From Fulvivirga imtechensis AK7 (lineage in GTDB: Bacteria > Bacteroidota > Bacteroidia > Cytophagales > Cyclobacteriaceae), in assembly GCF_000331535.1 (NCBI RefSeq), contig NZ_AMZN01000025.1:35772-99771 (forward strand): a DNA stretch of 64,000 nt, in the 5' to 3' direction. The notes beneath the pieces are model-generated. The model made no database searches. It was not told the origin of the DNA and was given only the letters and a program-made list of their open reading frames with translations. How positions within the stretch are numbered: the stretch's first letter is position 1; the number at the start of each line of letters is the position of its first letter. This document shows, one piece after another, positions 1 to 64,000 of this stretch. The position numbers and the translations under genes were made by a program.

Positions 1-3000
1 CCACCCAGTTCAAAAAAACTCTTGTTCACACTTATCACTCCTTTTTCAATAGATAGCACTTCACTCCAGATTTCTGCAAGCTTCTCTTCTGTTTCATTGC
101 AAGGTGCCACATAATCTTCACCTACCTTTATTTCCGGATTCGGTAAGGCTTTGCGGTCTACCTTACCGTTAGTTGTAAGAGGCATCCTATCTAATTGAAC
201 ATAATAGACAGGAATCATATACTCTGGCAATGTTTGAGATAGATGATTTCTAAGATCTGATGATGGAATTTCTTTTCGCGCAACATAGTATCCCACGAGG
301 AACTTATTATCCTCTCTTTCCCTAACCAGCACCACCGCCTCTTTGATACCTTGGTGAGCGACAAGCTGACTCTCTATTTCTCCCAATTCTATCCTTAGCC
401 CACGGATCTTTACCTGGTAGTCCTTCCTGCCTATATATTCGATGTTGCCATCCGGAAGCCAGCACGCCAGATCACCAGTCTTGTAAAGGCGTTCGCCTGG
501 CTCAAATGGGTTTGGAACAAACCTTTCAGCAGTCAGTTGATCGGCATGAATATACCCTCGCGCAAGTCCAGATCCCGAGATACATAATTCCCCACGCACT
601 CCTATTGCACACAGTCTACCATCCTTGTCGAGTATGTACAGCTTGGTATTGTCGATCGGCTTGCCAATGGGAATCGAAGCTGGTATCTCGTTGAATCCAC
701 AATTATAATACGAAACATCTACTGTGGCTTCTGTAGGACCGTATAGATTGATCAACTGGGTAGCATATCTCTTGTATAGTGTCCTTCCAAAGAATTTTAC
801 CTGAGTTGATCCTAATGCCTCTCCACTACAAAACACATGGCTCAAACTGCTTAATGAGGCCTCTTCTTCTCCATCCAGTTCCTGTAAAAATAATGTTAAC
901 ATTGAGGGCACAAAATGTACTACTGAAACCTTGTACTTATCTATGGCCTCTATTACTTTGCTGGGATCTTTCTCTTCTTCAGGAGCCAATACACTCACAC
1001 TCGCACCTACCATAGACCACCAAAACAGCTCCCATATAGATACATCAAAGCTTAAAGGTGTCTTTTGTAGTAGTACATCGTTTGACCCGATAGGGTATGC
1101 CTTTTGCATCCATAGCAGGCGGTTCACCACCGAATGATGTTCGATCATCACTCCCTTAGGTGTGCCTGTAGAGCCTGAGGTATAAATCACATAAGCCAAA
1201 TCATCACCCTTCGGCTTATTCACTAACTCAGCAGGCGGTTGACCATCAATCATTTCGCTCGCCTCATCAAGATCTATCAATTGTGCTGATGTTTCTACTC
1301 CTATGGTACCCAAATGGTGACCACGACTAATTAAAGCTTTCAAGTCTGCATCCGAAATAATACCGTTAACTCTTGCTGAAGGATGGCTGGGAGAAAGTGG
1401 TACATAAGCTGCGCCAGACTTCAAGATACCAAAAATACTGGGCATTAAGTCTGCATCCCTTTCCAACAGAAGACCTACTCTATCACCTACCTGAACTCCT
1501 ATCTCTTGTTGAAGATAAATCGCTATCCGGTCTGACTTTTCCATCAACTCCCTGTATGTCAATGAATCTTCCTTATACCATACAGCAATATTGTCTGGCG
1601 TACGATGCACCTGGTCTTCAAATAGGTCGATGATCGTATGCTCTCGAGGATAATCCGTCTCCGTCTCATTGAAAGTGACCAACAATTGATGCTGTTCATC
1701 AGATGATAGAATGTCAATCTCAGACAGTTTCCTATCAAAATCCACGGTTACCACTTCCACTATTCTTTGAAAATAAGCTACAAAACGTGCTATTGTTTCA
1801 TGCTTAAATAATTCCGTAGAATACTCAAAATTAAGGTGTAGTTTTTCATCAACCTCAGCTACCCATAATTCTATATCAAACTTCGATACATTTCTTGTTT
1901 CTTCATATGGTCTTAATGTAATGCCTGGGATCGCCAGCTCTTCATAATCAAAATTTTGAAAAGTAAGGCCTACATCAAACAATGGATTTCTACTGGTATC
2001 TCGGCGTACCTTTAATTCATCAATCAATATTTCGTAAGGGTAAAACTGATTATCCAGACAAGCAAACGTCTTTTGTTTTACCTGTGATAAAAAATCCCTG
2101 AAGCTCAATTCAGATTTGGGGAAATTTCGCAATGCCAGAGTATTTACAAACATTCCGATAATACCCTCCAGATCAGGGTGATACCTTCCCGCAACGCTTG
2201 TACCAACGACAATATCCTCCTGATTGCTTAACTTACTCAAGAGTACATTGAGAACGGACAATATCATCATAAACATAGTAGCCCCCGATTCTTCACCCAA
2301 TTTTCTCAACTTACGAGTAGTGTCCTGATCCAATACAAATGACAGGTGATCCCCGTGATAACCTTTCATCTGAGGCCGGGGAAAATCAGTTGGAAGATTG
2401 AGTACACTCACCTCATCTGAAAACTCGTGTTTCCAAAAATCCCTCTGATCAGAAATCTGTACCTGTTGTTCATCACTGAGCTGCCATTCGGAATAGTCCT
2501 TATACTGAAGCTGTAGCTCAGGAAGCTCTTCCTCATTGTAGAGAGCCATAAAATCTTTTATTAAAATAGCCTGAGATACACCATCAGCAACAATGTGGTG
2601 CTTGTCGACCATAAGCAGATACTTTTCTTGGGTAAGCATAACAAGCCTTACCCGCAGTAGAGGCGCTTTGCTTAAATCAAAAGGCCTGACAAAACTCCTC
2701 TGTAGTTCGTCCACATCTTCGCTATTTGCTTGTATTACCTCTACGTCAAAGTCAGCATCATGCTCTATCTTCTGCATAGTGCAGCCATATACATCATGAA
2801 AAGCGGTTCGCAAACTTTCATGTCGATTGATTAGCTTATTGAAGGCATTTGACAGACGCTCCACATCAAGCTTACCTTCCAGCAACACAGTCTGCGGCAT
2901 GTTGTAGGCCAGGGACGTTTTATCTAATTCATATAGAAAATATAGTCGCTGTTGCGCTGGAGACAACTCATAGTGATCTTTTTCCCGGGCTGGTGTAATG

Positions 3001-6000
3001 AACTGCGACCTTGCTGAAGAACCTCTATCGTATACCTCAGCGATATAGTCACACAATTCTCTAACTGAAGACCTTTCAATAAAATGGGACAGCGGTATTT
3101 CCAGATGTAATTCTCTATTGATTCTGGAGACTAGTGTTAAGGCTTTAAGAGAATCTCCTCCCGATTCAAAGAAATCATCATTTAAACCAATGTCAGCTCT
3201 ACCAAAGAAATCATGCCAAACTTTAATGACTTTACTTTCCAGGTTTCCACTATCTTCTTCAGTAATAACGTCAGCGTCCAATCCTGGCACTTCATGATTA
3301 CTTTCAAATTCATTATAAACTGTGGGATCTGTATTAGATATGTAGATTGTGTGTAGATCACTTTCTGTACACTTTAGTAATAGTTTATACCCCTCTTCCG
3401 GTGATATACTATTTTCAAGATATGTCTGCCCATTTTTTATTATTTCTGCTGCGGCCATACCCACTGTACGCCATTGATTCCAACCTATGCAAATTACCCG
3501 AGAACCACCAAATGCATAACTCTCCGTAAAAGATTCCATAAATAAATTGGCTGCAACATACCCAACCTGCCCCACCGGAGCTATCTGGGATGATAGAGAA
3601 GAGCAAAAAACCAAAAATTCTGGCTCCCTATGCTTAAATACTTCACATAAAGCTATTGTGCCATAAATTTTAGGAGAGAAAACTTTCTCATTGTTTTCTT
3701 TCTCCCGTTTCTGAATGAATCCGGCATAATCCCCCAGACCTGCGGCATGTATTATTCCATTAATTTTTCCAAGCTCGGACTCTAAATCGTCTACAACCTT
3801 GCGTAGGCCGTCAACGTCCGAAACATCCATACTTATATATGTTACATTGCTCCCGTTCTCTTCTATTTTAAGAAGCTCAGAAATAATTGTATAAAGTGTA
3901 TCTTTTTGATCATGGTTATTCAACCACCAGCTCCATCTATCTTTTGCAGGTAGGTCTTTTCGGCCCAATAAGATCAAATTAACTCCTTTTATATTCTCTG
4001 ATATATGACGGGAAAGGGTTAGCCCGATTCCTCCAAGTCCGCCGGTAATCAGATAGTTGCCTCCGGATACGAATGGGATATCAGAATTTTCTCTGGCTAC
4101 CTTTGCAGGCTTAATGGTCTGCACGAATTTTGTGCCTCGTCTCAATGCGACTATCTGGTGCTCACACTTTGAAAATACCTCCCTAATTACAACCGGGACT
4201 ACTGACGTATCCTGTTCATTATCTGTGTAGGTAATATCAATATTCCGACAACTTATATTTTCGTATTCTTTCGGTATGACTTTTACCGCTGCTAGTATAG
4301 GCGACTTTTCAGGAGAAACTATATCGCCATGAAGAACATGGTGTAAATTACTTGTAATAGATACAATTTGTATTGCCTTTGTAATGTATGCTTTGCCCAG
4401 CCCCTTGGCAATATTTAATAGTGCATAATACCCTTCGTCAAGTTCATTTTTAGCCCTTTCAATTGTTAGGGCTTTATCACTTTTATTTACTCCCCAGGCA
4501 AAAACTATGCGCATAGGCTCAACGACTGATTTCAACTCCTTGAACAATCTGACATAGCCATCATGATCTAAGGGATCCAGATGGTAGAGTCTGGCATTTT
4601 CATTACCAAATGATACTCCTTTCTTTACAAAAACAAAATCCTCTTCCAGCTCGCCAAATTTTTCCCTGAATAGCTCCGCCAGGGAGCTATCTTCAATAAA
4701 AAGCACATTGAATTTTTTCTTTTCAGTAAGACCTTCTTGGGGCTGTATTTCCCAGCGAGGTGTATAAAACCAGTCGCCAATATCTTTTCTCACACCAGAT
4801 CTTTCTGAAAACATTTCTCTGATCATTTGATTAGCATCAACATCTACAGGATATGCAATCCTATCAAAAGAATAAGAAGGAAGTGATACTTTATGTCGAG
4901 CTTCTTCTGAATAATACCCGGACCAATTGGGTTCTAATCCATTCATCCAGAGTTTACCAAGCCCTTTTAAAAGTTGATATAATGTATCGACTCCTTCCTT
5001 CGATTTTCCTAGGAGGTTCACTGTTTTATGTCCCACGCCCCTATGTTCATTACTTCCCACAAATGAGCTCAATGCATTCCCTGGACCAACTTCAAGAAAA
5101 ACTACATTTGCATTTTCATTTATTACATGTGCTATTCCTTCGGAAAACCTGATTGTTTGACGAAGTTGATCCACCCAATAGTTGTGATTCAAAATTTCCT
5201 TGCCTGCTATTTTCCCAGTAACATTCGATACAAAAGGTACACCGGGAGAGCTGATTTTTACCTTACCGACACATTGCTTAAAATCCGTCAAAACAGAATC
5301 CATCATATGCGAGTGGAATGCATGAGATGTGAGCACCTCTTTGCATTTGAATCCCTCATGCTCAATATTCGCTTTGAATGTATTAATTGCAGACGTAGGT
5401 CCCGAAACTACGCATGATGAAAAGCTATTGACAGCAGCCAGTGATACTTCCTTATGTCTACTAAGATAAGGGTTAAGTTCTTGCTCGGTAATTAGTATAC
5501 TAAGCATGGCGCCTTTTGGTGCTCTTTGCATCAGTTCACCTCGCTTAATTACCAGGAATAAAGCATCCTCCAACGAGAAAACGCCACTCAAACATGCGGC
5601 AACATATTCGCCAATACTGTGTCCGATCATTATGTCAGGACTAATACCCCAACTCATCAGCAGACGAGCCAGCGCATATTCTACTATAAACAATGCAGGC
5701 TGTGTAAACTCGGTTTCATTTATCATCCCTTTTTCATCCAAAAAAAGAACAGACTGGATATCCTTGCCTGACTGGGACTGAATAATTCGGAAACACTTTT
5801 CTACCTCTTCTTTAAATACCCGTTCATACTGAAATAGGTCAGTACACATTTTCACATACTGCATACCTTGCCCAGGAAACATGAAGACGTTACTTATCCT
5901 TTCTTCGCTTGGGGAAGTAGTAGGCTGATTACTTTCCTCTTCAAAATCAAGCTGCTCGATCATTTCATCACGGGTTCGGCATACCAACACTTTTTTGTAT

Positions 6001-7469
6001 TTAAAGGAAGCTCGGCACGTGTTCAACGTATATGCAATATCAGCAGTATTGATATTTTTGTTATCTACCAGATACTCCTTAAGCCTGCCCGTGTTACTTT
6101 TTAGTGCAGTAGCAGTTTTAGCTGATATGGTTAGCAACTGATATGGGCGACTTAGCGATGAGGTTTTTTTGGCAGGGGCTTCTTCCAGTATTATGTGAGC
6201 ATTGGTACCTCCAATTCCAAATGAACTTACTCCAGCTCTTAACGGATACTTATCATTTTCCCAGTTTCTAAGTTTTGTGTTTACGTAAAATGGTGAGTTG
6301 TTAAAATCAATTTTCGGATTGGGTTTCTCAAAGTGCAAACTAGCCGGGATTTGTTTGTACTTCAGAGCAAGTACCGTTTTAATAAAACCTGCTACTCCAG
6401 CGGCCGCGTCTAAATGACCAATATTTGATTTTACTGAGCCCAAAGCACAATAAGGAACAGTGCTCTTGCCAAATGCCAGATTAAGAGCTTCTACTTCAAT
6501 AGGATCTCCCAGCACCGTACCAGTGCCATGAGCTTCTATATAGCCAATACTTTCTTTCTCCACTTTAGCCATTTTTTGGGCTTTTAATATAGCTTCACAT
6601 TGCCCTTCTATACTTGGCGCTGTATAACCTACTTTGTTATAGCCATCGTTATTTATACCTGCTCCTTTAATAACGGCATGGATATTATCGCCATCACGAA
6701 GAGCATCTTTTAATCTCTTTAGCACTACAACGCCCACACCTTCCCCGCCAACAGTACCAGTGGCATTTGCGTCAAATGTGCGGCAATGTCCATCCCTGGA
6801 AAAAATCATTCCCTCCTGGTACAGATGCCCTTTTTTAGAATAATTGTTTATAGTAACTCCCCCGGCAATGGCCATACTACACTCCTGTAAAAGTAAACTT
6901 ACAGTAGCCCGCTGAATAGCTACCAGCGAAGTGGAGCATGCAGTGTTTATATAAATAGAGGGGCCCCTGAGGTTAAATAAGTATGAGGTACTGGTACATA
7001 AAAACTGTATGTCGCTAAGTAAATTAACTGTAAAGTCATCCAGCAATTTGCGTTGATTGGCTATCAAAGCATAATTCATCCAGTTAATATTGGACGTACC
7101 CCCGGCAAACAATCCTATCTTAGCATCATAGTCATACACATTGTAACCAGCATCTTCCATCGCCTGCCAGAGACACTGTTGAAAGACCCTAATCTGGGGT
7201 TCCATCAGACTCGCTTCGTCTGGTAGCTTATCGAAGAAGACTGAATCATAATATTCTTTGTCCTGTAAGTAAGCATTTGCTCTTACGTACCTCGGGTCAT
7301 CAAGCAGGCTCTTATCTACCCCTTCGGCTAATAATTCCTCTTCATTGAAAAAGCTGATCGACTCAACACCGTCTCTTACATTTTTCCAAAACTCATATAT
7401 ATTATTAGCTCCCGGAAAGCGTCCCGCCATGCCAATAACAGCGACTTCCATACCGTTATAGTTACTCAT
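1..7469 (-). CDS. Hybrid PKS-NRPS, KS-AT-KR-ACP-C-A-PCP (3' end outside window), serine-type A domain
   Basis: At least 2,489 codons are open from an ATG at 7469. The frame runs off the left edge inside the last carrier domain, at the FFELGG motif just before the phosphopantetheine serine. KS: active Cys near residue 178 (TACSTSL), EAHGTGT and SNIGH. AT: GHSIGEY near 618 and HAFHS, which predicts malonyl-CoA. Pseudo-KR then KR (TGGLGGIG, Ser and YVAAN present). ACP (ESGGDSL). C domain with HHIVADG. A domain with YTSGSTG. The specificity residues read by eye are D-V-W-H-F-S-L-V-D-(K), the EntF serine code, so Ser is predicted. The order predicts one malonyl extension, ketoreduction, then Ser. 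It starts 16 bp after the preceding gene and shares its architecture, which suggests tandem duplication. Further modules or a release domain may lie outside the window. Confidence 0.95.
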   Translation of the reverse strand, partial: MSNYNGMEVAVIGMAGRFPGANNIYEFWKNVRDGVESISFFNEEELLAEGVDKSLLDDPRYVRANAYLQDKEYYDSVFFDKLPDEASLMEPQIRVFQQCLWQAMEDAGYNVYDYDAKIGLFAGGTSNINWMNYALIANQRKLLDDFTVNLLSDIQFLCTSTSYLFNLRGPSIYINTACSTSLVAIQRATVSLLLQECSMAIAGGVTINNYSKKGHLYQEGMIFSRDGHCRTFDANATGTVGGEGVGVVVLKRLKDALRDGDNIHAVIKGAGINNDGYNKVGYTAPSIEGQCEAILKAQKMAKVEKESIGYIEAHGTGTVLGDPIEVEALNLAFGKSTVPYCALGSVKSNIGHLDAAAGVAGFIKTVLALKYKQIPASLHFEKPNPKIDFNNSPFYVNTKLRNWENDKYPLRAGVSSFGIGGTNAHIILEEAPAKKTSSLSRPYQLLTISAKTATALKSNTGRLKEYLVDNKNINTADIAYTLNTCRASFKYKKVLVCRTRDEMIEQLDFEEESNQPTTSPSEERISNVFMFPGQGMQYVKMCTDLFQYERVFKEEVEKCFRIIQSQSGKDIQSVLFLDEKGMINETEFTQPALFIVEYALARLLMSWGISPDIMIGHSIGEYVAACLSGVFSLEDALFLVIKRGELMQRAPKGAMLSILITEQELNPYLSRHKEVSLAAVNSFSSCVVSGPTSAINTFKANIEHEGFKCKEVLTSHAFHSHMMDSVLTDFKQCVGKVKISSPGVPFVSNVTGKIAGKEILNHNYWVDQLRQTIRFSEGIAHVINENANVVFLEVGPGNALSSFVGSNEHRGVGHKTVNLLGKSKEGVDTLYQLLKGLGKLWMNGLEPNWSGYYSEEARHKVSLPSYSFDRIAYPVDVDANQMIREMFSERSGVRKDIGDWFYTPRWEIQPQEGLTEKKKFNVLFIEDSSLAELFREKFGELEEDFVFVKKGVSFGNENARLYHLDPLDHDGYVRLFKELKSVVEPMRIVFAWGVNKSDKALTIERAKNELDEGYYALLNIAKGLGKAYITKAIQIVSITSNLHHVLHGDIVSPEKSPILAAVKVIPKEYENISCRNIDITYTDNEQDTSVVPVVIREVFSKCEHQIVALRRGTKFVQTIKPAKVARENSDIPFVSGGNYLITGGLGGIGLTLSRHISENIKGVNLILLGRKDLPAKDRWSWWLNNHDQKDTLYTIISELLKIEENGSNVTYISMDVSDVDGLRKVVDDLESELGKINGIIHAAGLGDYAGFIQKREKENNEKVFSPKIYGTIALCEVFKHREPEFLVFCSSLSSQIAPVGQVGYVAANLFMESFTESYAFGGSRVICIGWNQWRTVGMAAAEIIKNGQTYLENSISPEEGYKLLLKCTESDLHTIYISNTDPTVYNEFESNHEVPGLDADVITEEDSGNLESKVIKVWHDFFGRADIGLNDDFFESGGDSLKALTLVSRINRELHLEIPLSHFIERSSVRELCDYIAEVYDRGSSARSQFITPAREKDHYELSPAQQRLYFLYELDKTSLAYNMPQTVLLEGKLDVERLSNAFNKLINRHESLRTAFHDVYGCTMQKIEHDADFDVEVIQANSEDVDELQRSFVRPFDLSKAPLLRVRLVMLTQEKYLLMVDKHHIVADGVSQAILIKDFMALYNEEELPELQLQYKDYSEWQLSDEQQVQISDQRDFWKHEFSDEVSVLNLPTDFPRPQMKGYHGDHLSFVLDQDTTRKLRKLGEESGATMFMMILSVLNVLLSKLSNQEDIVVGTSVAGRYHPDLEGIIGMFVNTLALRNFPKSELSFRDFLSQVKQKTFACLDNQFYPYEILIDELKVRRDTSRNPLFDVGLTFQNFDYEELAIPGITLRPYEETRNVSKFDIELWVAEVDEKLHLNFEYSTELFKHETIARFVAYFQRIVEVVTVDFDRKLSEIDILSSDEQHQLLVTFNETETDYPREHTIIDLFEDQVHRTPDNIAVWYKEDSLTYRELMEKSDRIAIYLQQEIGVQVGDRVGLLLERDADLMPSIFGILKSGAAYVPLSPSHPSARVNGIISDADLKALISRGHHLGTIGVETSAQLIDLDEASEMIDGQPPAELVNKPKGDDLAYVIYTSGSTGTPKGVMIEHHSVVNRLLWMQKAYPIGSNDVLLQKTPLSFDVSIWELFWWSMVGASVSVLAPEEEKDPSKVIEAIDKYKVSVVHFVPSMLTLFLQELDGEEEASLSSLSHVFCSGEALGSTQVKFFGRTLYKRYATQLINLYGPTEATVDVSYYNCGFNEIPASIPIGKPIDNTKLYILDKDGRLCAIGVRGELCISGSGLARGYIHADQLTAERFVPNPFEPGERLYKTGDLACWLPDGNIEYIGRKDYQVKIRGLRIELGEIESQLVAHQGIKEAVVLVREREDNKFLVGYYVARKEIPSSDLRNHLSQTLPEYMIPVYYVQLDRMPLTTNGKVDRKALPNPEIKVGEDYVAPCNETEEKLAEIWSEVLSIEKGVISVNKSFFELG

Positions 7470-7485
7470 AAGATCAAATGATTAT

Positions 7486-10400
7486 CTAATCCAGATTCCT
7501 GATCAAACCTTCCATTTCAGAGACTTCAGAATCCAGTTCGCTAAAGAGCTCTTGTTTTTTACCATTACGCTTATTAATGTGCTTTACCAAGGATGAAATG
7601 GATGTATATCTGAACAGCTCCATTACAGTGATGTCCAGATCGGTTTGTTTATCTATTTGTGATTTTAATTGTATTATTTTTCTTGAATTTCCTCCCAATT
7701 CGAAAAAATTCTTATTTACACTGATAATTTCCCTGTTCAACCCTAAAACTTCACCCCAGGCATCCACTAAGATGCTCTCTATTTCACTTGATGGTGGCGA
7801 GTAATCATCTTCAGTTGTGAACTCAGGGACAGGCAAGCACCCACGATCAATCTTCCCGTTAGCATTCAGTGGCCATTGATCCACACGTACATAAAAAGTG
7901 GGCAGCATATAATCTGGTAGTAATTCAGACAAGTAATGACGCAATGTTTGAGGTGTTGATTCCTCATTTTTGGATATATAGTAGGCAGTCAGGTACACTT
8001 CGTCATTGCTTTTTGTTACCATAACCAAGGCATCTTCCACTTCGGAATTTGCCATCATAAGGTTTTCTATTTCTCCCAGTTCTATCCTGTACCCTCTGAT
8101 CTTTACCTGATCGTCTTTTCTCCCAAGGAACTCAATATTTCCATCGGGCAGACGTCTTGCCAAATCGCCTGTTTTATAGATCCTACTTCCTTCCCTGTAT
8201 GGGTTTTCAATAAATTTTTGCCTTGTCAGCACATCATTATTCAGGTAGCGACTGGCTAATCCCACCCCCGAAATACATAGTTCCCCTGTAACACCTATTG
8301 GCTGCAAATTGTGGGCCTCATCCATAATATAGATCTGCTTGTTGGCAATCGGCTTACCTATAATGTATTGCGTTTGTCCACTGCCTGGCGCTACCTCTGC
8401 GTAAGTAGAGACAATAGAATCCTCAGTAGGCCCGTACAGATTGTATATCTTAAATGGCATTTTCTTTTTAGGAAAGTATGTAAGCCTGTCCCCTCCAATG
8501 GCCATACCACCAAGCAAACAGTGTGACCCATGCCATTCCTGCCTTAGCAAATACTCGGCAATAGCGGGCACCTGAAATGTGACTTCTATGGCATTGGCAA
8601 GTAACCAGTTATACATAGCCGCAGGATCCAACCTTACCTCGGAAGGTGCGATGTACAATGTAGCACCATGTAAAATGCACGGCCATACTTCCAGGGCAGC
8701 CGCATCAAAACTGACATTAGCTACCTGACTCATTTTTGTGTTTGCTTTTACCTCAAACAGTTCTTTATAAAAGATAGCCGTATTCAATACACCAGAATGT
8801 GGAATTTCCACTCCTTTGGGCAAGCCAGTAGAACCCGAAGTATAAATGATATACAAAGTATCCTCATTGGCATTTTTCCTATCCGGGTTGTCATAGACCG
8901 TTTTAGGATTGTCCCAGGAGTTAATTTCCAAAAGCTCCGTTGTGAGCTCAGTTGAAGTTTTTTCTCCTAAATTGTCTGAATCCGTAATTAGAAGCCGGGC
9001 ATCACTGTCAGCCAAAATATGTCGAAGTCTCTCAGGAGGAGAGTCTATCGATAGCGGGACATAGATTCCCCCGCATTTCAAAATACCAAGAATAGATGCT
9101 ACCCAGTCGATGGAAGGTGGTAGTAATAAAGCGATCTTCTGATTGACCCCATTGATCTTTTCAGCAATCTTTTTCGCAATCCAGTTAGCCCTGTTATTTA
9201 ATTCTTTATAAGTAATCTCCTGCTCACCTTGCACCAGCGCCAAATTGCTGGGATAGAGGTGGACCTGTTCCTCAAATACTTCTATAAGAGATCTATCAAT
9301 AGCATAACTGGCAGCAGTCTTGTTAAACTCATTCGCCAACTGGTGGTACTCATCTGCCGATAGTATAGTGATACTATTAAGTTTCTTATTGGCATCAAGT
9401 ACAACTTCACTCACAATATTTTTGAAATAGGCAACAAATCTTTCAATTGTTTGCTGCTCAAAAAGATCTGTGGAGTATTCAAATTGGATATTTAACTGAT
9501 TATCTGCCTCTATTGCGATAAGCGTAAGATCAAATTTTGAAATATGATTAACGTTGCCCTCAGGAGTAAGTTTAAGACCTGGGATACTTAGCTCTTCCAG
9601 TCCAAAATTTTGAAATACAAGCATTACATCAGTTAGGGGATTTCGACCGGTATCTCTTGGAATGTTCAAATCTTCCACCAAGTCCTCATATGAATAGGAT
9701 TGATTATCAAAGCAGGACAATGTTCTCCTCTTCACTTCTGCTAAAAATTCTTTGAAGCTCAGTTCTCCTTTAGGGAAATTTCGTAAGGCAAGGGTATTAA
9801 CAAACATGCCTAATACATCCTCGAGATCAGTATGGTTTCTACCAGCTACTCCTGTACCAATAGTAATATCTACCTGGTTGCTGAGTTTACTCAGGAATAC
9901 ATTGAATACAGCCAGCAGCGTCATGAACATTGTGGCCCCGAGTTGTTCTCCTACGGCTTTTAATTTTTTTGTTTCAGCTTCTTCGATTGTAAATGAAATG
10001 CTACTTCCCGCATAGCTCTTTACCTGAGGTCTTGCAAAATCTGTTGGTAGGTCCAACACACTTGCTTCTTCGGCAAACTCCTTTTTCCAGAAATCCCGCT
10101 GATCCGCCAAAAGTTTTAGTTGTGTAGCTGACTGCTGCCATTCCGAATAATCTCTATACTGAAGGCCCAGCTCAGGAAGGTCCTCTTCATCGTACAGCGC
10201 CATGAAATCTCGTATTAATATGCCCTGGGACACGCCATCGGTGATTATGTGATGGACATCAATCAACAACAAATGTTCCTTTCTCGACTGGTGTATAAGA
10301 CCAACACGCAACAATGGTGGAGCACTTAAATCAAAGGGCCGGACAAAGTTCTTGATGATTTCATCCAAACCTGCCTTGGCATTAATTTCCTCAATATCAA

Positions 10401-13400
10401 ATGATACATTTTTTATGATTTTTTGTACCGGCCTACCATCTGTTTGCTGAAACGATGTTCGCAACATTTCGTGGCGTGCTATCAATTTCCTAAAAGCGGC
10501 AGAAAGCCGTTCTTTTTTCAAGTCGCCCCGGAGACTGATGAGTTGAGGTAAATTGTAGGCTAGTGACCTTTCGTCTAGTTTATTCAGAAAATAAATTCTT
10601 CTTTGTGAAGAAGATAGTTCATAAAATTCCTTTTCCACGGCACGCTCAATAGCGTCATAACCAATAGGGGCTTCTTCGCTGACTTCTGAGCTGTGATCGA
10701 CAAGATTCTTAATAGTCGGTTTTTTGAAAAAATCGGAGATAGTTAGATCCATATTGAACCTTTTATTCAATCGCCCGATAAGAGTAAGTGCTTTCAATGA
10801 ATCTCCCCCGAGCTCAAAGAAATTATCATTCAGGCCAACCTTTGCATACCCTAATACTACTTCCCAAATTTTACAGAAATCACTTTCCAAAGGCGTGGCC
10901 GGTGACACATAAGGCACCGACAAATCAGGCCGAACACGCAATGAGTTGGAAAAGATTTTTTCATCCTGGGGATGCCCATCGACATTCTGAGCCTCAATGA
11001 TGTTTCTTATCTGTGCGGGATCATTCCTGGATATGATCACCTGAGGAGCATACTCATTCAACAGTCTGTCAAATATTTTTCTTCCTTCCTCATCTGTAAT
11101 ACCATCCTTTAAGAATTGCAGATGTGCCCTGCTATTTTCCTGCTCTTCTTTGGTAACCGCACCTATTTCATCCTCTGTCAACTTGAAAATGTCCCAATTT
11201 ACCGCTATGGTTCGAATGCTACTTATCGATTTAAGGTAGGCTGCGAAGCCATCAAGGAAAAGGTTAGCTCCAGAATAAGTAGTGAAATGCTTAAGAGGAA
11301 CAATAGCACTCAATGAGGAGTGAAACATAAAAAAGTCCAGTTTCTTGCTTTTAATGCTATTGTACAGTGAGATGGTCCCATGTACCTTGGGTTGAAGAAT
11401 GGCATTCATTGAATCGTAAGTAGCCGTGTCTAAGGGAGTATAATGATAAAAGCCAGCCCCGTGAATTACGCCATTTATTGGACCAAGTTCCTTCTCTATT
11501 CTTTTGACACAGCTTCGCATGTTTACCTCGTCTGCCAGGTCTACCTGATATACATTAACTTCAGCCCCTGATGCCTCCAGTTCTACCAGCTTAATGACCT
11601 TATTGTGTATATCCCTACATTTTTCTGGTAGCACCTTGGCCTCACCCATACCCAATTCTACCGGGTATATCTCTTGTGAAAGCAGCAGATCCAGTGAACA
11701 ATCCCTCCAATTTTTCCAGCTTTCTTTTCCTGGAAAAACAGATCGTGTCAGCAAAGCAAGTTTTATGTTATTATGTTTTCGAAGATATTCTGAAAATTTG
11801 AACCCAAAAATCCCCAAACCACCGGTTATCATATAAACACCCTTGTCCCTGACCTGTATACTTTTTATATTCCGGGTACGGGGAGGTCGTTGTATAAGTA
11901 TCTGCTCCCACCGAATATTATTTCTATAAGCAATTATATTTTTTTTATTATCAGCAAAAACCTCTTTTACTATTTGTCCCGTGATTCGATCCAAATGAGC
12001 GATATTATCAGCAGTAAACTCCAAATCCACTAGCTTACATAATATATTGGGGTATTCAGCAGGTATGACTTTAAAAGTACTTATAGCTAATGAGTGGAAA
12101 GGATTTATTTGTTCATTTCCTGTGATTTCATACGCACTGTTAGTCAAAGTCAAAAGCTTAAGTTCCTTCTCTGCTGAGACCCTGGAATGAGCTCTTACTA
12201 AATGAATATTGCTATAAAAGCATTGAAATACTCTACCGTTTATATCTAGATCAGTAGTCACCTCGAAAGGATTGCTATCTAGCGACAGACCATTAACTAC
12301 TATGTCAAAGTGTTTACCTCGATCATGCTCGTTCTTGAACACTTTAATAAAGTGGTCTTCGTTGGTGATGTCTATAGTATATTCACCTTTTTCTTGAGAA
12401 TACTTATCTGACTTGTATACTACAACTACTTCGTGGCCTGCCTGGCTAAGCCTGCGGATAAAACAGTCCTCAAACTGTTCATTATCCAATAGTACAAGCC
12501 ACTTAGCCTGTATGGTATTGATATCTTCCACCAGTTCTATTGACGACTTTTGCCAGGATATCTCATAGAACCAATCGTCCACATTTTTGGAATAAGTTTT
12601 ACCATGCCGGGGGGATGAATACGTGCCGTTCAAATTAATGTCAATTTTATTGGCATTAGCTTTAGGCCAGTATCTTTCCCTTTGAAAGGGGTAAAGTGGT
12701 AGCTTGATTTTGGAGGGAGTATGGTCTCCATATAACTCACTGAAATCAACCGCAACACCGCTTTTCCATACTTCCCCGAGTACCTCCAGGAATTTCTGTT
12801 GATCATTAATTACTTCCTTAGGTTTGCGCACCGTATCTATTACCACATGGTCCGGACTGTACTGATTATGTTTTTTTACAAAGGTGGACAGTACACTGCC
12901 AGGTCCTATTTCAATAAAAATGTTAAAGGATTTGTTGATCAATGTAGTTATACCCGACTCGAAGTTCACACATTGCCTTAGGTGCTTACCATAATACTCA
13001 GGATCCATAGCTTGGGCCGCTGTAATCCAGACTCCTGTAAGATTAGATATATAGGGAATTGCAGGAGCGCTCAATTTGGCTTTCCTTACCTCACCTACAA
13101 ACTCTTCTACCATAGGAGTCACAAGATCTGAATGAAATGCATGTGAGGTCCTTAATCTTGAAAAGTGAATCTTATTTTGTTCGAGTTCTATACATAAATC
13201 ATCTATGTCTTCAGTTTTCCCAGAGAGGGTGACCAATTCAGAACTATTGAGACAGGCCACTGATATCTCCTCTCTTAGAAATGGCTTAATGGCATCGGGG
13301 CTTACCATTACACTTATCATGCTTCCGCGTTCCATTGACTGCATTAGCCTTCCTCTTACTTCTACCAATTTAAGGGCATTTTCCAGGTCAAACACTCCTG

Positions 13401-15279
13401 AAATAGTTGCGGCTACGTATTCCCCTATGCTGTGACCAATAAGGGCTGTTGGTTTTATCCCAAATGATATGAAGAGCTTTGCAAGGGCATACTCCACTGC
13501 AAATATGGCTAACTGGGTATAATATGTTTCATCGATAGATTCTTCACCCTCACCTGAATCAAATATCAGCTTGTAAATATCTATATTAAAGGATTTTACA
13601 ACTGCGTTGCATCGGTCAAACTCAGCTTTGAATACTCTGTAGGATCCATATAGATTCCGGCACATCCCACGATACTGTGCCCCCTGTCCGGGAAACATAA
13701 ATACTGTATGTGGAATGGTTTTTAAACGGGATATTTCTCCGTAGCTATGGTTCAATTTTTTAACCAGATCACTTCTTGAATCAAAATGAATGCCCATTCT
13801 ATACTCAAGGAATTTACGAGTGGTTTGGGCAGAGAAGGCAAGATCTTTTAAATCGATCTTCTCATTTGCTGCCAGGCGTAGGTATCTAGAAATCAGTTCT
13901 TCAAGAGCGTTTTGAGACCGAGCAGACAATAAAAGTACATTTTTCTGATCCATTCCGGTGCTAGTGTGTTTGGTATTGGGGATATATTCTTCCAATATCA
14001 GATGAGCATTTGTGCCTCCAATACCGAAAGAGCTAACCGCCGCTCTTCTGGCCCTATGCTGCGTATCCCATTCCTTCAGCTCACTCACAACATAGAATGG
14101 GCTGCTTTCAAAGTCGATCTTTGAACTGGGACTTTCATAGTTAATGCTCGGTGGGATCTGTTTGTTCTCCAGAGCCAGCACCGTCTTAATAAAGCTGGCT
14201 ACTCCAGCTGCCGCCACCAAATGTCCTATGTTTGATTTTACCGAACCAATTCCACAAAACTGTCTTTTGCTGGTATCAAAACATCGTTTAAGCGCTTCTA
14301 TCTCTATGGGATCCCCCAAAGAAGTCCCCGTGCCGTGAGCCTCGACATATTCAATGGTCTCGGGGTTAACCTCAGCAAACTGCTGTGCCATCTTTATAAC
14401 ATTGGCCTGACCAACAACACTGGGGGATGTATAGGTGGTTTTAATTTTTCCATCATTATTTATCGCTGATCCCTTGATAATCGCATGTATATGATCACCG
14501 TCTCGGACAGCCGTTTGTAGTCTCTTTAAGGCTACCACACCTACCCCATCGCCCCATATAGTACCATTTGCTTTTTGATCAAAAGGCCTACAGCGACCAT
14601 CAGGGCTTATTATAAAGCCCTCCATATACTCAAATCCAGTTTTTGGAGGTAGTACAAAGGATACACCTCCTGCTAATGCCATGTCGCACTCTCCTGATAT
14701 AAGCGCATTGCCTGCCAAATGTATAGCCACTAATGACGTGGAGCATAGGGTATTCAAGGTAAAGCTTGGCCCCGTCAATCCAAGATTGTATGATATTCTG
14801 GTGGTAAGCATATCTTTGCTACTAATCAAATCTGTAGCAAAGTCCATTCTACCACCCGATGAACGTAATATATCCTGCCACTGTCTGCTACTGAAGCCTC
14901 CAGCATAAAGGCCTATTTGCCCTCGATACTTCTCGGGATAATAACCCGCACTCTCCAATGCATGCCATACGCACTCATGAAAAACACGTATCTGTGGATC
15001 CATCTTCATTGCTTCTTCTGCTGTATACCCAAAAAAATGAGCATCGAACATATCAGTATCTTCCATGTATCCCTTCGCCTTGACGTAATTTGGGTCTTTC
15101 AAAGATTCCTCTTCTACATCATGCTCTCTCAATTCATCGTCACTAAAAAATCTGATGCTCTCCTTGCCCTCTATTAGGTTCTCCCAAAATTCATCCAGAT
15201 TTTTAGCTCCGGGAAATCTTCCCGACATACCTACCACAGCTATTTCGAATCCAGTTTCGTCTTGTATTATTTTCTCCAT
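7486..15279 (-). CDS. Hybrid PKS-NRPS, KS-AT-KR-ACP-C-A-PCP
   Basis: A 2,597-aa one-PKS-plus-one-NRPS-module protein. KS about 9-430 with Cys179 (TLCSTSL), EAHGTGT and SNIGH. AT about 510-800 with FPGQG, Ser617 in GHSIGEY and HAFHS (malonyl type). KR from about 1,150 with TGGLGIFG, a slightly unusual cofactor loop, and catalytic YSGAN near 1,332. ACP serine near 1,491 (GGDSL). C domain with HHIITDG near 1,680. A domain with YTSGSTG near 2,146 and YKTGDL. PCP with GGNS near 2,530. The A-domain pocket reads D-A-L-F-A-G-L-I-V-(K). I cannot match this to a known code; it is mostly hydrophobic, so a neutral residue is likelier than a charged one. The KR lacks an LDD motif. The gene lies 41 bp after the KR-DH PKS and 16 bp before the next PKS-NRPS, so it is in the same transcript. 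Confidence 0.96.
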   Translation of the reverse strand: MEKIIQDETGFEIAVVGMSGRFPGAKNLDEFWENLIEGKESIRFFSDDELREHDVEEESLKDPNYVKAKGYMEDTDMFDAHFFGYTAEEAMKMDPQIRVFHECVWHALESAGYYPEKYRGQIGLYAGGFSSRQWQDILRSSGGRMDFATDLISSKDMLTTRISYNLGLTGPSFTLNTLCSTSLVAIHLAGNALISGECDMALAGGVSFVLPPKTGFEYMEGFIISPDGRCRPFDQKANGTIWGDGVGVVALKRLQTAVRDGDHIHAIIKGSAINNDGKIKTTYTSPSVVGQANVIKMAQQFAEVNPETIEYVEAHGTGTSLGDPIEIEALKRCFDTSKRQFCGIGSVKSNIGHLVAAAGVASFIKTVLALENKQIPPSINYESPSSKIDFESSPFYVVSELKEWDTQHRARRAAVSSFGIGGTNAHLILEEYIPNTKHTSTGMDQKNVLLLSARSQNALEELISRYLRLAANEKIDLKDLAFSAQTTRKFLEYRMGIHFDSRSDLVKKLNHSYGEISRLKTIPHTVFMFPGQGAQYRGMCRNLYGSYRVFKAEFDRCNAVVKSFNIDIYKLIFDSGEGEESIDETYYTQLAIFAVEYALAKLFISFGIKPTALIGHSIGEYVAATISGVFDLENALKLVEVRGRLMQSMERGSMISVMVSPDAIKPFLREEISVACLNSSELVTLSGKTEDIDDLCIELEQNKIHFSRLRTSHAFHSDLVTPMVEEFVGEVRKAKLSAPAIPYISNLTGVWITAAQAMDPEYYGKHLRQCVNFESGITTLINKSFNIFIEIGPGSVLSTFVKKHNQYSPDHVVIDTVRKPKEVINDQQKFLEVLGEVWKSGVAVDFSELYGDHTPSKIKLPLYPFQRERYWPKANANKIDINLNGTYSSPRHGKTYSKNVDDWFYEISWQKSSIELVEDINTIQAKWLVLLDNEQFEDCFIRRLSQAGHEVVVVYKSDKYSQEKGEYTIDITNEDHFIKVFKNEHDRGKHFDIVVNGLSLDSNPFEVTTDLDINGRVFQCFYSNIHLVRAHSRVSAEKELKLLTLTNSAYEITGNEQINPFHSLAISTFKVIPAEYPNILCKLVDLEFTADNIAHLDRITGQIVKEVFADNKKNIIAYRNNIRWEQILIQRPPRTRNIKSIQVRDKGVYMITGGLGIFGFKFSEYLRKHNNIKLALLTRSVFPGKESWKNWRDCSLDLLLSQEIYPVELGMGEAKVLPEKCRDIHNKVIKLVELEASGAEVNVYQVDLADEVNMRSCVKRIEKELGPINGVIHGAGFYHYTPLDTATYDSMNAILQPKVHGTISLYNSIKSKKLDFFMFHSSLSAIVPLKHFTTYSGANLFLDGFAAYLKSISSIRTIAVNWDIFKLTEDEIGAVTKEEQENSRAHLQFLKDGITDEEGRKIFDRLLNEYAPQVIISRNDPAQIRNIIEAQNVDGHPQDEKIFSNSLRVRPDLSVPYVSPATPLESDFCKIWEVVLGYAKVGLNDNFFELGGDSLKALTLIGRLNKRFNMDLTISDFFKKPTIKNLVDHSSEVSEEAPIGYDAIERAVEKEFYELSSSQRRIYFLNKLDERSLAYNLPQLISLRGDLKKERLSAAFRKLIARHEMLRTSFQQTDGRPVQKIIKNVSFDIEEINAKAGLDEIIKNFVRPFDLSAPPLLRVGLIHQSRKEHLLLIDVHHIITDGVSQGILIRDFMALYDEEDLPELGLQYRDYSEWQQSATQLKLLADQRDFWKKEFAEEASVLDLPTDFARPQVKSYAGSSISFTIEEAETKKLKAVGEQLGATMFMTLLAVFNVFLSKLSNQVDITIGTGVAGRNHTDLEDVLGMFVNTLALRNFPKGELSFKEFLAEVKRRTLSCFDNQSYSYEDLVEDLNIPRDTGRNPLTDVMLVFQNFGLEELSIPGLKLTPEGNVNHISKFDLTLIAIEADNQLNIQFEYSTDLFEQQTIERFVAYFKNIVSEVVLDANKKLNSITILSADEYHQLANEFNKTAASYAIDRSLIEVFEEQVHLYPSNLALVQGEQEITYKELNNRANWIAKKIAEKINGVNQKIALLLPPSIDWVASILGILKCGGIYVPLSIDSPPERLRHILADSDARLLITDSDNLGEKTSTELTTELLEINSWDNPKTVYDNPDRKNANEDTLYIIYTSGSTGLPKGVEIPHSGVLNTAIFYKELFEVKANTKMSQVANVSFDAAALEVWPCILHGATLYIAPSEVRLDPAAMYNWLLANAIEVTFQVPAIAEYLLRQEWHGSHCLLGGMAIGGDRLTYFPKKKMPFKIYNLYGPTEDSIVSTYAEVAPGSGQTQYIIGKPIANKQIYIMDEAHNLQPIGVTGELCISGVGLASRYLNNDVLTRQKFIENPYREGSRIYKTGDLARRLPDGNIEFLGRKDDQVKIRGYRIELGEIENLMMANSEVEDALVMVTKSNDEVYLTAYYISKNEESTPQTLRHYLSELLPDYMLPTFYVRVDQWPLNANGKIDRGCLPVPEFTTEDDYSPPSSEIESILVDAWGEVLGLNREIISVNKNFFELGGNSRKIIQLKSQIDKQTDLDITVMELFRYTSISSLVKHINKRNGKKQELFSELDSEVSEMEGLIRNLD

Positions 15280-15320
15280 TTCGCAAGAATTATAACTTTA
15301 TTTGATTAGCAGGCGCTATT

Positions 15321-18300
15321 TTAGTCACTGGTTAAGAGTCGCCTTTGCAATAACTTTCGACCCTCATTAACCTGATCAGTACGATCAATTATTTCTTCTT
15401 TCTTTTCATCTTCCCCTAGTTCCTGAGCAATGAAATTGGCCAGCGCTTTTATATTGGGATTTTCAAAGATCACTGCTACAGGAAGTTCAATTTGGAACCC
15501 TTCCTCTATTCCAATCTTTATCTCAGCCACATCCAGAGAGGAAATACCTAGCTCGAAGAAGTTGTCATTAACCCCTACCTTGTCTATTCTTAAGTAATTT
15601 TGAAAAAATTCACATAATTTTTCCTGTCTGTCATTTATGGGTGCTTCGTATAATTCAGACAGCTCAGGCCTACCTGTAAATGGCTGGTCATTATCGGATT
15701 TATTGGACTTAAAGTAAGAATATGCATCCGTATCCTCACCACTTTCTAGAATAGCTCTCAAATCGTTGTTAGAAACTACAACTTGTGAGTAATCAGAGCT
15801 ACCTGTAAGTAAGTAGTTGGAAAGAATCGTATCAAATATTTTAGTGCCTTCTTCACTTTTAATTCCTTCTTCGAGAAGCGCATCCTTACTATCTTCCCTC
15901 TTTTGGTCATACAGCTTTCCTATTCCTCCACCCCCTTTAACCGTATCGCTATACACTTTTTTCAAAATGTACTCCTCAATGGAAATGATAAGTTCTCCAA
16001 ATTCATCAACAAGGTTGACATTGAATGAGATAGTTTCTTTCAGTCCCTGCAGATTACCATTCTGCTTTACATAGCTGTACAATTTTTGTGGTATCGCCTT
16101 ATACACCTTCATGTTTTTAAAAGAGAAAGGTAAATATTCGTTCTGTCCGATCTTCCATGCTGCGAAATAGTTAAAAGCAATATCGAGCATTGCCGGGTGA
16201 TAATTATAATCTGTAAAGTCATCGCTATACTCGTCAGGCATCTCTATCGCAGCTACTCCCTCCTCCTCGCCCAGGTGGATCGATTTTAGACAGGTCCATC
16301 TCTTTCCCAATTCCAGGAAAGAGGTATCTTTATTCAATTCGTTTTTAGCATTATCAATAGTTTGTGCATTACAGCGTTGAAGTATCTGAGCTATATTAAC
16401 CGTATCACGTTTCTCAAGCCCTAAGGCCTCTAAAGTACCTTTAGCACAAAGCCCGTCTTTCTCTGAGTTATATTTTTGCCTAATAGAAAAATGATAGACG
16501 CCCGATTCTTCCTTAAGAACTGTGTACAGTGACTTCTCTGTATTTTCATCAACCACGAATGGTGTATATAAATTTAAGTTGTGTATTTTAAATTGTTTAG
16601 TTGCAAATTCATTAGAGGCAATAAAACCCAACATCTCCACATAAGTAGCACCTGGTAATACCGGTTGATTTAATATTCTGTGTTCGTCTATCATCCAGTG
16701 AAGCTGGGGGCTAAGATGAGACAGATACACTCTCTTTTGCTCCATATTGGCCTGCCCTACAAAAAGAGGATGCTCCAATAAATCTCCAGGTTCAACCCTG
16801 ATATCATCCTCTCTGTTGAGCTCCTTCATGGCTTTGGTTGCCATCCCTACTTCCTGCCAGATATCCCAGTTAAAACAAATGACATTCCTTTTGCCCTGAG
16901 CATTTTTATAGTGTGTATATGCATCAAGAAATGAGTTAGAGGCTGTGTAACTCATCTGGCCAAACGTGCCGGTGATACTACTAATTGACGAACAAAGTAC
17001 CATAAAATCGAGATTATTGTTACCTTGTTGCAATAATTCATCTAGTATAAGTGTACCAAAAACCTTTGAATTCATGGTATCGTAAATAAGGTTTGGTTCC
17101 AGTGTTGGAATAATGTTTCCCCCCGCTACACCTGCACAATGTAAAACACCATTGACAGGACCAAACTTTGCCTGTACCTGGTTTACACAAGACTCCATGC
17201 TACTTTTGTCAGCCACGTCAGCTTTTACCAACATCACCTCAGCGCCATTACTTTCTATTTCCTGAATTCTTCTGATTCTATCGGCAATGTTGCCTCCCGA
17301 TTTCACTAGTTTATCCCATTTGTTTCTGTCAGGAAATTCACTTCTGCCAGTAAGCGCAAGTTTTACTTTGGCTGTTTTGGATAAATAAGTTGCAAGTTCC
17401 ACTCCTATACCTCCCAATCCTCCAGTGACCAAGTAAACTCCATTATCCTTTATGATATTTTGAAGTTCAAGCTCATATTTAAAGGGCATACTCTCGAAGG
17501 TTCTGGTAAAAAGCTTGTCGTTTCTTAATGCCAATATTTTATCGTTGCTGTTATGGGTAATCATTGCATTTATAGCATCATTAGCCAAAACCGGTCTTTC
17601 CAGATGCTTTAAGTCCAGATCCAATCCCCACAGGTCGATGTTTTTATACTCTAACGGCACCGTGGTGATGGCACCCAGTACAGTGGCATTAAGTGGGTTC
17701 AGTATATCTTTGTAGCTTATATGGTGAATATTATTGGTGAAGATTTTAATATTTACTTTGTTTTTTGGGAAAATAGCACTAATCGTCTGCACAATAAATA
17801 GGATACTTATCAGTCCTTTAGCCTGAAATTCTCTGGACTTACTCGAATGAATATCTAATTCACTATCAAAATTCAATGACCAAAAGTGCAGAATATTGAT
17901 CTCCTTATCATTGATACCTGCCTTCAACTCGTTGAAAAGTTGCTTATAGTCATGTTTGTTTTCATGGTTAATCACATATCCGTTCTTGAGGCGTTTATAC
18001 TCATCACCATTGTTTACAATTAGGGCGTATTTAGATAGTTCTTTGGTTTGCGTTAAGATATGCTGTGAAACAAGATCGCCATCCTCAGCAAAAACTATCC
18101 AAGACTTACTATTGGTATCAAGTGTTTGCGGTTCTAATGCTGTCTCTACCCAAGTAGGTCTGTATAATCTCCTGTTATAGAGCATCTCGGAATCCTTGTA
18201 TTTTACCGTTCCATCTGCCGCTCCCTGAGCTATTTGATAAACATTTCCTTTCACCCAATGCTTTTTCCGCTCAAAGGGATATACGGGCACAGATACCTTT

Positions 18301-20882
18301 CTACGCGCACTATTGTCGAAAACTTTGTTCCAGTTTACAGCTAATCCTTTTTGCCAGATTTTTCCAAGAACGTTGTAGAAAACTTCTGTATCAGATACTT
18401 TTTCCTGGGGATGCCTAATGGTATTGTAAATTGCATAGTTTCTGGATTCGGATGAAAATCGTTTCACGAATGAAGAAAGCACATTTCCCGGACCTACTTC
18501 AATGAAAATGGAATTTCCCTTATCAGGAAGGTTTTCGATATTATCTTTAAACAGGACAGTATTTCGAAGATGTGCTGACCAATAAGATGGCTTTTTAATT
18601 TCCTCACCTTGTATGGGTTTCCCTGTCAGGTTAGACATATAGCCTATCTGTGGCTCATTAATATCTACCTCCTTGAACATTTGTTCGAATTTATCAATAG
18701 CAGGATCCATCATATGAGAATGGAAAGCGTGAGATGTATGAAGTTTTCTACCCTCAACACCTTGCCGTTTCAGTGTTGTATCCAGTTCGTCTATGGCTTT
18801 ATCTTCACCTGAAACAACAGTAATTCCAGTAGAGTTAATTGCCGCTATACTGATATCCCGAGATAGTATTGGTTTTAAATCCTCCGGCTCCATCATTATG
18901 GCCATCATACTGCCCTTTGGTAAAGACTGTATGAGTTCTCCACGTTTGATGACGAGCTTCATCGCATCTTGCAGGCTTAGTACTCCACTAATACAAGCCG
19001 CAGTATATTCTCCTATGCTATGCCCGATCATGTAGTCAGGTTTTATTCCAGCTTCCATGAGTACCCTGGCCAGTGCAAATTCAAATGAAAATATCAATGG
19101 TTGTACATTTTTAGTTTCATTGATTGTGCTTCCTTCTTCACGCAAATCACCAAAAACTATTTCTCGTAGGTCTTCATTTGTTATTTGCGCGTAAATTTCG
19201 AAGCACTGATCCAATGCTCTTCGGAATGGTTTGCATTGCTCATACAGCCCTCTGCCCATATTGACATATTGGGCACCTTGTCCCGGAAATAAAAAAATTG
19301 TCCTGATGTCCTCAGTCTTCTTAGCTGAAGATGGCGTTGCAACCTTCAATTTTTTCAATACCTCGTCCTCAGAATTACCAAGAATAACATGTCTATAACT
19401 AAGATCCCTTCTACCTGTTTGAAGGGTATAAGCTATATCAGACAAACTACCTGGGTATCCTTCCAAATATCTTTGAAGATTTGCCTTCAATGCGTTAAAG
19501 GAATATTCACTTTTTGCGGAAAATGGAATGAGGTACAGTCCATCATTGTTAACCTCTACCTGATCTTGAGAAATGTATTCTTCTAACAGTACGTGAGCAT
19601 TTGTACCCCCTACACCATAGCTACTTACTCCCGCCCTTCTGGGATAGCTCTGGTTCTCTTCCCAATCAACCAACTGTGTATTCACTACAAATGGGGTTTC
19701 TTCGAATTTTATTTTTGGATTCGGCTTATTATAATTAACACTGGGAGGTATTTGTTTATTTTTTATAGCCAGAGTGGCTTTAATGACGTTACCGATACCT
19801 GCCGCATTATCCATATGTCCAACGTTTGGCTTTAATGACCCTATGCGGCAATACCCTCTTTTATTAGTATTAAAAGCTCGTGTAAGCGCCTCTATTTCTA
19901 TCGGATCTCCTATAGCTGTGCCCGTGCCATGTGTTTCTATGTAGGTAATTGTTTCAGGGTTCACACCCGCTTTTTCATAAGCATGTGTTATAACCTTCTT
20001 TTGGCCGCTAACGCTTGGAGCAGTAAAACCAGCTTTTTCAAGTCCATCATTGTTTACTGCCGACCCTTTTACTATGGCGTAAATATTATCACCATCTGCA
20101 ATTGCCTTCCTGGCATTCTTAACAACTACCAACCCTGCTCCATCGCTAAAAACCGTACCATTTGCATTTTCATCAAAAGCGCGACAGACCCCATCTTTGG
20201 AATGAATAGATCCTTCCTGATAAATATATCCAGCTTTATTGGGCAGGTTAATGCTCGCCCCTCCTGCTATAGCCATATCACACTCTCCATTGATGATCCC
20301 CTGACATGCCAAATGAAAGGCTACCAATGAAGTAGAACATTGGGTTTCAACTGTAAAGCTAGGTCCAGTGAGGTTTAGTTTATACGAAATTCTCGTACTG
20401 ACATGATCCTTTTCACTATATATCGCAACAGAAAGTGTTTCATTGTTAGTAATTTTTCCGCTAGCTATCATTTTTAGCTGCCAATACAGATTGTTAGTAA
20501 CACCAGTATATACTCCTATATTTCCATTGTATTTTTCAGGCACATATCCGGCATCTTCCAAAGCATGCCAGGAAAGCTCGGTTAATAACCTTATCTGAGG
20601 GTCCAAGATTTCAGCTTCTCTGCCAGTATAATCAAAGAATTCTCCATCAAAATATTCTATATCGCTAAGTGTACCTTTTGCTCTAATATAATTAGGATGC
20701 TGAAGGTCTTGTTTGTTGACTTCGTTTTCGATAAGGTCTTCATCAGAAAAGCGCTTAATCGAAATAACTCCCTGCTTCAGGTTATCCCAAAATTGATCCA
20801 GATTATCAGCACCGGGAAATTTTCCTGCCATGCCGATAATGGCAATGTCTGTATCCTTAATATTTTGCTTAGTGGTTTCCAA
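15321..20882 (-). CDS. Type I PKS module with unusual order KS-AT-KR-DH-ACP
   Basis: A 1,853-aa single-module PKS. KS with Cys182 (TQCSTSL), ETHGTGT and a His in PNVGH. AT with FPGQG, Ser622 (GHSIGEY) and HAFHS, so malonyl-CoA. KR from about 1,150 (TGGLGGIG; CSSISS; YTASN near 1,311). The dehydratase fold then follows the KR catalytic part: HPLF near 1,375, catalytic His near 1,399 in DEHRILNQPVLPG, and HPAMLD near 1,562. After it come the elements EEGTKIFD and QVVVSNNDL, which normally close a KR. The DH therefore appears inserted into the C-terminal lobe of the KR, whereas textbook modules have DH before KR. The DH motif carries Asn where HxxxGxxxxP has Gly, and Asn where DxxxQ/H is usual, so activity is likely but uncertain. 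ACP serine near 1,783 (ELGISSL). Reduction plus dehydration predicts an enoyl intermediate. Confidence 0.95.
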   Translation of the reverse strand: METTKQNIKDTDIAIIGMAGKFPGADNLDQFWDNLKQGVISIKRFSDEDLIENEVNKQDLQHPNYIRAKGTLSDIEYFDGEFFDYTGREAEILDPQIRLLTELSWHALEDAGYVPEKYNGNIGVYTGVTNNLYWQLKMIASGKITNNETLSVAIYSEKDHVSTRISYKLNLTGPSFTVETQCSTSLVAFHLACQGIINGECDMAIAGGASINLPNKAGYIYQEGSIHSKDGVCRAFDENANGTVFSDGAGLVVVKNARKAIADGDNIYAIVKGSAVNNDGLEKAGFTAPSVSGQKKVITHAYEKAGVNPETITYIETHGTGTAIGDPIEIEALTRAFNTNKRGYCRIGSLKPNVGHMDNAAGIGNVIKATLAIKNKQIPPSVNYNKPNPKIKFEETPFVVNTQLVDWEENQSYPRRAGVSSYGVGGTNAHVLLEEYISQDQVEVNNDGLYLIPFSAKSEYSFNALKANLQRYLEGYPGSLSDIAYTLQTGRRDLSYRHVILGNSEDEVLKKLKVATPSSAKKTEDIRTIFLFPGQGAQYVNMGRGLYEQCKPFRRALDQCFEIYAQITNEDLREIVFGDLREEGSTINETKNVQPLIFSFEFALARVLMEAGIKPDYMIGHSIGEYTAACISGVLSLQDAMKLVIKRGELIQSLPKGSMMAIMMEPEDLKPILSRDISIAAINSTGITVVSGEDKAIDELDTTLKRQGVEGRKLHTSHAFHSHMMDPAIDKFEQMFKEVDINEPQIGYMSNLTGKPIQGEEIKKPSYWSAHLRNTVLFKDNIENLPDKGNSIFIEVGPGNVLSSFVKRFSSESRNYAIYNTIRHPQEKVSDTEVFYNVLGKIWQKGLAVNWNKVFDNSARRKVSVPVYPFERKKHWVKGNVYQIAQGAADGTVKYKDSEMLYNRRLYRPTWVETALEPQTLDTNSKSWIVFAEDGDLVSQHILTQTKELSKYALIVNNGDEYKRLKNGYVINHENKHDYKQLFNELKAGINDKEINILHFWSLNFDSELDIHSSKSREFQAKGLISILFIVQTISAIFPKNKVNIKIFTNNIHHISYKDILNPLNATVLGAITTVPLEYKNIDLWGLDLDLKHLERPVLANDAINAMITHNSNDKILALRNDKLFTRTFESMPFKYELELQNIIKDNGVYLVTGGLGGIGVELATYLSKTAKVKLALTGRSEFPDRNKWDKLVKSGGNIADRIRRIQEIESNGAEVMLVKADVADKSSMESCVNQVQAKFGPVNGVLHCAGVAGGNIIPTLEPNLIYDTMNSKVFGTLILDELLQQGNNNLDFMVLCSSISSITGTFGQMSYTASNSFLDAYTHYKNAQGKRNVICFNWDIWQEVGMATKAMKELNREDDIRVEPGDLLEHPLFVGQANMEQKRVYLSHLSPQLHWMIDEHRILNQPVLPGATYVEMLGFIASNEFATKQFKIHNLNLYTPFVVDENTEKSLYTVLKEESGVYHFSIRQKYNSEKDGLCAKGTLEALGLEKRDTVNIAQILQRCNAQTIDNAKNELNKDTSFLELGKRWTCLKSIHLGEEEGVAAIEMPDEYSDDFTDYNYHPAMLDIAFNYFAAWKIGQNEYLPFSFKNMKVYKAIPQKLYSYVKQNGNLQGLKETISFNVNLVDEFGELIISIEEYILKKVYSDTVKGGGGIGKLYDQKREDSKDALLEEGIKSEEGTKIFDTILSNYLLTGSSDYSQVVVSNNDLRAILESGEDTDAYSYFKSNKSDNDQPFTGRPELSELYEAPINDRQEKLCEFFQNYLRIDKVGVNDNFFELGISSLDVAEIKIGIEEGFQIELPVAVIFENPNIKALANFIAQELGEDEKKEEIIDRTDQVNEGRKLLQRRLLTSD

Positions 20883-20960
20883 AGTTTTAATTCTTTTTGA
20901 TGATGTTAAAAACTAATTAGAGGTGATACCCAAAACATGAAATCGTTTTGAAATATGAAA

Positions 20961-23903
20961 TCATAAATCCACATTTTGTGGTGTTAACTCATTTTGTATT
21001 CCAAAAAGGTAAGCTGCATATGATTTGATTGTTGGATGTTCAAACATGATTGTGATTTCCAATTCAACACCGATGTGCATTTTAATAAGCCGGTTTGCGT
21101 TAATCGCATCCAGTGATGTAATCCCTGATTCAAATAGATTTTTTTCAGGATTTATATCAGTTTCATTTATCACTTGCCCCCAAATTTTACACAACTGTTC
21201 TTCTATTTCTCTTTTAGTGAAATTTCCTCTTATGGCATCCTTTCTATCGTCACTGTCAGTGTAAAAGCTGTTAATGGCACTTACACCCAGATGCTCCTTT
21301 TCTACCCAAAGGAATTTTCTATCAAATTGATAGGTTGGGATAGATGTTCTTTTACCCTTGTTGCAATGCTCCAACTGGTTAAATTGAACAGCAAGTCCTT
21401 TTTTCCAGAGTTCTGTCAGCACTTCATTCAGTTTGGACAGGTCAGAAACACGATCATGTTTATTTCTGATAACACTAATAGCCATCTGACTTGACAGTTT
21501 TAGCTTATTCCTGTTGATCCAGGAGCTGATAACCATAGATGGGCTCAATTCTAAGAATACTGTATTTTCATATTTTAGGAGTTCGTTGATCCCAAGATCA
21601 AACCGGATGGGATTCAACATTAAATCCATCCAGTACCCTATATTCTTTACCGCTAGAGCATCTACTTTTTCCCCGGTAATACATGAAATGTATGGAATCT
21701 CAGGCTCGTTAATACAGATAGTGCTAAACAGTTCGGCAAAACCATCAATCTCAATCTTTGACGCATTAAATACCTGTGTATTTGGCACTGCCACACTACG
21801 TATTTTCATTGCATCAAGCTCCTCTTTAAACTCCTGAATATTACTCTGATCACCTGACACTATCGTACTGAATTCAGAATTACAAGCAGCTACGGAGAGT
21901 CCATTGCCATTAAGATATGGAGTAATCCCGGCTAAATTACTTTGAATACTCAATAGTGCTGGAGCAAAGTGGGCACTATTAACCTTTTTACGTTCTAGAA
22001 GAATCTTGTATGCATCTTTCAGTGATATCACACCACTTAAGGTAGCAGCAACATATTCTCCTACACCATGTCCGATCATAAAAAAAGGTTGTTGCCCCAA
22101 TCGCATAAATAACTTTGCCAAAGCATACTCAAAACAAAAAAGAATGATCTCCTTGTTTTCCTCAAAATATTGCTGATTTTCCAGTTGTGGCGATTTATAC
22201 ATCTGCTGGATTATATCTAGCTCTAAAATTGATTGCAACTCTTGGAAAATTTCTCTGAAAGATTTCACCCCAAGATATAGATCCAATCCCATATTTGGAT
22301 ATTCAGCACCTATACCTCCGAAAGCGAATATTACCTTTTGCCTGGCCTTTACCTGTGAAAAATTTTTCTTTTCTATTAATTGCGTAAGCTTCTTCTCCAA
22401 ATCTTCTTTGCCAGAAAAACAGATAGCTACTCTTTTATCAAACCACGCTCTTCCAAAGTTTTGTGTGTAAGCCAGATCAGCCAGGCTACAGCTACTTTCA
22501 GTGAGAAAAGTCTTAACTTTTGCCAGGTACTTTTCTAATGATTTATCTGTTTTAGCAGAAAAAAGCATAAGTTGCTTATCTTCTTCATCGGTAGTTGACA
22601 CCTCAGGTAAAGGTGCCTCCTCCAGAATAACGTGGGCATTAGTACCTCCAATACCAAACGAATTGACCCCAGCTCTTAGCACACTTTCAACCTTCCATGT
22701 TCTCAGACCATTGTTTATTGAAAAGCAAGTATTTGTAATATCTATTTTATCATTCAGTTCGCTAAAATGCAGGGTTTCCGGTATCTGTTTATGCTTCAGC
22801 GCCATTATTACCTTTAGCAGGCTTGCCACTCCGGCAGCGACATCCAAATGGCCGATGTTGCTTTTGACTGACCCAAGGTGAATAGATTGATTTTTGTTAA
22901 AGACAGTTTTTAGCGCCTCAATCTCAATAGGATCTCCTATTGGAGTACCTGTTCCGTGAGTTTCTATATAACTTATGCTTTCAGGCGAAATTTTAGAGAC
23001 TTTATATGCTTGTTTTATCACATCAGCTTGGCCAGTTGCACTTGGAGCGGTAAAGCCCACTTTTGAGTTTCCATCATTATTGATGGCAGATCCTAATATA
23101 ACCGCATGAATATTATCTCCATCCTCAATTGCATGTGACAATCGTTTGAGCAAAACCACACCTCCACCATCGCTAAACACTGTTCCATTGGCCTTATTAT
23201 CAAAAGGTCGACAATGACCATCCGGGGAATTGATCATACCGTTTTCGTACATATACCCTGATTTGGTAGGCAGGGTTACCGTCACACCCCCGGCTAACGC
23301 CATATCGCATTCTCGTGTGAGGAGCGCCCTACAAGCCATATGGATTGCGACCAAAGAAGTAGAACAGGCTGTATTAATCGTCACACTCGGTCCATTTAAA
23401 TTTAGCTGGTAAGATGCCCTTGTACACAAGTAGTCTTTATCGTTAAGTAGGGCAGCACTAAAATGATCCAAATCAGAGGATGTCCCCATACTGGTGAGTA
23501 ACTGCCACATCAAGCTGGAGGAGGCCCCGGCATAGATACCGATACTCCCCTGACATTTTTGGATATTATAACCAGCATCTTCAAAAGCCTCCCAAATACA
23601 CTCCTGAAATACTCTGCTCTGAGGAGACAATTGTGATGCTTCCTTTTTATTGTAACCAAAGAATTGGGGATCAAAATACTGGATATTCTTAAGATACCCT
23701 TTCGCCCTCACATAATTTCTTTTTGAGTATAGTTTTTCTGGCACATTGAGAGCCAACTCTTCTTCTGTAAAACGAGCTATGGTTTCCTTACCCTGAAGAA
23801 GGTTCTGCCAGTATTCTGTAATATCTTCAGCTCCGGGAAATCTTCCCGCCATGCCTATAATGGCTATTTCCAGACCTGTTCTTGAAGAATTTGAATTTTT
23901 CAT
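20961..23903 (-). CDS. Minimal PKS module KS-AT(inactive)-ACP
   Basis: 980 aa. The KS looks intact: Cys180 (TACSTSL), ETHGTGT and KSNIGH. The acyltransferase fold is present at about 520-800, but its catalytic residues are gone. The nucleophile motif GHSxGEY reads GHGVGEY (Gly613, codon 22065-22067). The oxyanion motif FPGQG reads FGGIG. The HAFHS block that carries the catalytic His reads QVFNA. The conserved Arg segment after the nucleophile is also altered. An ACP with ESGITSL (Ser near 931) closes the protein; there is no KR. Either malonyl is supplied in trans by a neighbouring AT, or the module only passes the chain on or condenses using an ACP loaded elsewhere. It sits 11 bp after the preceding PKS gene and 78 bp before the next. 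Other ATs in the cluster keep all these residues, so this is a local loss. Confidence 0.95.
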   Translation of the reverse strand: MKNSNSSRTGLEIAIIGMAGRFPGAEDITEYWQNLLQGKETIARFTEEELALNVPEKLYSKRNYVRAKGYLKNIQYFDPQFFGYNKKEASQLSPQSRVFQECIWEAFEDAGYNIQKCQGSIGIYAGASSSLMWQLLTSMGTSSDLDHFSAALLNDKDYLCTRASYQLNLNGPSVTINTACSTSLVAIHMACRALLTRECDMALAGGVTVTLPTKSGYMYENGMINSPDGHCRPFDNKANGTVFSDGGGVVLLKRLSHAIEDGDNIHAVILGSAINNDGNSKVGFTAPSATGQADVIKQAYKVSKISPESISYIETHGTGTPIGDPIEIEALKTVFNKNQSIHLGSVKSNIGHLDVAAGVASLLKVIMALKHKQIPETLHFSELNDKIDITNTCFSINNGLRTWKVESVLRAGVNSFGIGGTNAHVILEEAPLPEVSTTDEEDKQLMLFSAKTDKSLEKYLAKVKTFLTESSCSLADLAYTQNFGRAWFDKRVAICFSGKEDLEKKLTQLIEKKNFSQVKARQKVIFAFGGIGAEYPNMGLDLYLGVKSFREIFQELQSILELDIIQQMYKSPQLENQQYFEENKEIILFCFEYALAKLFMRLGQQPFFMIGHGVGEYVAATLSGVISLKDAYKILLERKKVNSAHFAPALLSIQSNLAGITPYLNGNGLSVAACNSEFSTIVSGDQSNIQEFKEELDAMKIRSVAVPNTQVFNASKIEIDGFAELFSTICINEPEIPYISCITGEKVDALAVKNIGYWMDLMLNPIRFDLGINELLKYENTVFLELSPSMVISSWINRNKLKLSSQMAISVIRNKHDRVSDLSKLNEVLTELWKKGLAVQFNQLEHCNKGKRTSIPTYQFDRKFLWVEKEHLGVSAINSFYTDSDDRKDAIRGNFTKREIEEQLCKIWGQVINETDINPEKNLFESGITSLDAINANRLIKMHIGVELEITIMFEHPTIKSYAAYLFGIQNELTPQNVDL

Positions 23904-23914
23904 TTTTTTGAATT

Positions 23915-26900
23915 CTATTTGAAAAGGCTCAATGAATTTTGAAAGTCTTCATTATCGGGTATAACTTCACTTTCTTTCCTTTCCTCATTTTCCTCATGCC
24001 CTAGATTACGAGACAAAGTATCCACTGTTGGATACGTGAATAAGGTAGTGACACTAACACTTTTGTTAAGCTTTACACCTAACCGGTAACTTAGCTGTAC
24101 CAAGTCTAATGAGGACAACCCCAATTCAAAAAAATTGTCATAAATACCAATATCATCATATTTTAAATACTTACGCAGTTCTTCAATAATGGTCTCCTCC
24201 ACAATAGTTCTTGGAGGCTGATACTCAGTATTGATCTCTGGTTTCTTGTAGTATCGATTGTCTGACGATGAATGTTCCAAAAGCCTCTCCAGCAATAGAT
24301 CTTTATTGTTTTCGAGTATATAGTTCATAAAGTCCACTTCCTTCCTCACATCTTTCCTGCTAATGATTACGCGATGAATATCCAGGTTAAGTACCTTTTC
24401 GATCACCCGTAATCCCTCTTGTGGTGATAACCCATCATCAATTCTGTCCTGCAATTCTTTCCCTAATCCAATACCATGCTTCACCTCTAATGAGTCTATT
24501 GTCATACCTATTTCGTACCAGTCATTCCAGTTGATGGTCTTTATGTTAAATCTCTCTCTGAGTTCATTATCTGCAGCCAGTGTGTCAAGGTATTCGTTGG
24601 CCGCGTTGTAAGCTGACTGCCCATATTTGTAGGCATAAAGAGTGTTTCCATTAGAAGAGAATAACAAAGTAAAATCCGGTGTCAACTTATATTCGGCCAT
24701 TACCTGTACCAGACACTGCGTTCCCTCTACTTTAGGCTCCATTACTTCCCTGTAAGAATTAAAGCTTCTCCGCTGTACCACCCCTCCGTAATCTATCACT
24801 CCCGCAGTGTGAAAAATGCCATTGACCCCACCTCTTTCAGAAATTACCTGACCAAATATTTCTTTTATCGCCCGCTTGTCAGAGATATTCGCACTATAGG
24901 AAGTTATTGTACCAGAACTTTTTTTACTGATTTCTACCAATTCTTTGATCCTCCTGTGATATTTTGAGGCAATGTTATCACCAAATTGATCAGTAGCCCA
25001 ATCAAAAGAACTTAAGAACTCGGAGCGCCCTATAATCACCACATGCGCACCATAATTCTCCAAAAGATGCCGTGCTATCGAACTTGCCATACCTCCTACA
25101 CCTCCTGTAATAACATACGTGCCCCCTTGTTTTAATTTTTGGGAGTTATGAGGTGGCTCAATTTTCCGATATACCGGAGTCCACCGTAGACCGTTTCTGT
25201 AGGCAACTACACCATTTACAGGGGTTGCGGAAACCTCTGCTTTGAACTGATCTTGATGGTCAGTGAAGTTTTTATCAAAATCGATGTTCACACATCTCAT
25301 TTCCTTCTGCTCTATTTCAACCACTTTAAGTACTCCGACCAGCGATGAAGAAATCTGATTAACTGTACGTTCGTTAAGGACATTATACTGACCATGAGTG
25401 ATCACATAGAGATTTTTCTTATCATACCCTTCCAGGGAAGCAAGGGATTGTACCAGCAAAATAAAAGATTCCAGTTCGGAATATAAAGCGGTATCTGCTT
25501 GGTCTGTTGTGTACTTACTGCAGCTAAAAATAATTTTCAGTTCCTTCGCACCCGTACCTTCTACTTTTTTCAGTGCCTTTTGATAATCACCCTTTCTTTT
25601 AGAGTCGACAGATACTTTTAGTTGACCTTCTTTATAAAATTCTGTCATCTCTACTATGATCAAAAGTCCATTCCCTTGTCTCAGGGTTGTAATAAGCTTT
25701 TTGTCTTTTTTTATGTCGAAGCTAAATATCACGCATGGCTTGATACCGTCAGAATTCTCAGTTTTGGCAAGTATGGACTGTTCCCATAATGGAGCATAGT
25801 ACTGTATTTCCTCTTCCTGCTCACTAGTTTTAAATATTCCACTCTCGGAAATATTTTCAAAATTGATCCGATGAACAGGGATTTTATTTTTCTCAAATGG
25901 ATAAGTAGGTAATGACACTTTTGTTATCAACTGCCTGGACAAGCATACATTCCAGTGAATTTCGCTTCCTGTTTCCCATAATACACCCAGCTTTTGAAGC
26001 AGATAGTCAAAGTCATTAACATTTTCATTCGGATGTCGGATAAAGCCAAGAGTATTAATATTAGTGTGACCAGCTTTAGCAAATATCTGTAATGTCAGAC
26101 CCGGGCCTATCTCAAGAAACAGCGTGGCTCCTTCATCAACAGCAGAGTTTATACACTCTTTAAAAAGAACTGTATTTACAATTTGACTACTCCAATAGGA
26201 AGGACGAGAAATATCATCAAAGCCTATTGCCCTCCCTGTGACGTTGGAAACATAGCAAAGTTCAGGTTCATTAATTTCTACTTCGGCAAATACTTCTTCA
26301 AACGCTTCCATTATGGGTAGCATCATGGAAGAATGGAAAGCGTGGGAAGTTTTCAACTCCGTATAGCTATGCTGGTTCTCCTCCAGCTTCTGTTTAAATT
26401 TCTCTATAGCAGAAAACGACCCGGAAATTACTAAATGATTGTCAGAATTTTCCGCTGCCAAAGACAGATCTGTAGTAAGCATTGATAGTAGTTTGCCTTT
26501 CTCCATCTTCAGGGAAAGCATAGCACCCCCTTCAACGGAGTTCATCAGTTGAGCGCGTTTAGAAACTATTTTCAATGTATCTTCAAGGCTAAATATACCT
26601 GCAATACATGCTGCTGCATATTCCCCTACACTGTGTCCAATAACAATATCTGGCTTCAGACCACACCTTATAAGGAGTTGTGCCAAACAATACTCTACAG
26701 CCACCAGTATTGGTTGAGTATATAGCGTATTGTTTATTAAAAAATTATCGACATCGTTATCATTAAAAACTATGGATTTGACATCTTCATCATAAAATCT
26801 ATTTAAAATACTGAAACAGTTTTCCAAGTCAGTTCGATAGTACTCATTTGACAGGTACAACTGCCGCGTCATGTTGACATACTGGCTTCCCTGACCAGAA

Positions 26901-28453
26901 AACATAAAAGCCACCTTACCACCAGATTTCTCAGCTATACCATATGTTACATTTTGATCCAGTTTGTCCGCGAGAGTCTCTAAAGAATCAGCCTGTATAG
27001 CTAGTCTATATTTAAAATGACATCTACCAACCCTCATGGTATGGGCTATATTATTGAAATCCTCAGAACGTACGGGTCCTGTTTTAAGGTAAGTAGCAAA
27101 ATTGTTTTTCAACTCATCCAACTGGCTCTTGTAACGGGCAGTTAATAAAAAAATATCACCCGTAATAGCCTTCTTCTTACTAGATAAAGGGGCTTCTTCC
27201 AGCACCACATGTAAGTTGGTACCTCCCATTCCAAAGGAACTAACTGCAGCTCTTCTCCTCAACCCATCACTTTCCCATGGCAAGGGCTCACTATTTATAA
27301 AAAAGGGACTGTTTTCAAGATCAAACTTTGAATTTGCAGTTTTAAAATGAAGGGTTGGAGGAATTTGTTTATTTTTTAATACAAGCACAGTTTTTATTAA
27401 ACCCGCTATACCGGCTGCCGTATCTAAATGGCCAATATTTGTTTTCACAGCTCCTATAGCGCAATAGTTTCTCTTTTGCGTATTAAAAGCTATTTTTAAC
27501 GCATCTATTTCTACAGGATCACCTACCTGTGTACCTGTTCCGTGTGCTTCTACATAGCCGATGCTCTCTGCATCGATCTCGGCCATTTGATAAGCATTTT
27601 TTATCACTTCTATTTGGCCCTTGCGTGAAGGTGCCGTATATCCCAGCTTGTTAGCTCCATCGTTATTCATAGAAGACGCGAGGATAACGGCATCTATTCT
27701 GTCACCATCCTTTATGGCATCGTCCAGTCGTTTGAGCACTACCAGGCCTGCGCCATTTCCCGTAACTGTACCATTGGCCTCTGCATCAAATGCCCTGCAG
27801 TGTCCATCCGGAGAATTAATAAATCCTTCCTTATACACATATCCTTCCTCATCATGATATGTAATTGAAACACCACCAGCTATTGCTATGTCACATTTAC
27901 CGGTAAGTAATCCTTGTGTGGCCACATCTACAGCCGACAGAGATGTGGAACAAGCGGTGTCAATGGTAAAGCTCGGTCCTCTGAGGTTGAGTTTGTGCGA
28001 AATCCTGGTACTAATGAAATCCTTGTCAGAGTACAGGAGGTTGGACCAAAGGTCATGATTGCCATTACCGTTTCTGAGAAATGGATTCATGTATGAGGTG
28101 GGATTTGTTGATGCCCCTACATAATTACCAATGAGACCATTATACTCAAAAGGATTATAGCCGGCATCTTCTAGCGCCTCCCAGGTACATTCGTGTAGTA
28201 TCCGAATCTGTGGGTCCATGAATTCAGCTTCATTTGGGGAATAGCCAAAGAAATCGAAATCAAAACATTCGTTGTATTCCAGAATTCCCTTGGCTTTAAT
28301 ACGACCCTTTTCATTGTTTACATGGTCTATGGTAATACACTCCTTACCAGTCATTAAATTCTTCCAGAATTCCTTTACGTTCGGAGACTTTGGAAATCTA
28401 CATGCCATGCCAATGACGGCAATTTCCAACCCATTATATTCTCGCTGACTCAT
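23915..28453 (-). CDS. Type I PKS module KS-AT-KR-ACP
   Basis: 1,512 aa. KS with Cys168 (TACSTSL), EAHGTGT and KTNIGH. AT with FSGQG (Ser for the usual Pro), Ser608 in GHSVGEY, and HAFHS, so malonyl-CoA is predicted. A pseudo-KR linker is followed by a KR from about 1,113, where the NADPH loop reads TGGVGGMA (last Gly changed to Ala), while the catalytic Ser, YNAAN and Lys are kept. ACP with ELGLSSL near 1,450. Predicted chemistry: condensation with malonyl and ketoreduction to a beta-hydroxy intermediate. The start ATG overlaps the stop of the upstream C-A-PCP NRPS by 4 nt, which implies translational coupling and direct hand-over of the peptidyl chain from NRPS to PKS. The first residues (NGLEIAVIGMACRFP) are a standard KS start without a long docking helix. 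Confidence 0.96.
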   Translation of the reverse strand: MSQREYNGLEIAVIGMACRFPKSPNVKEFWKNLMTGKECITIDHVNNEKGRIKAKGILEYNECFDFDFFGYSPNEAEFMDPQIRILHECTWEALEDAGYNPFEYNGLIGNYVGASTNPTSYMNPFLRNGNGNHDLWSNLLYSDKDFISTRISHKLNLRGPSFTIDTACSTSLSAVDVATQGLLTGKCDIAIAGGVSITYHDEEGYVYKEGFINSPDGHCRAFDAEANGTVTGNGAGLVVLKRLDDAIKDGDRIDAVILASSMNNDGANKLGYTAPSRKGQIEVIKNAYQMAEIDAESIGYVEAHGTGTQVGDPVEIDALKIAFNTQKRNYCAIGAVKTNIGHLDTAAGIAGLIKTVLVLKNKQIPPTLHFKTANSKFDLENSPFFINSEPLPWESDGLRRRAAVSSFGMGGTNLHVVLEEAPLSSKKKAITGDIFLLTARYKSQLDELKNNFATYLKTGPVRSEDFNNIAHTMRVGRCHFKYRLAIQADSLETLADKLDQNVTYGIAEKSGGKVAFMFSGQGSQYVNMTRQLYLSNEYYRTDLENCFSILNRFYDEDVKSIVFNDNDVDNFLINNTLYTQPILVAVEYCLAQLLIRCGLKPDIVIGHSVGEYAAACIAGIFSLEDTLKIVSKRAQLMNSVEGGAMLSLKMEKGKLLSMLTTDLSLAAENSDNHLVISGSFSAIEKFKQKLEENQHSYTELKTSHAFHSSMMLPIMEAFEEVFAEVEINEPELCYVSNVTGRAIGFDDISRPSYWSSQIVNTVLFKECINSAVDEGATLFLEIGPGLTLQIFAKAGHTNINTLGFIRHPNENVNDFDYLLQKLGVLWETGSEIHWNVCLSRQLITKVSLPTYPFEKNKIPVHRINFENISESGIFKTSEQEEEIQYYAPLWEQSILAKTENSDGIKPCVIFSFDIKKDKKLITTLRQGNGLLIIVEMTEFYKEGQLKVSVDSKRKGDYQKALKKVEGTGAKELKIIFSCSKYTTDQADTALYSELESFILLVQSLASLEGYDKKNLYVITHGQYNVLNERTVNQISSSLVGVLKVVEIEQKEMRCVNIDFDKNFTDHQDQFKAEVSATPVNGVVAYRNGLRWTPVYRKIEPPHNSQKLKQGGTYVITGGVGGMASSIARHLLENYGAHVVIIGRSEFLSSFDWATDQFGDNIASKYHRRIKELVEISKKSSGTITSYSANISDKRAIKEIFGQVISERGGVNGIFHTAGVIDYGGVVQRRSFNSYREVMEPKVEGTQCLVQVMAEYKLTPDFTLLFSSNGNTLYAYKYGQSAYNAANEYLDTLAADNELRERFNIKTINWNDWYEIGMTIDSLEVKHGIGLGKELQDRIDDGLSPQEGLRVIEKVLNLDIHRVIISRKDVRKEVDFMNYILENNKDLLLERLLEHSSSDNRYYKKPEINTEYQPPRTIVEETIIEELRKYLKYDDIGIYDNFFELGLSSLDLVQLSYRLGVKLNKSVSVTTLFTYPTVDTLSRNLGHEENEERKESEVIPDNEDFQNSLSLFK

Positions 28454-31400
28454 CGATTTCTTTTGATTATTGACAGTCTGTTTTTCGCTGCTGATACTCT
28501 GTCACCTGATACATCGTCTGCTTCTTGCTCAGTTATGTTTTCTTTCTCTACCAGGCTTCGAATATGCCTACTTAGCAGATTGATAGACGGATATGAAAAA
28601 TATGTGGAAATGGGCAAATCAAGATTAAAGTGATCGTTAATTCGATTATTAATTTTCATCAAACCCAATGAATCCCCTCCAAGTTCAAAAAAACTTCTGT
28701 TTATATCTAATTCTACGGGGTCGAGTACTTCATTCCAAATTTTTACCAAATCGCTCTCATACCTTGAAAAATTCTTTAATGACAGTATATTATTGGGCCT
28801 GGATTTGATATAAACCTTTTCAAGAGCTACAGCATCTATCTTGCCGTTGCTGGTAAGCGGAAATTTCTCAAGAAAGTGAACGGTCTGGGGTATCATGTAC
28901 GGAGGTAATATTTTTCTCAACCGTTCCTTTGTTTCACCTTCTGTTAACTCCTCTTCTTTTCTTACGATAATGAACACGACTAGCCTTTTAGGAGAACCGG
29001 TTGTGATCACCTCTGACTGTATTACTTCAGACATATCGTTAATCACGGATCTTATATGACCCAGTTCAACCCTAATGCCGTTGATCTTTACCTGATTATC
29101 TTTTCTTCCCTGATATAGCACAGTACCATCTTCTTGCCATATACCGTAGTCTCCCGTTTTATATAAAATTTGGCCGGGATAATAAGGATCTGAAATAAAT
29201 TTTCTTGCAGTCAGTTCAGGGTCATTGACGTATCCTCGAGCCACCCCCAGGCCACCAATGCAAATCTCTCCTGTACGCCCAATCGGTGTAAGCTTGTTAT
29301 TGGCATTCAGGATTAAACAGTAGCTATTGGTTATGGGCTTACCTAAATTCACTCTTTGCCGGTCGCATTTCGAAAAAAGGCAATCTACGGTGGTTTCAGT
29401 AGGCCCATAGTTGTTGTATAGATTATAACCTTTCAAAAGAAGCTCGTCTTTAATAGCTTCAGATAAGGCCTCCCCTCCTGATATTACTGTTTGAAGCGAT
29501 TCGACCTTTTCCCTGTTACCCAATATTTCGTAAAGTACTGATGGAACATAGTTAATAAGACTGATCCTTTGCTCCAACATGTACTTATAGCACTCCTTGG
29601 CATCAGCAGCAATTTCCTGTGAAGGTAGGTGGATCTCTGCGCCAGCAATTAAGCCTCCAAAAATATCTTCCATACTGGGATCGAAAGTATAATCAGTAAG
29701 TTGAAGTATTTTGGTTTGCTGACCCACCTGAAATTCATCAATAAACCAGTGAATAGTGTTTTGCAGACTGCGATGTTCTATAGCAACAGCTTTGGGCATA
29801 CCCGTAGAACCCGAAGTTAGCAGCACATAGGCTATATCTGCCTTATGACTCGGATAATTTTTCCATTTGAGGTCATTTTCTATCTCTGAAGTATCGGTAT
29901 CAATAAATTGCTTATGGTCAAACGAAGGATGATGGTAAAAATTCTCACCAAATTTCTCTTCTATGAGAAGTTTAGATACAGAACAGTTATCCAGTACTTC
30001 ACTTAATTTTACCAAAGGTTCCGCAACTTTTAGTGGCAGAAATGCTCCTCCAACTTTTAAAATTGCCAGCAAAGATATGATCCTTTCCACGGAATGTGAT
30101 GCATATACTCCAATGGTCTCGCCTGGCATCACACCTCTTTGCTTAAGCTTATATGCGAGTTTGTTAGCTCGTTTATGTAATTGCCGGTAGGACACAGTAG
30201 CGTCTCCAAAAACGAGAGCCGTACTTTCCGAAGACAATAATACCTTTTTATCAAATAACTCCACTATTGATGATGAAGGCAGTATTGCCTCATTTATGGG
30301 ACTATTAAATAAATGGAATATCTTATGTTTTTCACCTTCTGTTACTGCAGTGTACTCTGTAATGGTTTGATCGGTATCCTGCATTATAAAATCCAATGCT
30401 CCTTTAAACGAGGAAATCAAAAACCGGACATTTTCGTACTTAAACTTAGCAGATTGGTATTTTACATTGACCGATATTTGCTCATCTATTCTGATAGAGA
30501 CGTCTAAGGGATAGCTGGATGACTCCTTTACTTCTGCATAAATTGCCTTTAAAGGATCTCTATAGAGTGTATCATTATTAAACGGATAGTTTTCGATGAC
30601 CAATATTGAATCAAAAATTTCCGTATCAGGCTCTATTTTCGCGAATTTTTTAATCTGGCCAATGGTACAAAGCTCAAAATCAGCCCGTGCGGAAATGTGG
30701 CTTTGAATCTGCTTTAGCGCTTCTTTTACTGAAAGTTTGTTCTTAGACCCTGACCGGAGCCGAAATGGTAACGTATTAACAAAGTTACCAATAACACGTT
30801 CCATACCCCTCATATCGGACGGCCTTCCGGCAACTACAGAGCCAAAAACAATGTCATCAGTGCTCTGATAATCCTGAATAGCAATACCCCATCCAAGATG
30901 AAGTATGGTAGCCAGGCTCACTCTTTGTTCTTTGGCTGTGGCTTGCAGGAGATCGATAAATTCACTATTAAATGAAACCTCATATTCATGAAAAAGTAAT
31001 TTGTCATGGTCATAGTTCTCAGCCAGATTACTCTTTTCAACATCTTTCAGATAATCTGCCCAAAACTGCTCTGCGGAGGTTAGATCAATAGATTCATTTA
31101 AATTCAAAACACATTTTTTGTAGTGGGCTTTTTCGATAGTAGCGTCCTTTTGCTGGTAATGATCGATGAATTCGTTGATCAAAATAGACGTACTCCAGCC
31201 ATCTTGTACAATGTGATGGCTGTCAATCTCGATGAGACTTTTGTTTGCATTGATTTGGTGAAGTGTAACCTTAAATACCTCATCCTCAATATTCAGATTA
31301 CTTTTACAATGGTCCTTGGTATAGCATTCAAAACCCTGAAATCGAATACTTTCTCTTTTGACTATATTAATTCTCTCTTTGGCATCCTTCAAAATGACAG

Positions 31401-31638
31401 CTACAGGTCTGTTCAGCTTCCTCCAGCGGATGATAGCTCGCAAAATTTCATTTACCTCCAGAATTCTTTCCCAGGCGTTGTTAAATTTTTCTTCTTCAAG
31501 AAGAAAGTCATATCCGATCAATATCTTGATGGAATAAATCCCAGCATTGGGGTTTTTGATTGTTTCGAACAAAATACCCTGCTGACCTTTCGTCAATGGA
31601 TAAATATCAAATATATTTTTCTTATCGAGTTGTTTCAT
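28450..31638 (-). CDS. NRPS module C-A-PCP accepting the D-configured starter
   Basis: 1,062 aa. The N-terminus starts directly with a condensation domain (IYPLTKGQQG, a form typical of COM-type acceptor ends and of C domains that follow an E domain); HHIVQDG near 142 is the active motif. The A domain has TSGSTG near 610, YKTGDY and GRKDNQ. Its pocket reads by eye D-P-E-N-I-G-N-V-D-(K). The code is not one I know, but Glu at position 239 with Asn at 278 also occurs in ornithine-type codes. That would suit an amino- or ureido-bearing side chain such as diaminopropionate from the neighbouring sbnA/sbnB pair (inference). The PCP has GGDSLG near 989. The gene follows the accessory block and overlaps the first PKS by 4 nt. 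The expected donor is the FAAL-NRPS, whose C-terminus ends in an E domain and a COM-like tail. Confidence 0.95.
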   Translation of the reverse strand: MKQLDKKNIFDIYPLTKGQQGILFETIKNPNAGIYSIKILIGYDFLLEEEKFNNAWERILEVNEILRAIIRWRKLNRPVAVILKDAKERINIVKRESIRFQGFECYTKDHCKSNLNIEDEVFKVTLHQINANKSLIEIDSHHIVQDGWSTSILINEFIDHYQQKDATIEKAHYKKCVLNLNESIDLTSAEQFWADYLKDVEKSNLAENYDHDKLLFHEYEVSFNSEFIDLLQATAKEQRVSLATILHLGWGIAIQDYQSTDDIVFGSVVAGRPSDMRGMERVIGNFVNTLPFRLRSGSKNKLSVKEALKQIQSHISARADFELCTIGQIKKFAKIEPDTEIFDSILVIENYPFNNDTLYRDPLKAIYAEVKESSSYPLDVSIRIDEQISVNVKYQSAKFKYENVRFLISSFKGALDFIMQDTDQTITEYTAVTEGEKHKIFHLFNSPINEAILPSSSIVELFDKKVLLSSESTALVFGDATVSYRQLHKRANKLAYKLKQRGVMPGETIGVYASHSVERIISLLAILKVGGAFLPLKVAEPLVKLSEVLDNCSVSKLLIEEKFGENFYHHPSFDHKQFIDTDTSEIENDLKWKNYPSHKADIAYVLLTSGSTGMPKAVAIEHRSLQNTIHWFIDEFQVGQQTKILQLTDYTFDPSMEDIFGGLIAGAEIHLPSQEIAADAKECYKYMLEQRISLINYVPSVLYEILGNREKVESLQTVISGGEALSEAIKDELLLKGYNLYNNYGPTETTVDCLFSKCDRQRVNLGKPITNSYCLILNANNKLTPIGRTGEICIGGLGVARGYVNDPELTARKFISDPYYPGQILYKTGDYGIWQEDGTVLYQGRKDNQVKINGIRVELGHIRSVINDMSEVIQSEVITTGSPKRLVVFIIVRKEEELTEGETKERLRKILPPYMIPQTVHFLEKFPLTSNGKIDAVALEKVYIKSRPNNILSLKNFSRYESDLVKIWNEVLDPVELDINRSFFELGGDSLGLMKINNRINDHFNLDLPISTYFSYPSINLLSRHIRSLVEKENITEQEADDVSGDRVSAAKNRLSIIKRNR

Positions 31639-31722
31639 AGCAGAGAGCTACTTTTAAAATAAAATGGGCAGCCCTTTTTTAATAAAATTCTTATCATTTC
31701 AACTAAAATCCCGGCAGAATAC

Positions 31723-32511
31723 TCAGTCCACTGTCATGCCAGCTTTGGCTATTCGGTGCAGATATTCTCCCGTAGACGAAACATTGATGCTAGGCAATTC
31801 AAAAATTGAATCATTTAACGAGACATTGTTAGTCCAATTTATCATGTTATTGTTGGTGCCGTCAGAGCTAACTTCCTTGGTGGGAAATATTATACCTATG
31901 TTGCTAAAGCCTATGAGGTCATTGACAATTCTGCCCTGGCTCTCACCGGTAAATTCATCTATATTTGGATAATCCAATCTAGCCATAAGGTAGGTATCTT
32001 TGTCTACGTACCAAAATGATTCTATACCAAATCGGTCAATCACTTTAAATTTATGACACGGTCGGGTTTCAATATGTACGTCTCCCTGATACTCAATTCT
32101 CAAGTCGATATCCTTATATTTGCGCCATTCGTCTATCCAATGTTCTGCCCAACTTATCATTTCATTAGTTTTTTTCTGATGAGCGGGAAACACACCTTTA
32201 TTTGGCAAATATACCCAACCTTCTCCCCCATTTGTGGCGATTGTAAAGAGCAAAACGTTATTGTTATCAAAAATGTCAAATCTAATTTTAGCTGGTCTTT
32301 TGAAAGTCACTACCGAAATTTCTTGTACTTCACTATTGGAGGCTCTTACATACTTGGAAACATGTGTTTTAATAGAAGCAATGGCCGAGTCTCCTCCCGA
32401 GCCTTCAGTCATTTTTTTTACCAGATTGTCAACGTCAAATGATCCCTTGTGTCTATAATCACAGGTTGATACCAACAAAAATATAATTAAGGAAATAAAA
32501 AGGAACTTCAT
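31723..32511 (-). CDS. Exported LolA/LppX-like protein
   Basis: 262 aa from the ATG at 32511; the open frame extends upstream to a TTG at 32556, but the ATG gives a proper signal peptide. The N-terminus has a hydrophobic stretch followed by Cys (LLVSTCDY), so it is probably a lipoprotein with a weak lipobox. The remainder is a soluble beta-rich domain with the pattern seen in LolA/outer-membrane lipoprotein-sorting proteins (VTFKRPAKIRFDI, GWVYLPNKG, CHKFKVIDR, FWYVDKDTY). It sits in the same orientation as, and just upstream of, the C-A-PCP NRPS, after a permease and another lipoprotein. A role in moving or tethering a lipidated product at the envelope is possible but not shown by the sequence. 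Confidence 0.75.
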   Translation of the reverse strand: MKFLFISLIIFLLVSTCDYRHKGSFDVDNLVKKMTEGSGGDSAIASIKTHVSKYVRASNSEVQEISVVTFKRPAKIRFDIFDNNNVLLFTIATNGGEGWVYLPNKGVFPAHQKKTNEMISWAEHWIDEWRKYKDIDLRIEYQGDVHIETRPCHKFKVIDRFGIESFWYVDKDTYLMARLDYPNIDEFTGESQGRIVNDLIGFSNIGIIFPTKEVSSDGTNNNMINWTNNVSLNDSIFELPSINVSSTGEYLHRIAKAGMTVD

Positions 32512-32648
32512 GAAATTCTTGAATGTGGCCAAAATCAGCACTAAAATGTAAACCAATCCTTTAAGACCGGCTAGAAGGAACGTGTTTGTGCATTTGAGGA
32601 TATAATGTTATTAGCAAGTTACAGGGTGAGATATCATTAAGCAGAATA

Positions 32649-33071
32649 TCATTTGTCTATCATAAAAGCACTAGTCATCAACAGACCGTTTATCCTACCC
32701 GTATAATATAAGGTGTCATTAGAAAAACTGTAGGTAAATAATCGTTTTGTATCATTATCATAGTCAAAAATTGCGGTATCACTTTTAAGGTAAAATACCC
32801 CTTTTGTCTCTTTACCATTCAAAATATCCGTAAAAGATCCATCTGCATTATTTATAGACACTAATGAGACACCTGCATCTTCGGGTGTAATACGGCTGGT
32901 GTCTCCCTTCTCATAGGAAATCAGGCTTACAAGTTTCCACTTGCCGACCATATATTCGGGTACCTGAAGTTTTTGTGCTTCAGGTACGCCACTTTTCGAG
33001 TCATTGGCCACTTGCCTCTGTTCTGATGTACAGCATGCTAAAACCAATATTATCATCAAATATTTTTTCAT
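32649..33071 (-). CDS. Small lipocalin-like lipoprotein
   Basis: 140 aa from the ATG at 33071; the longer frame begins with a poor TTG at 33098. MKKYLMIILVLACCTS is a clear type II signal peptide with the lipobox LAC, so the protein is lipidated. The mature part has the pattern of small Bacteroidota lipocalin-like domains: GKWKLVSLIS near the start, then beta-strand repeats (DGSFTDI, GVFYLKSDTAIFDY, SNDTLYYTGRI). No catalytic motif is visible. It lies 35 bp downstream of the FtsX-like permease in the same orientation, so it may be co-expressed and act with it at the cell envelope. Function unknown. Confidence 0.72.
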   Translation of the reverse strand: MKKYLMIILVLACCTSEQRQVANDSKSGVPEAQKLQVPEYMVGKWKLVSLISYEKGDTSRITPEDAGVSLVSINNADGSFTDILNGKETKGVFYLKSDTAIFDYDNDTKRLFTYSFSNDTLYYTGRINGLLMTSAFMIDK

Positions 33072-33106
33072 TGCTTTTGTATTTGGCAGTTGATTCAATA
33101 ATAGCG

Positions 33107-35470
33107 TTACTCCCTTCTGAGCGCCTCAGCAGGATTAATCGAAAGTACCTTAAGGATCTGAATACTGGATGCTATTAACATGAGCACAAATGACAACAGT
33201 GCCGCAAGAATAAAATACCAGGGTTCAAGTTCAACTCTGACAGCATAGCTATCCAGCCAATTACTCATTAAAACATAGCTAACAGGAAATGCGATGAGCA
33301 GTGCCACCAACAAAAGCTTCACAATATTTTTATATAGCAAACTAACAACCTGAAAACTACTGGCCCCTAAAACTTTCCTCATGCTGATTTCTTTCTTTTT
33401 CTTATGAACAGTAAAAGCTGTTAATCCAAAAAGTCCTAAAAGGGAGATAATTATGGCCAAACCGGCAAAATACCTGGAGAGTATGGCCATTCTCTTCTCT
33501 CCTGAATAAAGCCGTTGAAAATCTTGATCCATAAAGTTGTATACAAAGATACCTTCAGGATTAAATTTTGCATAAATCTGCTTGATAGAGGCGATCGTAT
33601 TGTTCATACCCTTCCCACTGACCTTAACAATAGCAGTATTCATCCTTGACGGATTTCGCATCATAAATAATGGCTTTACCTTACCTTCATGAATTGACTC
33701 GAAGTAAAAATTCCTTACCACACCTACAACTTCATACTGGTCGTTCCAAATTTGGACTATCGTACCTACTGGATCAGAACCGAGATTCATAATATCAATA
33801 GCAGACTCATTGAAGATTACTTCTTTTTTTTGTGAACTGAATTTCTCTGAAAACGGTCGTCCGGCTACCATCTCCATACCCATAAGTTCTATAAGGTCAT
33901 AATCAACAAGGCGATAGTTTACATTAATTAGCTCTTCAGGATCTTTGCCAGGCCAATCAATATGACCCGTTGAACCATCCGGGCCAAAGAAGCCACTCCT
34001 CTTAGATAGAAAGAAGGCACTTGAACTGCCTTCTACATTAGGCAACTTTTTCAGTTCATTTAAAAAAGCTTCTCGTTGATCATACAGTTTTTCTCCAAAA
34101 TCAAAATAAATGATATGGTCTTTATTATAGCCCATATTGCGGTTTTGTATCATTTCAAACTGGTGGTATATAACCAATGTAGCTACAATTAGGATAACTG
34201 ATATGACAAACTGTGTAGATACCAAACCTTTCCTCACTAACTGTTCCCTTGGAGAATTACTGGATTCAGACGAAGAACCAGTAGGTTTGAAGCTGGAAAT
34301 ATAGAAAGCAGGATAAACTCCTGACAATATTCCAGTGAGTAGAGTTATAGTAACAAAAGTAGCTACCATATCAAAACTCCAATTTAGTTCTATTTGTTTA
34401 TTTGCCATTTCGTTAAATGACGGTAACAGCAAAGAAACCAGAGCCAGAGAAACAAATAGGGCTATGAAAGCCAATGCAGTCGATTCTCCTATATGCTGAA
34501 CGATAATTGACTTTCTTTTTGCACCCAATATTTTTTTCACACATACTTCTTTTATCCTATTGGAAGCAAGTGCTGTGGACAAGCTAACGAAATTTATACA
34601 CGCGATTAAAAGAATAACTATCCCAATAATAGAAAATATCCTGATATACTCGATTCTACCACCACTTTGTATTCCATCCTCATAATTACCATACAGATAA
34701 CCATCAGAAAATGGCCTGGCAAAAATTTTTGCACTTTCCGTATCGATGCCCATCACCATCATAAAATCGGCCAATTGTTTGTCAAATTGGTCGATAGCTG
34801 TGCCTTGGTTTAAGGTAAAATAAGTATTCGCCATCATTTCATCCCAACTGATTTCGTATCCTGTATGCTTTTCAAACTGACGAAGGGGCAATATAAAGTC
34901 AAATTGCAATGAAGAATTACCCGGTACACGCTCAAAAACTCCAGCCACATTGAATTGTTCCTTTTCATCAAATTCTATGGTTTTACCTAAAATGTTCTCA
35001 CTTCCCCCAAAAAGCTTCATTGCCAATTCTTCAGAAATCACAATATTTTCCTGTCCGACCAAAATGTCCTTTGATTGACCTTCTATTAAATCAAAACTAA
35101 ATATGTCAAAGAAGCTCTCTCCTGCGTAGATACCATCCGCTTTAAACCCATTCTTGTCTACGGCGAGCGTGTTCATTTTGAGAGAGTGCATGACTGCCAC
35201 GGCATCTTCCACAGCAGAAAAATCCTCCTGCAACACCTCTGCTAATATTCCTGGAGTAGCTGTTGTAGTTTGAAATGATCCATTTCTATTTATAGAGAGC
35301 ATGACCTGATACAGACGGCTATCGTTTTCATGAAATTTATCTACAAGCATCTCATCTCTCACCCATAGGTAGATCAATAACGTACATGCCAGCCCGCTCG
35401 AAAGCCCTATTAGATTGATAATAAAACTGATCCTGGATCTTTTAATACTTCTGAAAAATACCTTCAACAT
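33107..35470 (-). CDS. FtsX/MacB-type ABC transporter permease
   Basis: 787 aa, the usual size of the Bacteroidota double-FtsX permeases. One N-terminal transmembrane helix (about 15-37) is followed by a MacB-type periplasmic domain. A three-helix FtsX block lies at about 280-400, then a second TM helix and periplasmic domain (about 415-670) and a second FtsX block (about 675-780, ending in INPAEALRRE). Such proteins export or mechanically transmit across the inner membrane and need an ATPase. No ATP-binding subunit is encoded in the window, so the partner must be elsewhere. Its place between the S12 hydrolase and the NRPS genes suggests export of, or self-protection from, the cluster product. 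A housekeeping permease trapped in the locus is the alternative. Confidence 0.9.
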   Translation of the reverse strand: MLKVFFRSIKRSRISFIINLIGLSSGLACTLLIYLWVRDEMLVDKFHENDSRLYQVMLSINRNGSFQTTTATPGILAEVLQEDFSAVEDAVAVMHSLKMNTLAVDKNGFKADGIYAGESFFDIFSFDLIEGQSKDILVGQENIVISEELAMKLFGGSENILGKTIEFDEKEQFNVAGVFERVPGNSSLQFDFILPLRQFEKHTGYEISWDEMMANTYFTLNQGTAIDQFDKQLADFMMVMGIDTESAKIFARPFSDGYLYGNYEDGIQSGGRIEYIRIFSIIGIVILLIACINFVSLSTALASNRIKEVCVKKILGAKRKSIIVQHIGESTALAFIALFVSLALVSLLLPSFNEMANKQIELNWSFDMVATFVTITLLTGILSGVYPAFYISSFKPTGSSSESSNSPREQLVRKGLVSTQFVISVILIVATLVIYHQFEMIQNRNMGYNKDHIIYFDFGEKLYDQREAFLNELKKLPNVEGSSSAFFLSKRSGFFGPDGSTGHIDWPGKDPEELINVNYRLVDYDLIELMGMEMVAGRPFSEKFSSQKKEVIFNESAIDIMNLGSDPVGTIVQIWNDQYEVVGVVRNFYFESIHEGKVKPLFMMRNPSRMNTAIVKVSGKGMNNTIASIKQIYAKFNPEGIFVYNFMDQDFQRLYSGEKRMAILSRYFAGLAIIISLLGLFGLTAFTVHKKKKEISMRKVLGASSFQVVSLLYKNIVKLLLVALLIAFPVSYVLMSNWLDSYAVRVELEPWYFILAALLSFVLMLIASSIQILKVLSINPAEALRRE

Positions 35471-35592
35471 AAATAGTTCATTTTTTAATATTCTAAATTT
35501 AATGACTTAAACAATGCTGTGCATTATTTCTTTTGAATTTTTTCTTTCGATATTTCTTCCAAAACCAGAAATGCTGTGCTTATAAAAACCAC

Positions 35593-37089
35593 TTATTCTT
35601 TCAATACGGCTTCTTCCTTTTTCAATTGTTCCCTACACTGTGCAATCAACTCTTCTATGTCAGAGCTGGACATATCATCCAATTCTAAGGCTTTTTCAAA
35701 ATCTACAAGTGCCTCTTTAAACTTGTGATTTTTCATCATAGCCTTTCCATGCAACACGTAGATCCTTTGATCTTCTTGAGACCGGGATATTATTTCGCCG
35801 GATATATAGGCTGAAAATTCAGAGTTTTCGTTAAGGAACAGTTCACTTAGTTCCTCCAACTCATACTTGGAAATGTCATTCTGGATACGGTTACGTAGGT
35901 AATTCAAAGCTGCCATATACCCTTGCTCATTGTACATATTTAACGTAGCCAACACTTCGTTGGGATATTGGGTGATGTCTTCTTCTTTAATATCAAAAAT
36001 AAGCTCCTGTAAAATACCTCTAATTTTATCACCCTGAACTCCATTCGAAAAGAAGACAAAACCGGCGTCTCGGGTTACATTATAACCTCCAAAACCCTTA
36101 AACGCTCCATTGTCTCCGTATTGATACACAATGGTATCTCCTGCCTGATCTATAAAAAAAGCGAATCCTGGACCATACTTATGAATATTTCCGGCTGGAT
36201 CTTCACCCATATAAATACCGCCACCTGTTAAATGATTAAGGCGTTCCTTTGAAAGATAGTCACCTCCGAATATACCTATCAAAACCTGGCCGTAGTCCTT
36301 GGCTGTAGTACTGATCCTTCCTGCAATATCCACATCTTTATTTTTATGTTTAGCCTGGGGTTTTTTAAATGAATCATGGCCTACGCTATAATTTCGCAGT
36401 GCCCGGTTATTTTTAAATGTAGTGAAGGTACTTTTTAATTTCAGTGGATCATACACCAAATCTTCCATATAGCTTTCAATACTCTTGCCTAATAACTTCG
36501 CCACTACCTCTGCTAAATACATATAGCCTTCGCCTGAATAAATATGAGCTTCTCCAGGCTCTGTTAGAATCTCCAGAGTATCGGGATTGTTATAATACTG
36601 CCAGTTTTCTATCCCTGAAGAATGTGTGAGAACCATATAACCTGTTATCTTCAGATATCGGTCATCATGCTTCAATCGAGGGTGTTCCAAATAATGATAT
36701 AGCGGGGTATCTAAATTCAGAATTCCCTGATCCACGAGTCGATGTACCGCAAAAACAAAGAAACTTTTGGAGAGCGAACAGCCCTCAAATACTGTCTTTT
36801 TGTTCACTTTCCCCTTAGGCTTAAATTCACCGTTTCTTATTTCTTTATATTCTTTATATCCATAAGTATTGAAAAAAACCACTTCATTCCGGTCAATCAC
36901 TGCTAAAGAAAGTCCTGGTATTTCTGCCTTGTCAATAATTTCCTCCACCTTAGCATTGAATTCCTTAACATCAATCTTTCGGTTTTCAACCTGAAATGAT
37001 TTATTGAAAATCTGAGCTGAAATAGAGGTGACAGTGGCAAACTGAAATACAGTACAACTAATGATCAAAGAGAGTTTGAACTTATTCAT
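35593..37089 (-). CDS. Exported S12-family serine hydrolase (class C beta-lactamase fold) with C-terminal TPR; candidate prodrug peptidase
   Basis: 498 aa from the ATG at 37089; the frame extends to a TTG at 37101. Signal peptide (LSLIISCTVFQF...ISAQ), so periplasmic. Counting from the TTG codon, the SxxK motif is Ser109-Leu-Ser-Lys112 and the second motif is Tyr188-Ser-Gly (YSGEGY in place of YxN). HSSGI lies at 160-164, and a late GDNGAFKGFGG may serve as the third box. Residues about 400-500 form a TPR-like helical tail with no membrane helices. The family includes class C beta-lactamases, D-aminopeptidases and the prodrug peptidases ClbP, XcnG and ZmaM, which remove N-acyl-D-Asn. The first NRPS here is built to make N-acyl-D-Asn, so this is the natural candidate. 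Against it: ClbP-like enzymes carry C-terminal membrane helices, and Bacteroidota have many unrelated S12 hydrolases. A beta-lactamase or esterase role remains possible. Confidence 0.88.
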   Translation of the reverse strand: MNKFKLSLIISCTVFQFATVTSISAQIFNKSFQVENRKIDVKEFNAKVEEIIDKAEIPGLSLAVIDRNEVVFFNTYGYKEYKEIRNGEFKPKGKVNKKTVFEGCSLSKSFFVFAVHRLVDQGILNLDTPLYHYLEHPRLKHDDRYLKITGYMVLTHSSGIENWQYYNNPDTLEILTEPGEAHIYSGEGYMYLAEVVAKLLGKSIESYMEDLVYDPLKLKSTFTTFKNNRALRNYSVGHDSFKKPQAKHKNKDVDIAGRISTTAKDYGQVLIGIFGGDYLSKERLNHLTGGGIYMGEDPAGNIHKYGPGFAFFIDQAGDTIVYQYGDNGAFKGFGGYNVTRDAGFVFFSNGVQGDKIRGILQELIFDIKEEDITQYPNEVLATLNMYNEQGYMAALNYLRNRIQNDISKYELEELSELFLNENSEFSAYISGEIISRSQEDQRIYVLHGKAMMKNHKFKEALVDFEKALELDDMSSSDIEELIAQCREQLKKEEAVLKE

Positions 37090-37141
37090 TCGACTATACA
37101 AATTTAAATTAAAATTTCGGTCAATGGTTTTCGGACCATTT

Positions 37142-38092
37142 CTATAGAGACATTGCTACCAAAACTGAGCGGTTTCCGGTATAAGGACTTCGTCCATGAC
37201 TTACCAATTCGTTATCCACCAATAATAGCTCATTTTTGTTCCACTTAGGCGCAATGGTTACCTTGTCAATGGTTGCAATGATCTCTTTCACCATTGATTC
37301 TGCTATTTCACTGCCATCACCATACGTCACATATGTAGGATACTCATCGGGTAACTGATACATTACAGATAGCATTTTATAAAGCTTGTCTCCTAACTGG
37401 CAAGGATGAAACTGGTCGATTTGATTAAACCAGATTTTCTCACCAGTGGTTCTGTGGGTTATAATTCCCTTTCTGCTTTGTCTCAATCGAATTTCATCAT
37501 ATTTCGACCACTCAAATTCAATTGACAATTTTCTGCAAAGTTTTTCAACTTCCTCTTTCGATTCAGTTTCAAAGGTATCCTGCCAGGATGGACCTATACC
37601 CTGGCCGGCATGAAGATTTCGGATGTAAGTCACACCTTTGCTCTCTACCTGCCTCACAATATTGGGATTCATATTTTGCAATATTTCTCTACTATCGGCC
37701 AACAAGGTTTCCCCACCGGACTCTGCCGGCTGGATGCAGCTAAAAAAGAGCCTGTTCGGCCATTTAGCAGAATATGATAATTCATTATGCATTGTAATCT
37801 TCTGATCCTGATTGTATTCTGTGGAAGTGTATACTTTATCTGATAATTTCGTTCTGGGTGAATTACCATCGATGTAGTTCAAAAACTTCTCGCCTATGGA
37901 ATCCACTATGTATTGAAAATCTTCCTTAGATTCAATTCTCACTCCAGTAAATTTTATAGCTCCACGCTTACGTAGTAAAGTTTCCACTTCATCCTTATTT
38001 GCGGTATAAAAAGAAACGAAACTCTCTGAATTTACAGCACCAAGTTCAATAACCTTGAGTTCTTTTGCTGATAAGTACTTTGCTACCTCCAT
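37142..38092 (-). CDS. TauD/SyrP-like Fe(II)/2-oxoglutarate-dependent oxygenase
   Basis: 316 aa. The metal facial triad is visible: His102-x-Glu104 (MHNELSY) and His299 (VSHGRSPY), with Arg308 (GNRSVLVAM) as the 2-oxoglutarate clamp. The segment PAESGGETLLADSREI is typical of the SyrP/TauD branch. HxE rather than HxD occurs in the clavaminate-synthase/AsnO/VioC group. SyrP-like members in NRPS clusters hydroxylate the beta carbon of carrier-bound or free amino acids. It begins 11 bp after the carbamoyltransferase gene and shares its transcript, so the likely substrate is Asn, diaminopropionate/ureidoalanine or another peptide residue (inference). A missing Asp in the triad argues against a halogenase only weakly; the presence of Glu fits a hydroxylase. 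Confidence 0.9.
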   Translation of the reverse strand: MEVAKYLSAKELKVIELGAVNSESFVSFYTANKDEVETLLRKRGAIKFTGVRIESKEDFQYIVDSIGEKFLNYIDGNSPRTKLSDKVYTSTEYNQDQKITMHNELSYSAKWPNRLFFSCIQPAESGGETLLADSREILQNMNPNIVRQVESKGVTYIRNLHAGQGIGPSWQDTFETESKEEVEKLCRKLSIEFEWSKYDEIRLRQSRKGIITHRTTGEKIWFNQIDQFHPCQLGDKLYKMLSVMYQLPDEYPTYVTYGDGSEIAESMVKEIIATIDKVTIAPKWNKNELLLVDNELVSHGRSPYTGNRSVLVAMSL

Positions 38093-38103
38093 CCTGTTTT
38101 ATG

Positions 38104-39123
38104 TTATTGTTTATATAAATGGTATAAAATGGCTTTTTGTGCATGCAGCCGATTTTCTGCTTCATCATACAGTATGGAGTCTGGTCGATCTATGACTTCA
38201 GTTGTAGCTTGTTCACCACGAATAATAGGCAGACAATTCATAAACAAAGCACCTTTATTAGCCACTTTGAAATGTCTTTCGGAAACGGTCCAGTACGGCC
38301 TCACTTTATTTCTTAATTTGTATTCTTCTTCTTTAGGTATATACATGGCCTTCCAGCTTTTGGCATAGATAACATCTGCATTTTCACTGGCCTCCATGAG
38401 GTCATTACTAAATGACAGGTGACCTCCTGAAGCGCCTATTTTTGCCTGGGCGTATTCTACATATTCTTTATCAAGATCGAAGCCTTTCGGATGGGCAAAA
38501 GTTACATTCATCCCCAACATCGAAGCAGCGGATAGCATAGAATGTGGTACTCCAGGTGATTTTTGTCTCTCAGCATATGCCCAGGTAAACACCAATTTTT
38601 TCTTTTTATACTCAGGACCAAATTTTTCTTTTAGTGTAAATAGGTCTGCCATCACCTGACATGGATGGTCTTTATCGTCCAGGGCGCTTATGATAGGTAT
38701 GTTAGCATACCTGGAGATCAATTTAAGGTTTTCTCTACCTTGTCCATACTGATCCATATCATATAGCCTAACAATGAGACCATCCAAAAACCTCCCCAGT
38801 ACGGCAGACGTATCCTTGATGTTTTCATGATTAGAAAGCTGCAGGTCTGCGGTACTCAAATGTTCGGCAAATCCGCCCATCTGACGGATACCCACCTGAA
38901 ATGACACTCTGGTGCGCGTAGAAGCACTCCCAAAGAGCAAACCAAAGTGTTTGTTAGAAAGTACCTTCGTCACATCCAACTCACCTTTTTTTATCTTTTC
39001 TGTAAGCTCAATGATGTATAGGAGTTCTTCATGGCTAAAATCACGAATATCCAAAAAATTACGTGGTTTATCTATTTTTTTTTCTGAGGCCTGATTTGCT
39101 GGTATTGCTGTAGCAGTATCCAT
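38104..39123 (-). CDS. OTCase-family carbamoyltransferase, probably diaminopropionate carbamoylation
   Basis: 339 aa. The carbamoyl-phosphate motif STRTR (68-72), HPCQ (153-156) and NCLP (296-299) are all present, so it should be active. The second-substrate loop reads FTWAYAERQKSPGVPHSM. This resembles the N-acetylornithine/YgeW-type branch rather than the ornithine loop, so arginine biosynthesis is not its obvious job. It lies between the SbnB homologue (12 bp away) and the oxygenase. In zwittermicin and viomycin-type pathways an OTCase-like enzyme carbamoylates 2,3-diaminopropionate to ureidoalanine; by context that is the best hypothesis here. Sequence alone cannot exclude another amine acceptor. 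Arg/ornithine primary metabolism is the alternative, but no arg genes are near. Confidence 0.9.
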   Translation of the reverse strand: MDTATAIPANQASEKKIDKPRNFLDIRDFSHEELLYIIELTEKIKKGELDVTKVLSNKHFGLLFGSASTRTRVSFQVGIRQMGGFAEHLSTADLQLSNHENIKDTSAVLGRFLDGLIVRLYDMDQYGQGRENLKLISRYANIPIISALDDKDHPCQVMADLFTLKEKFGPEYKKKKLVFTWAYAERQKSPGVPHSMLSAASMLGMNVTFAHPKGFDLDKEYVEYAQAKIGASGGHLSFSNDLMEASENADVIYAKSWKAMYIPKEEEYKLRNKVRPYWTVSERHFKVANKGALFMNCLPIIRGEQATTEVIDRPDSILYDEAENRLHAQKAILYHLYKQ

Positions 39124-39135
39124 AGTTTTAATTAA

Positions 39136-40104
39136 TTAGTCTAAAATTAAGCAAGAATTGTTATGTTGCGCTTTGATGCAATAATGTTGTGACATAGCAA
39201 TATCAAATATAGCCATGCCCATAGGGTTAAACATGATTGCCTGGCTTTCACTTAATGATGAGATCCAATCAACATCTAACCAATCGAGAATAGAGCGCAC
39301 ACCCTCCTGTCTCAGTCCCTGCTCCAAATAAAATTGCTGTATATCAGTATTTTCCCTACACACTTCGTCCCAATCATCCACCGTCATAGCCTCTTTAAAC
39401 CAGTGAAATGTTTCTGCTTTGTAATCTCTCAGAGATACATTCAAGTGAAGAGAACCGGGCTTCGGCTGTTTGTTTATATATCGATCGCTAGACACTGTAC
39501 AGGTAATAAAAACATCGGATGAATTATATGCTTTTTCCCAGCTATCCACAATTTCGACTTTATCCTTAATCTCCCGCGGTATTTTGTCCACGTCTACTCC
39601 TTTGATATCATGTAGTAGCACTTTATTACAGGTCTCTGCGAGAATATGCGCACACATACTTAAATGATATTGACCAATAGGGCCAAAACCAACAATACCA
39701 AGGGTGATGTTATCCCTTCTTCTTCGACTTAAATACTGTTTTAAAACAAAACCACTCACTGAGGCCGTTCTGATAGAGGAAATGGCGCTACTATTTAAAA
39801 TACCTACAGGCTCCCCTGTATCCGCATCATTTAGTATCACTACACAATGAGCGCGCGGTTTTCCATTATTAATATTGTCCGGAAAGCTGGATATCCATTT
39901 TATGCCTGATCTGTTGATATTACCTCCGATAAAGGCCGGCATAGCAATAATTCGGTTTTTTAGGTTGCGGTATCTCAGATAAGGCTTGACGGGCTGAGAA
40001 TATTCGTCCTCCTTCATGCATTTTACAGATTCTTCTATGATGTTGATATTTTCTGACCAATTAAGGTCCATTTGTTTTATATCCTTATCACTTATGTAGA
40101 TCAT
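39136..40104 (-). CDS. sbnB: SbnB-like dehydrogenase for L-2,3-diaminopropionate
   Basis: 322 aa, ornithine-cyclodeaminase/mu-crystallin fold. The NAD motif GFGPIG is at 139-144. The SbnB-type substrate block SGIKWISSFPDN (66-77), then NGKPRAH and TGEPVGILNSS, is strongly characteristic. SbnB oxidatively hydrolyses N-(1-amino-1-carboxy-2-ethyl)-glutamate to 2-oxoglutarate and L-2,3-diaminopropionate. It is paired with the SbnA homologue upstream (38 bp apart) and the carbamoyltransferase downstream. No siderophore synthetase of the staphyloferrin B pathway is present, so the diaminopropionate must feed the NRPS. Start ATG at 40104; no competing start. Confidence 0.92.
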   Translation of the reverse strand: MIYISDKDIKQMDLNWSENINIIEESVKCMKEDEYSQPVKPYLRYRNLKNRIIAMPAFIGGNINRSGIKWISSFPDNINNGKPRAHCVVILNDADTGEPVGILNSSAISSIRTASVSGFVLKQYLSRRRRDNITLGIVGFGPIGQYHLSMCAHILAETCNKVLLHDIKGVDVDKIPREIKDKVEIVDSWEKAYNSSDVFITCTVSSDRYINKQPKPGSLHLNVSLRDYKAETFHWFKEAMTVDDWDEVCRENTDIQQFYLEQGLRQEGVRSILDWLDVDWISSLSESQAIMFNPMGMAIFDIAMSQHYCIKAQHNNSCLILD

Positions 40105-40142
40105 ATTTTTCCTTGTTTATTAATTTTTTGATCATTCTTGCT

Positions 40143-41126
40143 TTACGGAGTCACTATATATTCTTCATCTATCATTGGTTTTTTTATCTTTTCGCACCAT
40201 TCATCATTGTAAATAGTAGCAATATATCGCTCTCCTCTATCTGCAAATACACACATTACATTCACAGGTTCATTAATCTCTTTATTGCTGAAATATTTCT
40301 GAATAGCGGCATACACTGAACCAGAGGAACCTCCCGCAAATAGATTGTGCTGCTCCAGTAAATCTCGACAAGACTGTAGTGTCTCATATTCACTTACTAA
40401 CACCACTTCATCTATTAGTGCATCATCCAGAATTTTGGGCCTTATGCTAGATCCTATACCTGGTATGTATCGTTTCCTGGGAGTATCTCCAAAAATTACC
40501 GATCCATAAATATCCACAGCAATAATTTTCGCTTCCGGATTTTCCTTTTTCACTCTCCTGGATACTCCGGTAATAGTGCCTCCGGAACTCACTCCCATAA
40601 ATACATATTCAACTTGCTGTCCTGGAGCCTCCTGGCATATCTCCTTTCCCAGCGAAGCATAATAGGCTTCAGCATTTAAAGGATTAGCATACTGGTTTAC
40701 CCAATAAAGATTGGGATTTTCTGATAGAAGGTGTTCTATTTTTCTGATCCGGTTCAGCAGGTAGCCTCCATATTCATCAGGCTCGGAAATTTTAATGAGT
40801 TCAGCCCCTTGAAGTTTTATGAGCATCTCGTTTACAGGTAAAGTATTTTGATCAATCACACAGATGAATTTCAGGTTATGGGAGCGTGCGTGGGCAGATA
40901 ACGCTACACCGAAATTCCCGGATGATGACTCTATCAACACGGTATCTTTGTTAAATATACCTTCATTTACAGCTCTGTTTATGATATAGCAAGCAGCCCT
41001 GTCTTTTACACTACCAGTAGGATTATAATACTCCAGCTTGGCATAGACAGTTATATTGGGCTTCCCCTTGAGCTTCAATGCCACCAGAGGTGTGTTTCCT
41101 ACTTTATTGAGTATTTTAGACAGCAT
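40143..41126 (-). CDS. sbnA: SbnA-like PLP enzyme (O-phosphoserine + glutamate)
   Basis: 327 aa, cysteine-synthase fold. The PLP Schiff-base lysine is Lys41 in PTGSVKDRAA and the substrate loop is SSSGN (67-71). The phosphate-binding glycine loop SSGGTITG follows later. SbnA replaces the phosphate of O-phospho-L-serine with glutamate to give the SbnB substrate. The adjacent sbnB-like gene makes this assignment firm compared with a housekeeping cysteine synthase. The gene comes 152 bp after the first NRPS gene, in the same orientation, and opens the tailoring block sbnA-sbnB-carbamoyltransferase-oxygenase. Confidence 0.92.
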   Translation of the reverse strand: MLSKILNKVGNTPLVALKLKGKPNITVYAKLEYYNPTGSVKDRAACYIINRAVNEGIFNKDTVLIESSSGNFGVALSAHARSHNLKFICVIDQNTLPVNEMLIKLQGAELIKISEPDEYGGYLLNRIRKIEHLLSENPNLYWVNQYANPLNAEAYYASLGKEICQEAPGQQVEYVFMGVSSGGTITGVSRRVKKENPEAKIIAVDIYGSVIFGDTPRKRYIPGIGSSIRPKILDDALIDEVVLVSEYETLQSCRDLLEQHNLFAGGSSGSVYAAIQKYFSNKEINEPVNVMCVFADRGERYIATIYNDEWCEKIKKPMIDEEYIVTP

Positions 41127-41278
41127 CAGATTCGATTTTATTTTGAGTTAGAGATTTATTCTCAATTAGTTACAACTACTACCCGGCTTTGCTGTAGATC
41201 TTTTCATGATCTTTACCTTAGGGAACAATAGTAACATCGCTGGTTAATAGCTTCATTTTATCATGCTTTCTATGAAGC

Positions 41279-44200
41279 CTATTCAAATAGCGCCTTAAGC
41301 TCTTCTTCATTCAGGTTGACTTCTTCAAAGTCTGAAGGTGTAAAATACACATCATGCTGATCCTTGAGATAGGACAAGACTTCCAAAAGTTTTTTAGTGA
41401 AAAGATCGGCCAGGCCACAGATGCGATGCGCCTGGAATGCAGCAGAATTATAATTGATCTCCATCCGAAATTTACCAGACAAAACCATTGCATTTAATTC
41501 AAGTTTAACGGTAAGGTCATTATCCGGGTCAGTTTCTGCACCGGTCTGCTCGTTGTTGAATGTCAATAATTCATTATCCAACTCTCTCTCAAATTGTCCG
41601 AGATAATTGAACCTGATCTCTGAAATTCTATGTTGGCGATCAGCATGTGAGAATTGTTCCATCCCATATCCGATACCATTATTTGGCACATTTCTCAGGG
41701 TTTCTTTTACGAATTTTATTAGTAGATCGATTTCGTTTTTATACTCTAAACGTACCGGATATATAGATGTAAACCAGCCAAGTGTTCTTGATACATCGGG
41801 ACCTTTCAGGTGCCTTCCATGGTTTTCCATCTCTATAAAAAAATCTGTTTGATCCGTCCATTCATTTAAAGCCAGTACAAGTGCCACATTTAAGAGTATT
41901 GGAACATCTGTATTATAAGCTGAATGAGCATCTTTTAGTAAAAAGTTGGTCGTATCAGGCTCCAGATTCACCGTCACTTTTCTCAGGTTTTTAGCTGACC
42001 AATCTTCGGTCTGAATGTCCAATGGAAGCCTGTATTTCTCACTCTCAATTCCGGCCCAGTATGACTGGTCCATTTTGCCTATACCTTTATTCTGCCTCAA
42101 ATACTCGCTCCATTCCTTGTAAGATGTCGTCTTGTGAGGCAATGCCCATGTATCTCCATTTTTTAGAGCCATATAAGCTCGATGCAAATCTTCCATTAAG
42201 ATTCGCCACGAAATTCCATCCATGATTAGGTGATGAGCCGTGATTAAGAGATATTCAGTTCCATCCTTACAAATCAATGCCGCTTTGATTAATAGACCTT
42301 CAGACAAACAAAATGATGCTTTTATCTCACTACAAGCTTCCTCAATGCTCTTACTTTGGGTCACCATTATTTCGGGAATAGTAAATCTTGTTTCCAGATG
42401 GTTTTCATTATAGAAGAAGGTGCGTTTCTTCTGATTAAAGTTTATGCGCAATGTATCATGATGTCTTATCAGCTTCTCAAAAGCTTTTTGTAGCTGCAAA
42501 ATGTCCAATGATTGGTTAACTCTGAAAAGTACTGACTGATTGTAGTAGTGAGGGTTTACAAGTTGTTGTCCTAGAAACCAATTCTGGATTGGAGTAGGCT
42601 CAAATTCTCCGGAGACCGGTCCCTGCTCATATTGCTGCTCTTGCTTCACATACTTTACAAATCTACTGATATTTTTTATTGTATGATAGGTCAGAATATC
42701 CTTTACTTTTACATGGTAGCCTTGTTCAAAAAGCCTATTTGAAATCTGTACTGCCTTTATGGAATCTCCACCTAGTTCAAAAAAATTATCTTTTACATCT
42801 ATATCAGTCAAGTTGAGTAGTTTCCTCCATTCTCTTAGTAAGATTTCCTCAACTTCGTTCTGCGCTGATTCCCTTTGTCGCTCAAGTTGCTTCGGGGCTA
42901 TTTGCCTAAGCAACCCAGTATCTATTTTGCCATTTCGGGTAAGGGGCATATTTCCAACCCGGATAAATTGTGCAGGCACCATATAATGAGGCAACTTTGT
43001 AGCCAGATACTCCTTAAGATCGTCTTCAATAGACTCATCTTCAGACTTTTCATAATATGCTGTTATATGGCCTGTACGTTTGTCGAAAAGTACCACCGCC
43101 CTATGCACATCCTCATGGCGGACGAGTTGATTTTCTATTTCAGACAACTCTACACGATAGCCTTTAATTTTCACCTGCTGATCATCCCTGCCTATATATT
43201 CTATGTTACCATTAGAAAGTCTTCTCGCCTTATCGCCAGTTTTATACATTAATTTACCCGGGTCATAAGGGTTTTTCACAAACTTTTCAGTGGTGAGCTG
43301 ATCTTGATACAGATATTCTCTTGCGAGGCCTTCTCCGGCAACATACAATTCACCTGCTACATTTACGGGCACTGGTTTCAGGTATTCATCCAATAGGTAT
43401 ACCTGTGTGTTGGCTATTGGTCTGCCTATCGGCACACTGATGCCCTGATCCTCAGGATCAAATTTGTATATCATACACCCCACTGTGGCTTCGGTAGGTC
43501 CATACTCATTGTATATCTGCAACTCACCGTTCATCATATGATACACCCCTTGTACCAGCTCAGTTTCAAGATTTTCCCCTCCAAGAATCAATACTTTTAT
43601 TTTGATCTCAGGTGACAGCAAATTATTATTCTTGAGGAGCTTTAGGTGCGAAGGAGTAAGCTTAATAATATCAGCCTGATTACATCTTATCACCTTTTCT
43701 ATAAGCACTTCTGATTCATCGTTCTCATATATCACTAGTTTGTTTCCAGTGATAAGAGGGGTAAAAACAGAAGTAACTGTAAGATCAAAAGAAATGGAGG
43801 AGTATAGAGCGAAAGTATATTCGTCATTGCGCAAATATTGCTCCGCTGCCCAGGTTATATAGTTATGTAAACTGCCATGCTCTATTGCTACTCCTTTTGG
43901 ATGTCCGGTAGTACCTGAAGTGTAAATGATGTACGCCAGATCTTGCGGAACTACATATGTCTGCGGGACAGGTCCACAATTACCCAAAAGCTTCTCGACA
44001 TGTAACACATTTATCTGAAAATCCAATTTATCATCTGAGTCAGTAATGATATACCTACTTCTGCTGTCATTAAGAATAAATTTTATCCGTTCGGCAGGCA
44101 TATCTTGATCAATAGGCACATATGCTGCACCGGCACGTAAGCATCCTAGGATGGTTATTACTAGTTCAGGCGACCTAGGTAAACAAATGCTTACCAGATC

Positions 44201-47200
44201 GCCTTTGCAAACTCCGCTATTTAATAACGTTTGTGCAGCAGAGTTTACTTTAATACCCAACTCTTTATATGAAATTTCTTGTTCGTTAAATTGAATAGCA
44301 ATTCTTTCCGGATTTTGTTCTACCTGTTCATCAAACAACTCATAAATAGCTTTGAAGTTTAAGTCCCTCTTTGTGGCATTGTAATCCACCATAAATTGCT
44401 GATATTCCCTGTCACTTATTGGAGATAAATTACCAATTTTTATTTTAGGATTGGTTACAGCCCTTTGCAATAGCTGTTCAAAGCTCCGGGCCATTCTCAA
44501 AATAGTATCCTCACTAAACAATTTTGATGAATATTCAAGAGAGAAAAGAGCACCTTCATCATTCTCCGTCACTTCCATTGAAATATCAAACTTAGAAAAC
44601 CCCGGATCAAACGAAAACCTTGAAATCTCCAGATCAGCTATATTTCGAACACCAATTCCGGAGTCCTGGTACAAAAACATCGTATCAAAAAGAGGATTTC
44701 TACCTGCTTTGGCCTTAATGTCTAGTAAATTTATTAAATCATCAAATGCCAGATCCTGATGATCAAAGGCTTCACTTAGTTTACCAAAAGTTTGCCTCAC
44801 GGCATCCCTAAAGGTAATTGAGTCAGTAAGCGAATTCCTGATGGCGAGAGTATTCACAAACATGCCGAGGGTTCGTTCCAGATCAGGGTGTCTTCTGCCT
44901 AAAACAGGTATGCCGATTACAATATCCTTCTGACCAGAATATTTGGAAAGTAATACGTTGTACAAAGTAAAATAAACAGTATGTGGAGAAACCTCCAGCT
45001 CCTGAGATAGGTGGCGAAGTCTTTCCACTAATTCTTTTTTGAGGACAAAATTCTTTCGCTTACCAATAGTAGTCAAAACAGCCGGACGAGGGTAGTCTAG
45101 AGGAAGTTCCAAAGTAGGAATACCATCAGAAAAAAGTTTGGCCCAGTAGGCGCTTTGACTTTCATTTTTTATAACATCATACTCCCAAATCGCAAAGTCA
45201 CTATAGGATGCACCCGTTGGCGGCAGTTCACCACCACTATAAAGCGTTAAAAGCTCGTTAATAAACCAATAGGCTGACTGCCCATCCATAATAACATGAT
45301 GAAAATCCAGAAACAAAAGACACTCCTTTTTATCCTCCAGCAAATAAAATCGAAACAAAGATCCATATGTTAAATCAAAGGGTTTTATCAATTTTCTCAG
45401 CTTAATACTCCATTCTTCCCGCCTACATGCAGTCCGGCTGATTTTCGCCTCAGCAGTGTCTGCCACTCTAAAAACGGGCTCCCCGTCTCCTGCCTTATGA
45501 AAAGTCATGCGTAGCGAGTCATGCCGTAGCACTAAGTTCTGCAGACTTTGCTGCAGTTTGTCTACATCCAGCTTTCCCTTTAGTATTATGCCCATTGGCA
45601 CATTATAAGCGATGGATTCAGGGTCTATCTTTGAAGCATAGTAAAGTCTCTTCTGCAATGAGGTAACTGGGTAGAAATCGGCCTTTGGTGCCTGATGAAT
45701 TGATTTGTATTGCCTCTCCGCAAAATTATCTATTACAGCAGCGAGCCTTCTTACGGTAGAAAATTCGTACAGTTCTCTTATGGAGATGTCCACATGAAAC
45801 TCCTGCTGCATCTTCATGATCAGGGCTATTGCTTTAATCGAATTTCCACCCGCCTGAAAAAACTTTCTTTCTACACCTACTTTTTTTGTTTGCAGTACTT
45901 CTTCCCAAATCTCTTGTAGCTTTTTCTCGATTTGATTCTGCGGAAGCGCATTACTATACTCATACTCCGATGTCAGCAACTTATCAAATTCTTCACTTAT
46001 CTCTTCAAAATCACCACATCTATATTTCTCCAAAAGCTTAAAACGCTGAAGTTTACCACTGGTAGTACGCGGAATATCTTTTACGGGAATTACTTTGTTT
46101 ATATCAATGCCAAATTTTTCATTTATAAGTTCTTTAAGCTTTATAGCTGTACGAACTAATTTACTTAAAACTCCCCGATTAAATACAAATGCAATCACCT
46201 CTTCCAAGTCAAGCTGGTCGTTAAAACAAGCTGTCACCGCTATTTTATTCAACTCGATTCCTTCTATTGATTCCGCCTCTTTTTCAATATCATAGGGATA
46301 ATAATTTTGTCCGTTGATAAAAATGATATCTTTCTTTCTGCCAGTAATATAAAGAGCACCATCCTTTATAAAACCCAAGTCCCCGGTATCAAGCCAGCCT
46401 CCTCTCTTTATTACCGCTTTAGTGGCAACGGGATTATTATAATACTCAGAAGTAACGTTAGCTCCTTTTATCTGAATGTGCCCAATCACCTGCTCTTCTA
46501 CTTCCTGATCCATATTCACAATTCTTACAGAGCAATAGTCAATAGGGGAACCAACATTTACGATTTTTATACCATTATTTGCTTCATTCACTATAACCTG
46601 ATCACCAGGACTTAACTGTTCTCTATTGAGGGCAAGTGACAGTACTTCATTTTCCAAACCTGAGATAGATACAGCCACTGAGGCCTCAGCGAGGCCATAA
46701 ACCGGACAAATAGCGGTCTGTTTTAGACCATACGCACTCAATCTATCGTTGAACTCCTGGCATAGTGTAACCGAGATTGGTTCAGCACCGTTGTATATAA
46801 TCCTGATTTTAGACAAATCCCATGCATTATCCTCTTCCTTAAGGTATTTCAGTAGATAACGATAACCAAAATTTGGTGAGCAAAGAATACTTATATTGTG
46901 TTCTGATGCCTTCTCCATCCATAGTTTAGGATGTCGAACAAAAAGGTTCGTAGGCATAAGATATTGATTTATGTTGCTGAACATAGGATTAAGATGAAAG
47001 CCGATCATTCCCATATCATGGGTCAGTGGCATCCAACTCAGCATAGAGTCTTTTTCCGAATATGCAGCCGCCTGACTAATGGCTGTCATATTGGCAATAA
47101 GATTGGTGTGGGTCAAAACTACCCCTTTAGGATCGCCTGTAGAGCCAGACGAGAACTGCAAAAATGCAATATCCTGAGGCTGTACAGAGGAGTCTACCTT

Positions 47201-47659
47201 ACCTGGTACTTCTTCCGCTAGTGCTTCACTAATGTAAAGAATCCTATCTTCCAACTTCTTAGAGACTTGGTCATACCGATTACTGGCATAGAAGGCAAGT
47301 GGTTCCCAATCATAGGGACAGATAACAAGCCATGGATTATTCAAAATTTTAATAACCTGGCAAAACTTTTCTTTGTGATCGTCCTTTTTGGCAAGCGATA
47401 ATGGAACAGGTATTATACCTCCCAGAAGACAGGCCCAAAAAATGACTAAAAACTCTTGGTTATTCTCTACTTGTATCACAAGTTCATCCCCTTTCCTCAG
47501 ACCTTTGACCTGTAGGTAATTCAGAGCTTTTAGAGCGCGGGCATACAATGCTCCATAGGAAATAAATTCTTCCTTGTTATGACCACTAATAAATGTGATG
47601 CCTTTATCGGAATATATACTCCTTAGTCTTATTAGTTCGACTAATGTCATAAATTTCAT
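41279..47659 (-). CDS. Starter NRPS: FAAL-PCP-C-A(Asn)-PCP-E
   Basis: About 2,126 aa from ATG 47659 (MKFMTLVEL); an in-frame ATG at 47650 is equally possible and the longer frame begins with a poor TTG at 47740. Residue numbers count from the TTG. The fatty-acyl-AMP ligase comes first (SSGSTGDPKG; GGWLDTGDLG; GRKKDIIFINGQNYYP), then a PCP (AGGNS near 632), C domain (HHVIMDG near 820), A domain (YTSGTTG near 1,280), PCP (GGDSIKA near 1,657) and an epimerisation domain (HHLIMDGIS near 1,843; ENHGRH; FNYLGQF). The A-domain pocket reads D-L-T-K-I-G-E-V-G-(K), the tyrocidine-type Asn code. The C-terminus TPSDFEEVNLNEEEL resembles a COM donor hand. Predicted product on the last PCP: N-fatty-acyl-D-Asn. 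That is the starter unit of colibactin/xenocoumacin-type prodrugs, although those use starter C domains rather than a FAAL. Confidence 0.96.
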   Translation of the reverse strand: MKFMTLVELIRLRSIYSDKGITFISGHNKEEFISYGALYARALKALNYLQVKGLRKGDELVIQVENNQEFLVIFWACLLGGIIPVPLSLAKKDDHKEKFCQVIKILNNPWLVICPYDWEPLAFYASNRYDQVSKKLEDRILYISEALAEEVPGKVDSSVQPQDIAFLQFSSGSTGDPKGVVLTHTNLIANMTAISQAAAYSEKDSMLSWMPLTHDMGMIGFHLNPMFSNINQYLMPTNLFVRHPKLWMEKASEHNISILCSPNFGYRYLLKYLKEEDNAWDLSKIRIIYNGAEPISVTLCQEFNDRLSAYGLKQTAICPVYGLAEASVAVSISGLENEVLSLALNREQLSPGDQVIVNEANNGIKIVNVGSPIDYCSVRIVNMDQEVEEQVIGHIQIKGANVTSEYYNNPVATKAVIKRGGWLDTGDLGFIKDGALYITGRKKDIIFINGQNYYPYDIEKEAESIEGIELNKIAVTACFNDQLDLEEVIAFVFNRGVLSKLVRTAIKLKELINEKFGIDINKVIPVKDIPRTTSGKLQRFKLLEKYRCGDFEEISEEFDKLLTSEYEYSNALPQNQIEKKLQEIWEEVLQTKKVGVERKFFQAGGNSIKAIALIMKMQQEFHVDISIRELYEFSTVRRLAAVIDNFAERQYKSIHQAPKADFYPVTSLQKRLYYASKIDPESIAYNVPMGIILKGKLDVDKLQQSLQNLVLRHDSLRMTFHKAGDGEPVFRVADTAEAKISRTACRREEWSIKLRKLIKPFDLTYGSLFRFYLLEDKKECLLFLDFHHVIMDGQSAYWFINELLTLYSGGELPPTGASYSDFAIWEYDVIKNESQSAYWAKLFSDGIPTLELPLDYPRPAVLTTIGKRKNFVLKKELVERLRHLSQELEVSPHTVYFTLYNVLLSKYSGQKDIVIGIPVLGRRHPDLERTLGMFVNTLAIRNSLTDSITFRDAVRQTFGKLSEAFDHQDLAFDDLINLLDIKAKAGRNPLFDTMFLYQDSGIGVRNIADLEISRFSFDPGFSKFDISMEVTENDEGALFSLEYSSKLFSEDTILRMARSFEQLLQRAVTNPKIKIGNLSPISDREYQQFMVDYNATKRDLNFKAIYELFDEQVEQNPERIAIQFNEQEISYKELGIKVNSAAQTLLNSGVCKGDLVSICLPRSPELVITILGCLRAGAAYVPIDQDMPAERIKFILNDSRSRYIITDSDDKLDFQINVLHVEKLLGNCGPVPQTYVVPQDLAYIIYTSGTTGHPKGVAIEHGSLHNYITWAAEQYLRNDEYTFALYSSISFDLTVTSVFTPLITGNKLVIYENDESEVLIEKVIRCNQADIIKLTPSHLKLLKNNNLLSPEIKIKVLILGGENLETELVQGVYHMMNGELQIYNEYGPTEATVGCMIYKFDPEDQGISVPIGRPIANTQVYLLDEYLKPVPVNVAGELYVAGEGLAREYLYQDQLTTEKFVKNPYDPGKLMYKTGDKARRLSNGNIEYIGRDDQQVKIKGYRVELSEIENQLVRHEDVHRAVVLFDKRTGHITAYYEKSEDESIEDDLKEYLATKLPHYMVPAQFIRVGNMPLTRNGKIDTGLLRQIAPKQLERQRESAQNEVEEILLREWRKLLNLTDIDVKDNFFELGGDSIKAVQISNRLFEQGYHVKVKDILTYHTIKNISRFVKYVKQEQQYEQGPVSGEFEPTPIQNWFLGQQLVNPHYYNQSVLFRVNQSLDILQLQKAFEKLIRHHDTLRINFNQKKRTFFYNENHLETRFTIPEIMVTQSKSIEEACSEIKASFCLSEGLLIKAALICKDGTEYLLITAHHLIMDGISWRILMEDLHRAYMALKNGDTWALPHKTTSYKEWSEYLRQNKGIGKMDQSYWAGIESEKYRLPLDIQTEDWSAKNLRKVTVNLEPDTTNFLLKDAHSAYNTDVPILLNVALVLALNEWTDQTDFFIEMENHGRHLKGPDVSRTLGWFTSIYPVRLEYKNEIDLLIKFVKETLRNVPNNGIGYGMEQFSHADRQHRISEIRFNYLGQFERELDNELLTFNNEQTGAETDPDNDLTVKLELNAMVLSGKFRMEINYNSAAFQAHRICGLADLFTKKLLEVLSYLKDQHDVYFTPSDFEEVNLNEEELKALFE

Positions 47660-47709
47660 CCGGTCAAAAACGAATGTTAGAATGATTAGTTGATTCGGTT
47701 GGTTGGTAA

Positions 47710-48228
47710 TTACACATGAGCAAAAACCTGCTCTACGCAACCAGGGGATACTTTTACTGAGACACTTTGCATAAGCGACTCCAGATATACGATCAGTTTT
47801 TTCTTTCCGGGTTTACTTACAAGCCTGCCGGTAAGGCCAGCTAGCGGGCCGCTTTTTACTGTTACGTGGTCTCCCACACTAAAACCGTCATTACTTATTT
47901 CCGGATCAGAATCTAATAATTTTTGAATTGTCTGTATCTCATATTCCGGTACAATATCCTTTACTCCTCTTGTAGAGAGAAAACGTACAAATCCCGGCAC
48001 ACCAAATACTTGAAAAACCTCTTTAGGATGCAGGCATACAAAAACATAACCCGAAAACAGCGGCACACTGATCTTCTTCTTTCGATCGCTTCTTTGCACT
48101 ACTTTATTATAAAGAGGCAAAAAAGCTTCTACACCTTTTCTATTCAGCTCCATATACACCTTTTTTTCAGCTTTTGGGTAGGTGTAAATCACATACCAAT
48201 GTCGAGTGATGTCTACACAGTTTTTCAC
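47710..48228 (-). CDS. NusG-like antiterminator (UpxY/LoaP/RfaH type)
   Basis: 172 aa if translation starts at the GTG at 48228. The open frame extends to a TTG at 48363, but those 45 residues are not NusG-like and contain no ATG. NGN domain: HWYVIYTYPKAEKKVY, then DRKKKISVPLFSGYVFV, the signature of specialised NusG paralogues. KOW motif near the C-terminus: VGDHVTVKSGPLAGLTGRLV. Such proteins ride on RNA polymerase and allow read-through of long operons: UpxY for Bacteroides capsules, LoaP for Bacillus PKS operons. It is the first gene of the minus-strand locus, about 50 bp ahead of the FAAL-NRPS, so it probably controls transcription of the very long biosynthetic operon. The divergent polysaccharide cluster is an alternative target. 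Confidence 0.88.
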   Translation of the reverse strand: MKNCVDITRHWYVIYTYPKAEKKVYMELNRKGVEAFLPLYNKVVQRSDRKKKISVPLFSGYVFVCLHPKEVFQVFGVPGFVRFLSTRGVKDIVPEYEIQTIQKLLDSDPEISNDGFSVGDHVTVKSGPLAGLTGRLVSKPGKKKLIVYLESLMQSVSVKVSPGCVEQVFAHV

Positions 48229-48442
48229 TTCTTCAAATTTTTTGTTCTTATTGCCAGAGACAGGGCTTCGCCACGGAAGGTTACAGTCTGTTCTTCCCGG
48301 AAATAAAGGTAAATAGAATGTCCTGATAGTTAGAATTACTAAATAAACACAAATTTGAAACAAATCAAAAAATTCAGAGCATTCCTTACATTAAATTTAT
48401 CAATTACCCCTTTTGAGAAACCCGGTTTACAATTTTCAAGAT

Positions 48443-48479
48443 TGAGGATCAAAGGAGCAAAATGAACCTTTGATCTTCA
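48443..48479. promoter_or_regulatory. 13-bp hairpin in the antiterminator leader
   Basis: Arms tgaggatcaaagg and cctttgatcttca pair over 13 bp (one G-U) with an 11-nt loop. No T-run follows on either strand, so it does not look like an intrinsic terminator. LoaP-type NusG paralogues recognise a hairpin in the leader of their target operon; this could be such an element, or a DNA operator. Confidence 0.4.
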
Positions 48480-48557
48480 TGCCATTAGAAAAAATATAAT
48501 TTAGAAAAAACCATTTATTTGCTACCTTTAAAAATCAAAATGTCAAAATGAACCTTT
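48458..48557. repeat. 14-bp direct repeat in the divergent promoter region
   Basis: The exact word caaaatgaaccttt occurs at 48458-48471 and 48544-48557, 86 bp apart start to start. The first copy spans the loop and right arm of the hairpin. Possible regulator binding site or duplicated leader element. Confidence 0.5.
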
Positions 48558-48590
48558 AATTCTACAGCAAAAATAATACAGAATAGTACA

Positions 48591-49655
48591 TTGAAGATTT
48601 TAATTATCGAAAACTCAAAAAGAAAATCGGGTGCTGAAAAAAGCATGGAACTAATATTTAACCACCCTTTAATATTAAAAAGCCATTCGGTAATTCACTT
48701 TCAATCTCGGTCACTTTTTAGGTTTATAAAGAAATTCAAGATCTTTCATCCTTTAAACGTGTGGAAGTTCTTCTATATCGTTTATCAGATAATAAAAAAA
48801 ATAAAGAAGGAAAAGGTGGACATCCTTTACGCACACTCTATTCAATCGATATTATACTGTATCATTCCAAAAATGATGACCAGGATCAAGCTTATTTGGC
48901 ACGTGCGAGATAACCCTCCATTCAAGCTTATCTATAAGATATCTGCCTTGATCTCAGACGAAGCTATATGCGTATCGGAGTATATTAATCGACAGGTTCC
49001 GGGACAAAACAAAAAGACGATCTATAATGCTGTGAATACTAAAGATTTTACCCCAGCATCAACAAAATCAGGACTTATACATCAAGAACTGCAGCTAAAC
49101 CCGGACAAGAAGCTGGTAGCTCAGATAGGACAGTTGGTTCCTTGGAAAAATCATCCACTTTTTATTTTAGCCGCAAGGGATATTTTAAAAGAATACAAAA
49201 ATGTCCATTTTCTTATAGTTGGTGAAGATCTTTTTAATGAAAATGAGAGGTATAATGATTACCTTAAAAAGCTTGTACAAAACACAGGCATGGAGTCTCA
49301 CATATCTTTTCTAGGGTATAAGCATAACATTAAAGAATATATGAGGGAAATAGACATTCTCATTCACCCAGCTACAACAGAGCCTTTTGGCAGAGTACTA
49401 ATAGAAGCCATGGCACTGGAAAAGCCAGTGATAGCAGTGAATTCCGGAAGTCCACCAGAAATTGTTTTAAATAACAAGACAGGTTATGTCATAAATGCAA
49501 ACAATATAATCCCCCAACTAAAAGAGAAGGCTATTCAACTTCTCGCGAATGAGCATCTTATAAAATCGATGGGCAAAGCGGGAAGAATGAGAGCAGAGGA
49601 TGTTTTTAATATTGATAAACACGTAATGGCAATAAGTGAGCTAGTAGAAAAATGA
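48591..49655 (+). CDS. GT4 family glycosyltransferase
   Basis: 354 aa, starting at TTG 48591. That start gives the family's first beta strand (KILIIEN); the next in-frame ATG would delete it. The C-terminal GT-B half is clear: VAQIGQLVPWKNH, then HPATTEPFGRVLIEAMALEKPVIA (split E-x7-E motif) and a GSPPEIV loop. Transfers a sugar from a nucleotide-sugar donor to a lipid-linked or polysaccharide acceptor in the cytoplasm; donor unknown. First gene of a plus-strand run of four GT4 enzymes plus a flippase, divergent from the NRPS/PKS locus. Confidence 0.9.
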   Translation: MKILIIENSKRKSGAEKSMELIFNHPLILKSHSVIHFQSRSLFRFIKKFKIFHPLNVWKFFYIVYQIIKKIKKEKVDILYAHSIQSILYCIIPKMMTRIKLIWHVRDNPPFKLIYKISALISDEAICVSEYINRQVPGQNKKTIYNAVNTKDFTPASTKSGLIHQELQLNPDKKLVAQIGQLVPWKNHPLFILAARDILKEYKNVHFLIVGEDLFNENERYNDYLKKLVQNTGMESHISFLGYKHNIKEYMREIDILIHPATTEPFGRVLIEAMALEKPVIAVNSGSPPEIVLNNKTGYVINANNIIPQLKEKAIQLLANEHLIKSMGKAGRMRAEDVFNIDKHVMAISELVEK

Positions 49656-49794
49656 AAAGTAAGATGAGGTATTAAAAGAATGTTATCGAGTATGACAATG
49701 AGTAATAAATGCCAGAGCGTTTGCACTATTACTGTGGGAATCAAGTTTTATTACTCTTTAGCACTTAAAACTTCCCTCAACTCAAGAAAATGAG

Positions 49795-50910
49795 ATGAAA
49801 AAGAAAATCATTGTAAATGCTCTAAACCTGCATGGAAACTTCTCCGGGGTACACTATTATATCAAAAACCTGCTTGAAGAACTGGATGGAATGGAATTAC
49901 CCTATGAAATTGCACCACTTTTTTCAAAAGAATGCTCTATAAATAACTATCAAAATCTGCGGCCTATCCAGGTGTCATTTAAATCTTCTTATAGGTCTAT
50001 TCGCATATTTTACGAGAATTTTCACTTGCCAAAGTACTTCGAATCAAAGGCTTTTAACCTCTACCACTCCACCAGCTATGTTTTACCCTACAAATGTCGA
50101 TTCCCATCTCTAACAACAGTCCACGACCTTATTTCCCTGGATTATCCCGACCTTTGTAAAACAAGTACAGCCCTTTACTATGGCTCTGTAATAAAGCGAT
50201 CCATAACAAATAGTTTAAAAATTATCACTGTTTCCAAAAAAGTAAAAGCTGATATTTTAGAAAGGTTTGATCTTCCGCCAGACAAAGTGGAGGTGATCCC
50301 TTTGGGAGTATCGCCAAAATTCAGGAAAGTCACCGACACAATGATACTTGATCGAGTAAAGAAATTTTATAAACTCCCTGAACGGTTTATTCTATTTACT
50401 GGTAACCTCGAGCCTAAAAAAAATCTAGTCAGGCTTATTAAGGCATTTACCTTATTCAAAATAAAAAATGCAAATGATTATCAGCTTGTTATAATAGGTC
50501 AAAAAGCCTGGAAATATGGAAAAATATTTGAAGCAGCGAAAAAATCACCCTTTGAAAAGGAAATTCATTTTTTAGGGTATGTGAATGAACACGATTTGCC
50601 AGTATTATACTCCCTTGCAAAACTCTTCGTTTTTCCGTCCATATATGAAGGGTTTGGTTTGCCAGCTCTGGAAGCGCTGGCCTGCGAAACACCAACACTA
50701 GTTTCATCTGCAGGAGCTTTACCGGAAATTACAGGGAACTATTGTCCTATAATAAACCCGTTTTCCATTGAAGATATCTCATTCAAAATTTCGTCTGCCT
50801 GTGAAGGAAAACTTCCCTACGACATTAAAACTGCGGCTCATTGGGCTTCACAATTTACTTGGAAAGAATCTGCCATAGCTACTGCTAATGTTTATAGTCA
50901 ACTGTTGTAA
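49795..50910 (+). CDS. GT4 family glycosyltransferase (mannosyltransferase-like)
   Basis: 371 aa. The N-terminus contains GVHYYIKNLL, then TVHDLISLDYP and TVSKKVKADILE. The C-terminal Rossmann half has FTGNLEPKKNLVRLI, SIYEGFGLPALEALACETP and AGALPEI, the layout of WbpZ/mannosyltransferase-like GT4 enzymes. Cytoplasmic or membrane-peripheral. 139 bp of non-coding DNA precede it; only 11 bp separate it from the flippase, so it is co-transcribed downstream. Confidence 0.9.
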   Translation: MKKKIIVNALNLHGNFSGVHYYIKNLLEELDGMELPYEIAPLFSKECSINNYQNLRPIQVSFKSSYRSIRIFYENFHLPKYFESKAFNLYHSTSYVLPYKCRFPSLTTVHDLISLDYPDLCKTSTALYYGSVIKRSITNSLKIITVSKKVKADILERFDLPPDKVEVIPLGVSPKFRKVTDTMILDRVKKFYKLPERFILFTGNLEPKKNLVRLIKAFTLFKIKNANDYQLVIIGQKAWKYGKIFEAAKKSPFEKEIHFLGYVNEHDLPVLYSLAKLFVFPSIYEGFGLPALEALACETPTLVSSAGALPEITGNYCPIINPFSIEDISFKISSACEGKLPYDIKTAAHWASQFTWKESAIATANVYSQLL

Positions 50911-50921
50911 CTTTCGAGAAC

Positions 50922-52463
50922 ATGCATACCCTATACACAAAAATTAGGAACATTACACGGAATAAGATCGTGCAGTCTTCCTTAGGGCTACTTATCATCA
51001 CTCTAGGTGTGAAAGCATTAGGCTATGTGGAAAAGCTCGTTTTAGCCTATTTCTTTGGCACCTCCCATGAAGTAGACATCTACAACATTGTAATAACCAT
51101 TATTCTAAGTCTCTTTTTTTTATTTAGGGAAATTATAGAACCTGGTTTTTTAAATGTATTTCTTAGATTGAAAGCAAATAGCGATGATGTCAAGGCCTGG
51201 AATCTTTTTAATAAAGCAGGGAGGCTCATCCTTGCAATTACACTTATCGTTACTATTCTGTCAGTGGTCTTTCCTCAAGTATTAGTAAAGACTTTTGCTC
51301 CAGGTTTTAATGCTGAACTCAACCAAATGACAACAGTCATGTTACAAATTGCCTTTCCGGCGTGTATTTTTCTATGTCTCTCTACTTTAACGAACATCAC
51401 TCTCAACGGGGAGAAACAGTTCGTTATACCTGCATCGGGAGAACTCATATTCAAAGCATCAATTATTGCTGTATTGGTGGTATTTTTTGATAAATGGGGT
51501 ATCTATGGAATAGCAGTGGGCATACTGGTTGGGGCGGTAGGCAAATTGCTTCTACATTTTATTCTCCTTCGAAAAAAAATTCATATAAATCGAGCTCCAG
51601 TTGAGAAAAAACAATTAAAATCTATCTGGCGACTTACCTGGCCTCTTTTGGCCGGTGTTTCATTCTCCCAGGCAAGCGGACTAATAGATAACATTTTCGG
51701 CTCATATCTACAGGAGGGCGCTATATCTTCGTTAAGTTATGCAAAAAAAATAATCGAGTTGCCTGTATTGCTTTTCCCATATATAATAAGCGTAGTAATG
51801 TTTCCCTATCTTTCTGAGTTGTCTATTGAAAAGCAACAAAAAAAGTTAATATTGCTTTTCACTAACTCTATGCAATGGATCGTAGTGGTGTTTTTACCCC
51901 TGGCCTGCTTTATAGGGCTTTTTGCTTCCGAACTGGTAAAAATTATCTTTGAACGAGGCGCCTTTGACCAATCATCAACGCAAATGACAGCGTTGCCATT
52001 GTCTATTTATGCTATAGGATTAGTTTTCTTTGCAATAGAAACTGTTTTGGTGATTTTTTACTATAGTAGTGCAGATACCAAAACCCCAGTATTTATCGGT
52101 ATGGCTTGTGTATGTGTGAATATCATCCTCACCTATCTATTCGTAAGATGGATAGGTTATACAGGAATTGCTCTTGCTTATGTAGTACAAAAGTGGCTCA
52201 AAAACATTATATTGTTATTTTTGCTGTCTAAGAAAATAACAATTAGTTACCGGTCAGTGGTAAGGTTTCTAAAGCCAGTCCTGTTCGCTTTGGCGGTTTA
52301 CACAGTATTGTTGCAAATATTCAGGGATCAGCTATCAAGTCATATAGAAGGAGGACCGTTTATCCAAGCAGTAACGCTGGGCGGAGTATTTCTGCTTTTT
52401 GCAGGCATTTATATTCTAATATTGAGGATAATGAAATTTAAAATTAATGTTGCAATACAATGA
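50922..52463 (+). CDS. MurJ/MVF-family lipid-linked saccharide flippase
   Basis: 513 aa, almost entirely hydrophobic with about 14 predicted membrane helices. The segments FREIIEPGFLNVFLRL, APGF and IIFERGAFD match the MurJ/MviN family. Its setting among glycosyltransferases indicates a flippase for the undecaprenyl-linked repeat unit of an exopolysaccharide or O-antigen rather than the housekeeping lipid II flippase. Its last 4 nt overlap the start of the next glycosyltransferase (ATGA), so the two are translationally coupled. Confidence 0.9.
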   Translation: MHTLYTKIRNITRNKIVQSSLGLLIITLGVKALGYVEKLVLAYFFGTSHEVDIYNIVITIILSLFFLFREIIEPGFLNVFLRLKANSDDVKAWNLFNKAGRLILAITLIVTILSVVFPQVLVKTFAPGFNAELNQMTTVMLQIAFPACIFLCLSTLTNITLNGEKQFVIPASGELIFKASIIAVLVVFFDKWGIYGIAVGILVGAVGKLLLHFILLRKKIHINRAPVEKKQLKSIWRLTWPLLAGVSFSQASGLIDNIFGSYLQEGAISSLSYAKKIIELPVLLFPYIISVVMFPYLSELSIEKQQKKLILLFTNSMQWIVVVFLPLACFIGLFASELVKIIFERGAFDQSSTQMTALPLSIYAIGLVFFAIETVLVIFYYSSADTKTPVFIGMACVCVNIILTYLFVRWIGYTGIALAYVVQKWLKNIILLFLLSKKITISYRSVVRFLKPVLFALAVYTVLLQIFRDQLSSHIEGGPFIQAVTLGGVFLLFAGIYILILRIMKFKINVAIQ

Positions 52464-53677
52464 ATCTGATATACATAGTGGAAAAATTTCCCTCCAAAAC
52501 AGAGTACTTCATTTTAAATGAAATATTAGCACTGGAGAAATACGGATTTTCCATTTCAATATTGGCATTCCGTTGTGAACAGAAATTTCATCCCGAATTC
52601 ACTCATTTAAAGAAAAAGACATTTTATCACTCGTTTGATAACGTCCTGCTAGGAGTTTTATATTATTCATTTTTTCATTCTTCTGCCTTTATCAGAACCA
52701 TTTTTTTAATTTTCAAAGAACCTAATACCCGAATATTTGAGATATTTGTAAGTATCAAAAACTTACTAATTACATGTGGTTTTGCTTATCAAATTCGTAA
52801 AACAGATCAGGATCATATACACTCTCACTTTGCATTTCTCCCCTCCAAAATTGGAATTTTTTTGTCTTCACTTACAAACAAGCCTTTTAGTATGACCCTG
52901 CATGCGCAGGATATTTACTGCAACAAACCGTATAGATTAGCTTACGAGCTAAAAAAATCAAGATTTGTTATTACATGTTCAAAATATAATTACAAGCACC
53001 TTTCTTCATTATTTCCTGAACATGCACATAAGATTTATACTGTTTACCATGGAATTAACATTAACAGATGGAACTACAGACAACGTAAAAGCCTGCAAAA
53101 TAAAATAAAAATTCTATCTGTAGGGAGATTAGTAGAGAAAAAAGGATTCATTTACTTATTAAATGCAATTAAAATAATCATAGCTAAAGGAATAGAGGTC
53201 AGTTGTACAATTGTAGGATGTGGTCCACAGTTCGAAGAACTGGAAAACTTTGTAGAAAAAAATAATCTTTCTCAGTATATCAATTTTACAGGAACATTAT
53301 ACCAACAAGAGTTATTAAAACATTTTGACATGGCTGATCTTTTTATTTTACCTTGTATTAATACCAATTCTGGGGATATAGATGGATTACCTAATGTGTT
53401 ATTGGAAGCTATGGCATCAGGATTACCGATAATTACTACTCCCGTATCTGCTATTCCTGAATTGATTATTCACAAAAAAAATGGTCTGTTGGTAAGGGAG
53501 AGATCTCCGGAAGATATTGCACATCATGTAGAAGAATTAATTGCCAATCCGAGTCTTTATAAAGAGATAAGTTCACTAGGTCGAAAACTACTCAAAGGAG
53601 AATTCAGGATAGATTGTAGTACGATTAAAATTACTTCTATTTATCAATCTATCTATAAATCATCCTTCAAGAATTAA
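52460..53677 (+). CDS. GT4 glycosyltransferase, colanic-acid WcaL-like
   Basis: 405 aa. The start (NLIYIVEKFPSKTEYFILNEI) and the segment HIHSHFAFLPSKIG...MTLHAQDIY are characteristic of the WcaL/AmsK-like branch. The C-terminal half has SVGRLVEKKGF, then GLPNVLLEAMASGLPIITT and SAIPELI. Overlaps the flippase by 4 nt. Acceptor and sugar unknown; the context is exopolysaccharide assembly. Confidence 0.9.
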   Translation: MNLIYIVEKFPSKTEYFILNEILALEKYGFSISILAFRCEQKFHPEFTHLKKKTFYHSFDNVLLGVLYYSFFHSSAFIRTIFLIFKEPNTRIFEIFVSIKNLLITCGFAYQIRKTDQDHIHSHFAFLPSKIGIFLSSLTNKPFSMTLHAQDIYCNKPYRLAYELKKSRFVITCSKYNYKHLSSLFPEHAHKIYTVYHGININRWNYRQRKSLQNKIKILSVGRLVEKKGFIYLLNAIKIIIAKGIEVSCTIVGCGPQFEELENFVEKNNLSQYINFTGTLYQQELLKHFDMADLFILPCINTNSGDIDGLPNVLLEAMASGLPIITTPVSAIPELIIHKKNGLLVRERSPEDIAHHVEELIANPSLYKEISSLGRKLLKGEFRIDCSTIKITSIYQSIYKSSFKN

Positions 53678-53835
53678 GATCGAAACAATTTATTGAGAAT
53701 AATTATGTAAATACATTTTTAGATTTACTTACATATTAGGTAACATGCCACCTCAGAATATTCTTTAAACAGGCACTTGAACCTAAGGTTGAAGAAACAT
53801 GAAATAACTTTTACAGTTATGAAATCAGTTAATAA
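53678..53835. other. Spacer with imperfect hairpin between glycosyltransferase genes
   Basis: 158 bp of AT-rich DNA. An imperfect inverted repeat lies near 53703-53733 (tatgtaaat against atttacttacata), and the 11-bp palindrome aacctaaggtt lies near 53780. No gene is visible. The hairpin may end or attenuate the upstream transcript. Confidence 0.35.
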
Positions 53836-54984
53836 ATGAAAAAGATAAAAATCCTCTATGGTTTGGAATCAACTTCCGGAGGGTCCTTAAAGCATCTACT
53901 TTACCTGACAAGCTTTATCGATCCACAAATTTTTGATATTACTGTGGTGCTATCCAGTAAACGAGGTGTTGATTTGAGCCATGCAGTAAAAGAAATAAAT
54001 GCCGCAGGTGCAAAACTATTGTTCCTGCCAATGAAAAGGTCTATAGACCCTTTAAATGACGCTATCAATCTTTTGAAAGTAAAAACAATCATCAGAGAAG
54101 GTCGATATGATATAGTCCACGCTCATAGTTCAAAGGCAGGAGTACTTTTTCGTATCGCAGCCCGAATGCACCGGGTACCATTAATACTTTACACCCCTCA
54201 TTGTTTTTATTTTCAAGCCCATGAAGGGTTGAAAAAGAAATTTTTTGTCTGGATAGAATATTGTTTGGCAAAGATGACCGATTATATTATTGTCTCACGA
54301 AATGAGAAATCAGCCTCTTTAGAAGAAGGTATATGTCCTCCTAAAAAATTAATTAATATAAACAACGCTATAAAATTTAATGAAAAAGCCAGAAAGCAAA
54401 ATATATTTGAATTAAAAAAGAAATATAATATAAAAACGACCTGGGTGGTAGGGTCCGTTGGTAGGTTAACCAAACAAAAAGACTGGTTCACATTCATCTA
54501 TGCAGCTAGGCATGTATTGATGCGAAACCCTGATGTATCATTTATTATAGCTGGCACTGGTGAACAGAAAACAGAATTGGAAGGGTTAATAGCTTCTCTG
54601 GAACTTGAGGACAAAGTAATGCTTTTAGGATATATTGAAGACATCGACCAAATATATTCTATCCTCGATGTTTTCGTTAGCTCATCACTTTGGGAAGGTT
54701 TACCATACGCCTATCTAGAAGCCATGCACCATAGAAAGCCAGTGATTGCCACCTATTTGGGCGAAAATGATCTTCTTCAAGATGATGAAACAGGATACAT
54801 AATACCAAAAAAAGATTATAAACTCTTAAGTCACAGAATCTGCAAGCTTCTTAAAAACAAAGAGAAAATAGTGAAATTAGGAATGAATGGAAAAAGTCGC
54901 ATAACCGAGTATAATTATTCATTTGAACGCTTTATCGAAGCACACAAAGCACTCTATACTTGTACCAAAATAACTAATTTCTAA
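53836..54984 (+). CDS. GT4 family glycosyltransferase
   Basis: 382 aa. The N-terminus has GLESTSGGSLKHLLYL and DIVHAHSSKAG, a GT4 acceptor-side pattern also seen in PelF/EpsF-like enzymes. The donor side has VGSVGRLTKQKDW, SSLWEGLPYAYLEAMHHRKPVIA and GENDLL. Last gene of the plus-strand saccharide run; its 3' end overlaps the convergent ParB-domain gene by 11 bp. Sugar unknown. Confidence 0.9.
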   Translation: MKKIKILYGLESTSGGSLKHLLYLTSFIDPQIFDITVVLSSKRGVDLSHAVKEINAAGAKLLFLPMKRSIDPLNDAINLLKVKTIIREGRYDIVHAHSSKAGVLFRIAARMHRVPLILYTPHCFYFQAHEGLKKKFFVWIEYCLAKMTDYIIVSRNEKSASLEEGICPPKKLININNAIKFNEKARKQNIFELKKKYNIKTTWVVGSVGRLTKQKDWFTFIYAARHVLMRNPDVSFIIAGTGEQKTELEGLIASLELEDKVMLLGYIEDIDQIYSILDVFVSSSLWEGLPYAYLEAMHHRKPVIATYLGENDLLQDDETGYIIPKKDYKLLSHRICKLLKNKEKIVKLGMNGKSRITEYNYSFERFIEAHKALYTCTKITNF

Positions 54985-55837
54985 TAAGGTACTCCAACCG
55001 TTCTATTAATTCCTTGAGTTTAATGATCGCTTCAAGATCTCGGTTGTTAATAGCTTTATTGATATATGACAAAATAGAACCTTTTATTCTTTTTAGCCTC
55101 TCATCATATGAAAGAAACGGGTCTTCCATAACAGATTCATTGCCTTCCTCCGAAATATTAATGCTATTAAGTTCGCGTTCAACCTGACTAAGGGATTCCT
55201 TTTTTAAAAGATTTATCTTATTATACAGATCAGCCTCATTCTTTACCTTTATTTCAACCCCGGATTCCCCGAGTAGTTGGATATCTTTTTTACTAAAAGT
55301 AACTACTCCCTGCAAGAGCTTTAATTTTAAAGTCGCATTCGACTTTCCAATTACATCAATTCCTTTAGCATAATTGGCGTCACGCTTTATGGTACTGGCA
55401 CTAACACTAAACTGATCAGCAATCTTTTCCGAAGTTGTACGCTCATTTTGTCCTTTAGACAGCACATTTTGATACCCCCCTTTTGATTTCTTTAGCTGAA
55501 GATACTTAAGTCCGCGATAGTAGCTCAATTGATCAGGGGTAAGGTTTCTTCTCCCAAGTTGATTATTAATTATCCAAAATTTGGCCTCCTCTATGTTTTT
55601 AAAGTCTATATATTCTTCTTTAAAATCAATGCCATGTTTTGAACATATCCTGAACCTGTTATGCCCGTCAATAAGTATATCTTTACCATCTCTCCGCCAG
55701 AGCAATAATGGATCAATACAGCCATGTTCCAAAAGACTTGCCTCTAGTAACTTATTCTCCTCATCCGACAGTGGGACTAATAAAGTTTCAAGGGATTTGT
55801 TTATGTGTATATTCACTGGTTTAATACTACTAGACAT
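54974..55837 (-). CDS. ParB-like nuclease/partition-domain protein
   Basis: 287 aa. The N-terminal ParB/Srx fold contains DILIDGHNRFRICSKHG (the GHxR phosphate-binding box) and a following ASLLEHGCIDP-type helix. GRRNLTPDQLSYYRG and ASTIKRDANYAKGIDVI form the helix-turn-helix region found in ParB-like proteins of plasmids and integrative elements. The last 80 residues are charged and helical (RIKGSILSYINKAIN). No parA and no parS-like site are evident, so it is probably a stand-alone regulator or a relic of a mobile element. Convergent with the last glycosyltransferase gene. Confidence 0.85.
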   Translation of the reverse strand: MSSSIKPVNIHINKSLETLLVPLSDEENKLLEASLLEHGCIDPLLLWRRDGKDILIDGHNRFRICSKHGIDFKEEYIDFKNIEEAKFWIINNQLGRRNLTPDQLSYYRGLKYLQLKKSKGGYQNVLSKGQNERTTSEKIADQFSVSASTIKRDANYAKGIDVIGKSNATLKLKLLQGVVTFSKKDIQLLGESGVEIKVKNEADLYNKINLLKKESLSQVERELNSINISEEGNESVMEDPFLSYDERLKRIKGSILSYINKAINNRDLEAIIKLKELIERLEYLIRN

Positions 55838-55867
55838 AATTACTACTTTTTCGAATTATTAGTTAAA

Positions 55868-56035
55868 ATGTTCTGTGGAGCTATAAAAAGAAAAAATAAA
55901 ATTATCATCAATGCTCTACAAATTTACAAAGGTTTAAAAAATAGAAAAGAAAAATTCTCACGGTTTTTAAATCTGGAAGCCATAATATCCATAGTTCACT
56001 CAGATTCAGGTACTTTATCAGAAATTACAGCATAA
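55868..56035 (+). CDS. Possible small basic protein, function unknown
   Basis: 55 codons from ATG 55868, rich in Lys/Asn/Ile (KRKNKIIINALQIYKGLKNRKEK). No family recognised. It is divergent from the ParB-domain gene. It could be a spurious frame in AT-rich intergenic DNA; the rest of the 55838-56212 gap shows nothing else I can support. Confidence 0.25.
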   Translation: MFCGAIKRKNKIIINALQIYKGLKNRKEKFSRFLNLEAIISIVHSDSGTLSEITA

Positions 56036-56212
56036 ACATTAAAAAACCACTTGATAAAAATAAATTTATTTACAATATAACTATTAAACTTTCAGTAAAG
56101 ACTTTCATACCTAAGTCTCTTAAAAAAAAACTACAGTTTCTCTTCCTGAAACATTGGGATTTTTGAATTTTGGCTACTAATTTAGTAGATACCTAAAATC
56201 AACCTAGCAGCA

Positions 56213-56539
56213 ATGACCATTACCAGAATCGAAATCATTAACTCTTATCAGTTAAGAATTACAGAGGCTAACAATCAGCAAAGCATTATAGAAGATATTA
56301 TACTAGATATAGGTAATAATCTTATTAGGTTTACCTTTACGCTTAATAAGCTCTCTTTTTTCACCATGGAAAGCCTTGTATATGTCCAAGCTCCTTTTTA
56401 TAGCTCTACGGCTATTATAAATAGAGTAGATTTACATAAAGACATTGGCGGACAAATTATTTCATCAGAGTTCACTAATGCTGAAGTTGATTTTTATTGT
56501 ATTGAAGAAGTCTATGAAAACGCTGTAAATGCCAGATAA
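56213..56539 (+). CDS. Hypothetical protein, 108 aa
   Basis: A small soluble protein with alternating hydrophobic strands (TRIEIINSYQLRI, GNNLIRFTFTLNKLSFF). The composition suggests an all-beta or alpha/beta fold. No signal peptide, membrane helix or known motif. Stands alone, downstream of a 177-bp gap and upstream of a truncated DoxX fragment. Codon use looks normal for the window, so it is probably real. Confidence 0.5.
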   Translation: MTITRIEIINSYQLRITEANNQQSIIEDIILDIGNNLIRFTFTLNKLSFFTMESLVYVQAPFYSSTAIINRVDLHKDIGGQIISSEFTNAEVDFYCIEEVYENAVNAR

Positions 56540-56589
56540 ACATAACACGCTTATCATCTGCCATTCTCTACATGAAACACCGTTACTAA

Positions 56590-56829
56590 CATACTTCCTC
56601 CTCGCTGAAAATGCTGCTGCTTTTTGAGGTAATCGGTGGCATACTTTTCATTCTACCTCGATTCCGTACCCTGGGTGCCGTAATACTTACCCCAATTATG
56701 GCCGGAATACTGGCACACCACTTCACTTTAGGTGATAGCCTGATTATCCCACTCATTATGACCGCTATTTTGGTATGGGTGATTGTGGAGAACCGACAAA
56801 AATATTTACCAATGATTAAATCAAATTAA
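56590..56829 (+). pseudogene. 5'-truncated DoxX-like membrane protein remnant
   Basis: The frame after the TAA at 56587-56589 reads SLKMLLLFEVIGGILFILP, then RFRTLGAVILTPIMAG and a final helix. This matches the C-terminal half of DoxX-type four-helix proteins (normally about 120-140 aa). The first helix or two are missing, and only 72 codons remain from ATG 56611. It ends 13 bp before the left end of the ISAs1 element. Truncation is on the side away from the IS, so the IS did not cause it. Confidence 0.55.
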
Positions 56830-56842
56830 CAGAGACCACTCT

Positions 56843-58060
56843 CAGGGAAATCGCTTTTAAACTCTGAGAATTTTATCTCTGTAATTGTCATCAAGAGCAG
56901 CAAGCAATCTTTTCGAAGGCTTACTTTTCTTGGTTGATTTCTCTCTATCCATCAGGGTCAGGGCCATTTTAGCTATTATGTTGTAGTTAAGGGCTGAGTT
57001 GTCCTTCTTTTTGAGTGATGCGTCTTCCTTAAAGACCACATCAAGGACCCAGTGGAGTTTGTTCTCCACAGACCAGTGGCTTCTTACCGCTCTATTTATT
57101 GATTTGGCATCAGTATCCAAAGAGGAAATATAGTACCTAATCTGGGTTGTTCCTTTCCCTGTGTCTTTTGAAATCCTCTCGGAAGTGATCCTTATCACCG
57201 ACTTGAGACCGACCCACTCCTGGCGGTCATCCAGAAAGTTTAATTGGTTTATTACCTCGCATTTCCTGTGTTCTATCCTGCCATGGCCCAGATCGGAATC
57301 CTTGTTTTCAGAGGCGACCGGTTTTATCGAAAACAACTTCTCAATCTGATCCCTCAGGCCTTTCTGGTTCCCTTTGACCATAAGGATATAGTCGGCATCT
57401 TTTTCAACGATGGTTTTTGCGATGTTTTTCTGACACCCCATAGCGTCAATGGTCACCGTGCAGCCTTTGAGGGCCAGAAGTTCAAGCAATTCAGGAATGG
57501 CCGTTATTTCGTTGCTCTTGGAAGCTACGGCCAACTGCCCCAGACAAAGCCCATTTTCCGAGGCGAAAGCCGATACGACATGGATAGCAGACTTCCCTTT
57601 TCCTTTATCATCTGAGCGGCAAATGGTTTTGCCGTCAATTGCAACGACCTCTCCGCGGGTTGTATCGGCAATTGAGTTAACCCAGGAAATGAAGCAGCGA
57701 CTGAAAGCTCCGGGTTCGAGAGCGGCAAAAACCTTCCCCAGAACATCATGAGAAGGGATTCCGTTTTCATACGGGTACCACTTTTTCAGCCAGTCCAGCT
57801 TTGATTTTCCGAACAAATTGATTGAAGTCCATGTATCTGCTCCGCTGATAACGGCAGCGATGCAAAGGAAAAGAATCTCTTCAAGAGGATATAAACGGTT
57901 GCCTTGATGGGTACGTCTGGGATCTTTCAAATCAGCAAAAAATGAAGAAAAACCGGAGATTTTTTCTGAGGATACTTTTGGATTGGGCATTTTTTTTACC
58001 CACTCCCAAATATAACCAAAATTCCCGGGTTTTCATTTTTTTTTAAAAGCGATTTCCCTG
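56843..58060 (-). mobile_element. ISAs1-family insertion sequence, complete (1,218 bp)
   Basis: Bounded by perfect 19-bp inverted repeats at 56843-56861 (cagggaaatcgcttttaaa) and 58042-58060. Contains one transposase gene on the minus strand. The flanks (accactct on the left, actgacac on the right) do not form a clear target duplication. Inserted between the DoxX remnant and the marR-arr operon. Confidence 0.9.
56857..57990 (-). CDS. ISAs1-family DDE transposase
   Basis: 377 aa, full length. The N-terminal DDE-associated domain (FFADLKDPRRTHQGNRLYPL) is followed by the catalytic fold: VAIDGKTICRS (first Asp), TIDAMGCQKNIA (second Asp) and HWSVENKLHWVLDVVFKED (Glu region). No frameshift, so the element could be active. 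The stop lies within the left inverted repeat region, as usual for this compact family. Confidence 0.95.
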   Translation of the reverse strand: MPNPKVSSEKISGFSSFFADLKDPRRTHQGNRLYPLEEILFLCIAAVISGADTWTSINLFGKSKLDWLKKWYPYENGIPSHDVLGKVFAALEPGAFSRCFISWVNSIADTTRGEVVAIDGKTICRSDDKGKGKSAIHVVSAFASENGLCLGQLAVASKSNEITAIPELLELLALKGCTVTIDAMGCQKNIAKTIVEKDADYILMVKGNQKGLRDQIEKLFSIKPVASENKDSDLGHGRIEHRKCEVINQLNFLDDRQEWVGLKSVIRITSERISKDTGKGTTQIRYYISSLDTDAKSINRAVRSHWSVENKLHWVLDVVFKEDASLKKKDNSALNYNIIAKMALTLMDREKSTKKSKPSKRLLAALDDNYRDKILRV

Positions 58061-58082
58061 ACTGACACTCAGGAAATTTGTA

Positions 58083-58114
58083 TTTGAAATTTTAATTATT
58101 CTTATTTATCTTTA
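58083..58114 (+). promoter_or_regulatory. Bacteroidota-type promoter of marR-arr
   Basis: TTTG at 58083-58086, a 20-nt spacer and TATCTTTA at 58107-58114 match the Bacteroidota consensus TTTG-N19/21-TAnnTTTG. The ATG of the MarR gene lies 33 nt downstream. Confidence 0.6.
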
Positions 58115-58115
58115 C

Positions 58116-58132
58116 TATCAAGATAATTGATA
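58116..58132. promoter_or_regulatory. Putative MarR operator
   Basis: Inverted repeat tatcaa-N5-ttgata directly downstream of the -7 element, over the expected transcription start. The position suits repression by the MarR protein encoded next to it. Confidence 0.5.
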
Positions 58133-58146
58133 ATCAAGATTTATGT

Positions 58147-58596
58147 ATGAAAAATGATCAGGTGTTGGAAATCAGAAAACTCAGTCAGAAGTATGCCTAC
58201 ACCTCAATTCAAATGCATGAGACGATCGCAAGGAAAGCAGGTTTTTCAGGCACAGACCACAAGTATTTGGGCTTCTTTCTTCAAAGGGGAAAACTAACGG
58301 CAGGTGATCTGGCAGAGTTGACGGGCTTGACGACAGGGTCGGTAACCGCTCTTATCGACAGGTTTGAGAAAAAGGGATTGGTGAAGAGACAACCTGATTC
58401 GGTTGATAGACGAAAGGTCTTCATAGTCCCTGAAAGTGAAAAAATAATCGCGCTTTTGAGGCCCTTTTACCAGGCTTTTCAAGATGAAACAGATCGGTTG
58501 ATTGCTTCATTTTCAAACGATGAAAGAGAGATCATAGAATCTTACCTGACCAAGGCTCTACAACTGGCAAATCAAACTATTGAGAAACTCAAATAA
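58147..58596 (+). CDS. MarR-family transcriptional regulator
   Basis: 149 aa. Winged-helix core: GKLTAGDLAELTGLTTGSVTALIDRFEKKGLVKRQPDSVDRRK, the standard MarR recognition helix and DRR wing (described here by position about 58-100). It is the first gene of a two-gene unit with arr, and a palindrome overlaps its promoter, so it probably represses itself and arr until a ligand binds. Ligand unknown; rifampicin-like compounds or other phenolics are possible. Confidence 0.92.
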   Translation: MKNDQVLEIRKLSQKYAYTSIQMHETIARKAGFSGTDHKYLGFFLQRGKLTAGDLAELTGLTTGSVTALIDRFEKKGLVKRQPDSVDRRKVFIVPESEKIIALLRPFYQAFQDETDRLIASFSNDEREIIESYLTKALQLANQTIEKLK

Positions 58597-58606
58597 TTCA
58601 AGATTT

Positions 58607-59050
58607 ATGGCCAAAAACAACAACAAATCCCAATCGGCACCGACAGTCCATACCCCATTCATTCAGACATATCTCCATGGTACTAAAGCTGATTTGAAAC
58701 TCGGGGAGCTGCTGGAAGTTGGATACAACTCCAACTTCGGTGAGCAAAACAAAGCCAAATACATCTACTTCACAGCAACTTTAGACCCTGCAGTATGGGG
58801 AGCCGAACTTGCCCTGGGCGAAGGGCGGGAAAGAATTTATCTGGTAGAACCCACTGGACCCATAGAAGATGATCCAAACCTGACAGACCAAAAATTCCCC
58901 GGCAACCCTTCCATGTCTTACCGCTCACAACACCCGCTTAAAGTGGTCGGTGAGGTAACAATTTGGCAGAGCCACTCTCCTGACCAACTCAAAACCATGA
59001 AAGATGGAATAGCAAAACTTGCCTCCCAAGGAATCGGTGCAATCGAGTAA
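58607..59050 (+). CDS. arr: Rifampin ADP-ribosyltransferase (Arr)
   Basis: 147 aa from ATG 58607, which avoids overlap with marR; an in-frame ATG at 58580 lies inside the marR end. The family signature is strong: YLHGTKADLKLG, YIYFTATLDPAVWGAELALGEG, IYLVEPTGPIEDDPNLTDQKFPGNP, SYRSQHPLKVVGEV (each a separate short block along the chain). Arr transfers ADP-ribose from NAD+ to the C23 hydroxyl of rifampicin and inactivates it. Cytoplasmic. Co-transcribed with marR, 10 bp apart. Confidence 0.95.
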   Translation: MAKNNNKSQSAPTVHTPFIQTYLHGTKADLKLGELLEVGYNSNFGEQNKAKYIYFTATLDPAVWGAELALGEGRERIYLVEPTGPIEDDPNLTDQKFPGNPSMSYRSQHPLKVVGEVTIWQSHSPDQLKTMKDGIAKLASQGIGAIE

Positions 59051-59311
59051 CAATAGAAGTGCGAGTAGCCAGTCGCGAGTCTTGAGTGATACACTTTTGT
59101 TCTTCCGACTAGGTCTTCGAGTTATCTCAATACTAAATACTAATATCTCAATACCCGCTTGAAGAATTGTGGGCTAGTTTATAATTGTCACTTCTCCGAC
59201 TCCCTTGCAGATGATTCGTGAGAGCTGAAGACTCTTAAACATTCATTTGCCATCAGTCTAATCTATTTATACCCATGCGTTGTTAAAACAATGAGCACTT
59301 AAAAATAGATT
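59051..59311. other. Intergenic region with short low-complexity repeats
   Basis: 261 bp without a gene. Contains short repeated words (gcgagtagcc/cgcgagtctt; atctcaatac and ctaaatacta runs near 59136-59158), of the kind common between Bacteroidota genes. I see no strong terminator or promoter. Confidence 0.4.
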
Positions 59312-60826
59312 ATGAATGTCTTGGTAATTGAGGGGCACCCACGTAAGAATAGCTTTTCCGGGGCACTTGCGCAATCCTATAAAGCAGGAGCGAAACAAGC
59401 TCAGGCAAATGTAATGAGTTATGTTCTTGCCGATAAGACATTCAACCTCCACGTAACCACACCATCACCGCATCACCAGTTTATTGAAAAAGATGTGAAA
59501 GAAGCCCAAGAGTTAATAGCCTGGGCTGATCATCTTGTTTTTGTTTATCCCACCTGGTGGGGTACGATGCCCGCACTTTTGAAAGGTTTTCTGGATCGTG
59601 TATTTACACCGGGGTTTGCTTTTACAGAATCAGAGGATACCAATGTGTGGGGCAAATTGCTGAAGGGAAAATCAGCGCAGCTAATTACAACTATGGATAC
59701 TCCTAAATGGGTATATCAGTGGATCTATAAAAGTCCGGGCCACCGGGCCTTGAAGCAAGCCACACTACAATTCTGTGGCGTAAACCCTGTCCGTATCCTG
59801 ACATTCAGTCCTATCAAAACATCTAACAAATCGCAACGCGCACAGTATTTGGAAAAGGCGTTTCACGCAGGATTAAAATTGAAGCATGGAGTACTAAGCC
59901 AGTGGGGAAAAGTCCGCGACAAAATAGCTACCTGGCTCAAGGCACTCCGACTCCAGTTCTACCCCATGACGTTGGTAGCATATGCTACCGGAGCGCTCGG
60001 AGCCATCCACCTCGGTCATAGTTACAACTCGTTAATTTTCTGGATAGGCTTTTTTTGGATCTTTTTGGTGGAAGCGGCTACAGTACTAACGAATGACTAC
60101 TATGACTATCGTTCTGATAAGCAAAACAAATTTCACAGCCCATTTACAGGAGGATCACGAGTACTTGTTGAAAAGGAGCTGACCTTTAAAGAAAACAGGA
60201 GTGCCAGTTTAGCAACCCTTATACTCTCGATAGTGTTAGCAGGCTTGTTATTTATGGAAACGACCATCTCTGGTAAAAGCGCTGCATTAATGGCCGTGCC
60301 TTACCTTTTAGCTCTGGGGTATACTGCTCCTCCATTAAAATTGTCTTATCATGGTTGGGGAGAGTTGGATGTAGGCATCACTCACAGTATATTGGTCGTG
60401 CTTTGTGGGTATGTATTTCAAGGGGGAAATGTGCTGGATCCTTTTCCATGGCTGCTAAGTATCCCGTTGTTTTTGGCTATTTTACCGTCTATTATCCTTG
60501 CCGGAATTCCTGACTATGAAGCTGATAAAGCGGTTTCAAAAAAAACTATTGCAGTAAAAATAGGACGAAAGAATGCCGCCAAAGTGGCTTTGACCTTTGT
60601 AGTATTCGCAACTGTAGCAGGCATTGCCTGGCACGTTTTCGATCTGCTCCCGGGGGCATACAGTCTTGCTATTTTCATGATAGTACCACACGCCTTGATC
60701 ATTGTTTATTTACTACTTCGCTACATTAAAAATCCCTCGCCACCACCCAGAATAAATTCGTTGATGATCGCCACCCTATCGTATATTCTTTGGTTTGGAC
60801 TTATCCCTCTTTTCAATTTATTGTAA
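59312..60826 (+). CDS. Fusion: NAD(P)H quinone reductase (flavodoxin-like) + UbiA prenyltransferase
   Basis: 504 aa. Residues 1-190 are a flavodoxin-like NQO/KefF-type domain: VIEGHPRKNSFSGALA, then FVYPTWWGTMPALLKGFLDRV, the FMN-binding signature. Residues about 215-504 are an integral-membrane UbiA-type prenyltransferase with both Mg-diphosphate motifs, NDYYDYRSD (261-269) and DYEAD (401-405), and about eight to nine helices. The two parts are in one frame with no stop. Together they suggest reduction and prenylation, or handling, of a quinone at the inner membrane. I do not know a characterised protein of this exact make-up. It stands alone; the next gene is a MarR with its own promoter. 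Confidence 0.88.
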   Translation: MNVLVIEGHPRKNSFSGALAQSYKAGAKQAQANVMSYVLADKTFNLHVTTPSPHHQFIEKDVKEAQELIAWADHLVFVYPTWWGTMPALLKGFLDRVFTPGFAFTESEDTNVWGKLLKGKSAQLITTMDTPKWVYQWIYKSPGHRALKQATLQFCGVNPVRILTFSPIKTSNKSQRAQYLEKAFHAGLKLKHGVLSQWGKVRDKIATWLKALRLQFYPMTLVAYATGALGAIHLGHSYNSLIFWIGFFWIFLVEAATVLTNDYYDYRSDKQNKFHSPFTGGSRVLVEKELTFKENRSASLATLILSIVLAGLLFMETTISGKSAALMAVPYLLALGYTAPPLKLSYHGWGELDVGITHSILVVLCGYVFQGGNVLDPFPWLLSIPLFLAILPSIILAGIPDYEADKAVSKKTIAVKIGRKNAAKVALTFVVFATVAGIAWHVFDLLPGAYSLAIFMIVPHALIIVYLLLRYIKNPSPPPRINSLMIATLSYILWFGLIPLFNLL

Positions 60827-60873
60827 CACCAACCCCGTACCTCTTCACTATCTCCAGTTTGCTAAGAATAATT

Positions 60874-60904
60874 TTTATTTAGTTGACAAAGTCAACTAAA
60901 TAAA
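60874..60904. promoter_or_regulatory. MarR operator upstream of its own gene
   Basis: Perfect 14-bp inverted repeat: arm tttatttagttgac (60874-60887), spacer aaa, arm gtcaactaaataaa (60891-60904). A possible promoter GTTG (60882) - N20 - TACATTTA (60906-60913) overlaps it, which would place transcription start at or next to the ATG. The core agttga-N5-tcaact recurs before the GNAT gene. Confidence 0.75.
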
Positions 60905-60917
60905 CTACATTTACCCT

Positions 60918-61349
60918 ATGGATCAGTCACAGGTAGAAGAAATAAGGAGTTTTAACAGGTTTTATACCAAAATTATAGGCTTACTGGACAAGCACATTCT
61001 TAACAGCAACTACTCCCTGCCTGAAGTTCGGGTACTATTCGAGCTGAATCATAGCCCCGGACTGACCGCGTCAGATTTGATCACTATACTTGATATAGAT
61101 AAAGGGTATCTGAGCCGAATTCTCAAAAAATTTGAGAAGCAGCAGTTAATTCGGAGGCATGTTTCGGCAAGTGACAGGAGAGCCACCAATCTGAGTCTCT
61201 CGGAGCTGGGCCAAAGAGAGTTTAATAAACTTGACAACGCATCCAGTAGCCAGATCAGGAATATTTTTGACAAACATACAAATGAAGAAGTGGTGACATT
61301 AGTGAATAAAATGAAAGAAATAAGGTCATTGATAACGAAGAAAATGTAG
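60918..61349 (+). CDS. MarR-family transcriptional regulator
   Basis: 143 aa. Winged helix: LTASDLITILDIDKGYLSRILKKFEKQQLI then ASDRRATNLSLSELG (about 50-95). The start ATG is only a few bases after the possible -7 element, so the mRNA may be nearly leaderless. A perfect palindrome sits over its promoter and a matching one precedes the next gene, indicating autorepression and control of the GNAT acetyltransferase. MarR-GNAT pairs are common in bacteria. Confidence 0.92.
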   Translation: MDQSQVEEIRSFNRFYTKIIGLLDKHILNSNYSLPEVRVLFELNHSPGLTASDLITILDIDKGYLSRILKKFEKQQLIRRHVSASDRRATNLSLSELGQREFNKLDNASSSQIRNIFDKHTNEEVVTLVNKMKEIRSLITKKM

Positions 61350-61364
61350 CATTTTTTTTATCCA

Positions 61365-61388
61365 AATAGTTGACAGAATCAACTTATT
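61365..61388. promoter_or_regulatory. Second MarR operator, upstream of the GNAT gene
   Basis: Arms agttga and tcaact with a 5-nt centre (61368-61384), flanked by aat/tatt. Same core and spacing as the palindrome at 60874-60904, so the same regulator should bind. Confidence 0.65.
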
Positions 61389-61408
61389 ATTCAGTAAATA
61401 TTTAAAAT

Positions 61409-61915
61409 ATGGCAGACGCTAAAATTTCACTTAACGATATCTATATTAGGAATGAAATCCGCCCGGGAGACCTGGGCTATGTTATCCATCGTCATGGAAA
61501 GGTATATGGTGATGAGTATGGCTACGGAGTATCTTTTGAAACCTATGTAGGTGCTGGCATGCATGAATTCTACCAGAATTTTGACCCTGAAAAAGACAGG
61601 GCCTGGATCTGCGAGCATAACGACAATATTATAGGCTTCATTTTGTTAATGCACAGAGAAAATAATGCCGCGCAACTTCGGTATTTTTACCTGGAAGAAA
61701 AGTACAGGGGAATAGGCCTGGGCAAAAAGTTGATGGAGCTTTTTATGGAATTTTTAAGAAGAGCCGGTTACCAATCCGCTTATTTATGGACTACACATGA
61801 GCTATCGGCTGCAGCCACTCTTTACAAACGACACGGATTTGTGCTGACCGAATCCAGAGAGTCGACAGCATTTGGCAAAAAATTAAGAGAACAGCGATAT
61901 GATTTAACGATTTAA
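61409..61915 (+). CDS. GNAT-family N-acetyltransferase
   Basis: 168 aa. The acetyl-CoA loop is EEKYRGIGLGKKLMELF (R-G-x-G-x-G pattern), preceded by the beta-4 strand AQLRYFYL and followed by LYKRHGF, all standard for GNAT. The N-terminal part (IRPGDLGYVIHRHGKVYGDEYG) is the form often found fused or adjacent to MarR regulators. Substrate unknown: likely a small amine, antibiotic or peptide. Under the operator at 61365-61388. Confidence 0.92.
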   Translation: MADAKISLNDIYIRNEIRPGDLGYVIHRHGKVYGDEYGYGVSFETYVGAGMHEFYQNFDPEKDRAWICEHNDNIIGFILLMHRENNAAQLRYFYLEEKYRGIGLGKKLMELFMEFLRRAGYQSAYLWTTHELSAAATLYKRHGFVLTESRESTAFGKKLREQRYDLTI

Positions 61916-61925
61916 GCACAGAAAT

Positions 61926-62180
61926 ATGCAACTGCTAATCATCGAGATAATAGGTTGGGTAGCCATGGTATTGGTACTCTCCGCATTCTACCTGAACACG
62001 AAAAATATCGTTTCCTCCAACTCCAGTATATTTCTCACTATGAATATCCTGGCGGGCCTCTTCATGGCCATTAATTCAGGGTATCACCATGCCTATCCTT
62101 CTATGTTTGCCAATATCGCGTGGTTATTTATTGCTGTTATTGGTATGGTGAGCGGCAAAGCCAAAAATAAAGGGGTGTAA
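61926..62180 (+). CDS. Small membrane protein, CBU_0592-like
   Basis: 84 aa with three hydrophobic segments (IIGWVAMVLVLSAFYL; FLTMNILAGLFMAIN; MFANIAWLFIAVIGMV) and the YHHAYPS loop, a pattern I associate with the CBU_0592 family of unknown function. It begins 10 bp after the GNAT gene, so probably shares its transcript and MarR control. Confidence 0.75.
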   Translation: MQLLIIEIIGWVAMVLVLSAFYLNTKNIVSSNSSIFLTMNILAGLFMAINSGYHHAYPSMFANIAWLFIAVIGMVSGKAKNKGV

Positions 62181-62189
62181 ATTAGATCC

Positions 62190-62465
62190 CCATGAAAATT
62201 AATCGTCCCCAGGCGGGCAAGACGTCCACGGGCAGCGCGGCCCGTTTGATGCATGTGGGCGAGCAGCCGTAAGGGCTGGGAATGAGCGTTTAGCGGGAAA
62301 AACGGGCTTTGCCCGTGGCGCCTTTTTCTTTCCCAAAGGGATCCCTTCGGGGTTGTTTCGTCCCGATTGGAACATCGGGATGAAAACCGGGGTAGAAACC
62401 TCAAAAATTGGCATAACTGATGCATTTTGAGATCGCACCTCCGGAACACAGGCTCCCGAAGCACC
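62190..62465. repeat. GC-rich hairpin-rich island
   Basis: A stretch clearly richer in GC than its surroundings, with several inverted repeats: acgggc-ttt-gcccgt (62302-62316), aagggatccctt (about 62336-62347) and cccga...tcggg (about 62363-62380). Open frames on the minus strand here have Arg/Pro/Ala-rich translations and look non-coding. Likely a dispersed repeat or remnant of a mobile element; function unknown. Confidence 0.5.
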
Positions 62466-62543
62466 TTTTAAAGTAAAAAAATATCTACTTTCTGTAAAAA
62501 AGAATTATTAAGGGCGCCTTAAATTAATTCCTGTTATTTTGCC

Positions 62544-62572
62544 TGAGCCGAATAATTAGGCTATTCGGCTCA
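62544..62572. promoter_or_regulatory. Palindrome 1 upstream of fic (probable operator)
   Basis: Arms tgagccgaata and tattcggctca (11 bp, perfect) with a 7-nt spacer. An identical palindrome follows 44 bp downstream. Confidence 0.75.
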
Positions 62573-62587
62573 TAATTTACTTTATTT

Positions 62588-62616
62588 TGAGCCGAATAAG
62601 TTGTATATTCGGCTCA
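62588..62616. promoter_or_regulatory. Palindrome 2 overlapping the fic start (probable operator)
   Basis: Same 11-bp arms and 7-nt spacer as palindrome 1. Its last base is the A of the ATG at 62616, so binding here would block transcription or translation of fic. The Fic protein's own C-terminal winged helix is the obvious candidate to bind. Confidence 0.75.
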
Positions 62617-63719
62617 TGATGTACAATTGGCAACATAAACAATGGCCTAATTTCTCCTATAATACTCCTTTTCCGGAAAAACAACTGCTGAATTACGGGC
62701 TAAAAAGCGGTCATATCGATGGGTTGATACAAGCAATGCCTGAAGACACACAGATAGAGGCTATCATTGACCTCATGGTATATGAAGCCATGAAAACATC
62801 AGAAATAGAGGGCGAATATCTCAGCCGGGAAGATGTGTATTCGTCTATCAAAAAGAATCTGGGCCTTCAGCCTCCCAAAGAGAATATTCCGGATGAACGC
62901 GCGAAGGGAATATCAGAGCTTATCATTAAGCTCCACAACACGTTTGCCGAGCAGTTGAGTGAAAATATGCTATTTGATTGGCACACCACGCTAATGAAGG
63001 GGAGCAAAAATATAAATGCAGGCCAGTGGCGTAAACACACAGAATCCATGCAGGTAGTTTCCGGCACCATAGGTAAAGAAGTAGTCCATTTTGAGGCTCC
63101 TCCCTCTTCCCGTGTTCCAAAAGAGATGAAAGCATTTATAAGCTGGTTTAATGCCACTGGTTCCAGGGGTAAACAAGTGATAGAAAACCCACTGATACGA
63201 TCGGCTATTACGCATTTGCATTTCGAATCTATACATCCCTTTGAGGATGGAAATGGGCGGATAGGCAGAGTTTTAGCCGAAAAAGCATTATATCAAAGCC
63301 TGGGAAAGCCCTTGATCATCAGCCTGTCCAAAACCATCGAACAGGATAAGCAGGCTTACTACAATGCGCTCAAGCAAGCTCAACGCACCCTGGACATCAC
63401 TGCATGGATACACTATTTTACCCAGGTGGTGATGGATGCACAAGACGATGCCGAAAAACTGATTTCTTTCTCATTTAAAAAAGCAGTTTTCTTTGACAAA
63501 TACAGCCAGCAACTCAATGACCGCCAACTCAAGGTGATCAAAACCATGCTAAAATCAGGCCCGGAAGGCTTCGAAGGTGGCATGACTGCCAAAAAGTACA
63601 TGTCCACCACCCGAACTTCAAAAGCCACAGCCACGCGGGATTTGCAGGAGCTTTTTGAAATGGGCATCTTTCTAAGGGAGAGCGGTGGCAGGAGTACGAG
63701 GTATAAGTTGAATATTTGA
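62616..63719 (+). CDS. Fic/DOC-family protein (probable AMP-transferase) with C-terminal winged helix
   Basis: 367 aa from ATG 62616; ATG 62619 is also possible, and the longer frame begins with a TTG at 62601 inside a palindrome. Numbering from that TTG, the Fic motif HPFEDGNGRIGR is at 212-223, complete with catalytic His and the ATP/Mg residues. An N-terminal inhibitory helix motif TSEIEG (66-71, S/TxxxE-G/N) marks it as a class II, self-inhibited Fic protein. The last 70 residues form a winged helix (STTRTSKATATRDLQEL). Fic enzymes transfer AMP from ATP to hydroxyls of target proteins; the target is unknown. Two identical palindromes in the promoter suggest autoregulation. Confidence 0.93.
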   Translation: MMYNWQHKQWPNFSYNTPFPEKQLLNYGLKSGHIDGLIQAMPEDTQIEAIIDLMVYEAMKTSEIEGEYLSREDVYSSIKKNLGLQPPKENIPDERAKGISELIIKLHNTFAEQLSENMLFDWHTTLMKGSKNINAGQWRKHTESMQVVSGTIGKEVVHFEAPPSSRVPKEMKAFISWFNATGSRGKQVIENPLIRSAITHLHFESIHPFEDGNGRIGRVLAEKALYQSLGKPLIISLSKTIEQDKQAYYNALKQAQRTLDITAWIHYFTQVVMDAQDDAEKLISFSFKKAVFFDKYSQQLNDRQLKVIKTMLKSGPEGFEGGMTAKKYMSTTRTSKATATRDLQELFEMGIFLRESGGRSTRYKLNI

Positions 63720-63722
63720 TTT

Positions 63723-63752
63723 CCTCAGAGTCCCTTTCAGACGACTCTGAGG
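63723..63752. terminator. Hairpin after fic
   Basis: Stem of 10 bp, cctcagagtc with gactctgagg, loop of 10 nt, 4 bp after the fic stop. No T-run follows, so terminator function is probable only by position; it may be one of the dispersed hairpin repeats. Confidence 0.4.
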
Positions 63753-63769
63753 TGGAAAAAACAGTATTA

Positions 63770-64000
63770 AAAACCCCTAGCACCAGTTCCCGGCCCCTGT
63801 GCCGGGACCCCTTAGCAAAGCACTTCTTGAAAAGTAGCCCAACAAACCAAAGCAATAGAAAGGCGCAGAAAAAATCCTATTTCTCTGGATTTTCATCGCC
63901 TTTGAAGAAGCTTCACTTCAGTTATCACCCCTCTCCCAGGGGCCCCGGCCCCTGTGCCCATAGCCGTTAACTTAAGCATCCCGGTAGGGATGCAATATTG
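63770..64000. repeat. Repeat-rich right edge
   Basis: No gene seen. Hairpins tcccggc-ccctgt-gccggga (63788-63807) and gcatccc-ggta-gggatgc (63976-63993). The block ending gggatgcaatattg resembles a REP-like repeat I associate with Cytophagales intergenic DNA. It runs off the window. Confidence 0.45.

Follow-up and report, generated by a model that had tools for sequence, protein, structure and literature searches.

The gene cluster in the window analysed here, a 64,000-nucleotide stretch of the Fulvivirga imtechensis AK7 genome, opens with an NRPS predicted to cap an antibiotic-like product with N-acyl-D-Asn, and we propose that a peptidase-ABC fusion encoded on another contig of the same genome (C92), and not the S12 hydrolase encoded in the window, is what likely removes this cap, with C92 probably belonging to the same cluster. 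We put the probability of this reading as a whole at roughly 80%. The starter NRPS (FAAL-ACP-C-A-PCP-E) would begin a peptide-polyketide under the N-acyl-D-Asn cap, the ClbP/ZmaM-type fusion would remove the cap during export, and the window S12 would have another, separate task. By sequence comparison, we establish the starter module, a fusion with the residues of prodrug-activating peptidases, the fact that these genes share one contig in each of nine relatives, and the regular association of the window-type S12 with them. The preliminary description of this DNA had proposed an N-acyl-D-Asn prodrug system with the window S12 as its activator. The first part stands, since a ClbP-type peptidase is encoded together with FAAL-Asn-E starters, and such a system in the cluster is very likely; the second part does not, as the window S12 is probably not the activator.

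Starter NRPS and layout of the cluster

The starter NRPS lies at 41279..47659 on the minus strand, as do all features given below. Its open reading frame opens with a TTG at 47740, and the likely start is the ATG at 47659. In Pfam, an AMP-binding, a PP-binding, and a Condensation domain are followed by another AMP-binding and PP-binding pair; a further stretch of the Condensation family at the end is the epimerisation (E) domain. The first AMP-binding domain (46001..47653) is nearest to FAALs and FAAL-like domains when compared with the PDB by phmmer (McyG 289 bits, 3pbk 241, 3kxw 226). The adenylation domain (42911..44335, from Pfam and the pocket reading) carries the pocket DLTKIGEVG, a code that we take to be that of Asn, and the E domain (41351..42643, from Pfam and motif) keeps HHLIMDG. 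Pfam, the PDB matches, and this motif confirm the FAAL-PCP-C-A-PCP-E order with a DLTKIGEVG pocket and an epimerisation domain that had been described earlier. The first NRPS thus combines what marks an N-acyl-D-Asn starter, namely an acyl-loading domain, an A domain of Asn type (on the assumed code), and an E domain, and we infer that the A domain takes Asn. The same FAAL-begun build ending in A(Asn)-PCP-E is found in 12 of the 14 FAAL-bearing frames of the fetched regions, which were picked for S12 matches, and this lends support to the earlier claim that the N-acyl-D-Asn starter is begun by a FAAL. Loading by a FAAL contrasts with the starter C domain that the preliminary description gave for the known cases; in type I systems (ClbP, XcnG, and AmiB), it is a C domain that loads the acyl chain in the starter module, and a FAAL is not known to do so there.

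The head of the cluster is a gene for a UpxY/NusG-type transcription antiterminator (47710..48363; NF033644 antiterm_UpxY at 142 bits, cut-off 100). All genes from here leftward share a strand, the distance between neighbours being -31 to 152 bases if the NRPS is taken to start at its TTG, and they may form a single transcript. The starter is followed by an SbnA-type 2,3-diaminopropionate synthase (40143..41126; TIGR03945 at 382 bits, above the cut-off of 350), an SbnB-type 2,3-diaminopropionate dehydrogenase (39136..40104; TIGR03944 at 294 bits, under the cut-off of 327), and an ornithine carbamoyltransferase-family protein (38104..39123; PF00185/PF02729). This row resembles clusters of the zwittermicin/viomycin type, which carry diaminopropionate and ureido genes, and its three products could perhaps provide a route to ureidoalanine. 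In the cluster of the sister species (G697), SbnA and SbnB are present, and the carbamoyltransferase is a weak match only, far off on another contig.

Further leftward lie a TauD-family Fe(II)/2-oxoglutarate dioxygenase (37142..38092; PF02668), of which many related genomes have a close relative in the vicinity of their window-type S12, the S12 hydrolase itself (35593..37089), and a MacB/FtsX-type permease (33107..35470; PF12704 and PF02687), which has a relative in 9 of the regions that hold a FAAL-Asn-E starter (12 in all, the window's own region counted). Two proteins without a Pfam match come next, a small one (32649..33098) and one whose sequence has a lipoprotein-like N-terminus (31723..32556) and which is conserved in the sister cluster (G697:C56). 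By domain search, the NRPS module next after the D-Asn starter is C-A(DPENIGNVD)-PCP (28450..31638), followed by PKS proteins of the order KS-AT-KR-ACP (23915..28453), KS-AT-ACP (20961..23903), and KS-AT-KR-DH-ACP (15321..20882) and by two PKS-NRPS proteins of the order KS-AT-KR-ACP-C-A-PCP (7486..15279 and 3..7469), the latter extending beyond the left window edge. The cluster reaches on to the end of its contig (C25), left of the window, and comprises well over a dozen modules.

The S12 hydrolase of the window

The fifth gene downstream of the starter NRPS has an ATG start and encodes a protein that matches PF00144 at E 1.6e-43 and carries the motifs SLSK and YSG (S109-x-x-K112, Y188-S-G190) and N331. 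Its N-terminus is of export type, with a hydrophobic stretch ending in SAQ, and a simple hydropathy scan finds no further membrane helix after it. In the structure model, the C-terminal ~120 residues form a helical, soluble-looking tail; a profile search finds one TPR-like repeat in the protein, and in Pfam no TPR domain passes the threshold (E 0.001). Pfam, sequence, and hydropathy scan therefore agree with the earlier account of an exported S12 hydrolase that has SLSK and YSG and is devoid of C-terminal membrane helices.

That account went on to propose that this soluble protein takes over from a membrane-bound ClbP-type enzyme and removes the N-acyl-D-Asn cap itself. The export-type N-terminus, the starter NRPS nearby, the company that the protein keeps with D-Asn clusters, and its equivalents of ClbP Glu92 and Asn331 all speak for the proposal, which we nevertheless consider highly improbable in view of what the S12 family shows. 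We took in the best 80 of 531 related S12 loci, and among these the catalytic Ser-x-x-Lys and Tyr are present in the window S12 (S109, K112, Y188) and in the 11 GTDB loci of its clade. The equivalents of Asn331 and Glu92 (N331 and E106 in the window protein) are found in 61 and 54, respectively, of the 69 loci outside the clade as well; because they are present in the majority of S12 relatives whose genes are not close to NRPS genes, the pair alone is no D-Asn signature. Prodrug-activating peptidases are recognised by a Ser or Thr residue at position 188 (ClbP numbering), according to an extract of PMC9889268, whereas the window S12 has Gly190 there and Gly is found in 12 of the 12 clade loci compared. 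The ClbP-type C-terminal membrane domain with Trp466 is absent from the window protein. At position 188 and in the membrane domain, the comparison with ClbP thus turned out against the proposal, and so did the phylogeny: in a tree where the fusions stood in for ClbP, which was itself left out, the window S12 clade and the fusion clade fall on opposite sides of a 100/100 branch, the former being a well-supported clade beside soluble YSGEG S12 proteins.

These soluble YSGEG hydrolases, from Bacteroidota, Acidobacteriota, and others, share with the window S12 the SxxK and YSG motifs and HxG/QxG/FxG plus Asn, but only the window clade has NRPS genes in its neighbourhood in numbers (10/11 GTDB loci against 1/69 others, within the fetched flanks of the best 80 of 531 loci). 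Chitinophaga eiseniae (L040/G008) was considered as a member and rejected, as its S12 lies outside the clade, has Asp at position 331, and is accompanied by an ABC protein without a peptidase. We also considered whether the window S12 could be a penicillin-binding-protein-type thioesterase (SurE-like) acting in chain release or cyclisation. The signal-like N-terminus would be at odds with the cytosolic action expected of a thioesterase, and there is very little chance that this is its task.

The peptidase-ABC fusion on contig C92

A protein of 1023 aa encoded on contig C92 combines a ClbP-type peptidase and an ABC half-transporter in one chain, as type II enzymes (ZmaM/PamJ) do; it has PF00144, a match to ClbP over residues 41-468, ABC_tran, and TIGR01194 above cut-off. 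As yardstick for the type II peptidase, we compared the own-genome fusion with solved ClbP structures; for zmaM, a search with 36 bases of its published cloning primer brought up nothing in the plasmid collection and, in the distant mode, chance matches only. Ser/Lys/Tyr, Ser/Thr188 (Thr in C92), Asn331, Trp460, and Trp466 are kept in the C92 fusion and in 22 of the 22 distinct fusions compared. Position 92 is Gln in the C92 fusion and divides the 22 into 10 with Gln and 12 with Glu. In an extract of PMC9889268, Glu92 is described as highly conserved in prodrug-activating peptidases, and ClbP with Gln at this position is described as still cleaving D-Asn. Judged by its domains and residues, the fusion would both export and cut the cluster product.

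ZmaM (zwittermicin), PamJ (paenilamicin), and EdeA (edeine) are built alike, as an S12 peptidase, a ClbP-like membrane domain, and then an ABC ATPase, and extracts of PMC9889268 and PMC4234257 give them about 1,100 aa, compared with about 1030 aa here. They share with the fusions described here Ser/Thr188, Asn331, Trp460, Trp466, and NRPS/PKS genes alongside. The present fusions differ from them in their Bacteroidota hosts, in the change from Glu92 to Gln where it occurs, in the FAAL module that opens those fetched clusters whose start is available, and in often having a second, soluble S12 hydrolase. ClbP, XcnG, and AmiB correspond, with their peptidase and three-helix membrane domain, to the first ~470 residues of the C92 fusion but are without its ABC domain.

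Nine relatives carry all three components on one contig, namely the FAAL-Asn-E starter, the window-type S12, and the fusion, and in the sister species G697 the gene order bridges C25 and C92. We found no overlap between the ends of these two contigs; C92 is probably the broken-off end of the C25 cluster. The linkage bears on the reading that the D-Asn lipid head is retained, as in an ordinary lipopeptide, and that the C92 fusion serves another cluster. Daptomycin-like lipopeptides have D-Asn near the fatty acid, C25 and C92 are unjoined, and the genome has further NRPS contigs, including a second FAAL cluster (C44). However, the first A domain of C44 reads DTESIGTVC, and its FAAL frame yielded no E domain, so that the window holds the only FAAL-Asn-E found in the genome. 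Starter and fusion are moreover physically linked in the nine relatives, and G697 bridges the two contigs; retention of the head is thus very unlikely.

In 390 family genomes, sampled independently of the fetched regions and not corrected for relatedness (its member G656 and G001 are one genome), the window-type S12 occurs in 9, all within the 14 that have the fusion, and 5 fusion genomes are without it. In a phylum-wide sample, the fusion was found only in the own genome (1/395). Both S12 types lie on one contig in 13 regions, which were fetched by S12 match and so are not independent, and are likewise uncorrected for relatedness. Because the fusion is present in this genome and in the clusters of relatives, while the window S12 departs from the prodrug peptidases at position 188 and in the membrane domain, stands apart in the tree, and has a Glu/Asn pair that is widely shared, we regard it as an addition to the usual enzyme and not as its substitute, and it would act otherwise than as cap remover.

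Possible tasks of the window S12 and implications

One such task would be to deacylate the released N-acyl-D-Asn and so clear it, which would account for the window S12 being found only where the fusion is and would suit its exported-looking N-terminus. We think this unlikely, given the five fusion genomes that do without a window-type S12, pocket residues that it has in common with the soluble family at large, and the free N-acyl-D-Asn reported from cultures of zwittermicin and edeine producers in an extract of PMC9889270.

We tentatively prefer a reading in which maturation includes a second, extracytoplasmic cut. Two S12 enzymes would act in turn on one product, and the window S12 would cut at a residue determined by a racemase, an AsnS homologue, and A(DARHLSL), as it tends to accompany these three and S12 peptidases are often D-specific. 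Within the fetched stretches, 16 contig regions with a window-type S12 include an AsnS homologue in 12 cases and a racemase in 11, whereas four fusion regions without it (G001:C39, G001:C63, G537:C17, and G576:C4) have neither (0/4 for each); the count leaves out three racemase-bearing partner contigs (own C92, G697:C68, and G680:C2). In G001:C55, G580, and G647, the S12 gene comes directly after an A(DARHLSL) module, but it follows a decarboxylase-interrupted module in G003, G554, and G697 and the TauD gene in the window. The fetched stretches are moreover unequal in length, several being contig ends, and the co-occurrence may reflect descent of the whole cluster.

Known cases of N-acyl-D-Asn masking are mostly from Firmicutes, with some from Proteobacteria and Actinobacteria, in an extract of PMC9889268, and the literature searched yielded no description of such prodrugs from Bacteroidota. 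With rather more reserve, we suggest a Bacteroidota family of FAAL-begun N-acyl-D-Asn prodrug antibiotics, in which the fusion would uncap while exporting and the soluble exported S12 would make a further cut, of a kind so far undescribed, at the residue set by the racemase, the AsnS homologue, and DARHLSL. If the two-hydrolase reading is true, activation requires two locks. The case also shows a trap, in that the S12 hydrolase adjoining a D-Asn module is not necessarily the activating enzyme. N-acyl-D-Asn masking flags pathways whose products are harmful to their producers, and a branch of such pathways in Bacteroidota, begun in its own way by a FAAL, would indicate a set of uncharacterised bioactive compounds, which could be accessed with existing D-Asn boronic acid inhibitors.

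Starter module and its gene row

The starter NRPS (41279-47659, minus strand) is built as the preliminary description had it, with a FAAL ligase domain, identified as such by its nearest solved structures, an A domain with the code DLTKIGEVG, which we take to specify Asn, and an E domain with the motif HHLIMDG. From the UpxY gene (48363) leftward to the edge of the window, the listed genes are on the minus strand, separated by gaps of -31 to 152 bases. Reading leftward, a UpxY-type antiterminator (47710-48363) heads the cluster, followed by the starter, SbnA, SbnB and a carbamoyltransferase in a row (38104-41126), a TauD dioxygenase, the S12 hydrolase (35593-37089), an FtsX/MacB-type permease with no ATPase gene adjoining (33107-35470), two proteins without a Pfam match, a C-A-PCP NRPS and then PKS and PKS-NRPS genes. 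Beyond the window the cluster continues to the end of contig C25 with further PKS-NRPS genes, a second TauD gene and an asparagine-synthase homologue. The SbnA/SbnB/carbamoyltransferase row suggests a supply of diaminopropionate, perhaps of ureidoalanine, as in zwittermicin or viomycin.

The UpxY gene at the head of the cluster has counterparts in relatives: genomes G697, G701 and G554 have UpxY-like genes no more than about 8 kb from the starter, and one adjoins the gene for the S12 peptidase-ABC half-transporter fusion in G006. Such positions would suit processive antitermination across very long operons. An FtsX/MacB-type permease, likewise with no ATPase gene adjoining, lies next to the FAAL-Asn-E starter in G001 (contigs C55 and C39), G005, G580, G471, G647 and G701, and in G697 the two stand two genes apart. 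Both UpxY and FtsX genes accompany the second FAAL-begun NRPS cluster of the genome (C44:80001-99066), where the first A domain has the code DTESIGTVC and no E domain was found in the FAAL frame. Left of the window, an NRPS A domain (C25:18399-27743) carries a PLP-dependent decarboxylase of about 400 residues (PF00282) inserted between motifs A5 and A6; the same match order is seen at G003:C23:59134-64131, G554:C34:313014-316967 and G697:C56:19003-23832, and we know of no such insertion in an A domain.

Two S12 proteins, one soluble and one fused to a transporter

The S12 hydrolase of the window is conserved and, by the look of its N-terminus, exported; it keeps the standard S12 catalytic residues and ends in a helical tail, and its structure model is good (mean pLDDT 89). 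A protein search at E 0.001 returned 74 relatives, of which 15, self excluded, show 45-68% identity; the named relatives are Bacteroidota. Several close relatives of 433-451 aa (P0005, P0012, P0016 and G697:C56:23905-25257) are without the TPR-like tail, which is thus not essential to the family.

The preliminary description was confirmed as observation and supported only in part as interpretation: the starter is supported, and the assignment of this hydrolase as the D-Asn peptidase is not, given a Gly at ClbP position 188, the lack of a membrane domain and a place in the tree apart from the ClbP/ZmaM-type fusions. A tree built from 117 S12 domains places the window clade (31 rows), which stands with soluble proteins, apart from the fusion clade (16 rows), and each of the two is set off by a branch with full support. 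The hydrolase does have equivalents of Glu92 and Asn331, but among the loci listed outside its clade these are present in 54/69 and 61/69, respectively (3 end before position 331), and we therefore regard them as background of the S12 group.

We scanned GTDB genomes with the S12 family and took neighborhoods from the best 80 of 531 loci. Among the matches listed, the window clade comprises at least 11 loci (L015-L024 and L029), and NRPS genes adjoin 10 of these 11 versus 1 of the 69 others (L040); L071, outside the clade, has a single KS match nearby. Seven of the 11 clade loci listed encode, within 10 kb, another S12 protein, ~1030 aa long and rich in hydrophobic stretches; in L016 and L023 such a protein lies farther away on the contig, at about 18 and 64 kb. 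In the exception L040 (Chitinophaga eiseniae, G008:C11:927114-979563), the NRPS region encodes a free-standing FAAL and an ABC protein similar to the fusion but lacking the peptidase; the soluble S12 protein there has Asp at position 331.

Of 390 genomes sampled from the family, 14 encode the fusion, and nine of those 14, but no others, encode the window-type S12; at the threshold used, this S12 was not found in the fusion genomes G537, G576, G637, G663 and G669. A smaller draw of 196 genomes was nested again (six and four), and in a phylum-wide sample of 395 the fusion occurred in the F. imtechensis genome only. Where both proteins occur, they share a contig, at most about 45 kb apart, in six of nine genomes, and lie on separate contigs in F. 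imtechensis, G697 and G680, whose assemblies have 225, about 140 and about 80 contigs.

Contigs C25 and C92 as a probable single cluster

The F. imtechensis fusion lies on contig C92, which probably belongs to one cluster with C25, judging from gene content and order. C25 ends after a C domain and C92 starts inside an A domain; no overlap was found between the two ends. Three observations support a single cluster. The FAAL-Asn-E starter, the fusion and the window-type S12 were each found once in this genome. A congeneric genome, G580, has on one contig a single gene run with the starter, permease, window-type S12, fusion, TauD, racemase and thioesterase, and eight further regions have the starter, S12 and fusion on one contig. 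The third observation comes from G697, which by either protein is the closest of the 390 genomes sampled. Its contig C56 largely keeps the gene order of the window, with the TauD and carbamoyltransferase genes missing at that place and one more module ahead of the S12 gene. Its contig C68 links the A(DAQDIAFVD) module, located on C25 in F. imtechensis, with the AB1-AB2-fusion-racemase-TE run, located there on C92.

A candidate route with two cuts

In the literature searched, which covered few subscription papers, we found no report of a Bacteroidota N-acyl-D-Asn prodrug class. The string "bacteroid" occurs 0 times in the main text of PMC9889268, and a term look-up for "prodrug" found none in a Bacteroidetes genome-mining paper (PMC9248904), PMC13211072 or a Fulvivirga kasyanovii paper (PMC12565237).

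From what is known of these protein families, a fatty acid activated by the FAAL would be coupled to Asn by the starter module, which would then epimerize the residue. The assembly line would go on to make a long peptide-polyketide that may include residues derived from diaminopropionate. The fusion would then carry the capped product over the inner membrane and, once it is outside, cleave it after D-Asn.

A class B asparagine-synthase homologue with N-terminal Met-Cys (C25:15396-17279), which has relatives elsewhere, has as its nearest PDB entry the hydroxyamidotransferase 7ylz. Such a homologue is present in 12, and a racemase in 11, of the 16 fetched regions with a window-type S12, and in 10 of the 12 regions holding both homologue and S12, an A domain (DARHLSL or DARHLSM) without a C domain of its own directly follows the homologue. 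In four fusion-only regions, neither homologue, racemase nor DARHLSL A domain was found. Different modules precede the window-type S12 gene in different clusters, which speaks against a simple link. Because the homologue and racemase often accompany the window-type S12, and neither they nor a DARHLSL A domain were found in the fusion-only regions, we propose that the window S12 may make a second cut.
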